From positions 3,613,001-3,677,000 of the forward strand of contig NC_069135.1 in the NCBI RefSeq assembly GCF_026914265.1: 64,000 bases of DNA, given 5' to 3'. The notes under the pieces were generated by a model, which made no database searches, was not told where the DNA came from, and saw only the letters and a program-made list of their open reading frames with translations. This DNA comes from Mya arenaria. Its lineage: Eukaryota; Mollusca; Bivalvia; Myida; Myidae. How positions within the stretch are numbered: position 1 is the first letter of the stretch; each line of letters opens with the position of its first letter. The position numbers were made by a program, and so were the translations under genes. Positions 1-64,000 of the stretch are shown one piece after another.

Positions 1-2120
1 TTGTGCGTTTGTTATCTGTTTATTTAATATAACATAACCCTTTAATACTTTAATAAGAAAATATTTAATTTCAAGCATTTACCAAAACTTTAAGACCGTA
101 AACTTATAACAATCAGTTCGTTCTTGAGATAAGAAAGACACTGTATATCAATGATATTTTGATTCATTTCTGGTAGAAACTTGTGTTTGTATACATTTTT
201 GTGAATGTGGGTGTTAAACTAGCACGACAACACTACACAATGTTCATCGTTTGTATATAAGACAATTTAGGAAAACTTTGAATCATAAATAACAATAAAA
301 GTAACTTTCCTGTCTAGGTAAGAACTCAAACTTTACATTGCCGAGTAACCATAGAATTGAATTGCAGTACCTTCTTCATGAAGATCTAAAGAAAGTATGC
401 GAAAAAGCGATTTGTAGGAAACTGCTTTCCGTCAGAAAATGCTTTTCAACCAGTGTAGGTATGAAGGAACAGGGTTTGAACTGGCAGCCTTCCATAACCA
501 AAGCTACCACTAGGCTATGCATGTGGTAGTTAGGCCAAATAATTGTACGCTGACAGATTTTTTTTACGATTTTTGATATGGCAAATCCTTCGCGTACAAA
601 TTGTTTTGAACCACAAGTGGGTAGTTATTCTGATCGGGATTCCGGGTTAAAGCAAATTGCGTCTATAAAATATCATAAATATAAGAAATATTACCAGGTA
701 ATGTTATTTTATATTAGTTCCGTACACAAAAAAATAAATATTCAACTTATTAATATGAGTTTGATGTGTTTTTCTTCATTTCATACTGTCAAAACATAAC
801 AATATATACATGAAGGGCACCTGCAAGGCTGCGGTTCACAGGTAACAACAATTGGAACACTTCGACAATGATCTATCTCGAGGTCTATCTCAAAGCTTGC
901 TAGAGATGCTCGAGTTGTTACGCTTGGCATCATCGTTGTCTGTGTCAGTCAAGTTTTGTTTTATTGGAAAGGTAAATCCTGTGTTTTTAATGCATTTATT
1001 GCTTGTTTTGTGCAAAATATCTTTACACTTACATAGTAAAATATGTATATAAACCTTTATTATCAATTTCAAACACAAAATACTTCGCTAAATACAATTT
1101 CAATGTTTTTTAAAAATCTGTTTTTGCACAAATCCGTTTTGATGTTAGGGATTGGAGGAATTCTGTATAAAACGTCTATTATTTTAGACTATATGACAGA
1201 AAGCCAAAATACAGAGTGAAGCGTAATGTTATTTGTACAAGCATTATGAAAATATTTTATAAATCAATCATGTATTTGTGTTCAATCTTCAATAATCGAT
1301 AGTAATTGTCGGATTCCCAACACCAGTAAAAATGGTACGAGTTTTATTGAGTACGAATAAGATCATCAACATAATATTTTCCGGCCATCGCCCAAAATAT
1401 AACAGTCAAGTAGTATGAGGTAAAATGGTATCAATTTATGCAATTATATTTTAACAATGTCTTTTATTTTTAAAACATAAATAATGTCAAATTACGCCAG
1501 CGTCTTACCGAAAATTTCCGTTTTTGGAACAGTGCATTCGGCGGCCATTTTTATACGGAAATTCAATATGAAATACGAGTTTTCATTGAAAACAATAATG
1601 CAAGTTCATGCACACTATGTGTCTTACGTTCTTAGTACTCCGTAAACAATACCTGCAAAATATGTCACCACAAAACCCCTGAAATAAACAATTTTCTTTG
1701 AATGGGTACCCCCGACCTTGATGATCCGAGGATGTAAGCGGCCAAAATATTTGATTGGTTCTGCTATAGAAACTTTGACGTCATTCCATAATTAGCTTAA
1801 GAGGGATATTCAAAAAGAGAGTACATGTATACATGGGACAGAGCCGAGTCCGGTGTAACCGGCGAGCGATAAAAGTTAAACTTTCTTGACGAGTTGAGTC
1901 GTTTTTCATGTTTATCACTATATTTTCTTCGTTTTAAACACAAAAATAAAGTTTCATAACATGTCAAGAGACTTAATCGTTAGACGTCCAGATGAACTAC
2001 TTCTTCATCAGGGATGCAGGCACATATTATAACATATCGCAGCTGTATCAGAAAGACAGTCAAAACTGTACTGTATTCAAACAATTAATCTTTCTCCACC
2101 CATCATCGTTTTAATTTTAC
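1..2120. other. Intergenic, no gene recognised
   Basis: AT-rich sequence with only short open frames (at most 73 codons), none with recognisable domain content or splice-flanked coding character. I see no RNA gene, transposon terminus or long tandem repeat here. It may be the flank or intron of a gene outside the window. Confidence 0.5.
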
Positions 2121-2139
2121 AATCGGATCAATATTATTT

Positions 2140-4772
2140 TTCTTCTTCTTCTTGTTCCATATACTGAGCTGGGCCCTTCAAAGAGCGTAAGTAGCTCAAC
2201 GAGACTAGGCGTGGTGGTGGCGCACAGTGTCTCAGATGTTAAAATTCGCACAGTGTCTTAAATGTTAAGATTTTTAAAACTATATACAGTGTCATGTCTG
2301 GTGAAGAAGTGTCAGGTTACTCCGCTAAGAGCAACCTAAATGCATCTATGGTGGGCGCAGATACTGTGCTGGCAGGTAAGAGGTTCCATTCACGCACTGT
2401 CCGTGGGAGGAAGGAGTTTGCCAGTACCTGGTCTGTTATTCGCTCCTGGAATAGCCGGTGTTGGCCCCTGGTTCGGGCATCGCCACTTTGGAGGTACCTG
2501 TCTGCGTTGATGTCTACAAGGTTGTTGCGGATTTTGTACATCATGGACAACCGGCTGTATTTTCGACGCTGTTCGAGGGACTCCCAGTTAATGTCTTTTA
2601 TCATGTTGGAGACGCATCCTGGGATCTTTGTAGAAAAGTCGTTGAAGACAAACCGGGCTGCTCTACGCTGGACCTGCTCAATGGCTTTGGTTGCTGCATT
2701 TTCAAGTGAGGGGCAGACCATGGCATTGTATGAAGCTTCCTTGACAGGTGGCGTGCATTCCCTCAGGTTTCTGCGTAGGAATGCCAGTGTCCGGTTGGCC
2801 TTGCTTGTGATGTTGACTATGTGCTTCTCCCAGGTGATGCTTTCAGTGATGGTGACTCCAAAGTATTTGCTGGCATCAACTACTTCAAGTGTGTGGCCAT
2901 GGAGACTGTATTTGGTGTCTATGATTTTTCGACAACGAGGGGCGATTCTGATGACAGTACATTTAGTGGGGTTGAAGCTCATTTGCCACTTTTCTTCCCA
3001 CTTTTCCAGTGCCGCGAGGTCTTCCTGGAGGGGTTGTGCATCATGGTCGCTCTCGATCACCTTGAAGGCTGCACTGTCGTCATCAAATAACTTAGATGAT
3101 GATGATTTGATCACGACTGGGAGGTCATTGATGAAGGCTAAAAACACCAGAGGACCAAGGACTGTCCCTTGCGGAACGCCGGATAGTACATCTGCTGTTC
3201 CTGACTTGGCACCATGAAGAACGACTTGTTGTTTTCGGTTTCTTAGGAATGATTGTACCCATCTCTTGACGTTTCCCCTAACACCGTAGTGGTCCAACTT
3301 GTGCAGTAGGCGGGCATAGAGGACTTTGTCAAAGGCTTTGGCAAAATCCAATAGAATGACATCTACTTGCTTCCCTTTGGCAGTGTTTGAGGCGATTTCT
3401 TGGATTGTGGTAAGGAGCTGTGTCTCACAGGAGCGTCGCTTACGGAAACCGTGCTGGTTGTCGCTCAAAATGTTGTGCTCATCGAAGTGCTGCATGACAT
3501 TGCTATGCACTATGTGCTCGAAGAGTTTGCACATTATGGACGTCAAGGACACTGATCTTTAGTTAGATGCTTGGTGTCGGTCGCCCTTCTTGAAAAATGG
3601 GACTACCGAGGCATCCCGCCAGTCTTGAGGTACATCAACTAGGTTAAGCGAAAGCTGGAACAGCTTTGCTAAGGCAGGGACTAATTCTGTAGCAGCTGCT
3701 TTCAGGATGATGGCTGGAAGCTCATCAGGACCAGGGGCTTTCTTAGTCTTGAGGTTAATCAGCAGCTTGTGTACACCCTTCCAGTCAACTGAAATGTTCG
3801 GCATAGATGGTATGCCGCTTTGTCCCATGTATGGAATGTTGGTGGTATTTTCGCGGGTGAATGCAGAGACAAACTGATCGTTAAGAATGTTAGCTCTGGC
3901 TGCATTGCCGCTCTGGAGGAAACCATCCTTGTTCTTCAAAGGTGCAACACCAGTACTTTCCTGTCCCTTGCTTTTGAAGAAGACCCAAAACTTCTTTGAG
4001 TTGTCCTTGAAGTCTTTACTGACTGTGTCCACAAGGAATTTCTTGTTGGCCTTGCATATCTGGTATTGCACTTCTTTCTGCAATCTCTTGTACCTATCTA
4101 AGTCCCGTTTCTGGTTTGATATTCTCGCCTTTTTATATGCTCTCTGTTGTTTTTTTCTAATTGTTCTTTTAATTTCGGTGTTCATCCATGTGTTGGTGTG
4201 TCGTGATGTTGTCATTTTGCAGGAACCCGTTTTTCAATGGTTGTATGTATGGTGTTCTTTAATCTTGCCCAGGAATCTTCAATGGAGGAATCGTTCATGT
4301 TTATTATGTTTGATAGGTCTGATAAATTGTCCTTAATGCCTTGGAGGTCAACTTTCTTCCATAAAAAGATCTTCCTTCTTGGTGGTTTGGGACGACTAGC
4401 ACTGATGGTAGTATCAAATAGAACAATATCGTGGTCACTGTTGCCCATGGAGGGCATGGGTTTGCATCGTTGTTTGAAGCTGGGGTGTGTTGTGAGTATG
4501 ATATCCAAGGTGTTATGTTTTCTCGTGGGAAAGTCTACGAGTTGCTCAAAGTTGTTGTCTGATATTATATCAAGGAATGATTGATTGACCCTAGAAGGGT
4601 ACTGATTTCCAGCTATGGATAGGTTTTTCCAATCTATGTCTGGGAGGTTGAAATTTCCAGCTATTATGAGTATATTCCTCTTTGCTAGTTTTCGTAGAGT
4701 AAGAAAATCTTCTTTGACAGATAAAAGGTAATCTTCTTCTACTTTGTTTGGTGGTCTGTACCATCTGTAACG
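2140..4772 (-). mobile_element. 5'-truncated non-LTR retrotransposon (CR1/Jockey-type LINE)
   Basis: On the minus strand the element reads C-terminal half of an APE-type endonuclease, linker, reverse transcriptase and the thumb/C-terminal region. Its 3' end is at the left, finishing in a short GAA-type microsatellite at about 2140-2155, typical of CR1-like tails. The 5' side is cut near 4770, inside the endonuclease, as expected from incomplete reverse transcription. The coding region is interrupted by a one-base frameshift near 4213 and by a TAA stop at 3559-3561, so it is dead. The clade is judged from motif style only. Confidence 0.85.
2317..4215 (-). pseudogene. LINE reverse transcriptase
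   Basis: This region continues the LINE polyprotein. A lysine/arginine-rich linker (about 4215-3800) precedes the RT fingers (KKAPGPDELP, FFKKGD) and palm motifs: QHGFRKRRSCETQL, LLDFAKAFDKV, SGVPQGTVLGPL and a catalytic box reading FDDD where FADD is expected. The C-terminal part ends with RRAARFVFNDF and EWNLLP motifs seen in CR1/Jockey proteins. One in-frame TAA (3559-3561) replaces the Tyr of the usual SNYRPVSL motif; the frame is otherwise open to the stop at 2317. The FDDD substitution would itself damage catalysis. Confidence 0.9.
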
Positions 4773-4781
4773 CCGTACCAT
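4212..4781 (-). pseudogene. LINE endonuclease C-terminal half
   Basis: The 189-codon frame carries YRPPN near its start, GNFNLPDIDW (the family's GDFN active-site block with D changed to N) and the terminal SDHD motif of APE-type endonucleases. The N-terminal half with the other metal-binding residues is missing because of 5' truncation. The frame ends at 4212 because a base is missing where an AAATG string should continue into the downstream linker and RT frame. It is a relic and not expected to be active. Confidence 0.85.
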
Positions 4782-4789
4782 CTCAAATT

Positions 4790-5370
4790 ATTTATTTTTA
4801 TGCCTTTTACCTGGGGCCAATAATACAGTAATCTTACTCCCAGCTTTTACATTGAATAGTTAAATTTAAATTTAAAAAAATGTATATAATATTAAAGTGA
4901 TCTGCCATATGTATTACTATATAATAACGAACAACATTGCATTTAAATACGTTCCAGATTTACACAAATTCATTCAGACAGATTCAAAATGTTTTTCCCC
5001 GTCGCGAAATGAACGTCTCATTTGAAAATATGAACGGCATTAGCGCATCCTAGGCGCACACCAGGAGTCTCCAAATCGTCAAGTTTACTCTTTATTTCAA
5101 TATAAGAGAAAAAGTATTTAAATACGCCCCCAAATCCACCATTTCGGACTAGAAAATGTTAAAAATTCTTGGTCCCTGCAACACTTTAAACCAAATAAAT
5201 ATTGGTTATGAGGGAGGGGCGCAAGTTAGTGTTATATATGCCATCTAAGTTACAACCCTCTAACATCGAATCCTTGATTCGCCCCTGAACGGGGTCTTTT
5301 CAATAAATAAATTAATTGAATGGAAAACATTAATTAAAGAGTGCAATAACTTATAAGAGTTTCATAAAAA
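4790..5370. other. Intergenic, nothing recognised
   Basis: AT-rich sequence between the LINE 5' truncation point and the next coding-like fragment. No domain, tRNA or terminal repeat was recognised. Confidence 0.4.
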
Positions 5371-5371
5371 G

Positions 5372-5760
5372 TCACAGCACAAAAGGCGTCAAAAATCTGC
5401 TCAGCATCATTGCTATGTTTGGTTTTTGTATATAAAGCGGGTTCCACCAACATATATTAGTTGCAGATGGACTCGTTCGTGAACTCACCTCAGCTTGCAA
5501 AATATTCTGTTGGCCTGGGATGGAGCTCGATTTTGACTCCAGAATATAATCTTGTTTTCGCGTGGTTGTGTTTTTGTCAAAAACTGTTCTGAACTCCTTA
5601 CTCAACTTATTTTGCAACTCCTACGCATTGGCTTTCATAAACTAGATATTTCTAATGCGGCGGTTTCGAAGATGTCCTTGTCACCAGAGACCATTTCACC
5701 CGCTTTGAGTAGCTTCGTGTAAGCACTACACTGTATAGTTCACCGTCCACTTATCTTTTC
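5372..5760 (-). pseudogene. Unidentified coding-like fragment
   Basis: An 81-codon minus-strand frame (5372-5617) has balanced composition with Ser, Pro and Trp residues (PGQQNILQAEVSSRTSPSAT, WWNPLYIQKPN) unlike random AT-rich sequence. The plus strand just to its right (about 5700-5680) also gives a coding-like reading, so the frames conflict. I do not recognise a family. It may be an exon or a piece of a dead transposon; there is no start, splice context or partner exon that I can support. Confidence 0.25.
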
Positions 5761-6119
5761 TTGAACATAATTTTATTAACTCAGATCAGGGTAGAAAACT
5801 TGAACAAACTTTGTAAGTTTGCCAATGTCCAATGTCAAGAAGTCAAGGACAACTCTTTATCACTCCTGGGCAGTGGAAGCACTACTGAATTTGCTTGGAA
5901 CTCTTGAAGATCACTAGACGTCCAACTGGAATCCTTAAAAAAAACTGGGACACAGTGTGTGTATACCACGTAATAAATTACGTCATAAATGCTACAACGG
6001 AAGGCAATATTTTTATTCGAATGAAGATCAAAGGTCGCTGGATTAGATTATCAAAGTGCAGCCAACATGTTCTTACTGCAGGTCTACTAAAATATTGAAA
6101 TTAATACTTTCTGATGAAA

Positions 6120-7480
6120 CTTTACCCGACTGAATGGAAAACTTGCTGTATCAGGTGATTGTACAAAGTAAATGATCCAAATGATGCATCGTTATATAGC
6201 GGTATCTGTATTATGCCATGTCTATTAAAAGACTCCAAGAAATCTCGAACACTCGTGACATTAATAGAGCTCAAATTGGATTTCAACCCAATAAATAAGA
6301 ACTGACCACATGATTGTGTTAATAAAATCCAAAAATATCTAAATATTATAAATGGAAGAAAGTTTTTGCATGTCTTGTAGATAATTCTAAGGCTTTTGAC
6401 ACGGTGATACATTCAATTATTTAAAAAAAATGTGATCTTGGAATAAGTGGTCCTTTCTGTACAATTATAAAAATACATGTACTATAGTTACTATATGCAC
6501 CTTAGAGTTGGTGTTCCTCACAGAAAAGTCCATGCCAATAGGAAAAAGACAATGTGATAGTCTAAGTCCCAACTTTTTTCAACTATTTTTAAACACTCTA
6601 CAAAATCTGTTTTAATGACACAGATTAACAGATTTTCCTAACAATTCTAACTTGAGCTGTTTACTATATGCCGATTACCTTGTATTAATATCAACTAGTG
6701 GAAATGGTCTACACAGTTGTCTGAATAAACTTTCCCAGTATAGTGATAAACATGGTATGACAGTAAACTTCACGAATACAAATATTGTTAACTTCTGCAA
6801 AAGTGGGCGGATTTCAAAAACAAAATATTTCTATGAAGACAGTATAAAACTAAAGATATCTATGAATTATATTCTCAACATCTGACACATTCTCTCATTG
6901 TCAAAATAATCCTTAAAAAGGAGCATCTAAAGTTAATTTCAAATTACGTTATGTTTTGGCTACTTTACCCCAGATGTTAAAACATCTCTTCATCTATTTA
7001 AACATCGATACCTTTAAACCTGTGGCATGGTGTCAGTGAAGTTTGGGGAACTTTAAATACAAACTCTTTCAGACTTATTAAACCTGAGTTTGATATTTCA
7101 AATATAGTACTGATATGCCTTGCGATAAACTTCACTTGATTTTTTATAAATATGTCATTGGTGTCCACAAAAAGGAAGTCACATTCCAATGCTTATTGAT
7201 GTAGTGAAGTATTTTTATCTGATACTGACAGATTGTTGTATATTTACAAGGCTATGGCAATGACTAAACATTTACACCAATGAATTAAGACTAATTTTAT
7301 CAGTCAGATTGAAACAATGCATATGTTAAATTGCATTCCATTTTTACACAGATAACAATGGGAAACATGTTTAATTCTTTTTACCAGCTACTATGCTTAA
7401 GTAATTTGTGTTTGAAAGATCAGAATAAAGCTTGTTTTGCATTTAAAACAAGTTTTCTTATCGTATCTTATGAATACAAA
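6120..7480 (+). mobile_element. Heavily decayed LINE reverse transcriptase fragment
   Basis: Plus-strand readings in several frames recover RT landmarks in the right order: a GFQPN block near 6280, VDNSKAFDTV near 6390, the catalytic region LLYADYLVLIS at 6655-6690 (YADY where YADD is expected), then NFTNTNIVNF and a C-terminal EVWGTLN block near 7040. Several frame changes and stops separate them, so the copy is old. The same general type of LINE, better preserved, occurs at 60.8-64.0 kb. Ends are approximate. Confidence 0.7.
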
Positions 7481-7489
7481 TCTGTTATG

Positions 7490-8440
7490 TTTTGCTGTTT
7501 AACATGAAAGTTTTTTTTATCATTTAACTATTCCCCGGTCAACAGTATGAACTGTTTCCCTTATACGCTACATATAACAGCATATGTATATGCGCTTTGT
7601 TCAAATTAAATTTTGATCCCTTGGAGTGGAGATGACATTCTGAACTGTTCAGATGTCATTCCCTCAACCTCGGGACACCAGCTTTGACTGTTATTAAAAT
7701 AACCATGAGATAACGGCATATTGTCATATTTAGCGCAACGTCATATATCACCGATTACGATTCTTTGCATTATATTGTAAACAGTAATATTTCGTGATAA
7801 TTCTGACTAGAGACATACGTGCTTCACCATGGAGGCTGTAACCAACATTTAGGAGTAGGTTCTTGAAAGAGAACGTACTATGCAGAAACTAAAAAAATGG
7901 CATTTTACGGAACGCAAACTCTTACCAAAGAGTCGGGTAGTATAGAACATGAATGAGTTTTCGTGACGCAAGGTGGTATGACGGTGCCACCTTCTGGTAG
8001 ATGAGGCGCTTTGGACCTCGAGCTTCATTCGCCAAAACTTACACACCTAATATATGCTATTTTTTACAACTGTTACTAGTTTCCTTTTTGAAAGTATGGA
8101 CTTACTGAAATATGTTTTGGTGCATTCGTCAGAATCGATCTACGTTAAAATGATGAACAGGAAATTTGAAAAATCCTCAACATAATTTTGCACATTTTCA
8201 TTCTTGAGAAATCATTTTAATGCATGTATTTTTTACGTTTTGTCTCTGTAAGCCTCAGCATCGTGCCTTTAAACATGGTCTTTATTGGCTATTGGCTTCT
8301 CTGTTTCAATATGACTCATTAGTTTTCGTTGTATCATACATTTAAAAGAGTTGGTATAATATTTTATATTTGGTGATATTTAAATCTGAAATTTTGTTTG
8401 CTGAATAATTCCAAGCCAAAAGAAGATATGTCAACACTAC
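7490..8440. other. Intergenic, no gene recognised
   Basis: AT-rich. A GC-richer patch around 7960-8030 (CACCTTCTGGTAGATGAGGC) looks like part of a dispersed repeat, but I cannot delimit it. No coding potential was recognised. Confidence 0.35.
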
Positions 8441-8575
8441 TTATTTCTGAATCAGATTGTAGAGGCAACACCATAATGTATATCAGGTATCCAACATAGA
8501 TCTCCAACACCTTACCCTTCTAAAAAGCATTAGTCAAGATCTAAAAGAAGAAAAAAAATCAAAGGTAGATACTAC

Positions 8576-8690
8576 TGTAAAATCATTTATATTCGTTGGC
8601 TTGATATTTCGTGGTTTGCCAAAAAAAAAAAAACAATTTCGTGGGTACTTGAATTCGTGGTTTTCAAATTTTTGAAAAAAAATAAAATAA
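8576..8690. repeat. Short dispersed repeat with TTCGTGG words
   Basis: Three copies of a TTCGTGG-type word (ATTCGTTGGC, TTTCGTGGTT, AATTCGTGGTT) around an A-rich run. This resembles a short non-autonomous repeat familiar from mollusc genomes. It lies just downstream of the decayed convertase exon 3. The family assignment is from memory and weak. Confidence 0.3.
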
Positions 8691-8906
8691 TCGAAACTGC
8701 GATCGTCCAAGATCGTCTGCATTATCTCCACGCCCTGGCCCGTGATTTCCGTCTTCTACGTCACTTGGTTTATGACACTCGCTAAAGTGGTACGACATGT
8801 CAATTATCACAGATGAAAAGCAAATACAAACAACACAACCATACAGAAAATATACTTGATAGGACTTTGGCTCGATTGATGCTTTTTTAGACATATAAGA
8901 TCAACC

Positions 8907-9407
8907 TTTAAAGGGGCTGTCTCACGTATGATAAAATAGCGGAAAAAACCCGGAAAAATTGTCGAAAACTGACATAAACTTGGCATCGATGTGTACAATG
9001 CATTGAAACTTACTAACTGATGTACCACATAGTTTACAATTTTAAGTTTAGCAGTTATTTCGTATTTTTTCCATTAAAAAAGATTACTGGGTATGTCTAC
9101 CAGGTAGAATTCATTCCTTATGCGTGATTGGCTAGTCGGTGTTATCACGTGATATTACCGAGGTAGGTGTATAACTTAATTATGTCACTTGATTAGAATA
9201 AGCCTTTGTAGCTCAGTGAGTAAGACACTGGGTATCAATTTTGGCGACGCGGGTTCGAACCCGGTCTCCGACACATTTTTTTTTACATTTTGGTACTTTT
9301 TTACAATTATGATATCAAAGCATAATACATTCCATTAGATAATTGTCCTGAGATTCGTTACAGAAAAAAACTTTTTTGGTGCCAATCTGTGACACAGTCC
9401 CTTTAAA
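8907..9407 (+). mobile_element. MITE-like element with internal tRNA-like promoter
   Basis: Imperfect terminal inverted repeats: TTTAAAGGGGCTGTCTCAC at the left against the reverse complement TTTAAAGGGACTGTGTCAC at the right. The orthologous point in copy A intron 3 (about 16142) has no insertion, so the element is bounded by an empty-site comparison as well as by its ends. It carries a tRNA-like segment at 9202-9273. A second, truncated and inverted copy lies at 24584-24900. Confidence 0.75.
9202..9273 (+). repeat. tRNA-like segment (pol III A and B boxes) inside the MITE
   Basis: Box A-like TAGCTCAGTGAG at 9209-9220 and a perfect box B GGTTCGAACCC at 9252-9262, with tRNA-like spacing. The acceptor ends do not pair convincingly and the anticodon arm is poor, so I read it as a tRNA-derived internal promoter and not a functional tRNA. 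The repeat at 24.7 kb has the same segment in inverse orientation with a damaged B box. Confidence 0.65.
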
Positions 9408-9739
9408 AATAAAACACAACAAATTGTTACTTCTGCTAATCGTCCTTTCCAAAGGAATAAGAGGGAAAATATAGATAGAACATGGACAAAACACTAGAAT
9501 AAAGAAAACAAAAACAGAACTTTCAAGTATGATACAAAAAACTGAATACGACAGGCCACCAGTGAAATAAAACTCCTGGTTCAAGCTATTCGCATGCATA
9601 TTTTTGTTTCATTGTGCATAATAATATTTACTTCGTTTCCGCCTGATTATTATTTCATTTTTTTATCGTAGGATCAAAGATTAGAATCCGAAATATATAT
9701 CAATCTCCATTTAAGGAGTCAGTTGTTTGAAAGAACCGG

Positions 9740-10630
9740 GTTCTGTTTTTACTTACTTTTTATTTTTTGACAGACTTTTATATATCCGGAACGAATTGGA
9801 AATCTATGACATTGCAGAAAACAAACTTTTTGATTTGCTGATTAACAATATAAAAAGATCAATTCGTCACCTTAGTGCAATAACTCAATAACTGCATATA
9901 GACATAGAAGCAGATAATGAGTTCTTGCACTAAGGTGACGAATTGTAACCCACAATTGAACGAAGTTGTAGCTGGATGAATTGTAGGGATCTGTGATTGA
10001 CTACTATTTTATGCGTGCTGATATGGGCTCAGTCATTTCCAAAATGGGAAAGAAGAGCTTTCTGGGCAGTCAAGAAATTAAAAAAATAAGGCTTTAATAT
10101 ATTGCTCATGCTCCTCCAGCAATGGTGATGAGACATCCAGAATCAAGTGATGAATGTTGGCTGACGAAATCGAGTCGTTTTAAATCACATTGATGAAAGT
10201 GGTGATAGGATGTTATCCTAAGTGAATATGTTCTTACAAAGGCGATAACAGATGAGATAAAAAATAAAAACGGTTCGTGTAGACGGGCCTTGTTTTATGC
10301 GTTTGCAGACGAGAGTGACCCTACTTTTGTTATGATTGTTATTTGCTTTGACAAACACGTATTATTAGAGCAGCAGTAGGAACATATTTATGCATTATAT
10401 TGAACTTGAAGATCCCCACCAAACACTGACAGTTCGATGCATTCATTACACGGTTTGATTTGGACATGTAACTGTGAATTAAATTTTTTATCATATGGAT
10501 TTTAGACTGTGCAGTATTGTTAATGATGATAACGCTGATTTATTATCACTGTTATGTAATAATAGCGTCATTACACGACAATATAGATTTTTAAATTAAA
10601 CATTTTTTTCACTTAACAGACACGCGCTTT
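9740..10630. other. Intergenic between convertase fragment and orphan exon 1
   Basis: No coding features recognised. A short inverted pair around 9860-9945 (CAATTCGTCACCTTAGTGCA against TGCACTAAGGTGACGAATTG) makes an approximately 20-bp perfect hairpin stem with a loop of about 55 nt. It may be a foldback remnant. Confidence 0.4.
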
Positions 10631-10636
10631 AAGGAC

Positions 10637-10786
10637 ATGATGTTTAAAATAACAATACTTTTTGGAAGTCTGTGTTGTGCCTTTAGCGCTGATCAAAATG
10701 GAATTAGATACGCACTGGAAATTAATGATACCTTAGCTGTCATTAAGCTAGAAGCTTCCCGATTTGGATTTACCTACTTCAAAAAG
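10637..10786 (+). CDS. Convertase-like first exon (signal peptide and prodomain start)
   Basis: ATG at 10637 opens 50 codons ending in FGFTYFKK, followed at once by a GT donor (GTATAC). Residues 1-18 form a hydrophobic signal peptide (FKITILFGSLCCAFS). RYALEINDTLAVIKL and RFGFTYFKK match the first prodomain strands in exon 1 of A', B and C. No matching exon 2 lies before 15595, so this may be the first exon used by copy A, whose own exon 1 is gutted, or an orphan from an older copy. Its sequence differs clearly from the A' and B/C first exons, so it represents a third exon 1 lineage. Confidence 0.65.
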
Positions 10787-10789
10787 GTA

Positions 10790-11665
10790 TACATGGTTAT
10801 ATATTAAACAATTGTTTAACTTTTGTAATGGGGATAATAAAATAAAGCTATAGGTGAAGCCTCATTAATGGATATAAATAGGAACCCTTGGTTACAGTTG
10901 GTATATATGCCAATTGCTGTTCTTACCGATAGTCCATCCTCTTTCCGGAACACTACTGCCGAACCAGTCCCATTAAGTAAAGATCGTCATAACGAAAGGG
11001 GATACATCGAAATCGCATTTCTCTACAATAGAGAACAAGTAGCATACTTACTTTGATGTACATGTCAACAGACACTAGTGGATTTAAACCGTATGAATGG
11101 ACAACCAGTCCACACGACCACCGGGACTTTAACAGAAGTTGTGGATATATTGACATCTTAACGATAAATTGATAACATCATGTGATAATGTCAATCAACC
11201 ATTCACGCAACACCACAGCCGTAATCAATTTTCAATCGCGTTATAAACGCTAATGAAACTGTTTGTCTTCAAAGACGATATCTGAGCAATTATCAGCTTT
11301 TGCTGAAGGGTTCCAGCTTTTTTTTATTTTTGTTTTAACAAGGTTTACATAATAATTATTTTGTATTGAACTCGCATAAACTTTCACATATAACTATATG
11401 TATTACGACGATGTACTCTTGTTTTTATTAAGTCGAATAAACCGTCTATGCTGTTCTGTTCTTTTTTTGTTAAACACTCCTTATGATTTGCCACACTTAA
11501 TTTCGTAATTTAAAAAAGAAGTGCATTTTACAAAACTTGGGCGAGTCACTTTAAGTTTAAGTCAAATAACATGATTATGTAAATATGAGTAAGAACTAAT
11601 CTGTGTAGATTTTTCAGATTACACGATTCCGCTTATCAGTCTAAATAACACATTATTCATCAGAC
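10790..11665. other. Intronic or intergenic, nothing recognised
   Basis: AT-rich sequence following the orphan exon 1. Short open frames overlap on both strands near 10870-11160 but show no domain signature or splice sites that would make them exons. Confidence 0.4.
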
Positions 11666-11667
11666 CA

Positions 11668-12195
11668 CGAATTCAATTCAATTCAATTCAATTCATTTCA
11701 ATTCATTTTATTCAAGTAAATAAAGGCCACGGCCCAAAATACACAAAATGTACAAAAAACAAACATAGTATAGTAGAATACGCCTACCACCACAAAATAT
11801 ATATTTACTGCCAAAACCCGAGTACCTCTAATCAGGGTTATCTATTTTAAATTGTTTGCTAATATCTTTTTACAATTTTAGTAATGTGTTTTAAATCCTA
11901 GCTGCAAACATAAGTGTCACTAAATCAAGATTTGACTGTGATATACATTTTTATGACTCAATAGTACTTATAAACATGATTATATTTAGGTCCGCCTCTC
12001 TATGTCATGCCGCCAATACAAAGGACCACAATGGAAATAAGGGCTTGCCCTTTTTTGTGTTATCCTTGGTGTTGGTGTGTATGTCATAGTTTTCTCGTAT
12101 GTGATAAAGTATTTAATAATGCTCATTATTTTATCCTATGTTATGTTGTGAACAATGTATATGCTTCCTATGTCGAAATAAATCTATCTACAATC
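11668..12195. repeat. Probable LINE 3'-end debris with AATTC tail
   Basis: A short AATTC/ATTCA tandem at 11670-11705 abuts CATTTTATTCAAGTAAATAA and AAAGGCCACGGCCCAA, a layout like the 3' end of a LINE in minus orientation with its microsatellite tail. A second patch at 12005-12195 (ACAATGGAAATAAGGGCT to AAATAAATCTATCTACA) looks like another LINE 3' UTR in plus orientation. No coding part of either remains. Confidence 0.35.
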
Positions 12196-12298
12196 CATCC
12201 GTGCACAGTGGCCCACAACCTAACAATACTTATACCCTCGCTGGGTTCGACGCCGATGGACGCGTTTCCCTATAGGGTTGTTGGACAAATACACTCCG

Positions 12299-12322
12299 CC
12301 CCCCCCCCCCCCCCCCCCCCCC
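12299..12322. repeat. Poly-C run
   Basis: A run of about 24 cytosines. It may be unstable in replication and sequencing. No function is suggested. Confidence 0.9.
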
Positions 12323-12329
12323 TCACCCT

Positions 12330-13125
12330 AACATACATGATTACCATTATATACACGTAGACATGTATTTCATACTTTTTTGTTCAGCAAAAAATTCTTA
12401 TCTGAATTAAGCGTAAACTAATCAGTCGCCATAATTATTAAGTTATTGTAACTATTGTCGATATCACTTGGCGGGAATTTACCAGTTTATCAACTGGATC
12501 TTGAAGCTATGTGATTAGGGTTATATTCAATAAATAAGTAAATTAAATAAGTCCACAATCATATTGAATTCATCATCGTAAAAAGCATTTTCGGCTTCCT
12601 AACTCGTATAACCTGATTAAAAGAGTTCAATGCCGGGAGAGTCGCGTAGATCCACTGCGCATGGGCTGAATGACGTATCTATTTGACTATAATAGCATGT
12701 TGGTCACGGGCTAGAGCCAGTCTTGACAGAAAACAAAACTGATATATCGATTCGAACTCGATATATTCAAGATACGCAGGAAAAGTTGTGCCAATGTGCA
12801 TGACGCTTAAAACTGAGTAACGGGAAAGTTGGAAAGTAAATGCTCAAAAGGTTTGGTCAGGTAGATTGTCAATCGGCACACACTTGCCAATTATCAAAGC
12901 GATCTTGAAATATCTGATCACAATAGTCTTGCTGATGTGGTGGTGCTAGAAGTTAACGTTAGATTGTCCTCCTTCCGAAGCCGGGCTCTAAGCGTGATTC
13001 TGGGAGAAAGGCGATTTTTTATGTATTTAATGTTGCATTCTGCTGTTTCCTGTGCATATTTTAAACTACTATATTTACATTAACGCCGCTTAATCATTAT
13101 TTAAGATAATTTTACGGATCACGAA
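12330..13125. other. Intergenic, nothing recognised
   Basis: No coding or RNA features recognised between the poly-C run and the ATTC microsatellite. Confidence 0.4.
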
Positions 13126-13129
13126 CAGT

Positions 13130-13351
13130 TCATTCATTCATTCATTCATTCATTCATTCCTTCATTCCTTCATTCCTTCATTCCTTCCTTCATTCATTCA
13201 TTCATTCATTCATTCATTCATTCATTCATTCATTCATTCATTTCATTCATTCATTCATTCATTCATTCATTCATTTCATTCATTCATTCATTCATTCATT
13301 CATTCATTCATTCATTCATTCATTCATTCATTCATTCATTCATTCATTCAT
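13130..13351. repeat. (ATTC)n microsatellite, about 220 bp
   Basis: Some 50 tandem ATTC tetramers with ATTCC variants at 13157-13190 and occasional extra T. It marks the left edge of the tandem-repeat block that precedes the inverted-repeat arm. Confidence 0.95.
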
Positions 13352-13359
13352 AATGAAAG

Positions 13360-14200
13360 TAAGTGACAGTGTTTGTAGCTTATGTGAAGAGCTAGCTGGG
13401 GATTGCTATTGAGGGGGGCGGGGGTCAAGGTCAATGTAACTAAGAAAAGAAAAATAGTTTCCGCCGAAAAACTTAAAGATGCACTATTACTCCCAGATAA
13501 GATTTAACACATTAAATACAATTGTTTTAATATGCCCAAAATTATGAACAAATGTCGATAACAATGATTCTTATGACGGAAACCGAGATTAATTTAAAAG
13601 AAATGTGCAGAAACACGGTTTTTCCACCTTATGTGGCCATAGCAAATCGCATTCAATCTTTAGCATTCACCAATCATTTAATATATTTGCGTTTTCAGCT
13701 ATTAAATACACAGTTATAATATTGTAAATATTAAGGTTTAGGTCGTTGTAACTAAACATAAAAATGGTTTCCGACCAATAACTGAAGTATGAATTGATGG
13801 AAATGATGGAAGTTGGTGTATAGGAAGCTTATGTGAAGAGCAATCTTGGGATTACATATGAGGGGGTTGGGTCAAGGTCAGGATCACTGAAACTAAAATA
13901 GATAGTTTTTCGTCCAATAACTTAAGTAAAAATAAATAGATGACGACGAAAGCTGATGTGTAGGTAGATTATGTGAAAAGCTAACATAGGATTGATTTTG
14001 AGGGGGATCGGGGTCAAGCTCATGGTCACTTTTACTAAAAAAATAAAATGTTTCCTTCTAATATCTAAGTTATAATTAATGGATAGTAATGAAAGTTGGA
14101 GTGTAGGTAGCATATGTGAAGAGCTAACTTTGGGATTGCTTTTAAGGGAAACGAGGTCAAGTTCAAGGTCACTGTAGAAAAAAAATGGTTTCTGCCCACA
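13360..14200. repeat. Degenerate tandem repeat (about 125-150 bp units), interrupted by a MITE
   Basis: At least four diverged units share GTAGGTAG.TTATGTGAAGAG, TGGGATTGCT, TTGAGGGGG and GGTCAAGGTCA.GGTCACT blocks (near 13375, 13825, 13960 and 14105). The first unit is split at about 13468-13735 by a separate element. The GGTCAAGGTCA-rich composition resembles repeats common in bivalves, which is a recollection and not a search result. Confidence 0.7.
13468..13735. mobile_element. Short non-autonomous element, copy 1
   Basis: This segment begins CTTAAAGATGCACTATTACTCC and contains GTCGATAACAATGATTCTTATG and TTTAGCATTCACCAATCATTT. It is shared at about 70-75% by eye with 52849-53115, which lies in intron 10 of copy C. 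It sits inside a tandem-repeat unit whose sequence resumes at GGTCGTTGTAACTAAACA, so its ends can be read from the interruption. Confidence 0.6.
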
Positions 14201-14201
14201 G

Positions 14202-14203
<2 letters not shown>

Positions 14204-14242
<39 letters not shown>
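14204..14242. repeat. (CT)n microsatellite
   Basis: About 19 tandem CT dinucleotides between the tandem-repeat block and the start of the left inverted-repeat arm. Confidence 0.95.
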
Positions 14243-14245
<3 letters not shown>

Positions 14246-15002
14246 ATTTCTGATTGCCCATGTTGTTAAAAACCTGCAATGCAGCGCTTCTAGTTTTATC
14301 TAGAAACTCATTTATTTTCATCACTCCAGTTGTGCTCCTTATTTGTGCATTTGCAAAATTCTTTACGCCCCTCAAAGTATTCCCTATCAAACCAATTTCC
14401 CTTCAATTGATCCAGGCCGAAATGGAAGCCTGGCCGAATTTAACCAGATTCCCTACCAGCTGTCCGTCTTGACTCGGGTCAGATAATGGTGATTTTGGCA
14501 CCTTTTCGTTTAGAAGCTTAAAATATTATGAAAATAAAATAAAAAGACACATGCCAATTGACAACAGTTCAACGCCACATGAATTTCTTTTACGACAGAG
14601 ACTGGCATCATTTTAAACTTAATTCAATTTAGAACTACGTAGAAGACATACTCGGCCATACTACAACGTGTCTAAATGGTTGGTAAGTGCCACAAATATA
14701 CGTTTGTGATGCATTTATATAAATTGTGCAGATAAAAGACCCGTGAGAAAACCAATATTTCTACGGAATCTATTTAAAACAGTTCAATCATTTGATCTAT
14801 ATATACAATCGCAACTCCTCGGCTAGTATCAAAAATATATGGTCTACCGCGAAGTTGCCGGAGATGGCCGAGTTGTTACGATTGCTACATATACCCATAT
14901 ACAGGAAGGTAATCACCCAGACATCAGGGTCTGAGATAGTGATTACAAAATATTGATATTGAATTATTTATTTATTGTGAAGTTACAGATAGATCTGTTG
15001 AC

Positions 15003-18000
15003 ATGTCATTTGATTTAAGAACTATGATGAATTTATTTCAATTGTTTTGGATTCAGTGCTTTATTTTGAGCACTCATACTTCGCGATTCATAATCAATAA
15101 TGATATAGATCTCTTTTAGATATTAAGAAATTACTTCCGTAAACATTGTCCCTCATTGATATCGATATGCTACAAATTCATGTATGTGCATGCATTGTGT
15201 ATGATATTTCAATACAGATCCATGCAAACAATACAATACAAACATTTTTATATCCCTCAGGTCATACATACCTGACAACATGAAGACATATAAAACAGAT
15301 CAATACTGCCAAATATTATTAACAATGTATAGTTTGAACATAGATCAACATATTATAAGTTTATACATATAACCAAAGCATACATATATTTATAATTTTA
15401 CAAAATGTACGTTGATAATATTAAAAGCATTTGCGATGCGATTTCTACGTATAAGTTTGTTAGAGCCTTTCAGAACAGACACTATTGTCCGCTGTTCGAT
15501 TGTTTTATCAAATCATTCGTATATAAAATCATTCTTTTAAACGTAGCTCTAAGGATGAAATACTATAATGTCTGTTCTAAATTATAACTTTCAGATTGCT
15601 TCAAACATTTACATTTTTGAGTCAAATGCAACAAGAAAAAGTGAAGCTGACAACATGCTGCACACTTTCATGGAACTGTTTTCAAACCAGGTATTACTCG
15701 TACTGTAATGGCATTTATATTTTTGTATTATTTCTTTACTATCATATGATAATTTTGAATGCAAAAACAAGCCTGACTATATATATGTCCATGATTAATT
15801 TGCCGATAATTAAATTTGGGTTGCACAATTACAAATGTTAACAGTTGTGTATGCTGTTTAACCATTAAAACTCATATTGACCTGTAGACAATGTCCAAAT
15901 TTCATTTGTCTGCTTCAGATTGTAGAGGCAGAACCATACAGTATATCAGGCATCCAACATAGACCACCAACACCATACCTTTCTAAAAAGAAAAAGCTAG
16001 TATATAAAAGAAGCTTGGAAAAATCAACGGTAGGTACTGTCAGAGTTGAGAAGCAAATGCAAACGATACACGAACAAACAGAACACATACGTAATTGGAG
16101 CTTGACTAGATTTATGCATTTTTTTGACATATTAGATCAACCTTTCATATCAAAACACAACAAATCGCAACTTTTGCGACTTGTCTGTTCAAATGGATTA
16201 AGAGGGGGAAATGGATAGAACAAGAACAAAACATAAGTCTAAATTTAAGGGACCAAGAACACAACTTGAAGGACTTATATAAAATGACTGTATACGACAG
16301 GACAACAATGCAATGAAACTCCACATGTTTTGCAACAGAATTATACATTGGGGCCACAGCCTTTGCAAATTTAATGAAAACGCGTATACTTAAATTTAAA
16401 AACAGACTCAATTTTATCCGGAATAATGGCAATCTTTTATTTTCAGTTGTTTCAATCTTGTCCAGCATATTACGACCCAGATGTTGAGAGGGCATGGAGT
16501 TTGGGATTCACAGGAAAGGGGGTCACTGTCGCCATCGTGGACACAGGAGTTTATATCAACCATCCAGACCTGAAACGGAATATTGTACATATAGTATAAC
16601 TTTTCACACTTGGGGTATGTTTTTCACATTAAGAGATACTTGGAAATGGCTGCACATCCATTAAAATGTTTGTATACTGTCCCTGGATATGAAAGTGTTT
16701 AAACATATGTTTAAATGATCCTAGTTCACTTAAGGGAAAAAAACCTTTGATACAAAGCATCATTTCGTTCTATAGTTTGAGAAAGTATATTTAATCATTT
16801 GAAAGTTACTTCCTTTATTGAACTAAATATACAGGTAGTCTAACTTCGTACGTTAGGTAAAAGTGTTCGACTACATATATTGGTTTTGTTTTATAATACA
16901 AAACAATATTCCTTCGTTTTTTGTTTTTTTTGTGGTTTTTTGCAGTTGTTTTTGTTCTTGTTGTTGTTGTTGTTGTTGTTGTAACACTAGTTGCAGTCAT
17001 TTATAGTTCTGAGAAAGTAATAATTGTTTGTCACGAGCACAATGGTTTTGTGTTTTCACATTGTATATTTTCAGAATAAGGCACTTTCGTTTAGTTTTGT
17101 AAATGAGGACAACACAGGTCACGTGGAACCTCAGCGATCTCATAATTATCATGAATACAACACATATACAAAGTAAGAACATAAAGCTGCTTGTACAGCA
17201 TAAATCATAGCTAGAGAGTAATTCACCTAAGGTATTACAGAGCTTGTCCATGTATTTTTCATTTTAGTTTTATTATGTGATTTGAGTTAATATGTAGATC
17301 TTTCCAATCAGCCGCGTAATAATTTAAAGTTTAGATGTACCTCCTGATAAGTACTAAAAAGGTAATTAAAATAAACAACTTAAACGGTATAATCATTGGT
17401 GTGCCAAGTTAAGTTCAAGACCATAAAACGTAAAAATGTCGTGGATTTAAACATTGACTACGAGAACATACTGTTCGGACATTTTAAATGGCTAAACACT
17501 TCAGTCATGGAACTTTGGCAGCTGGAATTGTCGGAGCAGAGATGGGAAACAATGTGTGTTTTGCGGGGGTAGCTTTCAATTCATCTGTTGTAGGTCAGTC
17601 GAATTCATGAGAATAATGATCAAGGTATAATTGGACAAATGGATTCTAACTTTTCAATATTTTTGTTGATTCGTAAAATAAACAAAGCACGTGTAAATAG
17701 CAATAATATCACAAAAAAGATCAATGCAAACAAAGGATTTCAGACATTGTTTCAATTGGATAAAGTAAATATGTAAACTATTTATTAATGCTTTAAGTCA
17801 TTCCATTTTTTTTACTTGTCGAGCTTAGCACTTAAGGTTTTTCACACGGACCAACAGGAACTACAATGGACGGGATTGAGGTTTCCTCTTTTTAACAATG
17901 AGAAGATACCGGCTGCTCTTGAACACAAGAGGGATGTCATCGACATTTACTCGTGTAGTTTCAATTTGGATAACCCTTTTACCGCCAACGCCATTGAATT

Positions 18001-20401
18001 TATACCGCAATCCCTTCGTTGAACCTACCTCAATCAAATACTGTTGAGAGTTTCCTTCAAATGCATGCTATTGCTAAGAATAGTTATCAATAGTTATTGT
18101 AAAATGTACTTCTTTACACATACACATATTCAATATTGTAGGGAAGACAAGGAATAGGCAGTATTTTTGTATTTTCTGCTGGAAATTACTTTGGACAGAA
18201 CACGAAAATTCATGATTGCAACATGGAGTTTTATGCCAGCAGTATTTATACTATTACCATAGCAAGTGTCGGAAGGCATGGGAAGAGACCTAAATACGTA
18301 AGGCCAGGAGCATGCATTCTGGCTGCTACCTTCGGAGATTTCCGCACGTGGTCAGGAGATATATTGGTATGTGCTCAATTAGTAAAATCTAAAAAGTGTA
18401 TGCTATAACGTTATATGCTTCATATTATATAGCTTTCATTATACTAAATAACTGTAGTTATATTCAATATTTTTATTAAAAAAATGTAAAAAAACAATTG
18501 ACTGTTCAAATGTTTAATATTGAAATTATAAATCTCGAGTTTAATTAAAATAAGAGACTCATGTGCTTATAGAAGATTCTAAAATCGATTTCTGATTATG
18601 AATTCACAAAACTAGAAATCAACAAGCAATTGGGACTCATGCGCGATATTTCAAGGAACATCAGCGGCAGCTGCGAGAGCTTCTGGAATGATAGCCATTA
18701 TGTTGGAAGCCAAGTATGTTTAGTCAGTGAAGTTCTCATGTTTTATCTTTTGAGCGAATTTTTTTACTTTACACTGCTGGTATTTTTTTTTAATAACGGG
18801 ATAGTAGAAATGAGATTATATATAATGGAAATATAAAAAATGACATGCTGGTGTCCAAACTCCGTCAGAATGTGTGTTTTTTTCTGATATATAGTATGAT
18901 ATCTATGGAATATGTATTTTTTGTTTTATACCCATTGAAGCCCAAGGCTAACTTGCAGAGACGTTCAGTACATTATCGTCCTCACATCGTCTTTAGAGAA
19001 CGTGAAACGATATGGAAACTCGGTGCAAAATGCAGCTGGATTAAAATGTAGGGCTTTATAGTATAGTATTACATACATCACCGTTTTGTTTTGTTCTTCT
19101 TTTTTTAATATTACTTGTTAAAATAAGTATATATATGTACGTCTATACTCATCTGCTCGATGTGAGATATAAAAATGATTATATCATTTTTTAACTCGTA
19201 TCTGATTTCAGTTGACAAGTATTTCGGTTTTGGATTGATGAACGCAACTGCAATGGTTTTGAAGGCGCGTGTATGGATTCCAGTCGCCAGGCAGCTTAGT
19301 TATACAACCATTTTCAATAAAGACTCGGATAAGGTGTACGTGCATATGCCATCGTGTATTTATCGAAGCTCAGTGCTTTAATAGCATGTGAAGTTCTGTA
19401 AGATGGATATTGACAACTGAAATTTAAAAGTAACTTACTAACGAGTTCCTCTTTTTCAGATTCACCAGTGTTGTCAGTGCCAACACCAGTGTTCCACCGT
19501 TGAACGAATCGTTATATCCTAAATTACTTGAACAAGTTGCAGTATTCGTTGACATTGAGATTAGCAATACCAAAGTTGAAGATATCGATATAGTTCTAAA
19601 ATCACCTTCCAAGACTTTGAGTTACCTTTTGTCTCATAAGAATTTAAATACCACAAAAACAAAATCACTCGATGGACCTGCAATGGTACAGTGGACCTTT
19701 ACCTCTGTACATTTTTGGGGAGAATTTCTGAATGGAGAATGGAAAATATTTTTTAAAACGAACAAAGAACAAGGTTATACTTGTTAATTAATATTTATGT
19801 TTGCTTAAAATTGCGTAGTACAAATAGATTTACTAAATTGGTTTGTGTTTTTAAATACGAAGGTCCATGCGAAATGATATAGTCTGTAATTTAAAAAAAC
19901 ACCATATTGACACATACTAGTCAACTGTTTGATCAGCAAAATGTTTGAACACAATTTCGGTTGTTTAAATAGTATGTTATACATTAAAAGAAACGATGTT
20001 TTCAATATTCTTTACAATAGTTGAACTTTATTTCAGAATCGTTGTTTACAATACGAAATATATCAATTTCCTTTTACGGAGTGAGTGATCTGAAGGAAGC
20101 AAGTCCCAGTGATATTTCTGACGAATCTGATATTGATGACATAGCGGAAAAGGTGTGTGAATTTGCTGGTGAACAATATGAAGAAATCAAACGTAACCCA
20201 GATTTTGTTATTGTCGCTGTTGGATGGATTGTAGGAATTGTACCATTATTAGGCCTTTTGATATGGTGTTACGTAAACAGGTTCTCCAGAAGACCTATAC
20301 GTGGTGACAACCAGGAACATCCGGAGGAGGAGCTGAGACTTCAGCAGTTAGAAGAGCCAAGTGTGGCAAGCGATGATAAGGTTTTAGGATTAATTTTGTA
20401 A
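15003..20401 (+). pseudogene. Proprotein-convertase-like copy A (probably disabled)
   Basis: Mirror image of A' and the same 13-exon design. Exons by splice sites and homology: 1 remnant 15003-15075; 2 15595-15690; 3 15919-16029; 4 16447-16584 (catalytic Asp, IVDTGVYINHPDL); 5 17075-17172; 6 17505-17593 (catalytic His, HGTLAAG); 7 from 17829; 8 18142-18366 (SAGN oxyanion Asn); 9 18616-18713 (catalytic Ser, GTSAAAARASGM); 10 18941-19047; 11 19212-19341; 12 19460-19773 (P domain); 13 20037-20401 (membrane segment VAVGWIVGIVPLLGLLIW and a 45-residue tail). Defects against A': exon 1 has lost its signal/prodomain coding part and donor, exon 7 has lost 36 bp including its donor, and the exon 11 donor is GC instead of GT. 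Exon 1 at 10637 could substitute, but the exon 7 lesion still makes a normal product unlikely. It could be a haplotype-specific lesion. Confidence 0.85.
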
Positions 20402-20826
20402 AGCATTGAGTTTCGCAGTGTGATATGTTGTTACTTCAATGACGATATATCGAGGATATGCAATCGTGAAGAGTTTTGAATGAACAGTAGAAGGGAATGA
20501 ACATATATACATACTGCTTAATCAAGATGTTTTGTTTAAACATGAATGTTGTTTGATACAAGCAGTATAGATAACCGATTACACAAAATGCATTTGAAGT
20601 TTGAAAATTCATTTATGTGAAACGGTTAGCGTTTTCATCGATTACAGCCAAACAAAGATATTCGTTGTTATCAATCGGATTAGAGATGTTAAAGACAGTT
20701 GACTATTCAGTGAAATGCCTTTATTTGTTAAACAAGTTGTTGATGGCTGGTTACGAACTTATACTTTGCACTGTCTTTGTGTTTTGGCTGCCATGATCTA
20801 TATACCTTAATCTTGTTTATATGATA

Positions 20827-20832
20827 AATAAA
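20827..20832 (+). promoter_or_regulatory. Polyadenylation signal of copy A
   Basis: AATAAA in a block (GATAAATAAAGGATGCTACA) conserved at the same place downstream of exon 13 in A', C and D. Conservation in all copies supports it as the real 3' end signal. Confidence 0.7.
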
Positions 20833-22200
20833 GGATGCTACACACAGAATGCTTTTGCAATGCTTATAAATGGGTTTCTTTTCTAATTTATGCTGATGCA
20901 AACCCAAATAGTTGAAAAACAGACAGATACTGTTGTTGTCATTATATTACACAGCATGATCCTGTTGTCTTGCAATTTTCGAAGGTTGAATTAAATCTTT
21001 CAATTTGTGAATGTTGAGCTATCGTCTTTTGCTTGAATCGACTAATTTCGAAAAAGAACGCGATCCTCCTCCTTTCCGTTAACAAGCATGTCAGTTTTAG
21101 TTTGTATTCAGTGTTGTTAAAAAATAAGCACCAAAAGGCATGATCAAAACATCTGTATTGCAATATACAGTTTAAACAATTACATTTTGATTTACACTTT
21201 CATCAACTTGAATGCTAAAAAGCATGAACAGATGACAACAACAAATTATACTGATGAGACAGTTGTGAATACGACATTAATTACGTATGTTTATAGATTA
21301 AGACATTTGAAATCGTCTTACTACTAGTATATTTTATAACACACATATAGAGTTTCCCTTTGTTTAAGAATGCGTGTGCGACCAAAGTGTGGCTATGTTC
21401 TCGACCGGAAAGTATTTTCGTTTTTGTTGCGACTTAAATGTTATCGATATTAAATATTCAGTAATATGGCTTTGTTTACTTTTTAGGTATTTAAAAAAAA
21501 TGTTAATATCATTCAAATAGAAAACACTACAAAACACATCGTTTCTTCACATCACATGTGTCCTCTTCAATCCTTCCACAAAGGATCATACCATTTTTGT
21601 TCTACCGTGCCGACGTTCTTAATACTACTCGTATAATAGAGATAGGTTCTCTTTCCGACAGGGACTCGGAGCTTACAGACTGACCAACTATAAGTTTTGT
21701 TCCACTACAGTGTGGCCGTAGTTAAAAACGAAAATACAGACATATTAGCTATTGCTGAATGGATACAATGTGTTCACTATTAAATATTATGTCTGGGTGG
21801 TTTTATACATCGTTACATATTTTGGTATACTGATAAAAAAGTCCGAAATAGCTATAAATAGATAGATAGGGTGATACAATCACTTAACACAAATAACGGG
21901 ACGTGCAAACAGTTATCAAAATGAAGGCGCACGTGATATTAACCACTTTAATTATTCTAAATGTTATTGGAATACTTATGTCCCTAAATGTTAACAAATA
22001 TAAAGTTAAATTTGCTTTTGAAATAGTGGAAAACCTTGCAGAGATTAAGTTTAAATCGGGTGATTTTGGATTTAAATATTTAAAACAGGTAAGTGAACAC
22101 AGGTTTATAAATTGACATCCACAGAGTGTTAAGTTTAACATGCAAAACATATGATTGGGGCTAGTTTATTTAGATTATGTATCTGTTGGCACTTAAACTA

Positions 22201-22532
22201 TTTAAAGCTGCACTCTCACAGATTGTTGGTAGCCAATGTTTGCGTAAAAGTCTGGAAAACAGTGATATTAGACTGCTAGTTAAAAGCAGATCGCAATTTT
22301 CATATTAACATTCAAATATTGATGTTCTATTGCTAAACGCATTACTATCGTATTAAGATTAAAGAAAAAAAAAATCGAAAATTTTCCAAACAGTTGAGAT
22401 CTGTGATATCGTGAGTTATCTTTTTTGACTGAATTGAAGGCATTGGTGCCAAAAACACCTGATTCTGAGACAAAAGAAAAAGAAAAAGCGGTCAAACTGT
22501 CAATCTGTGAGAGTGAAGAACAAGACTTTAAA
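22201..22532 (+). mobile_element. MITE in intron 1 of copy B
   Basis: 332 bp with terminal inverted repeats: left TTTAAAGCTGCACTCTCACA, right (reverse complement) TTTAAAGTCTTGTTCTTCAC leading into TCTCACAGATTGAC. Copies sit at the same place in the right arm (28397-28726, inverted) and in intron 1 of copy C (47208-47527), so insertion preceded the B/C split. A degraded relative occurs at 54610-54713. Confidence 0.8.
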
Positions 22533-23971
22533 CGTCAAAAAAGATAATGACAGTGACATATATTTAAAATAACAAAAGGTAAAGAAAATTGTGACGGCAG
22601 CCGCTAACAGTACTTCGTTTTGCCTGAATTGTGTTGACAACTAAACATTCATTGGTCATGCGCAGTTTTTTTTAGCTAGGGTGCGTTTTTATGGGAAATA
22701 CGCAGTCAGTCGTTTTGTGTGCGCTCGAAGAACATTGGTGCGTTTAGTTCTGCCGAGAATAATAGTGTTTCATGCGCTCACAGAACATTTCAATTGGTTC
22801 TGTGAGAAAAAAAAACTTTATTCAATGAGTTTAATTCCCAAAACGGTACAATCTATGTGTTAATTCTTAAATGATTTTAATTCAAATGCTGAATTCGTAG
22901 AACGCAATTTATGCACGTCTTTTGTAATTTCTTATAATAATGAAAGGTATCTAATATAAAGTAAGTATTTTTATAATTATTTCTTTCAGTCCGACATAGA
23001 CTATTGTAGTACATAATAAAACGATCAAACTACATTGTGGTCTTCAGTCTTAAGTCACTCGTTTTAACGGCATTCGATATCGAGCCGTTACAAAAATAAT
23101 TAAAGAGAACAAATATAATTAATCCAGTGCCAGGCTCATTGGTTTCGTGAAAAAAATGTTGGCCAGAGGACTCCATTTGTTTCGAAAACAACATCTTGTC
23201 TTATCGTTATATATGGTTCGTTTCAGCATTTCAGATCGGATATGTGCATTAACTGTGAAAATGAAATTAGAAACGTTTCAAGATTATTAACAGATCTTCA
23301 GCATAAGATGCAAAGAAATTCAACAACAAAATTGATTTACTTAAGCTTACTTCCTTGTTTTGTTTATATGTTTGTGCATGCATTGTACATAAATTGTATT
23401 TAAAATTTTTAAATGTACAAATTTTAAAATTTAAACAAGACTCGTCTTAGAAATTTTAAATAATTTGAAAACGAACGTATAATGATGTATGATTAATCAG
23501 TGTGATATATGCTTGTTGATAAAGATACTTTCGATAGTACTTAAACTTCTGTTTGAAAACTATACAATAGCAGTTATATATTTAGTCGTGTCATTGAATT
23601 CATGACGAAAGTGTTTTGTTTTTTTTGTATTTTATTTTCAATTCCACCTCATCGCTGTTTTCGTAAGTTATGGTATAACGACCCAGCATCGTTCTTAAAT
23701 AATATACAGAAACACATAATTTAGAGTATGTCTTATAATAATGACTATCCATGATCATAGTTTTTTTTTCTTTTCTTTTTAAACTAGACGTATGTTAGAC
23801 TAAGAGGAATTTCTGTCAAAAATACGTTGAACATACGCTTTTAATTCACTTAATTGTTTACATTTGAAAGAATTGACACACTCTATCATATTCATTTGCC
23901 TAGTTAAAAGTTGATTTAAGGCGAAATTTCCCATGGCACGCAGTACCGTGGCTGTTATTCCCTCTGTCTGA

Positions 23972-24297
23972 CATTCAGAACTCCTCGGCCATTTTTATCA
24001 AAGCAACCTCGGATGTATGCCGGTACATCAGTTGAAGTAGTCGATTTTTTTTAATTATATCATTAATTAAATGAAGTGTTTTAGAGTTGTATTTATTGAT
24101 CAAAGTTTAAATTGATTGCCATTGAAGTGTATTATTGCAAACATTACTAAGATTCCCAAGAGTTAAGTCATAAAGTTAAACTGCTAAATAGAATTACTAC
24201 ACGATATACTTTCAGCGGACGTAAACGTACCACTTTTTGAGTATGTGAACCCTCCAAATACAACTGCGGTTGTTTTCGATAAAAGTAGACCCGAATG
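23972..24297. mobile_element. Foldback element, short form
   Basis: The left end CATTCAGAACTCCTCGGCCA and the right end, read in reverse complement as CATTCGGGTCTACTTTTATC, flank an interior that matches the interior of the copy at 59530-60095 in inverse orientation. This copy lacks the ACGGACC-repeat insert found in the other and so serves as its empty-site reference. Confidence 0.65.
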
Positions 24298-24583
24298 TCT
24301 GTTTAATGGAGAGTGCGATGCACTTACTAAAACATGTCAACACAACGTTTAAATGTTGAATATCCAGGGACTCATTGTATATTTGGGGCACTGACCGAAA
24401 AAAGGAAGCCCAAGGAAAGTGTCATTGTTTATTGAAAGTTATATTTTTACAAATATTTTTACCACTGTCAAAAATGATGTTGTTTTGTACAAATAATTGT
24501 TTCAAACATTAATTTAAACACTTTTGAACATATCCACGGATATTTTTAATATTCATTTGCTGTCATTCAAGATTATTAAACTG

Positions 24584-24900
24584 TTTAAGGGACTGTACAC
24601 CAGATTGACACCAAAACAAGTTTTTTTCTGTTACGAATCTCATGACATTTGTTTCATAAATTGTTTCACTCTTAAATATCATAATTGTAAAAAAATGCCA
24701 TACTGTAAATAATCGAGTCGGAGACCGGGTTCGAACATGTGTCGTTAAAAATGGCAGTCCAGTGTTGTACCCACTGTGTTACGAAGGCTTTTCCTACACA
24801 ATTGGAATATTTAAGCTATATACCTTACTTGGTAATATCACGTGATGACATCGACTAGCCAATCACGCATAAGGAATGAATTCTACTAGGTAGACATACC
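24584..24900 (-). mobile_element. Truncated copy of the tRNA-like MITE
   Basis: Inverted relative to the copy at 8907-9407: it starts TTTAAGGGACTGTACACCAG (the other copy's right end), contains the tRNA-like segment at about 24719-24790 and the CACGTGATGACATCGACTAG block, and ends after GGTAGACATACC. From about 24901 the sequence matches copy C intron 1 at 49576 onward, so the second terminal repeat is missing. Confidence 0.7.
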
Positions 24901-25341
24901 AAAATTATTTGTAACGTTTTCTGATCCTGCACTACGACCTAAATTCAAACAAGATATATTTCTTCTGACATCATCAACACTCAAAGGTAGATTTTATAAA
25001 TAAAACAACACTTTCTTTTGTTATATAATATAGTTTCATTGACATATATAACATCAAAATACTTGTTGCTTTAAAATGGTCACACTTATTCTTTTCCAGA
25101 TCGCGAGCAATTTTCATGTGTTTGAGGCAAACACAACAGCTTTATGGCGAGCAGATCAACTTTCACGAGCGTTCAGAGAACACTTTTCAAGCGAGGTCAA
25201 AATGTTTAACATGAAAACATTAATTTGCCTCATTGAACACAAATATAATCTATTGTATTCAAAAATTAAAGGTCAAGAACTCAATTCTTTATTCAGTTTA
25301 ATGAAATGATAAAGAAGTTTCGATAATGGTAATCTTACTTG

Positions 25342-26370
25342 TGTAACCGAACCTCAACGAGTGGTGGTAAGCCGCACGGGCGGTTACAAGAACCCTCAGG
25401 TTCGACACAGGGCAAAGGCAGGGAGGTTAGGTGTGAAAAACAACTGAGATTGGGGTTTTTATATACACAATCTATTCAAGATTTTAAGTTCATTATTTAT
25501 ATTAAAATGTAAATAACACAGTAAAACAAAACAACTATGAAGCTAACAAATGTCTAGCTACACCTGGCTGCTTAGGCAAGCCATAATGCAACGTTATGTT
25601 GTAAGGTTGAAACAATTCTGTCGAGTGCCAAATATTGACAAACACAGTTTAAAAAGCTAATCTCCAAGTAATTTATTTTTAACTATCAAAAATCAGAAAA
25701 CTTTCACATTTCATTTTAATACAATAATCAAGTTTTAAATTGAAATACCTATATGATAAATGTGAGTGGCCCACAGGGAAACCACACACTACCTTGACAG
25801 AGTCCAAGAATGTAAAAATGGTGAAGGTACCGTCAGAGGACAGATAACTTACAGGTACTAATTCAGTCAGTCTTTAATAGAAAGAAAAAAATCCAAGTAT
25901 GGTTTATAAAATATGAATATTAATACAATTAGCACAGTTTAATTTGGTTATAAAATTAACCAAAAGACAAACCTAAACAACTGTAAAACAAGCCTATAGG
26001 TTCGTAATTATAGAACATTTTAATGATATAATTTATTCCAAACAAGCTACTTAAAGAAATCTATTTCATATTTAATTTAATAATAAACACCCTTCCCAAT
26101 GAATCATTTACGAACAAAATGGAACTAACCAGATTTGCATATACAGTTATTAACTGAAAGCAGACAGTAAACTCTAAATATAAAATCATATGACAAAGTA
26201 TAACTTAAACTTTAAATGAAATTGAAAGCAGTATACATTGTAAATCATACTTATTATAATCCAAATAAAAGTACTGAACTTCTTTAGCACGGCAAAATGT
26301 AGTTACATGTACACAACAGTCTACACTATAGACTTCCGTCAGAGTGATTTGGTAGAACCCGTTACATTTG
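25342..26370. mobile_element. About 1.03-kb insertion in intron 2 of copy B
   Basis: Copy C intron 2 runs directly from TCTTACTTG to TATCAAATTTAATAATGA (50006-50030). In copy B the same flanks are separated by this segment. It begins TGTAACCGAACCTC and ends CCGTTACA, giving a short terminal inversion (TGTAAC). I see no coding region and cannot assign a family. It postdates the B/C duplication or was lost from C. Confidence 0.65.
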
Positions 26371-28396
26371 TATATCAAATTCAATAATGACATGTCCTTT
26401 TAAATTTCTTACAGATTTCGGCTGCTGAACCATACTATGAATCCGAAGTTCCCAGTAGACCACCGACCCCTTACCGTGAAAGGAACAGGAGCAGAAACAG
26501 AAGAGACATTCGTATATCTCAAGTAAGAAACTTTTTAATTTTAAGTCTAGGAGGATACAAAAAGAGTAATTAGGTATATGTATATTCAATTGTAGAACAC
26601 AGCTGCCGAATGTCATAAGAAACCTTACACCCCATTTAGCTATGGAACAAGTGAACCATTATTAAAGACATGATTTAAGTATGATTATATTCATGCACTT
26701 TTATTCATTAGTCTTACTTCATGTTTCAGTTGTATAAATCCTGTGCGGTATATTACGACCCGGATGTAGAGGAGGCTTGGAGGTTTGGGTATACAGGGAA
26801 GAATGTCACTGTTGCAGTCGTTGATACTGGTGTCTACGTCGACCATCCAGACCTACGAATGAATGTTGTAAGTAAAAGCCTTCTGTCGGGAGGAAGGTTT
26901 ACAAAACGCCCTATTTTCTAATAACTGTTTATGTTGTTAGTATAAAACCCGACCTTCATGTTTCCACAAACAGCCCCATACAAATATCTACAATTTGGCT
27001 AGCTAAAATTGCACCAAGGCTATAAATAATGTATAGATGATTATCTGCTTCAACGTTGTTTTTTTTCAGAACATCGAACTCTCACATAGCTTTGTCGGTT
27101 TCAACTCAAGCGCCGTAAAGCCTGACACCCTCTTCAGTTACAAAGAATTAAATGAACTTACAGAGTAAGAGGTCAACATTAATACTTTCTTGATTCATAA
27201 GAAAAACCGTTCTGCCCAGTGTTCCTTGCTTCATTTTATGAAATAATAATTGTTAATTTAAAAAAAAGTATATTGGAAATATTAGTGGCAAACATATGCT
27301 AATATAGATGTAAATGACACGACTAAATATATAACTGCTATTTTATAGTGTTCAAACATAAGTTTAAGTGCTATCGAAAGTATCTTTATCAACAAGCATA
27401 TATCACACTGATTAATCATACATCATTATACGTTCGTTTTCAAATTATTTAAAATTTCTAAGACGAGCCTTGAGTAAATTTTAAATCGATGTGTACATTA
27501 AAATACAATTTATGAACAATGCATGCACAAACATATAAAAACAAGGAAGTAAGCTTTAGTAAATCAAAGAAGATCTGTTAATAATCTTGAAACGTTCTAA
27601 TTTCATTTTCACAGTTAATTCACATATCCGATCTGAAATGCTAAAACGAACCATATAGGATGAAAATACATTATGTTGTTTTCGAAACAAATGGCGTCTT
27701 CTCGCCTTTTTTCACGAACCCAATGAGCCTGGCACTGGATTAATTATATTTTGTTCTCTTTAATTATTTTTTTGTAACGGCTCGGCCGATATCGAATGCC
27801 GTTAAAACGAGCGACTTAAGACTGTAGACCACAATGTAGTTTGATCGTTTTATTATGTACTACAATAGTATATGTCGGACTGAAAGAAATAATTATAAAA
27901 AATACTTTATATGAGATAACTTTCACTATGATTATAAGAAATTACAAAAGTCGTGCATAAATTGCGTTCTACGAATTCAGCATTTGAATTAAAATCATTT
28001 AAGAATTAACACATAGAATGTACCGTTTTGGAAATTAAACTCATTGAATAAAGTTTTTTTTCACAGAACCAATTGAAATGTTCTGTGAGCGCATGAAACA
28101 CTATTATTCTCGGCAGAACTAAACGGAATGTTCTTCGAGCGCACAAAAAACGACTGACTGCGTATTTCCCAAAAAACGCACCCTAGCTAAAAACTTGCGC
28201 ATGACCAATAAATGGTAAGTTGTAAACTAATTTAGGCAGAACAAAATCCTGTTAGCGGCTGCCGTCACAATTTTCTTAACCTGTTGTTATTTTAAATATA
28301 AGTCACTGTTAATGTTTAAATGTTATAACTTGAAAAGTTCAGGTATTTCAGCTAAAACTTTTTTTTTTGCTATGTCTACATTATGTTCTATGGACG

Positions 28397-28726
28397 TTTA
28401 AAGTCTTGTTCTTCACTCTCACAGATTGACAGTTTGACCGCTTCTTCTTCTTCCTTTGTCTCAGAATCAGCTGGTTTTGGCACCAATGCCTTTAATTCAG
28501 TCAAAAAAGATAACCTACGATATAACAGATCTCAACTGTTTGGAAAACTTTCGATTATTTTTTCTCTAATCTTAATACGATAGTAACGCGTTTAGCAATA
28601 AATATCAATTTTTGAATGTAAATATGACAATTGCGATCTGCTTCTTACTAGTAGTCTAATATCACTGTTTTCCAGACATTTACACAAACATTGGCTACCA
28701 TCAATCTGTGAGAGTGCAGCTTTAAA
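28397..28726 (-). mobile_element. MITE, right-arm copy
   Basis: Inverse copy of the element at 22201-22532, in the intron following the orphan exon 1 at 28840-29007. Both terminal repeats (TTTAAAGTCTTG and CAGCTTTAAA) are visible. Confidence 0.8.
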
Positions 28727-28839
28727 CAGTTGTAAATGCCAACAAATACATAATCTAAATAAACTAGCCCCATTCAGATGGGTTGAATGTAAAACTTAAC
28801 ACTCAGTGGATATCAATTTATAAACCTGTGTTCACTTAC

Positions 28840-29007
28840 CTGTTTTAAATATTTAAATCCAAAATCACCCGAATTAAACTTTATCTCTTCAAAGTTGTCC
28901 ACTATTTCAAAAGCGAATTTAACTTTATATTTGTTAACGTTTAGGGATATAAGTAATCCAATAACATTTAGAATAATTAAAGTAGTAAGTATCATGTGCG
29001 CCTTCAT
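28840..29007 (-). pseudogene. Orphan copy-B-type exon 1
   Basis: ATG at 29007 opens 56 codons with the same signal peptide (MILTTLIILNVIGLLIS) and prodomain start (KVKFAFEIVDNFEEIKF) as B and C, closed by a GT donor. It is intact and of the same 168-nt length. In its reading direction the duplication arm ends at 27315, and the next exons met are those of copy B on the opposite strand. No usable exon 2 follows, so it cannot make a convertase as arranged. Confidence 0.85.
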
Positions 29008-29228
29008 TTTGAATACTGTTTGCACGTCCCGTTATTTGTGTTAAGTGATTATATCACCCTATCTATCTATCTATAGATATTTTGGATTTTTTTATCAGTA
29101 TATCAAAATATGTAACAATGTATAAACAACAGTATCTGTCTGTTATCAACTATTTGGGTTTGCATCAGCATAAATTAGAAAAGAAACCTATTTATAAGCA
29201 TTGCAAAAGCATCCTGCGTGTAGCATCC

Positions 29229-29234
29229 TTTATT
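29229..29234 (-). promoter_or_regulatory. Polyadenylation signal of copy A'
   Basis: AATAAA (TTTATT on the plus strand) in the conserved GATAAATAAAGGATGCTACA block, about 870 bases downstream of the A' stop codon. Confidence 0.65.
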
Positions 29235-30104
29235 TATCATATAAACAAGAGTAAGGTATATAGATTATGGCAGCCAGAACACAAAGACAGTGCAAAGTAT
29301 AAGTTCGTAACCAGCCATCAACAAGTTGTTTAACAAATAAAGGCATTTCACTGAATAGTCAACTGTCTTCAACATCTCCAATCCGATTGATAACAACAAA
29401 TATCGTTGTTTGGTTTTAACCGATGAAAACGCTTAACGTTACAATATACTCCGTCATAAATGAATTTTCAAACTTCAAATGCATCTTGTGCTAACAGAAG
29501 TCTTTACTGCTTGTGTCAAACAACATTCCTGTTAAAACAAAATATCATGATAAAGCAGTATGTATATATGTTCATTCCCTTCTACTGTTCATTCAAAACT
29601 CTTCACGATCGCATATCCTCGACATACAACATATCACACCGCGAAACTCAATGCTTTACAAAAATAATCTCGATCCCATAAAACTATGATAATATCCATG
29701 TCATCATTTTCAGTGATGTGCTCTGTCCGAATTCCGTAAGCCAAATACTTACAAATGTTTATAACTTAGCCATCATGCTTGATGCAAGATGGCCCATGAC
29801 TGACCATTGCATGGACAGCAATACATTACTATGTAGATTCACCCTTCTGTGTTTTGGAAGTACTCATCTATTGTCGACTCTATAAAAGCATACTAATAAT
29901 TTGACAAAAATACTGCGATAAATCCATTTTGTATGTATGCTTGTGTTTTACGTGCGAAACTGTTCATTTAATATCCGCTTTAAACCCCACATAGATTTCC
30001 TCTAATCATTCGCTGACTGTTCCAATATAGGTTTTATTTCCCCATATATGAGCCACTCTTGGCTCTTCTCTCTGCTGAAGTCAAAGCTCCTCCTCCGAAA
30101 GTTC

Positions 30105-33100
30105 CTAGTTGTCACCACGTATAGGTCTTGTACATGGCCCTTTTAAGCAACACCATATCAAGAGGCATGTTAACGAAGAAATTCCTACAATCCACCCAAT
30201 AGCGACAGTAGCAGACTGTGGATTACGTTTGATTTCTTCATATTTTTCATCAGCGAATTCAAACACCTCTTCCGCCAAGTCAAAAATCTCAGATTTGTTT
30301 GAAATATCACTTGGATCGATATACGAATAAATGGTACTTGCTTCCTTCAGATCACTCACTCCGTAAAAGGAAATTGATATATTTCGTATTGTAAACAGCG
30401 ATTCTGAAATATAGTTCAACTGTTATAAAATATATTGTACACATCGTTTCTTTTATTGTATAACATATAATATTGACAACCGCAATTGTGTTAAAACATG
30501 TTGCTGATAGAACTGTTGACTTGTATCTATAAATAGGGTGTTTTTGTAAATTACAGAATATATCATTTCGCATGGATCTTTTCATTTTAAACCATAAACC
30601 AATTTAGTAAATCTATTTGTACTACTCAATTTTAAGCAAACGTAAATATTCATATTAACAAGTATTACCTTGTTCTTGGTTCTTTTTAAAAAATATTTTC
30701 CATTCTCCAGTCAGAAGTTCTCCCCAAAAATGTACAGAGGTAAAGGTCCAGTGTATCATTGCAGGTCCATTAAGTGATTTTGTTTCTGTGGTATTTGATT
30801 TCTTATGAGACAAAAGGTAACTCAAAGTCTTGGAAGGTGATTTTAGAACTATATCGATATCTTCAACTTTGGTATTGCTAATCTCAATGTCAACGAATAC
30901 TGCAACTTGTTCAAGTAATTTAGGATATAACGATTCTTTCAACGGTGGAACACTGGTTTTGGAACTGACAATACTGGTGAATCTGAAATAGAGGAACTCG
31001 TTCATTAGTAAGTTACTTTTAAATTTCAGTTGTCAATATCCATCTTACAGAACTTCACATGCTTTTAAAGCACTGAGATTTGATAAATACACGATTGCAT
31101 ATACACGTACACCTTATCCGAGTCTTTATTGAAAATGGTTGTATAACTAAGCTGTCTTGCGACTGGAAACCATACACGCGCCTTCAAAACCATTGCAGTT
31201 GCGTTCATCAATCCAAAACCGAAATACTTGTCAACTGAAATCAGATACGAGTTAAAAAATAATATAATCATTTTTATATCTCACATCGAGCAGATGAGTA
31301 TAGACGTACATATATATACTTATTTTAACAAGTAATATTAAAAAAAAAGAACAAAACAAAATGGTGATGTATGTAATACTATACTATGAAGCCCTACATT
31401 TTAATCCAGCTGCATTTTGCACCGAGTTTCCATATCGTTTCACGTTCTCTAAAGACGATGTGAGGACGATAATGTACTGAACGTCTCTGCAAGTTAGCCT
31501 TGGGCTTCAATGGGTATAAAACAAAAAATACATATTCCATAGATATCATACTATATATCAGAAAAAAACACACATTCTGACGGAGTTTGGACACCAGCAT
31601 GTCATTTTTTTATATTTCCATTATATACAATCTCATTTCTACTATCCCGTTATTAAAAAAAATACCAGCAGTGTACAGTAAAAAAATTCCCTCAAAAGAT
31701 AAAACATGAGAACTTCACTGACTAAACATACTTGGCTTCCAACATAATGGCAATCATTCCAGAAGCTCTCGCAGCGGCCGCTGAAGTTCCTTGAAATATC
31801 GCGCATGAGTCCCAATTGCTTGTTGATTTCTAGTTTTGTGAATTCAAAATCAGAAATCGATTTTAGAATCTTCTATAAGCACATGAGTCTCTTATTTTAA
31901 TTAAACTCGAGATTTATAATTTCAATATTAAACATTTGAACAGTCAATTGTTTTTTTTTTTACATTTTTTTAATAAAAATACTGAATATAACTACAGTTA
32001 TTTAGTATAATGAAAGCTATATAATATGAAGCATATAACGTTATAACACACACTTTTTAGATTTTACTAATTGAGCACATACCAATATATCTCCTGACCA
32101 CGTGCGGAAATCTCCGAAGGTAGCAGCCAGAATGCATGCTCCTGGCCTTACGTATTTAGGTCTCTTCCCATGCCTTCCGACACTTGCTATGGTAATAGTA
32201 TAAATACTGCTGGCATAAAACTCCATGTTGCGGTCATGAATTTTCGTGTTCTGTCCAAAGTTATTTCCAGCGGAAAATACAAAAATACTGCCTTTTCCTT
32301 GTCTTCCCTACAATATTGAATATGTGTATGTGTAAAGAAGCACATTTTACAATAACTATTGATAACTATTCTTAGCAATAGCATGCATTTGAAGGAAACT
32401 CTCAACAGTATTTGATTGAGGTAGGTTCAACGAAGGGATTGCGGTATAAATACCTTTTCAACCCCTCCTTTAAGAACTGTCTTGGATTCAATGGCGTTGG
32501 CTGTAAAAGGGTTATCCAGATTGAAACTACACGAGTAAATGTCGATGACATCCCTCTTGTGTCCAAGAGCAGCAGGGATCTTCTCATTGTTAAAAAGAAT
32601 AAGCCTCAATCCCGTCAGTTCTAGTTGGTCCTTGTGAAAAACCTTAAGTGCTAACCACGACAAGTAAAGACAATGGAATGACTTTAAGCATTAATTATTA
32701 GTTAACATATTTACTTTATCCGATTGAAACACTGTCTGAAATCCTTCGTTTGCATTGATCTTTTTGCGAGATTATTGTTATTTACATGTGCTTTGTTCAT
32801 TTTACGAATCAACAAAAGTATTGAAAAGTTATAGTTCGTTTGTTGAATTAATCCTTAATTATTATTCTCATGTATTCGACTGACCTACAACAGATGAATT
32901 GAAAGCTACCCCCGCAAAACACACATCGTTTCCCATCTCTGCTCCGACAATTCCAGCTGCCAAAGTTCCATGACTGAAGTGTTTAGCCATTTTGAAATGT
33001 CCGTATGTTCTCGAAGTCAATGTTTAAATCCATGACATTTTTACGTTTTATGGTCTTGAACTTGGCACACCAATGATTATAACGTTTAAGTTGTTTATTT

Positions 33101-33500
33101 TAATTACCTTTTTAGTACTTATCAGGAGGTGCATCTAAACTTTAAATTATTATGCGGCTGATTGGGAAAAAAACTACATTTTATCGCAAATCACATAATA
33201 ATATAAAACTAAAATGAAAAATACAGGGACTAGCCCAGTAATATCTTAGGCGAATTACTTTCGAGCTTTGATTTATGCTGTACAAGCAACTTTATGTTCT
33301 TACTCTGTATATGTGTTGTATTCTGGATAATTATGAGATCGCTGAGGTTCCACGTGACCTGTGTTGTCCTCATTTACAAAACTAAACGAAAGTGCCTTAT
33401 TCTGAAAATATACAATGTGAAAACATAAAAACCATTGTGCTTGTGACAAACAATTATTACTTTCTCAGAACTGTATCGGAAGAAGAAGAAGAAGAAGAAG

Positions 33501-33532
<32 letters not shown>

Positions 33533-35535
33533 TTGTTTTGCACTATGAAACAAAACCAAAATATGTAGTCGAATACACTTTTACCTAACGTACGAATTGT
33601 GACCATCCGTTTTTAGTTCAATAAAAGAAGTAACCTTCAAATAATTAAGAATAATGTCTCAAATTATAGAACGAAAAGATGCTTTGTATCAAAGGTTTAT
33701 TTCCTTCATTAAACTAGGATCATTTAAACATATGTTTAAACACTTTCATATCCAGGGACAGTATACTAACATTTTAATGGATGTGCAGCCATTTCCAAGT
33801 ATCTCTTAATTAGAAATGAGAGTGTGAAAAGTTATGCTATACGTACAATATTCCGTTTCAGGTCTGGATGGTTGATATAAACTCCTGTGTCCACGATGGC
33901 GACAGTGACCCCCTTTCCTGTGAATCCCAAACTCCATGCCCTCTCAACATCTGGGTCGTAATATGCTGGACAAGATTTGAACAACTGAAAATAAAAGATT
34001 GCTATTAATCCGGATAACATTGAGTCTGTTTTTAAATTAAAATCTACGCGTGTTCATTGAATTTGCAAAGGCGGTAGCCCCAATGTATTACATTGTTGCA
34101 CAGCATGTGGAGTTCCATTGCATTGATGTCCTGTCGTATACAGTCCTTCAAGTTATGTTCTTGGTCCATTAAATCTAGACTAGTGTTTGCCCTTGTTCTA
34201 TCCATCCCCCTCTTAATTCAACAGACGAGTTGCAAAAGTTGCGATTTGTTGTGTTTTAATTTGAAAGGTTGATCTAATATGTCCCAAAAATGCATATATC
34301 TAGTCAAATTCCAATTACGTATGTGTTCTGTTTGTTCGTATATTGTTTGCATTTGCTTCTCAACTCTGACAGTACCTACCGTTGATTTTTCCAAGCTTCT
34401 TTTATATTTTAGCTTTTTCTTTTCAGAAGGGTATGGTGTTGGTGGTCTGTGTTGGATGCCTGATATACTATATGGTTCTGCCTCTACGATCTGAAGCAGC
34501 CAAAGAAAATTTTGACATGTCTACAGGTCAATATGAGTATTAATAGTTAAACAGCATACACAACTGTTAACAATTGTTATTGTGTAAGCCGAATTTAATT
34601 ATCAACAAATTAATCATGGACATATATATAGTCAGGCATGTTTTTGCATTCAAAATTATCAAATGATAGGTAAGCGATAATGCAATAATATAAACGTCAT
34701 TGCAGTATGATTAATACCTGGTTTGAAAAATGATCCCTGAAAGATTGCAGCATGTAGTCAGCTTCACCTTTTCTTGTTGCATTTGCCTCAAAAATGTAAA
34801 TGTTTGAAGCAATCTGAAATTTATTATTTAGAACAGACATGACAGTATTTCATCCTTAGAGCTACGTTTAAAGGAATGATTTAATATAAGACTGATTTGA
34901 TAGAACAATCGATCAGCGGACAATAATGTCTGCTCTGAAATGTTCTAACAAATTTACGTCGAAATCGCATCCCAAATGCTTTTAATAATATCAACGTACA
35001 TTTTGTAAAATTATTGATATATTACTATGTATGCTTTGGTTATATGTATAAACAATTAACATGTGGATCAATGTTAAACATTCAATCTATACATTGTTAT
35101 TAATATTTGGCAATATTGATCTATTTTATATGTCTTCATGTTGTCAGGTATGTATGACCTGAGGGATATAAAAATGTTTGTATTGTATTGTTTGCATGGA
35201 TCTGTATTGAAATATCATACACGATGCATGCACATACATGAATTTGTAGCATGTCAATATCAATGAGGGACAATGTTTACGAAAGTAAATTCTTAATATC
35301 TAAAAGAGATCTATATCATTATTGATTGCGAATCGGGAAGTAAGACATTAAATTAAAATACCTTCTTTAAAAAAACAAATTTAAATCTTGAAGACTGTTG
35401 CAGAATGACCTCGAAAGTGTCGTTTATTTCCAATGAGTATCTTATTCCAAGTTCATCAGCACTAATGTTCAAAATAAAGCACTGAATCCAAAATAGATGA
35501 AATAAATTCATCATAATTCTTAAATCAAATGACAT
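30105..35535 (-). CDS. Proprotein-convertase-like copy A', apparently intact
   Basis: Thirteen exons, high to low coordinate: 35362-35535, 34718-34813, 34380-34490, 33847-33984, 33304-33401, 32885-32973, 32454-32650, 32083-32307, 31732-31829, 31398-31504, 31105-31234, 30669-30982, 30105-30403. They sum to 2076 nt, 691 codons plus stop, with consistent phases and GT-AG borders. The order is: signal peptide; prodomain ending in a KYKR basic site; S8 domain with Asp (IVDTGVYINHPDL), His (HGTLAAG), Asn (SAGN) and Ser (GTSAAAARASGM); P domain (IDIVLKSPSKTLSYLL); acidic stalk; and a membrane segment (VAIGWIVGISSLTCLLIW) with a short tail ending RPIRGDN. It should act in the secretory pathway as a type I membrane protease. 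The furin specificity residues are altered (GPED region to NLDN; pocket Asp to Glu), so dibasic processing is doubtful. The tail is shorter than copy A's because of a TAG where A has CAG. Confidence 0.85.
33480..33531. repeat. (GAA)n microsatellite in intron 4 of A'
   Basis: Seventeen or so tandem GAA/AAG triplets. The direct copy at 37373-37472 has the complementary TTC array, while copy A has a GTT-type run (16962-16981) at this point. Confidence 0.9.
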
Positions 35536-36148
35536 GTGAACAGATCAATCTGTAACTTCACAATAAATGTTATTAACTACCGGTTTGATACGCCATTTGC
35601 TAAGGTTTAATAAAATACACTGTTTAAAAGCTTTAAGTTATTTAATCTCAATATTTTGTAATCAATATCTCAGACCTCCATGTCTGGGTGTTTACCTTGC
35701 TGTATAAGGGTATATACAGCAATCGTAACAACTCGGCCATCTCCGGCAGCTTCGCGGTAGACCATATGTTTTTGATACTAGCCGAGGAGTTCCGATTGTA
35801 TATATAGATCAAGTTTAACTTGTGTGGCTATATAGCGTACATTTAAATCAACACATCATTTTATTTATACTAAACCTTACATGATAACTATATTTTTGCA
35901 ATCCTGACATACAAAATAACCAATTTTTTTTTTAAAATGTATTACACCGTTATAAAAAAGAGAATTTAATTTAGAAACGATTGAACTGTTGTTTTAAATA
36001 GATTCCATAGAAATATTGGTTTTCTCACGGGTCTTTTATCAGTACAATTTATATAAATGCAACACAAACGTATATTTCTGGCACTTACCAACCATTTAGA
36101 CACGTTATAGTATGGCCGAGTATGTCTTCTACGTAGTTTTAAATTGAA

Positions 36149-36824
36149 TTAAGTTTTAAATGATGCCAGTCTCTGTCGTAAAAGAACTTCATGTGGCGTT
36201 GAACTGTTGTCCATTGGTTTTGTATTAAATACAGCAATCTGTTTTTCCCATTTACACTCAATAGCAACTAGAAAGTTATACTCCGACATAGTTCCTTGTA
36301 TGGTTCCCATCTGAAACATATTCTGTACCGCCGTTCCTGGCATATGGACTATGAAATTGTTTAATCATAGCTGGTTCTGTTGCTGTGAGCTCAATACTGT
36401 TCTCCTCTTTAGTTGTGTACGATCTAAGACTTGTGAATGTGCTTAAATTATTGCAAATAGGCCCTCCTTGTTTATAGGTCTTGGATTTATATCTGCATTC
36501 AAGTTCGTATCTGGCCACGGTGACTGAAACAATTAATTTCTATCATGTAACATAGTTCTTAAGTGTATTTGTATGGAAAACATTTATTGTGTCTCCGATC
36601 TTCATTTTGTAATCAATTTTGTTCAAAACTACAGTACCCTGAAGATGTCCCTTTAGTTGCAGAATCGATTTTTTTTATTCGTCGGTAACAAGAACAGATC
36701 TTTGGTACTTACAATTAAATTGCTTATCATAATGATGCTTGTATCCCTGTTGGGTCCCATAAAGACTCGCTTTAGCTATATGACAAATTTCTTCCGGATT
36801 ATATCCCACCGGGAGGAGCTGCAT
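36149..36824 (-). pseudogene. Unidentified two-exon gene fragment beyond the A' 5' end
   Basis: On the minus strand, ATG at 36824 starts a coding-like stretch (LPVGYNPEEICHIAKASLYG) closed by a good donor GTAAGT at 36712. An acceptor at 36524 starts a second exon in matching phase (FTVARYELECRYK, GGPICNNLSTFTSL) open to 36276. A different frame at 36343-36149 is also coding-like (MSEYNFLVAIECKWEKQ, PHEVLLRQRLASF), so a frameshift probably separates the two. The left arm retains only the last few codons (14560-14615) through a deletion of about 590 bp. I do not recognise the family. It is not a convertase exon and may belong to a neighbouring gene carried by the duplication. Confidence 0.45.
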
Positions 36825-37372
36825 GTGTCTTTTTATTTAATTTTCATAATATTATAAACTTCTAAACGAAAAAGTGCCAAAGACGTTTACGAATCACCAT
36901 TATCTGACATGAGTCAAGACGGACAGCTGATAGGGAATCCGGTTAAATTCGGCCAGGCTACCATTTCGGCCTGGATCAATTCGGCCCACTTTTTGTATTT
37001 TGTATATGTTGTATTTTGGTATGAACAACCATCCAGACCTGAAACGGAATATAGTACGTATAGCATAACTTTTCACACTCTCATTTCTAATTAAGAGATA
37101 CTTGGAAATGGCTGCACATCCATTAAAATGTTAGTATACTGTCCCTGGATATGAAAGTGTTTAAACATATGTTTAAATGATCCTAGTTTAATGAAGGAAA
37201 TAAACCTTTGATACAAAGCATCTTTTCGTTCTATAATTTGAGACATTATTCTTAATTATTTGAAGGTTACTTCTTTTATTGAACTAAAAACGGATGGTCA
37301 CAATTCGTACGTTAGGTAAAAGTGTATTCGACTACATATTTTGGTTTTGTTTCATAGTGCAAAACAACACTT

Positions 37373-37472
37373 CTTCTTCTTCTTCTTCTTCTGTTTCTGT
37401 TTCTTCTTCTTCTTCTTCTTCTTCTTCTTCTTCTTCTGTTTCTTCTTCTTCTTCTGTTTCTTCTTCTTCTTG
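37373..37472. repeat. (TTC)n microsatellite with TTTCTG interruptions
   Basis: About 100 bp of TTC triplets in intron 4 of copy D, longer than the partner array in A' and interrupted by GTTTC variants. It produces a long poly-Ser open frame that is not a gene. Confidence 0.9.
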
Positions 37473-39694
37473 TAACACCCTTTTTTGGAAAGTGTTGCAG
37501 AGAATTATACAGTTCTGAGAAAGTAATAATTGTTTGTCACAAGCACAATGGTTTTTATGTTTTCACATTGTATATTTTCAGAATAAGGCACTTTCGTTTA
37601 GTTTTGTAAATGAGGACAACACAGGTCACGTGGAACCTCAGCGATCTCATAATTATCCAGAATACAACACATATACAGAGTAAGAACATAAAGTTGCTTG
37701 TACAGCATAAATCAAAGCTCGAAAGTAATTCGCCTAAGATATTACTAGGCTTGTCCCTGTATTTTTCATTTTAGTTTTATATTATTATGTGATTTGCGAT
37801 AAAATGTAGTTTTTTTCCCAATCAGCCGCATAATAATTTAAAGTTTAGATGCCCCTCCTGACTGTTCAAATGTTTAATATTGAAATTATAAATCTCGAGT
37901 TTAATTAAAATAAGAGACTCATGTGCTTATAGAAGATTCTAAAATCGATTTCTGATTTTGAATTCACAAAACTAGAAATCAACAAGCAATTGGGACTCAT
38001 GCGCGATATTTCAAGGAACTTCAGCGGCCGCTGCGAGAGCTTCTGGAATGATTGCCATTATGTTGGAAGCCAAGTATGTTTAGTCAGTGAAGTTCTCATG
38101 TTTTATCTTTTGAGCGATTTTTTTTACTGTACACTGCTGGTATTTTTTTTAATAACGGGATAGTAGAAATGAGATTGTATATAATGGAAATATAAAAAAT
38201 GACATGCTGGTGTCCAAACTCCGTCAGAATGTGTGTTTTTTTCTGATATATAGTATGATATCTATGGAATAAGTATTTTTTGTTTTATACCCATTGAAGC
38301 CCAAGGCTAACATGCGAAATGATATATTCTGTAAGTTAAAAAAACACCCCATTGACACATACTAGTCAACTGTTTGATCAGCAAAATGTTTGAACACAAT
38401 TTCGGTTGTTTAAATGATATGTTATACATTAAAAGAAACGATGTTTTCAATATTCTTTACAATAGTTGAACTTTATTTCAGAATCGCTGTTTACAATACG
38501 AAATATATCAATTTCCTTTTACGGAGTGAGAGCTCTGAAGGAAGCAAGTACCATTTATTCGTATATCGATTCCAGTGTTATTTCTGACGAATCTGATATT
38601 TATGACATAGCGGAAAAGGTGTGTGAATTTGCTGGTGGACAATATGAAGAAATCAAACGTAACCCAAATTCTGTTACTGTCGCTGTTGGATGGATTGTAG
38701 GAATTTTACCATTATTAGGCATTATTAGGCATTTTGATATGGTGTTACGTAAACAGGTTCTTCAGAAGAGCTATACGTGATGACAACCAGGAACATCCGG
38801 AGGAGGAGCTGAGACTTCAGCAGTGAGAAAAGACAAGTGTGGCAAGCGATGATTAGGTTTATAGACATTCAGGAATTGAAAGAATACAGGCATGTAAATA
38901 AAAGCTATATTGGAACGGTCAGCGAATGATTAGAGGAAATATATGCGGGGTTTAAAGCGGATATTATATGAACAGTTTCTTACGTAATATACAAGCATAC
39001 ATACAAAATGGATTTATCGCAGTATGTTTGTCAAATTACTAGTATGCTGTTATAGAGTCGACAATAGATGAGTACTTCCACAACACAGAAGGGCAAATCT
39101 ACATAGTAATGTATTGCTGTCCATGCAATGGTCAGTCATGGACCATCATGCATCAAGCATGATGGCTAAGTTATAAACATTGGTAAGTATTTGGCTTACG
39201 GGATTCGGACAGAGCACATCACTGAAAATGATGACATGGATATTATCATAGTTTTATGGGATCGAGGTTATTTTTGTAAAGCATTGAGTTTCGCAGTGTG
39301 ATATGTTGTACGTCGAGGATATGCGATCCTTTGAGTTTTGAATGAAGGGAATGAACATATATATACATACTGCTTTATCAAGATATTTTGTTTTAACAGG
39401 AATGTTGTTTGACACAAGCAGTATAGACTACTGTTAGCACAAAATGCATTTGAAGTTTGAAAATTCATTTATGAAGGAGTATATTGTAACGTTCGGCGTT
39501 TTCATAGGTAATAACCAAACATCGATATTTGTTGTTATCACTAGGATTGGAGCTGTTGAAGACAGATGACTATTCAGTGAAATGCCTTTATTTGTTAAAC
39601 AAGTAGTTCATGGCTGGTTACGAACATATACATTTGCACTGTCTTTGTCTTTTGGCTGTCATAATCTATATACCTTAATCTTGTTTATATAAAA

Positions 39695-39700
39695 AATAAA
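39695..39700 (+). promoter_or_regulatory. Polyadenylation signal relic of copy D
   Basis: AATAAA in the same conserved GGATGCTACA context as copies A, A' and C. Confidence 0.5.
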
Positions 39701-39979
39701 GGATGCTACACACAGAATGCTTTAGCAGTGCTTGTAAATGGGTTTCTTTTCTAATTTTGGCTGATGGCAATCCCAAACAGTTGACAGACAGATACTGTTG
39801 TTTTCATCATATTTCACAGTATTATGTTGTTGTCTTGCAATATTCGAAGGTTGAATTAAATCTTTCAATTTGTGAATGTTGAGCTATCGTCTTTTGCTTG
39901 AATCGTATAATGTCGAAAAGAACGAGATCCATCGTATTATGATTCAATTAAATGCAAATTTATGGGGAGACATATTGTT

Positions 39980-41285
39980 TTTGCCCTATCCGTCAATCAG
40001 TCAGTCAGTCAGTCAGTCCGTTAATTCGCCAGTCTGTACGTTATACTTCGTTTCCGCTCAATAACTATAGAAATTTTAGACCCAGGAACTTCAAACTTGG
40101 TATGCTAGTTGGTCATGATTAGTAGATGATCCCTCTTGATTTTGAGATCTCAAGGTCAAAGGTCAAGGTCGCCTTGACCTTGAGGTGACGAAACGGTTTC
40201 CGCTCAATAACTAAAGATTATTTGGGTCCAGGACTTTCATTCTTGGTATGCTTGTTGTTCATGACTAGTAGATGATCCCTATTGATTTTGAGATCAAAAG
40301 GTCAAAGGTCAATGTCACCTTCAGGTAAAAAAACGATATGTTGGCGGTGACCTTAAGCTTTAAAATAGTTTCTGCTCTAACTAAAGAACGCTTGTACCCA
40401 GAAACTTAATACTTGGAATGCTAGTTGATCAGGACTATTAGATGTCCCCTATGATTCTGAGATCACTAGGTCAAAGGTCAAGGGGGGCGTGACCTTGAGG
40501 TCCACTCAATAACTAAAGTTCCTTTGGGTCCAGGAACTTCATACTTGGTTGCTAGTTGTTCATGACTAGTTGATGACCCCTATTGATTTTGATATCAAAA
40601 TGTCAAAGGTCAAGGTTACCAACAGGCAAAAAACCCCGATATATTGGCGGTGGCCTACAAGCTTAAAAATGGTTTCTGCTCAATAACTAAATAACGATAG
40701 TATCAAAGAACTTAATACTTGCTGGTTGGTCATGACTAGTAGATGACTCCTATTGATTTTGAGATCAGTAGGTCAAAGTTCAAGGTCACCGTGACCTTGA
40801 GGTGATGAAACGGTTTACGCTTAATAACTAAGAACGCTTGCACCCAGGAACTTCATATTTGTTATGCTAGTTGGTCATGACTAGTAGATGAACCCGATTG
40901 ATTTTGTGATCAATCCGTTAATCAGTCAGTCAGTCCGTCAGTCTGTACGTCACACTTTTCTGCTCAATAAATAAAGAACATATGCACACATGAACTTTAT
41001 ACTTGGTATGCTAGTCGGTCATGACAAGTAGATGACCCCTATTGATTTTGAGATCAGTAGATCAAGGTCGCCGTGACCTTGAGATGAATGAAACAGTTAC
41101 CGCTCAGTAACTTAAGAACGCTTGCACCAAAGAACTTTATACTTGGTATGCAAGTTGGTCATGTAGATGACCCCTATTGATTTTGTGATCAGGTCAAACG
41201 TCAAGGTCACGATAAACTTGAGCTGAAAAAAATGGTTTCCGATCAATAATTAAAATACGCTTGCGCCCAGGAACTTCATACAATA
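39980..41285. repeat. Tandem array of about 140-bp degenerate units
   Basis: Eight or so diverged units repeat CTTCATACTTGGTATGCTAG, GGTCATGACTAGTAGATGA, CCCCTATTGATTTTGAGATCA, GGTCAAAGGTCAAGGTCACC, GTGACCTTGAGGTGA and TTTCCGCTCAATAACTAA. It starts after short CAGT tandem runs (39995-40018; also 40924-40945). Open frames through it are repeat artefacts. Confidence 0.85.
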
Positions 41286-42009
41286 CAAACTGCGTTTACA
41301 TTTTCCAAGATTAACCAACAACACTTTCTTCTCTTCACTATTTAATTCGGATAAATAAACCAAACTTCACTGTTGGTTCGTCTCCAGTCCAAAATTAAAA
41401 ATTTCATGTCCATCATTTATTTTTTCTCATTTATGACCACACAATAGAGGAAAAGAGCGATTTTTAAAAATAGCAATCTCTAGTTAAGATACATGTACAT
41501 TTCATCCAACACATAAAATCCCTTCTGAGCCCCACAGATAACCGACGCAGCTTATCAGCACACCAAGGTGGTCATTACGAGGCTACAGCGCACCGAGAAC
41601 GGTCAGCGAAATTTGCTTATAGCAATTCTTAGAAACTAATACTAGTAATATAGTGAAAAAAGCGGATATTATTATGATAGAGCAAGCATGAATGCGGAAG
41701 CAGAGGTATGTAAAATTTACATATATGGCGGGTATAATAATAAATTAATTTAATATGCAATGCTCGAGGAATGAATTAGTTAATAATAGTTTAGTTTTTG
41801 GTTTGAGGAAAATCAATTATTGAAATAATTACTGATAGTACCGAGAAGGTATGTTGCATTCTTTTTCAAGACAAAAAATTAGCGACACGACTATACAGTT
41901 GTATCAAATGTATTTGAAATGGAGACCACATTTCAAATTCGTTCATATACGACGAATTACGTCGAATGGAAAATTATATTGGTGGAATCAGAAAATAAAG
42001 GATGTTCTT

Positions 42010-42500
42010 TATATTTAATATACGGCGGATACCACGTCAGAATTACACGTGTATTGTCAAATTATCCGACAAATTCCACGTCAAGATTACATGTATTTTA
42101 TCAAATTATCTGACGGATACCACGTCGGAATTACATGCATATTATTAATTTATCCGGCGGATACCACGTCGGGATTTCATGTATTCTATAAGATTATCAG
42201 ACGGATACCACGTCGGGATAACAAGTATTTTATCACATTATACGACGGATACCACGTTGGAATTGCATGTATATTATTAATTCATCCGTCGGATACCACG
42301 TCGGGATTACATGTCTTTTATGGAATTTAACGACGGATGCCACGTCGTGAGTAGATGTATTACATTTAAGTATATGACGGATACCACGTCCTATTTGTTG
42401 TATTTTATATAAATGATTCGACGGATCCCACGTCGTTATTACGAATACAAATGATACTCTACAAAAAGTAAACAAATCGGACGGATACCACGTCCTAAGT
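42010..42500. repeat. About 44-bp tandem array with a GACGGATACCACGTC core
   Basis: Eleven units spaced 40-48 bp in the leader of the DIRS-like element. Each carries GACGGATACCACGTCG or a close variant; the GACG and CGTC ends can pair as a small stem. The intervening 28 or so bases are related to each other (GGAATTACATGTATTTTAT type), so it is a tandem repeat and not a spacer array. Confidence 0.85.
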
Positions 42501-45500
42501 TTCATATATATATTAAGAGAGAAAGGTACACAGAGAAATATTACCTTTCAGGCGGATTTGGTAGACGGCCAGGGCGGAAGTAACAGCGCACATGCGCCTC
42601 AAGAGAGCCTTTTTGAGAGGCTGACAAAAATGGGGAATAGCACGTCATCCTCATCAACAGGGTTTCCCGAATGGAACCAATTATCAAGATGTATGGAAAC
42701 TATGACGGAAAGCATGAAATGCTTACAACGAGAGGTCACCTCGTTAAAACGGGGGAATTCCCAAGAAAGTGATGACCCCTCGCCGTGTGAGAAATAGGTC
42801 TGCCTTGATAAAGATTATGAGAGCTCAGATGAGGATGATATTGATCAGTTTTTTTTTTACTGATAAGATTGAAGGGGTCTGCGACAGGGAAGTAAATGAA
42901 TGGGATGCCCTGTCAGATGTCTTCATCCAGGACATAGAAACTGGAGATCCAGTTCAAGATGATTTGGCAACGGTGGTTAATAAATCATTGAGATCAAAAA
43001 CAAAAGAGGAAAAAACATTGAAAATCTTGAAGTTACCAAAGTTGACGAGATACTGTGGAATCAGTTAAAACCAGAAACAAAGGCCTACGATTATGGGCAG
43101 CAGAAATTACAAGCCGTCCTTCGTCAGGCTCTTGTTCCAGTTGTAAAATTGATGCAAACTATCAAAACAGACGGTAACAAGGAAAATAAAGAATTAGTTG
43201 GGGACATTTTTAAAATCCTAGCGCAGGGAGTTGTCTCATCAAACGAAAATCGGAGACAAAAGATTAAAAACAATTTACTACCGGCATACAAAAATTTGTG
43301 TGACAACCCATCCTCGGCAGCAATGCTATTCGGGGACAAACTGGAAGAAGATATTAAGAAAATGAAAGAAACCAAGGCAAAACTAACACCAGATCAACCA
43401 AACAAGCCTTTTTTATCGAAAAGAGGAGGGGGGGGGGGGGGGGCACCGATCATACAACAACAGAAAGTTCACTGCTTACCCTCCTGGCAACAATCAAGCA
43501 CAGACGAACTTTCAACGTCCGTGGAAACGCCAACAGCAAAAGTACACAAAAACAAACCGAAAATAATATCTGTAAGTAAAGATATCAATGTACGGTTTTG
43601 CAACACAGCTGAAAATTTTCGTGCTGGAAAAACAGGGGATAATATCAATGTATGGGAAACAATTACTAGAAACAAATGGATACTTAATACTATAGCAGGT
43701 TGCACTATAGAGCTTTCTGATATTCCGCAACAAAAATATGTTCCAAAACCGATAAAATTTTCGCACGAAGAAAACACTAAAATTCGCAATGAATTAAATA
43801 GATTTTTGGAATGTAGAATAATTGAAAAGGCACCAGAAACCACAAAAAATAAATTTATTTCTACCATTTTTATCAGACCGAAAAAAGATGGACGCGTACG
43901 TGTAATACTTAACCTCAAGTACTTGACAGTCACAGTAGTGTTTACTTTATCGATGATTCGTGTTTGGCCGGGGATAACTTCGATTCGTGTACACAGAATG
44001 TAATTGATACCGTAAAGTTAATGGACAAGCTGGGTTTAACGGTAAATTTAGAAAAGTCCGTTCTTATTCCATGTACAAAGATTATATTTTTAGGCTTTGT
44101 ATTGTGTTCAGTCTCAATGACAGTGAGGTTGACGAAGGAGAAATGCCATGATATTATCGCAGTATGTAGAGACATGCTTTTTACCAGTAGAACAACAATA
44201 AGAAACTTTTCTAAACTGATCGGTAAACTAATCGCGGCAGAACCAGGTGTTCAACACGCTCCTTTATACATTAGGCCTCTTGAAAAGATAAAAGAAATCC
44301 AATTAAAAAGCATAGAGGTAATTTTGATAGCTTTATGAACGTGCCGAGAAGCATAGACGTTTCTTTACACTGGTGGATACATAATGTTGAAAAAAGTTAC
44401 AAAAACATCGGATCAAAAAGTCCAGAAATTGTTATCTATACAGACGCATCCAACGATATGTATGGCGCATACAATGTAACAACTGGTTCTAAAACGTGTG
44501 GATACTGGAGTCCAGTTGATCAAACATTTTACATAAATGTTTTGGAATTAAAAGCTTGCGATATAGGACTCATAACTTTATGTAAAACCGTTACAAATAA
44601 ACGTATTCGTCTGTATACAGATAATACAACAAGCTGTGCGTATATAAATAAGTATGGGGGAAATTTGAATCATTAGATAGTATTGCAAGAAGAATATGGT
44701 TTTGGTGCATTGAAAGAAACATTCAATTAACAGTTTCCCACATAGCGGGCACGGATAATAAAACAGCAGACAAACTCAGTAGATCCACTAATGATGATAT
44801 TGAATGGTCATTGGACCAAGGGGTCTTCAATAAGTTGAAATTACATTTCCCTCAGATGGAGATAGATTTATTTGCTTCAGGTTTGAACACCAAACTGAAG
44901 AAATTTGTATCGAGACATCCTGAACCAAAATCATTTGCTGTAGACGCATTTACTTTACAATGGTCAGGGTATTTATTTTATATATTCCCTCCTTTCAGTC
45001 TACTGTCGAGGATTCTTCAAAAGGTGGAAGAAGACAAAACGCAGGCAATTCTTGTCGCGCCAATTTGGCCAACGCAAAGTTGGTGGCCAGATCTTTTGAA
45101 GTTAACAAAAAACAATGTATTAGTGTTACCAAACACCCAGAACATTTTGAAATTAGTGCACAAACCAAACAAACAACATCCATTAAAAAAGATGCGCTTA
45201 GCTGTTTTCAGCATATCAGGCGAGCGTTGGGAAGACGAGGCATTTCGGGAACAGCTCAAGACCTCATTCTCAACTCCTGGAGACAAGGGACAAAACTCCA
45301 GTATAACACTTATATTACAAAATGGTTACGTTTCTGTGAAGGGAAGGCAAATCCCTTTAGTGCACCTATAAGTGTGGTTGTTAGCTTTCTTACATAATTG
45401 TTTGTACAAGGATTAAGCTACTCCACATTAAATACCGCAAGGTCGGCTATAAGTTGTATCCTTAGATTAACTGGAAATACAAATATTCACGGTGATGAAG

Positions 45501-46329
45501 TGATAAGAATGTTTATGAAAGGGGTATTAAATGAGAAACCATCATTGCCAAAGTACAAAACCACTTGGGATGTGAAGACTGTATTACAATATTTGAAACA
45601 AATAGATACAGGGTCATTATTGTCCCTATCTTGCAAACTGTGCATGCTGTTTCTTCTGGTAACAGCTTAACGTTGTCAAACACTTTATGTTATCAAACTG
45701 TCGGGCATTCATCAAACTGCCGGAGGCATTGTCATACACGTTTCAGAACTGATCAAGCAGAGTCGGCCAGGCGTCCATTTGGACCCAATTGTGTTCAATG
45801 CATACAGGACTGATGAAAATATATGCATTGTAAAAAACTTTGAATGATTACATTGACAGAACGAAATATCTTAGGAAAGATGATAGCTTACTTGTTTCAA
45901 CAACAAAGCCACATGCCAAAGTGTCCAAACAAACTATTACTCGTTGGATAAAACTTATCTTATTGAAAGCGGGTGTTTCAACAAAATATAAGGCACATAG
46001 CACCAGAGCGGCAGCCACGTCATTTGCATTTGAAAAAGTGGTGCCGCTAACTGACATTATTAAAACAGCAGGTTGGAGTAATGAAAAAAAACTTTTGCTA
46101 AATATTATAAAAAACCAGTCATTTCAACAAAATCATTGATACAGAATGTGATACTTGATTGACTAATTATGCTATCATCATGTAATTTGACGGCAAACAT
46201 ATATACAAATATAATACAAAATAAAGATCTGTAAAGATTTTGCTGATTTGGTTGGATACAATATTTTTCAGAAATTATCTCTGAATTATCTGTGGGGCTC
46301 AGAAGGGATTTTATGTGTTGGATGAAATT

Positions 46330-46645
46330 GAATGATTAAGCTAGACTTACCTTTGAAGAAGGGAAGGCGAAGGTTGATCATAATTTCATCCAACACAAAA
46401 ATCCCTCTGAGCTCACACACCCGCCCAAGTTACCCAAACCCAAAATATGAATTTCTTTCAAAATATTGCCATTTTGGCAAGCAAAATAGAAATACTCTAA
46501 AATATGACCACCTTGGTGTGCTGATAAGCTGCGTCGGTTATCTGTGTGAGCTCAGGGGGATTTTTGTGTTGGATGAAATTATGATCAACCTTCGCCTTCC
46601 CTTCTTCAAAGGTAAGTCTAGCTTAATCATTCAATTAAACATAAA
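46330..46645. repeat. Long inverted repeat at the right end of the DIRS-like element
   Basis: About 85 bp at 46333-46420 (AAGCTAGACTTACCTTTGAA through ATTTCATCCAACACAAAAAT) recurs nearly perfectly inverted at 46543-46632 around a 120-bp centre. The segment also contains copies of both outer termini, including TAAGCTGCGTCGGTTATCTG, which matches the left end at 41535-41560. This fits the internal complementary region used by DIRS elements. Confidence 0.8.
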
Positions 46646-46923
46646 GGGAATAAATAGTATGTGGGTAGAATGAAGCCTTAAACATAAACCTTATTAATAT
46701 GTCCATGGAATTTCGTTGGATGCATTTGGATTATCTGATAACCCAGGTAGTAAATTAAATTCGCCTGAGTCAAGTTTGAAGTGTAGAGTAGATTTTACTA
46801 AAAATGCCTAAATATTTTATCCATGGCAGTGCATTGTTTATTAAACCAAAGCTTCAACGCTTTACAGTATCGGGTGATAAATTCACTTAACACAAATTAC
46901 TGGACGTGCAAACAGCATTCAAC

Positions 46924-49900
46924 ATGAAGGCGTACATGATATTTACTACTTTAATTATTCTTAATGTTACTGGAATACTTATATCCGTAAATGTTTACAA
47001 ATATAAAGTTAAATTTGCTTTTGAAATAGTGGACAACTTTGAAGAGATAAAGTTTAAGTCGGGTGATTTTGGATTTAAATATATAAAACAGGTAAGTGAA
47101 CACAGGTTTATAAATGGATATCCACTGAGTGTCAAGTTTTACACACAACCCATCGGAATGGGGCTAGTTTATTTAGATTATTACGTATTTGTTGGCATTT
47201 ACAACTGTTTAAAGCTGCAATCTCACAGATTGATTATAGCCAATGTGTGCGTAAATGTCTGGAAAACAGTGATATAAGACTGCTAGTAAAAAGCAGATCG
47301 CAATTTTCATATATACGTTCGAAATTGATGTTTTAAGGCTTAAAGCGTTACTAAAGTTTTGAAATAAGAAACTAAATTATCGGAAGTTTTCCAAACAATT
47401 GAGATCTGTATTATCATGAGTTATCATTTTTGACTGAATTGAAGGCATTGGTGACAAAAACAGCTGATTCTCAGACAAAAGAAGAAGAAGCTGTCAAACA
47501 TTCAATCTGTGAGAGTGAAGCTTTAAACGTCTATAGAACATAATCATAGTAGACATAGCAACAATACATGCTTTAGCTAAATTACCTGAATTTTTCAAGT
47601 TATATTATTTAAACATTAACAGTGACATATATTTAAAATAACAAACGGTTAAGAAAATGATTAAAGAGAACAAATATAATTAATCCAGTGATTCATTGGT
47701 TTAGTGAAAAAAATAGTCGGTCAGAAATTGTATTTAAATGTACACAACAATATGAAAATTTCCTCAAGACTCGTCTTAGAAATTTGAAATAAACTGTACT
47801 TGAAAGCTAACGTATAATGATCTATGATTAACCAGTGTGATCTATGAGTGTTCATGAAGATACTTTCGATGATACTTAAATTCCTGTTTGAACACTATCA
47901 AATAGCAGTTATATATTAAATTGTGTCATTGAATTTAAGACGAATTTTTTGTTTGTTTGTTTTGTATTTCATTTTAATTTCCATCTCATCGCTTTCTTTC
48001 GTAGTTCATGATATAACGACCTAGATTGGTCTTTATATATGTGTTCAGAAACACATAATTTAGATTATGCCTTATAATAATGACCATGCACGATCCTAGT
48101 TTTCTTTTCTTTTTAAACTAGACTTATGTTAGACTAAGAGGAATTTCTGTTATAAGTACGTTGAACATACGCTCTATCATATTCACTTGCCTAGTTGAAA
48201 GTTTATTTAAGGCGAAATTTCCCAAGGAACTGACTGTTATTCCCTCTGATATAATGGACATTTGCGTTGAACTTACTAAAACATGTCAACACAAAGTGTT
48301 GAATGTCAGGGACTCATTGTAACTTTTTGGGCACTGACCGATGTAAGAAGCCCAAGAAAAGTGTCATTGTTTATTGAAAGGTATATTCTACAAATGTTTT
48401 CACCAATGTCGGATAACTGACAAAAATGATGTTGTTTTGTACAAATAATTGCTTAAAACACTAACTCAATTGGACACTTTTTGAATATATCCATGAGTAC
48501 TTTTCATATTTATTTACTGTCATTCAAGATTATTAAAAGTTTTAATGATCATGAAGGAAGTGTACGGATTTCATTTTTATACTTTGAATATAGGGAAAAA
48601 TACATACATGTTGGCAATAAAACGGTAACCATGTTGCAAATGCTAATATAGGGACTAATGCATTATGTATTTATTTATGGATTACACATCGTTTATACAA
48701 TTATTTGTGTAACAATGTGATTACCAACAATTTTATTATTCCTATAAATTTTATATATAACTATCAGTTCATTTTTTGCATTATTTATTGTTAAGATTGT
48801 TCAATGGCCACGATATACGAACACTTCAACTCTAAATAGATCAACTTGTATAGGCTTATTAAAGGTACATTTTCTAATGCTACAGTTGTGTTGTTTTTTG
48901 TAATTTGTTGTTAGTCATTTATATAGCTACACATGGGACATGTACCTATAGTGTGGCTGTAACTTTGTTTCAAAAACACAAAAAACACACGCACAGCTAC
49001 CATGCAAGCTACAGCTTTAGAAATACAACTTCAATTGTGACTTGACATGTTGCTCAGTATGTATTTAGAGCACATTTCATATCATAATAGGACACATAAG
49101 TGCAATGACAAACAATATTGTTTAAAGTTGATGTTGAATTCTACGAAATGGCCGCACTTGAATAATATCAATCGCAATAAAAAATGAGTAAGCATGCATC
49201 CTTCGCCTAGCTACACCATTGCAACCTATTCGTTTCGTATCAAGATATTAAATCATGTCCGTTACGTCATCAATTATTCTTTCCGTAGTATAATGTTACG
49301 TTATTAAATTCGTGAATTATGTAATAGCTTATGTAAGCAAATAACAAATTATAACGATATATATATACTATAGCATCTTTGAACGGTATAACTTACGAAC
49401 ACTCCTTTGATCTTTCTTACAGAGAATTGTATGTATTCTTTGAAAAAGCCACGTTAATTTGATATGTTAAAAAGCTTTGAAGATATTTCATCTGTTAAAA
49501 AGTACCTTATTTGGCATGCCTCACAACCTTCAAAGCTTATTAAACAACATGTATCATATTCATTATACAAAAACTTATTTGTAACTTTATCTGATCCTGC
49601 ACTACGACCGAAATTCAAACAAGATATATTTCTTCTGACATCATCAACAGTTAAAGGTAGATTTTATAAATAAAACATCCCTTATTTCTTCATATAATAT
49701 AGTTTCATTTACATAAATAACATCCTAATATTTGTTGCTTTAAAATGATCACACTTATTATTTTTTTCCAGATCGCGATCAAGCTTCATGTGTTTGAGGC
49801 AAACACAACAGCTTTATGGAGAGCAGATCAACTTTCACGAGCGTTCAGAGAACAGTTTTCAAGCGAGGTCAAAATGTTTAACATGAAAACATTAATTTGC

Positions 49901-52900
49901 CTCATTGAAGACAAATATAACTTATTTATTTTAAAATTTAAAGGTCAAGAACACAATTAATATTCAGTTTAATGAAATGATAAAGAAGTTTTTGATAATG
50001 GTGATCTTACTTGTATCAAATTTAATAATGACATGTCCTTTTAAATTTCTTATAGATTTCGGCTGCTGAACCATACCATGAATCCGAAGTTCCAAGTAGA
50101 TCACCGACCCCTTACCGTGGAAGGAACAGGAGCAGAAACAGAAGAGACCTTCGGAAATCTCAAGTAAAAAACTTTTTCATTTAAGTCTAGTAGGATGCAA
50201 AAAGGGTTAGTTGGTATATGTATATTCAATTGTAAAACACAGTTGCCGAATGACATAAGAAACCTTACACCCCATTTAGCTATGGGACAAGTGAACCATT
50301 ATTTAAGCGATGATTTAAGTATGATTATAATCATGCACTTTTATTTGTTAGTCCTACTTCATGTTACAGTTGTATAAATCCTGTGCGGTATATTACGACC
50401 CGGATGTAGAGGAGGCTTGGAAGATTGGGTATACAGGGAAGAATGTCACTGTTGCAGTCGTTGATACTGGTGTCTATGTCGACCATCCAGACCTACGAAT
50501 GAATGTTGTAAGTAAAAGCCTTCTGTCGGGAGGAAGGTTTACAAAACGCCCTATTTTCTAATAACTGTTTATGTTGTTAGTATAAAACCCGACCTTCATG
50601 TTTCCACAAACAGCCCCATACAAATATCTACAATTTGGCTAGCTAAAATTGCACCAAGGCTATAAATAATGTATAGATGATTATCTGCTTCAACGTTGTT
50701 TTTTCAGAACATCGAACTCTCACATAGCTTTGTCGGTTTCAACTCAAGCGCCGTAAAGCCTGACACCCTCTTCAGTTACAAAGAATTAAATGAACTTACA
50801 GAGTAAGAGGTCAACATTAATACTTTCTTGATTCATAAGAAAAACCGTTCTGCCCAGTGTTCCTTGCTTCATTTTATGAAATAATAATTGTTAATTTAAA
50901 AAAAAAAGTATATTGGAAATATTAGTGGCAAACATATGCTAATATAGATGTAAAGGCACCATTGGTATCCGATCCGATCTTGATATATTTCTATTTTTGC
51001 ATTCAGTTTGATTATTATGACCGTCCTTCCATAAATATGATATAAAGTTTTCGTTAGGCTTTTGGTATAACTAACCAGTAAAGTTGGCTTTCTATAAAAG
51101 GATATTCTTTTTCATGCACGATAGCCACGGAACCCTTGCAGCCGGAATCATTGGATCAGAAAGAGGGAACCAAATATGTTCTGCTGGCATTGCTTTTAAC
51201 GCAACTCTTGTGGGTTTGTCAAGTTCTTACAAGTTCTAACAGTAGATTTTATTCTTATTCACCTGCTCTGTACAAGGTCCACTTTGTTCTACCTAATGTT
51301 AAACGTGTTTGATTTTAAACTGTTATTTATTTATGTTTCTTAAGTCGAAATAATACGGATTACTTTTATAGGTTTAAAGGTGTTCAAACTAGATGAAGAG
51401 GACATCAAAATCCTTAAAGCCTTCAAGCATGTCTCATTCAGCAACGAGAAAATACCTGCTGCATTAGAATATAAAAGAGACGTAATTGACATTTATTCGT
51501 GCAGCTTTAACCTTAGGTCAGCGTTTGTCAAAAATGACATTGAGACCAAGACGATATTGAAAGAGGGAGTCACAAAGGTATCAAGAAATATGTTGATAGA
51601 CTAAGTCATACATATGATTCGCGATAGTTTCAACTTCTGGTTTAGTTGTTCGAACCCCTTGATCTAGTCAACTTGTCTAGCACTCCTCCATTCCGGATAT
51701 TTCAACGAAAATTAGATGTCCTTTAGTGCCAGGGTGTCAAGAGCGTTTTCACCAGATATGGTCAAACTCTATAGTAACATAGTGCAAAATGATATGGATT
51801 TTCTGCATTAGTCTACAGTAGGGCTAGTATAATTGTTGAATTATATGACAGTGTAAACAAACTTAACTTGTGTTTTTCATTAACAGGGAAGAAACGGAAA
51901 AGGTAGTATATTCGTGTTTTCTGCCGGAAACGCAATGACTGGCGACATCCATGACAGAAACATGGAATTTTATGCAAGCAGTGTATACACCATCACTTTT
52001 TCGAGTGTCGGAAAACATGGAAAGCGACCTTCATATACCCAACCCGGTTCATGCATTTTGGCTGCAACTTTCGGCGATTTTCGAATATGGGCCGGGGAAA
52101 TATTAGTGAGTTATTTTACAAATGAATTTATTAGTACAAAGACAGAAACAAACAATATAAACCGTTTAAGTGTTGTCATGCGTATGTAGTGTCTGTTTTA
52201 TATGATAGTTATATATGCGTTTGTTAGTGAAAATGTCTTATTTGTGCAACAGAAATCCACAGCAAGAGAAACCCAATGCAAGAAATTCCAAGGAACCTCA
52301 GCGGCGGCGGCCAGAGGCTCGGGAATGATTGCTCTCATGTTGGAAGCCAAGTAGGCAATTTGGAAAGATTGTAATTGGTACAGTCCTTACAATTTTGAAA
52401 GAATAATAATCTTGTTCATGCAACAGGGTGATACAGAAAGTCGCTTTCAAGAAAACTTGAATTCTTTTGATAGAAATAGATACTATTATATTTCCTTAAA
52501 TGCAATGGAAACTAAAGCAGCAAGCCGAGCAGCTGAAAGCATAATAGTTCGTTTAAATGCATACTGATCAAATACCAAAGCCAAACAGGCAATTATTATG
52601 AGACCTTTTATTGAACCATTTCACATACAAATTAAAAGTAATTTATTTTCATTCTAGTCCCTTTTTGACATGGAGAGATGTGCAGTATATAATCATTCTC
52701 TCGTCTTCATTGGACAATGTGAACAGTCAGGGATATACCGCATGGAATGTAGCAGGCCGAAGATGTGCGTTTAGAGTTATAACATACATTTTATTATAAT
52801 TTCTTCAGTTTAAATGGATGCACTCAGGCTTATCATGACCTTATAATTCTTAAAGATGCACTCTTACTCCCAAAAAAGAATTACCACAATTAATAATATT

Positions 52901-54360
52901 TTTTAATAATACAAAAAGGATGAATAAATGTCGAAAACAATGGTTCTTATGAAAGATACCGAGTTGAAATTTGAAAGAAATTAGCACAACACACGGTATT
53001 TCTACCTTATAAGACTATAGTAGACCACAGTAAATGTTTTAGCATTCACCAATCATTTAATATTTTTGCGCATTCTGCTATTGAATACCCGGTTACAATA
53101 TGGTTATCAGTAATTAATATTTTCCATAAATGCATTATTTAGTAAGTAGTTAAAGGTTAAATAGGCACAATTGATGTTTGTTAAACTTGTGTACGTATTG
53201 ATTTTGAATAAGAGTGTCACTTGAATGATTGTATGGTTAAAATTTTGACAAAAATGGTGTTAAAAACGTATTTTGCTGGAGTTGTTCATCCCTCTAACCA
53301 CTTGAGTCTGTTAAAAAGATGTATGTTCTATTCTAGATAACCAGTATTTTGGATTCGGTTTGATGAATGCGACAGCCATGGTGCTGACCGCGAAAAATTG
53401 GAGCTCGGTATCGAAACAACGTACCATTTCAGCGAGGCCACATTCTTTTAGAAAGTAATGCCATACATTAACTAAGGTTTTTATCAATGCTGTGCATTCT
53501 GTAAAATTAAATAAAGAGTATACAAATAAATTATAACACATCCAAGTTATGACGGATATTGTATTCACTATTTTTATTTACTTTTCAGACTTGCCAGTTC
53601 AAAATATAATGCAACTATAGCTATAACAAATATACCTGTATGTGCCACGCCAAGTTGTCTACAGTTGGTAGAACAAGTAGAAGTGTTCCTTAACTTTACA
53701 TTGGCGCAGGGGGGTCTAGCAGATATGGAGATATTGCTCGTTTCACCTTCAAATACTCTCAGTTATCTTTTGAGCCAAAGGGAACAAAATTGGGATAAAC
53801 AACCAAAGCGACAGCAAGTATGGAACATCGAGTGGTCCTTTACTTCTGTTCATTTTTGGGGCGAACCGGTGAATGGCACATGGGTTCTTCTGATTCAGAA
53901 TAATATCAGTTCAACCAGCAGTGGTAAGTATGATGTTTTTAAAGTTTTAAACAAATGATCAATGACGATTTATTTGTTTAATTTGTCATGTGTAGACCTT
54001 ATGGCTGCGTCAAAAATAAAACATGCCGTTCACTTTTCAGATTGGATAGTAAAACTTCGTGATGTATCTCTGACATTCTATGGTGTGAAACGAAGAAAGC
54101 AGTATATAAAAAAAGAGGAAAAGTACCAATTTTCAAGCGACATTAGTGTTGTAAATGATATGCAGCGACTTTTGCGTGAATCGGATGTGTTTGAATTGGA
54201 AACAGTAAAATCAAAATTGATTGAAAAAACTGTTAAACCAAAGAACGAGTGGTCGTTCATATTAGTGCTCAAAGTGTTTATTATAAGTATGTGTTTGTAT
54301 GTCTTGATATTTGGCTGCTTTTTATGTTATAATTATGTCATACCGATAGCTAAGTGGTAA
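46924..54360 (+). CDS. Membrane-anchored proprotein-convertase-like protease, copy C (intact)
   Basis: Thirteen exons: 46924-47091, 49772-49867, 50056-50163, 50370-50507, 50708-50802, 51125-51213, 51372-51577, 51887-52105, 52253-52350, 52658-52764, 53337-53454, 53589-53923, 54041-54360. They sum to 2097 nt (698 aa), phases agree, and all borders are GT-AG. Residues 1-22 form a signal peptide; the prodomain runs to RNRSRNRR (about 111-118). The S8 domain has Asp156 (VVDTG), His203 (HGTLAAG), Asn315 (SAGN) and Ser389 (GTSAAAARGSGM). The P domain is about 455-592 (LLVSPSNTLSYLL, WSFTSVHFWGE). A charged stalk precedes one membrane segment (about 664-690), then PIAKW and stop. It is expected to mature in the ER/Golgi as a type I membrane protease. 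Furin's specificity acids are replaced (see findings), so its substrates are not predictable. The stop codon lies in a SINE. Confidence 0.9.
47208..47527 (+). mobile_element. MITE in intron 1 of copy C
   Basis: Orthologous copy of the element at 22201-22532, with TTTAAAGCTGCAATCTCACA at the left and CTTTAAA at the right. Its presence in both B and C places the insertion before their duplication. Confidence 0.75.
47530..49770. other. Rest of intron 1 of copy C
   Basis: Its first part (47630-48480) is collinear with B intron 1 (about 22535-24510), minus the foldback element. The part at 48490-49560 has no partner in the window. A 69-codon open frame at 49464-49673 (KYLIWHASQPSKLIKQH) looks weakly coding but has no splice partner and only its last third is shared with copy B (24905-25005). 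Confidence 0.55.
52849..53115. mobile_element. Short non-autonomous element, copy 2, in intron 10 of copy C
   Basis: Begins CTTAAAGATGCACTCTTACTCC and shares GTCGAAAACAATGGTTCTTATG and TTTAGCATTCACCAATCATTT with the element at 13468-13735. No coding capacity. Confidence 0.6.
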
Positions 54361-54425
54361 AATGTTCGCCTCGGGCACGGAAGGTCCCGGGTTCGATTCC
54401 AGACCGCATCAAACCGGAAGACGGT
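54341..54425 (+). mobile_element. tRNA-derived SINE at the 3' end of copy C
   Basis: Box A-like TAGCTAAGTGG (54347-54357) and box B GGGTTCGATTCC (54389-54400) with tRNA-like spacing, followed by GACCGCATCA that resembles a tRNA 3' acceptor. The copy C stop codon TAA (54358-54360) falls right after box A, so the last five or six codons and the stop come from SINE sequence. The 3' limit of the SINE body is not clear and may extend to about 54.55 kb. Confidence 0.65.
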
Positions 54426-55275
54426 AACACCTCATAGTGTATTAACAACAGACACTGATATCATTATTTGCTTTAATAATGATACGTTGGTGCTACTAAG
54501 TAGACAGCGCAGGTTACTGATAACTATTAACTGTGTGTCAATGGTAATCACTACACTGAGTTTTATGATTTTGCACTATGGAAAGGACAGATGCTAAGAT
54601 CCCGGTCATATATTCAGACATTTACGCAAAAATTGGCTCATTCCAAGACAGAAAAAAAATCAAATAAAAAAACGTTGTCAAAACGGTCAACCTGTGAGAG
54701 AGCCGCTTTAATTCTTAAATGTATTGATCAGTCATGTATTTAGAATATTGCATTTCGAAAATAACCACCGGCACTCTGTTATATTGTTTATATCTATAGT
54801 TATCTTGGCCAGGTCATCAATGCTGTCTTGAACGAACATTTCCAAATCAGTTTCCTCTAACCATGCTGCCCCTAGACATATATTACAAGGCAATAATGAT
54901 ATAATAAACCTATGTGGTATACCATTTCCAGCTGTACGAAGTAATGGACGGAAGAATGGAATGGAATGAACATACATATTGATTTATCAAGGCGATTGCA
55001 TTAAAAGAAATGTTCTTTGACACAAACTGTATAGACTATTAATTGCACAAACTTTATTTGGAGTTTGTAAATTAATTGATAAAGCCATCCATTGTAAAGG
55101 TTAGCTTGTTCATGTTGTAATAATTGATTGAGAATTGTTAAAAAAGCTGACTATTCAGTGAATTGCTTATTTTTGTTAAACAAGTTGTTTAATGGCTGGT
55201 TGCGAATATGTACGTTGCGATGTCTTTGTCTTTGGATTGACGTAATCTAAATACCCTGATCTTGTTCAGTTGATG

Positions 55276-55281
55276 AATAAA
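55276..55281 (+). promoter_or_regulatory. Polyadenylation signal of copy C
   Basis: AATAAA in GATGAATAAAGGCTGTTAAG, homologous to the 3' block of copies A, A' and D. It lies about 900 bases beyond the stop, so the SINE lies inside the 3' UTR. Confidence 0.65.
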
Positions 55282-55512
55282 GGCTGTTAAGCACAGTATG
55301 CGTTATTGATGCCTATAAAAGGTTATTACCCGCTTTTTCAATGATTAATTTTAATTCAAACTTTTTTTTATCTTACAACGATTGTGAAACAAGTTATTTC
55401 TACATTATATTAATCACTCTCGTTGGCACGATATTAGGCGAAAGTGTGGTCTTGTTTTGTTCCGTACTACGGAATGCCGTTAGGGCCATCGCCTATTAAT
55501 GTGTTGATCTGA

Positions 55513-55882
55513 AACAAGATACTCGATAGTACGATGATGAAAACGCGAAATCACGAAACAACGATGGTGAAAACGCGACAGTACGATGACGAAAACGCGA
55601 CAGTACGATAACGAAAACGCGATAATATGACAGTACGATGGTGATTATGCGATAAACTTTCGTGTTTTCACCATCGTATTTTCGCTTTTTCACCATCGTA
55701 ATATCGTGATTTTGAGTTTTCATTATAGTACTATCGTACTGTCGCGTTTTCATCATCGTACTATCGCGTTTTCATCATCGTACTATCGCGTTTTCATCGT
55801 CGTACTGTCGTGTTTTCATCAACGTACTATCGCGTTTTCATCATCGTACTGTCGTGTTTTCATCATCGTACTATCGCGTTAC
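55513..55882. repeat. Inverted array of about 21-bp repeats (hairpin-forming)
   Basis: The left block (about 55513-55650) repeats AGTACGATGATGAAAACGCG; the right block (about 55655-55882) repeats its complement CGCGTTTTCATCATCGTACT about ten times with single-base variants. The two blocks can fold on each other over more than 100 bp. There are no unique spacers and no coding capacity. Confidence 0.9.
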
Positions 55883-55889
55883 TTAACGT

Positions 55890-56940
55890 AGTGTGTATCG
55901 ATTTTTTTAGCGGTATGATGTTAGTTAAGACCATTTACTACATTAAATTATTGTACCTAGAACTTTGCAATATTATTTAAGAAAATCTATTTTGCTAAAT
56001 AATGCGAACTACTGAAACATTTACCTCCAGAGTGGTTCTCTAATTTTATAGAAGTATGGCAAATTGTTTTCGGGTGTGAGCATTTCAATTGCTGTTTATT
56101 TTCTATAAGATATCAATCAGTTTTATTATACATTCAGCACATACAGCATATTAAAAGAGGTAAATACATTTAATACAAATTACATTTGTAATTTGTAATA
56201 TAGAACAAATTTGGTATTCAACCACAGGTCCAATGGATTGATATAAATGTCTAAATTTGTGAACGGTGATGTCAGTATGGAATTTTAATAGATTAGCATC
56301 ATTCAGAAGGTAAATTGATAAAGGCATCTGGAATCTGACATCCGTATCAGTTGTTCGAATTGGTGTGGCTGTATATTTCTTGGTCTATCAGATCTACAGC
56401 TGACTGAAATTAGACAGCATATGAACTCTCTACGCAATCACTTGAAATCACCATGACTACTTAGATATTACCACAATAATCACATAAATGATCACACAAA
56501 TTAATATCTTCTGAATAAATGTAATTTAAACAAAACTATGTACAATATGTCAATATTTATATGAAAAACTAAAGTTAAAACATGAAGTCAACGTGTTTTG
56601 AAATTCCAAACACTATGGAAACATTACACAGGTTCTCAGTAGGCTGACCTTAAAATGCCCACATTATTTTATTTTATTTTTTTACAGGTATAACCGTAGT
56701 ACTTTAATATTACATGCTGATGAGCCGTTTCATTGGTCGGAAATGTAATAGACACGGTTAGATTCTATTGAAAAATGTGAGAAAGGATGTTAGTGATTAG
56801 TGCACTTATAATTATATAAAGTTATAAATGTATTTGCATACTAACATTTTTAGCAATTTCCTGTAAGACTGAATGTACCTGTATAGTCTTGCCGTGATAA
56901 GTCTGCATGAAAATTCTGTGTTTTTTGTATTTTGGTCATT
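55890..56940. other. Intergenic between copy C array and THAP gene
   Basis: AT-rich, no feature recognised. It contains the presumed 3' UTR of the THAP gene at its right end (minus strand). Confidence 0.4.
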
Positions 56941-56948
56941 TTAGATCG

Positions 56949-57691
56949 TCATTTGTATTTTGCAACTGCAAAAGAGCCTCTGAAACTACAAGCAATGTCT
57001 TCTTTCTCAATTTCTCTTGGTGTTGGAGCCTTTCGTTTTCGTGAATACTTCTCAACCTGCAGTTAAGTCATGAAAACATTTTTAAATCTCCTTCATTATT
57101 TCTAGTGAAGTTGTCAATAATTACCACTAAAATATTTATTATTATTTATAATTATAATTATGAGGTTTTCATAATTTTAACCTGCGACCAATAATCCTAC
57201 TCCCAGATTTAGCCATACAATATGAAAATATATTTTTGATAAAATCTATATGGCTATTGGATTTCAAATACCTGTTGCGGTGTATATTTGGCAGGTATAG
57301 GGTCTGGATCGTCTTCAGTACGTCCTTTTCCTCCGACGAAATGTTTACTGCATATGTATGTCCACTTTTTTATTCTATCAACTGTGAAATCCTCTCGACC
57401 ACATGCACGTATCCATCTTTTACACTTAGATTCATTCGTTTTAGGTTTAGGGAAAGGTATGACAAATATTTCTTTCATGTGATCCCTGTCAGCATACCTA
57501 GAATCACTGTTACATACACCATAACAACAATGTTTCGTCCCACCAGAGAGAGTTTTTAAAGACGTCGGCTCCAGATCCATTCTCAATCCAATGCAATTTA
57601 TTTTGGAAAGAGGCCAGGTCGTACACATTTTGACCTGATACAGTTGAGCACTATGGTCTGCTGTGCTTATCAGCAAATCTGCTTTTAACAT
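56949..57691 (-). CDS. THAP-domain zinc-finger protein (two exons)
   Basis: Exon 1 runs from about 57691 to 57272, ending TPQQ at a GT donor (GTATTT); exon 2 is 57056-56949 after a CTGCAG acceptor, reading VEKYSRKRKAPTPREIEKED and ending at TGA. The spliced product is up to 175 aa. The C2CH THAP finger is clear: CCYGVC, then IPFPKP, KRWIRACGREDF (invariant Trp) and YICSKHF (Cys-x2-His). THAP fingers bind DNA and occur in host transcription factors and in P-element-type transposases; no transposase domain follows here. The start is uncertain: ATG at 57691 or an internal ATG nearer the finger (about 57629). The protein is small and could be one of the many short THAP genes known in invertebrates. 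Confidence 0.8.
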
Positions 57692-57699
57692 ATTGGCTG

Positions 57700-59480
57700 A
57701 TTAGAAATCGCTCCTATGTAAGTGTTGACCCCTGATTAACTGAAAAGCCCATTGAGTTCTAAATGCCTTTAGGGAGCAATTTAATAATTGCTTCCAGATG
57801 CATTAAATTGGAAGCTATTTGTTTATTAGAAAAATTATCTGCTGTATGGGTGGAATTTTACAAGGCGCAATAATGGATAACAAATGGTAAATATAGAGCA
57901 TTACATATCATTTTTTTCAACGTTTTCCACAAAGTAGGTTCCATATGTCATTAATAATTTATATAATGATTATATACAATTTATAAATAATTATATATTT
58001 ATGCATATTTTTTATTTGTGAACATTATGTTAACTATACCATTTTACTTATGAATTTAAACACCGATCGAGTCACTCTGTGGTGTTGTTTTTTTTTGTGC
58101 AGTCACAGGGGTTCGCAAGTTATTCGCATGGATTTACGCTGAATGATGTCCGCACAGGTGAGCCCTACAAATGGGGAAAATAAACTCACAGTCACGTTGC
58201 TTTTTCGCTGGTATTTATTTTATATATATATATATGCTATTAGTCCCAGATGACAACAAAACAATGAAAATATTTAATTTAGAATTCAACTTCATATGGT
58301 ACTAATTTAAAACTCGGGAAAATGAAGTGTAATAGGATTATTATATTAAAAAATCTACATGTAGCGTGGCTTTGACTAAGAACAATAAACATTACCTGGT
58401 TAACATAAAAAATAAACACCAATTAAACAGATGCACGGTTCGGTGGTACGGCGTCCTGGGTTTTGTAATAAATGTAATTAAAGCACTTAGAACAAACATG
58501 AGGGTCGGGTGTAGAGCGACCCACCAAACATGCATCAAGTAAACACATTAACAAAACTAACTGAAACATATATACAGGTACAAAATATGTTTTAGAAAAG
58601 ATGAAAGTCACATATTTAAACTGATGGCACGATATGTCACTGGAACAGTTCACAATGAGTCACCTTTGACTTTTTTAAGTAACTGAAAAATGTTCATATC
58701 TTAAACTAATAATCTAACACAATAATATGAAGGGGGAGCAAATATACGAAATGTACACTATTTTATATGAAGGATTAGTGGAATGAGGGTTTGTTTGAAA
58801 TGATATGAATCTGGGTCGCAAATTCCAATGAAGAAAGTTACAAAACAAACAGTAATTTAAAAGTATGTACAAAAAGCGATGCATATCATCAGCTGGCAGG
58901 AAGATGGCTGACGGTCCAAGCTTTCAGGCCTTCCTCGTACAATCATCAACCTGAAAGCAGAATAAAAACACACAACAGCACTCGAACAACCACGGTATTA
59001 GAATGATTATATTATACACGTTGAAATGTCTATCGAATATACTGATTTGCATCTAAAATGGTAAAATAATGAACTTTATCGCCTTCTACTATATTCGACC
59101 AATATATATGACTTAAATTCATCAATTATGTAACCTTTTAAAATGTATCATTATTCTATGTTTTATTCTATTTAAAAAAAACCTATGAATAAGATCACTT
59201 GAAACAACACTTTTACTTTCTTTTTTAACGTTTCTAAAACACCATATAATATGTCTTGATTCAGATAAAATAATGAGAAGAACATTTTTCACAAGTTCAT
59301 CACATTTAATGTCAAAATAGTGGAACCATTTTACAGTTTAAAGTTATGTTATATATCTTTATAAACCTTCTTTCCCAATACAACTTTGAAAGGAATGTTT
59401 TGTGCAATAAATGACGTATGTTACTTTTGTTCTCTGCATTTTTCCGAGAGCTCTGTCTTTAATAAAACTTTACAAAAGGG
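57700..59480. other. Intergenic, little recognised
   Basis: AT-rich. The only open frame of note is the minus-strand one at 58423-58653. A possible acceptor (TTTCAG before GTTGATGATTGTACG, minus strand near 58950) could mark an exon edge, without further support. Confidence 0.35.
58423..58653 (-). CDS. Hypothetical small peptide
   Basis: A 76-codon frame with a hydrophobic stretch (VYMFQLVLLMCLLDACLVG) followed by a short polar tail with two closely spaced cysteines (DPHVCSKCFNY). From the internal Met it would resemble a secreted peptide of about 50 residues. There is no homologue that I recognise, no splice evidence and no second copy, so chance is quite possible. Confidence 0.2.
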   Translation of the reverse strand: MNCSSDISCHQFKYVTFIFSKTYFVPVYMFQLVLLMCLLDACLVGRSTPDPHVCSKCFNYIYYKTQDAVPPNRASV

Positions 59481-59487
59481 CTTAAAT

Positions 59488-60095
59488 CATTCGGAACTCC
59501 TCGGCCATTTTTTAATAGAAATACAAAAACATTCGGAACTCCTCGGCCATTTTTTTTTTTCAAAAACAACCTCGGATGTATTTGGACGGTTTACATCCTC
59601 AAAAAGAGGTACGTTTAAGTCCGCTGCAAGTAGATAGGTCACGGACATTACGGACCATGGACAATACGGACCAGACATTACGGACCAGATTTAGGGACAC
59701 TACGGACCAGATTTAGGGATATTACGGACCATCTTCAGAAACTTACGGACCATGATTTATAATGTTTTTAAACATTTTTTTTTTTAAATTTATTAACTCA
59801 TTGGTCTTAAATTTGTTAATAAATACTTCAATATGAGTGCTCAGTATGACAATTATCTTTAATTAGTAATTTTATTTAGCAGTTAAACTTTATGTCTTAA
59901 CTCTCGGGAATCTTATTTATGTTTGCAAATATACACTTCACTGGTAATCAATTTAAACTTAGATCAATAAATACAATTCTAAAACACTAAATTTAATTAA
60001 CGATGTAATTCAAACAAATACGAACTACTTCAACTGATGTACCGGCATACATCCGAGGTTGTTTTTGAAAAAAAATGGCCGAGGAGTTCCGAATG
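59488..60095. mobile_element. Foldback element with nested insert, next to DNM1L
   Basis: Termini CATTCGGAACTCCTCGGCCA (59530, with an extra partial copy at 59488) and its inverse ending at 60095. Both are followed inward by CAACCTCGGATGTAT. The interior matches the copy at 23972-24297 in inverse orientation, except that an ACGGACC-rich block is inserted. The right end lies 100 bp upstream of the DNM1L start codon, within the likely promoter or 5' UTR. Confidence 0.75.
59640..59860. repeat. ACGGACC short-repeat block nested in the foldback element
   Basis: Seven or so copies of a TACGGACCA word, several followed by GATTTAGGGA, between 59640 and 59752, then about 100 bp of AT-rich sequence. 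The foldback copy at 24 kb lacks the block, so it is an insertion. It may be one end of another short-repeat-ended element like that at 61051-63063, though I see no inverted partner. Confidence 0.6.
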
Positions 60096-60194
60096 ATACA
60101 AAAAGTGTTCAGTGTCACTCTATCTATTCGGAAGCGGTTTTTGAAATCGGAAGCTGCGACCGGGGATATAATAAATTACAGATGATTTTATAAA

Positions 60195-60296
60195 ATGGAA
60201 GGTCTTATACCCGTAATAAACAAGCTTCAAGATGTGTTCAACACCGTTGGGTCAGAGACAATACAATTACCACAAATTGTTGTAATTGGTAGCCAG
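60195..60296 (+). CDS. DNM1L: Dynamin-1-like protein (Drp1), first coding exon
   Basis: ATG at 60195 opens 34 codons ([19 protein letters not shown], then [12 protein letters not shown]) ending exactly at a GT donor (GTAAAT). It matches the N-terminus of animal Drp1/DNM1L almost residue for residue, and the exon break falls just before the SSGKSS P-loop as in vertebrate genes. Drp1 is the cytosolic dynamin-family GTPase that assembles on mitochondria and peroxisomes to divide them. The next exon is not in the window: the remaining 3.7 kb to the right edge is intron filled by a LINE and a nested transposon in the same orientation. Classical dynamins share the start (MEELIPLVN) but have different residues after it. 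Confidence 0.9.
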
Positions 60297-61050
60297 GTAA
60301 ATAAGATTTGGGCGATTGAAATATTGTTTTCAGGTTAAAAAAGTGGATGGGGTAGATGCTTCAGTCAATGACATTTGATAAAACAAAGGCGTAAAACGTT
60401 CGGAAATTGATGGACAATAGTTCTCCAAATATATTCCTAACATTAAATCGTATGCCATATTTGAATTTTACATTATAATTAGTGATTTGGTCTACTAAAA
60501 TTATTAACTTTTAAATCACTACATTCTAAGGGAACTTTTTTTAACATTTGGATATTCATTTTGTTCCCTAAATGCCACAAGTCAACTGATACATACCAAT
60601 GCAAAATGTATTCTTCAACTTTAACTCCACAATATGTAACACTGAATTGTTAAATAAGATTAACGGAGGTTTCGGTAAATCCCCAGTTCGGTAAATTGAT
60701 TTTATAGTGTAAAAGGCGCGGAGGTTTCAGTAAAATTACAAATGTTTGTTTTACAGTTTGTAAAGAGGGAATAATTATAATTGAATGTGGAAATAAGAAT
60801 ATAATTTTACTTTTATAAGATAAAATAATATATTTAGTATTAATTATAATCGTGCATCAAACATTGCAATTCCGTCTCCGATTTCTTTGATATTTCTATT
60901 GGTTTACGCCAAGTACAAAATAAATCGCCGGTTTTGTTTGCATTATTCCTAGAAGATCTAGAACTGTTTCTACAACAGAACGTTGACTGTAGTATTAGCC
61001 TATACGATTTATGTATTATGATATTACTTTTTGCAGACGATATGGTAATA

Positions 61051-63063
61051 AGGCTACCAGACAAATCGGCCCCTTACCAAATCGGCCCCTAGCTCAAACG
61101 GTTACCTTTTCGGCCCCTTACCAAATCGTCCCCATCCCGTAGACGTTTCGGCCCCTGATTACCGAGACGTTTCGGCCCTTATTTTTATGTATTTTTTTAT
61201 TTCTAAATATAAGTAAAAAACATGTAATTTCATTTTTTTATTTTAATAGACAAAGCGATATACATGTATACAAAGGTACTGTATAGATAAAATAGATTTA
61301 ATGAAAATATCTGTTCACTTGAAAACATGTAAAGATTTATTCACGAGATGTTTTTATAAAACGAAATATAGTTGAAGAAGAAATGTTTAAACTTCATTTT
61401 TTTTCAAATAATCTTATTATTATACATAACTATGTTGCTAATAGTATGTATAATGACATGTCCATTGTCTAACATCAGTCTTGACCAAACACCTATCGCC
61501 CGCCGTAGAGGGCACCAACATTTTTCAGGAATTCCTCGCAGGTGACCTTATGCGAATCGTATGAGTCCCACTCATCCATGATCCTGGCGTTGATGTCTCT
61601 GTAACGCTCTCGACATAAGTTATACATTTTATGAAATTCAGTTATTTATATTCAAATCAGGTAAGGATGAAAAAACTATTTGTATTATTTATCTTATATT
61701 TAATACGTATGCAAATCCATACTGGCTTAAACGGTGTTTTTAGACAGATGGTCTTATGGCGAATTGTCACATTCCACAGAGGTATCAGGCGTTGGAATTA
61801 TGACACTTTGTGTTTACAAACTTATAAATACGTCTACAAGGTTTGTTCCGACTTTCCCAACCGCTAATTCTCACACTTAAAGATTAATACCAGTTATCTC
61901 TTCGCACCTCAAACAGAATATTATTTCACTTTTTTATTACGGATAGTATATTGTTTTACTCTTTTTAAAATGCATATTTATTGTATAATATCTGTAGAAC
62001 TATCAAGTTGTCACTTGTTTGCAAGTCATATCTATAAAACAAACATTATTTCCTAATTATGTATAGATAAAACACTAATTGTTAAAAGTAATAATTAATA
62101 ATTATTCTGGAGCAATAGTATGCCATACAGATAACAAACTAATGGTTGAAACATAAAGGCATTTTTAAAAAAACCTTGCTTAAGCATAAAACGCATATAT
62201 GTACGTATGGCATGTGGCAATAGCATAAGTTCTATTGTATCATAAGTTGATAAAAAAATATTGTGAGAATGTTATCGATATTAAGGTATAATATAAAAAG
62301 GTAATGATTTCGGTGTTATATATACCGCAAGGTTCATGCTGCGTGGTACATACAACACTAAACGAACAAGAATATGTACATCGCGTATGTTCTAAGGATC
62401 AACAGAATTATGTTTAAACACTACCGTTTATGATACAATAAACATAACAACGAAACATAGCAAACATTTTATACTAGGGAATCACAAGTCAGACACGCGT
62501 GTAATCAGGAATGATAGCAAAATAAAAACCACGAATGCCAGTCCAGTGTCAATGCTTTGCTATACCTTTGGCACCACGTGCATTTTAATCTAAATTATAC
62601 GAGTTATGGGAGTACTCGGCGGTAAACATAGCCATACATTTTCTTTGAAGTCTTTAATGATCAATTAATAATTAACATTTATAACATATAAACGTTCTTA
62701 GATTTTCTAACATTTTATATTAAAATCAGGGTTAATAGTTATTTAGATTTTAATTATATTTTTATATCAGTCCTATCAATGTTTTTCATGCATATTTGTC
62801 TATTTGTAATTTTAAAGATTTTATTTACAACTTATTTACAGATCTCATCTACATTTATAAGACGACCTACAATGTTTTACTTTATACTCAAGATAAAAAA
62901 TAAAATAAAATTAAGGGGCCGAAATGTCTCTGTTGAAAATCACTAAGGGGCCGAAACGTCTCGAGTCATTTTAATTAAGGGGACGAAATGGCAGGGCCGA
63001 AACGTCTTAGGGGCCGATTTGGTAGTAGGCCGATTTGGTAAGGGGCCGATTTGTCTTGATCCC
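61051..63063. mobile_element. 2.0-kb TIR element with short-repeat termini
   Basis: Bounded by a 7-bp target duplication GGTAATA (61044-61050 and 63064-63070) that interrupts the RT frame. Both ends carry AGACAAATCGGCCCCTTACC and AAATCGGCC words in inverted orientation, followed inward by repeated GACGTTTCGGCCCCT words (about 100-150 bp per side). The interior is AT-rich and carries no recognisable transposase, so it is non-autonomous or decayed. The DNA-transposon superfamily is undetermined; repeat-rich ends would suit a Mutator-like or foldback element. Confidence 0.85.
61493..61627 (-). pseudogene. Coding-like remnant inside the TIR element
   Basis: A GC-richer patch in an AT-rich interior: 44 codons with stop (YNLCRERYRDINARIMDEWD, VTCEEFLKNVGALYGG) read on the minus strand. 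The composition and charged pattern suggest a real C-terminal exon, either of a lost transposase or a captured host exon. I do not recognise the family. The upstream frame closes within a few codons of 61640, so only the terminal exon survives. Confidence 0.4.
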
Positions 63064-64000
63064 GGTAATAATTGGAAACTCAGTAGAAGACTTACAAAGA
63101 AGTTTAGACCATCTTTACGATTATTGCCAAACGTTGGGCGTAGAAGTTAATATAGCCAAAACTAAGGTTGTAGTATTCCGTAAAAAAGGACCGGTTAGGG
63201 CTAATGAAACTTGGGTATATAGTGGCGTACCACTTGAAGTAGTTGACAACTTTAACTATCTAGGCACAGTATTTAACTACATGTGCACTTTCATTTTAAA
63301 TAATCAATATGTAGTCGGTAAGACTCTAAAGGCTTTGAACGTATTAAACAAAAATATTAACAAATATGACGTACCTCCGAAAATTGCACTTCAATTGTTT
63401 GACTCATTTGTAGGTTCGATCCTTAACTATGCGAGTTCTGTCTGAGGGTTTTCAAAATCGAAAAATATAGAAGGATCCACCTAAAATTTTGCAAATCGCT
63501 CAGGAGTTAAGCAAAGTACATGTACAGCGGCTGTTTACGGAGAATTAGGGCGTTATCCAATATATATTAACAGATACATGCTAATTATTAAATATTGGTT
63601 CAAAGTACAACAGTCCAATAATATTTTATTAAATTTGTTATACCGTAAATCAGTTGATTTAAGCGAGGAAGGCCTTACTGCTTGGGCATCTAACGTTAAA
63701 TGTTTACTTGAGGAGAATGGTTTTTTAGATGTCTGGGTTAATCCGGGGAATTATAATGTCAAACTCTTTGCTCAAGTTTTTAAACAACGTTTAATCGATA
63801 GTTTCCTACAAAAGTGGCGTGCTGATATTGCAAACAGTGCGAAACTTAATATTCTATACTTGCATCCGCACAGTACCTTTGGTATGGCTGAATATCTTAA
63901 TTTACTATTTAACAAAACTAATAGAAAAAACCTCACTCAATTACGTGTATCAGCTCACAGGTATTGAAACTGGCAGGTACGGACAAAACAGACTGCCAAG

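Follow-up and report, generated by a model that had tools for sequence, protein, structure and literature searches.

The question raised by this locus in the bivalve Mya arenaria is whether a gene that closely resembles the convertases of the furin class, and appears to retain their catalytic residues, has lost the binding pocket that gives those enzymes their preference for basic residues and, if so, whether it is an ordinary orthologue of one of them or belongs to a separate family. Furin-class enzymes are few in number and strongly conserved in well-studied animals, humans having seven with a P domain. A first-pass annotation had proposed a lineage-specific convertase family with altered or relaxed cleavage preference. 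The DNA analysed here (the window) is a stretch of 64,000 nucleotides, corresponding to 3.613-3.677 Mb of contig 14 in an 18-contig, 1.216-Gb genome; the features found in it are collected in Table 1, together with convertase-like genes located elsewhere in the same genome.

Table 1 Convertase-like features of the window (positions within the window) and canonical-like genes of the same genome.
Feature	Position	Strand	Remarks
Copy C	46924..54360	+	complete gene, 13 exons, all introns GT-AG, product 698 aa
Copy C, exons 1-7	46924-47091, 49772-49867, 50056-50163, 50370-50507, 50708-50802, 51125-51213, 51372-51577	+	
Copy C, exons 8-13	51887-52105, 52253-52350, 52658-52764, 53337-53454, 53589-53923, 54041-54360	+	
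Copy C, exon 3	50056..50163	+	prodomain end; RNRR↓D (residues 115-118), likely zymogen cleavage site, position inferred
Copy C, exon 4	50370..50507	+	catalytic Asp156 within VDTG; Thr157 at furin D154
Copy C, exon 6	51125..51213	+	catalytic His203 in TDHGT
Copy C, exon 7	51372..51577	+	loop at furin D258 shortened, YSCSFNLRS
Copy C, exon 8	51887..52105	+	oxyanion Asn315; Glu327 at D306; Gln352 at E331
Copy C, exon 9	52253..52350	+	catalytic Ser389 in GTSAAAA
Copy C, exon 12	53589..53923	+	bulk of P domain
Copy C, exon 13	54041..54360	+	C-terminal stretch; predicted membrane helix, residues 665-683
Copy B	30105..35514	-	complete gene, 13 exons, 682 aa (689 from upstream in-frame ATG)
Copy B, exons 1-7	35514-35362, 34813-34718, 34490-34380, 33984-33847, 33401-33304, 32973-32885, 32650-32454	-	
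Copy B, exons 8-13	32307-32083, 31829-31732, 31504-31398, 31234-31111, 30982-30669, 30403-30105	-	
Copy A	10637..20401	+	13 exons, near copy B in sequence
Copy D	21921..27164	+	C-like, exons 1-5 only: 21921-22088, 25100-25195, 26415-26522, 26730-26867, 27070-27164
Copy E	28840..29007	-	single C-like exon 1
Copy F	37026..38860	+	A/B-like fragment: at least end of exon 4, exon 9, exon 13
Exon-3-like fragment with stop codons	8456..8563	+	weak match, E 0.014
Furin-like gene	C3:61.65 Mb		same genome
Second furin-like gene	C3:85.13 Mb		same genome
PC1-like gene	C3:77.72 Mb		same genome
PC2-like gene	C11:66.76 Mb		oxyanion Asp
PC7-like gene	C5:27.12 Mb		same genome

The spliced model of copy C, each intron of which is GT-AG, agrees with the length of product predicted earlier, whereas for copy B (then called A') the 691 residues previously given are replaced by one or other of the two lengths in Table 1, depending on which ATG is used. 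In exon 6 of copy C there is an in-phase alternative acceptor upstream; the longer exon that it would give (leading to FMHDSHGT) was dropped in favour of the shorter, because the homologous acceptor AG present in copies A and B directly precedes the His codon. Further copies in the window were located by tblastn using the exons of copy C. The cluster includes an inverted duplication arranged about a point near 28 kb, A-D against B-E, within which 15074-20367 and 35345-30052 are 89.7% identical. Copy A is probably broken or mis-spliced; given that the final 33 coding bases of its exon 7 (17829-17998) and the splice donor are missing, the intact genes are B and C.

As to class, these proteins have the subtilase domain with Asp/His/Ser triad and oxyanion Asn that is characteristic of the S8B (furin/kexin) proteases, followed in both C and B by a P domain. 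Pfam matches to Peptidase_S8 and P_proprotein are at 1.3e-32 and 3.5e-13 for copy C (using an earlier 696-aa model, from before the splice boundaries were refined) and at 6.1e-38 and 5.3e-11 for copy B, while a search of NCBIfam gave matches only far under the family cut-offs. Among 41 distinct PDB sequences copy C has its best match in furin (E 7.8e-57), followed by Kex2 (E about 6e-48), both alignments spanning the catalytic and P domains, so that these two are its closest relatives of solved structure; a profile comparison gives 1.2e-53 across 432 columns. The alignment of catalytic residues put forward in the first-pass annotation holds good: D156/H203/N315/S389 of copy C align with D153/H194/N295/S368 of furin, and the counterparts of these mouse furin residues in copy B are D152/H200/N309/S385. 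The likeness to furin (mouse 1p8j, human 4omc) covers the subtilase and P domains over residues 124-606 of copy C, and extends to a C-terminal membrane helix and a dibasic end to the prodomain, both familiar features of furin; however, copy C is only 32% identical to it. Yeast Kex2 (1ot5) has the same two domains and is likewise 32% identical to C, but it shares more with furin (42%) than either of the two shares with C, and it keeps acids at 154, 258, 306 and 331 (furin numbering).

It is in the binding pocket that the differences are concentrated. In furin, E331 and D301 are ligands of the S1 calcium, and E230 is an S6 residue. Among the other pocket acids, whose roles are also treated in PMC12703725, PMC11680514 and PMC8453481 assign D258 and D306 to S1, D154 and D191 to S2, and E236 and D264 to S4. 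The S1/S2 set found in basic-specific convertases (D258, D306 and D154), taken together with E331, is not present in the window copies. The loss of D154 is as previously described, the residue being Thr in A and B as well as in copy C, as is the change of D306 to Glu, here seen in all three copies, within a motif that aligns without gaps (NMEFY against NCDGY); at E331, which did not figure in the earlier account, copy C has Gln and the other two have Arg. Elsewhere the earlier reading must be qualified. A Thr had been placed at D191, three residues before the catalytic His, but the residues just before the His are LTD in C, YTD in B and YTN in A, so that the Thr lies at -2, one residue off; there is still no acid at -3 in an ungapped comparison, and -1 is Asp in B and C and Asn in A. 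A gapped alignment sets Glu199 of copy C opposite D191, and the residues preceding His203 in that copy depend on the choice of exon-6 acceptor. Similarly, the Ser that had been placed at D258 assumes an ungapped loop. The YSASWGPEDDG of furin is matched by the sequence listed for copy C in Table 1 and by YSCSFNLDN in A and B, and since the loop is three residues shorter than in the canonical rows of a multi-gene alignment, only the statement that there is no Asp at 258 is safe. That copy B follows the same pattern as C is borne out, by alignment to mouse furin, at 154, at 306 and in the triad.

The register of the alignment is doubtful at furin residues 191, 230-236 and 257-264, and because of insertions the residue matches at 230-264 are less certain than the rest; read in this way, E236 falls on Ile and D233 on Asn, E230 is matched by Asp in each of A, B and C, and D264 by Asp in A and B but by Arg in C. 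D301, the third S1-calcium ligand, falls on Asp in the pairwise alignment with furin and on His in the alignment of exon 8 used for the survey described below. It may be observed that Glu306 and the Asp beside the His could stand in for the lost acids, and that the Asp residues opposite E230 of S6 (in three copies) and D264 of S4 (in A and B) would also count against an altered preference.

Unlike furin, the window copies have no match to the convertase prodomain of Pfam, S8_pro-domain being absent up to E 1 both from copy B and from the isolated prodomain of copy C. Such an absence is compatible with a divergent prodomain; the isolated C prodomain gave only an unconvincing match to a DUF, at 0.087. 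At the expected prodomain end there is nevertheless a dibasic motif, RNRR↓D in C and D, KYKR↓S in B and VYKR↓S in A, placed 37 residues N-terminal to the catalytic Asp of B and C as against 45 in furin on its familiar numbering, so that if the copies are cut there their mature N-terminus would be about 8 residues shorter. A site of this kind would imply either that a furin-type enzyme activates the copies in trans or that the copies themselves still take Arg at P1, and since it is kept in copies A-D a loss of basic preference is unproven and an altered specificity can only be inferred. A C-terminal hydrophobic helix is predicted in B (652-670) and A (631-649) as well as in C; an N-terminal one above the same threshold occurs, among these three copies, in C only.

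Searches show that the same genome carries a large convertase-related family. There were matches at 77 places using copy C as query, 71 using furin and 144 using a divergent relative, but a place stands for one matching exon and scoring was confined to the best candidates, so that these are not gene counts; beyond the window cluster, no place among the best candidates scored was more than 56% identical to copy C. The canonical-like genes of Table 1, to which we attach the labels PC1-, PC2- and PC7-like partly on the presumption that certain familiar motifs are diagnostic, keep D154, D258, D306 and E331 wherever the exon concerned was read, which for exon 4 means the two furin-like genes, for exon 7 all but the PC7-like gene and for the part with E331 all but the PC2-like gene. 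In a tree of 28 rows built from exons 4 and 6-9 (270 columns, LG+G4, several rows lacking at least one exon), the window copies are recovered as a single clade (99.6/100), whose sister (93.8/98) is a group of seven rows that lack the oxyanion Asn, and both lie inside a larger, expanded clade (96.2/95); support for the deep branches between canonical convertases is mostly poor. Some genes of the expanded clade are also altered at 258 (e.g. SWGPVGDG at C17:16.68). AU tests, made over 270 columns with some exons absent, reject placement of the window copies with furin (p 0.00017), the PC1-like gene (0.00099), the PC2-like gene (0.0040), the PC7-like gene (0.012) and a gene on C6 (0.016), and so rule out that these are ordinary orthologues of furin, PC1/3, PC2 or PC7. 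The separate family originally proposed is to this extent upheld, within one animal genome. When Kex2 and the divergent rows are removed, the window copies remain in the expanded clade (87.3/89) and stand beside the C16 genes at 56.5/69 only, so that their exact position within that clade is provisional.

A bacterial origin was also considered, and is ruled out by the 12 introns and by prokaryotic matches weaker than that to furin (the E-values being on different scales). Prokaryotic S8 proteases share the subtilase domain, with E down to 1e-24 (scaled to candidate stretches only), but fall outside the group of furin, Kex2 and the window copies, the nearest row being a long-branched one from Verrucomicrobia. 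In the comparison tree, for which 11 reading frames were taken from 10 of the 19 loci of a genome scan, the window copies group with furin and Kex2 against the 11 prokaryotic rows with moderate support (84/87); in the same set furin and Kex2 pair to the exclusion of the window copies at 99/98, to which long branches may contribute.

The surrounding radiation is more striking than the window clade itself. It was surveyed at 56 exon-8-type places from the search with the divergent query, which itself lacks the oxyanion Asn, so that the count describes that group rather than every subtilase of the genome. The Asn corresponding to furin N295 is absent from 54 of these places (the two that have it are both at C8:70.6 Mb), the residue found instead being P in 15, Q in 14, R and H in 6 each, Y in 4, L, S, F and K in 2 each and M in 1, and the D301-D306 loop is missing from all 56. 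Among 51 of the places, 34 yielded an exon 9; judged by eye, the catalytic Ser is kept in 27 of these, lost in 6 (L128, L129, L150, L156-L158) and doubtful in L154; it is kept also at the remaining five of the 56. Exons 4 and 6, read for a minority of the 56, have Asp153 and His194, apart from a damaged exon 4 at C1:54.9 Mb. Some near-identical places are perhaps haplotype duplicates, and for this reason too places should not be read as gene numbers.

PCSK9 makes a single cut in its own prodomain and then acts as a binding protein; it is not known to have a P domain of the convertase kind. A model for the sister radiation is provided by N309K, an oxyanion mutant of PC1/3 which, according to PMC4182778, processes its own prodomain yet shows no activity in trans; this behaviour suggests that the sister group consists of self-cleaving binding proteins, although the window copies, it should be stressed, keep the oxyanion Asn. 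We would venture on this analogy, very tentatively and as something short of probable, that some fifty convertase-derived proteins in which the triad, where read, is mostly kept and the oxyanion Asn and S1 floor are lost might be self-cutting, non-enzymatic ligands or receptors, a parallel and much larger counterpart of PCSK9, with the window copies as the surviving enzymatic branch; the acids of the basic pocket would then have been lost first, and the oxyanion residue later.

For the window cluster itself the reading that we consider the most probable, if by no means assured, is that it encodes membrane-anchored serine proteases of the secretory pathway, derived from the furin/kexin P-domain class and altered in S1. 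With its catalytic residues complete, the clade has the look of an intermediate between the basic-specific convertases and their oxyanion-less relatives, which may no longer cut in trans. The zymogen would be cut at the dibasic site, either by itself or by furin, and the mature enzyme would remain membrane-bound. Its S1 site would depend on a single Glu, with Asp258 and a bound calcium no longer involved, as a result of which a broader P1 might be accepted (single basic or polar residues) with no demand for basic residues at P2 and P4; a cleavage preference altered or relaxed in some such way may thus be supposed.

It is rather unlikely, though worth taking seriously, that ordinary dibasic specificity has been kept, with Glu306, the Asp beside His203 and other acids compensating for those lost, and with the zymogens cutting themselves at RNRR or KYKR. 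The dibasic motifs of copies A-D would fit such an arrangement, as would the retention of Glu306 in A, B and C, the Asp at -1 in B and C and the Asp residues opposite E230 and D264, but D154, D258 and E331 are all altered and the 258 loop is shortened, whereas the canonical-like genes of Table 1 retain D258, D306 and E331 in every relevant exon that was read. The opposite suggestion, that the copies have no enzymatic activity in trans and, like PCSK9, make a single cut, in their own prodomain, and serve thereafter as binding proteins, draws on the near-universal absence of the oxyanion Asn in the sister group and on the behaviour of the PC1/3 mutant; we regard it as improbable for proteins A, B and C that keep the whole triad and the oxyanion Asn. 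That the array is merely decaying, a set of functionless tandem and inverted copies, is scarcely credible for the cluster as a whole. The donor of exon 7 is missing from copy A, there are only fragments of D, E and F, and the youngest duplicates show weak constraint (dN/dS 0.62 for A-B, and 0.82 for D-C across five exons), but B and C have full reading frames and all their splice sites, and dN/dS between them is 0.226 at a (saturated) dS of 2.06, from which it follows that two main lineages have long been maintained as proteins by purifying selection; their pattern of likeness and difference is far beyond chance.

What is new here is a clade of P-domain subtilases in which catalysis is intact and the basic pocket rebuilt, i.e. 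a variant within a known class. No paper on convertase expansion in bivalves was found in the full-text literature among the matches listed (titles and abstracts, with subscription papers mostly outside), which is weak evidence of novelty. One genome here holds a graded series, from canonical convertases, through a clade whose catalysis is intact and whose pocket is rebuilt, to an oxyanion-less radiation, so that the order in which specificity and then catalysis were lost becomes a testable question, as do the roles of the products. Places matching the P domain number 72 genome-wide, of which three are in the window, some genes giving two exons.

Elsewhere in the same Mya arenaria genome a second furin-like gene (contig C3:85134482-85135258) has exon 8, which carries the oxyanion Asn295 and the S1-segment positions (furin numbering), present twice, side by side, the copies differing in that one has CSCDGY and the other CNCDGY; these are possibly mutually exclusive exons, by which the oxyanion/S1 segment would be exchanged. 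Two relatives, loci L148 and L154 (C8:70616620-70632340), keep the oxyanion Asn yet are without the D301-D306 loop, and it is possible that they form an early branch of the radiation, the large convertase-derived sister group that mostly lacks this Asn. Another divergent convertase-like gene (C13:63107101-63111894; loci L052 and L109) has Asn295, Glu in the 306 column and GTSFSAP, and sits on a long branch in the tree.

Other features of the window
Feature	Position	Strand	Evidence
Non-LTR element remains	2317-4784	-	reverse transcriptase 4.6e-24; endonuclease-reverse transcriptase 4.1e-10
Inverted duplication (A-like + C-like gene pair)	10637-38860		centred ~28 kb
DIRS-like arrangement	42984-46136	+	four matches, each below Pfam cut-off
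THAP-domain reading frame	57254-57697	-	1.6e-9

The inverted duplication could be either genuine or the result of two haplotypes having been joined in the assembly. Copy C, the furin-like gene with the rebuilt basic pocket, lies immediately downstream of the DIRS-like arrangement, whose sub-threshold matches are to PCIF1_WW (6.5e-6), a tyrosine recombinase (9.4e-6), a Dam-like methylase (1.8e-5) and, weakly, a reverse transcriptase (0.0045).
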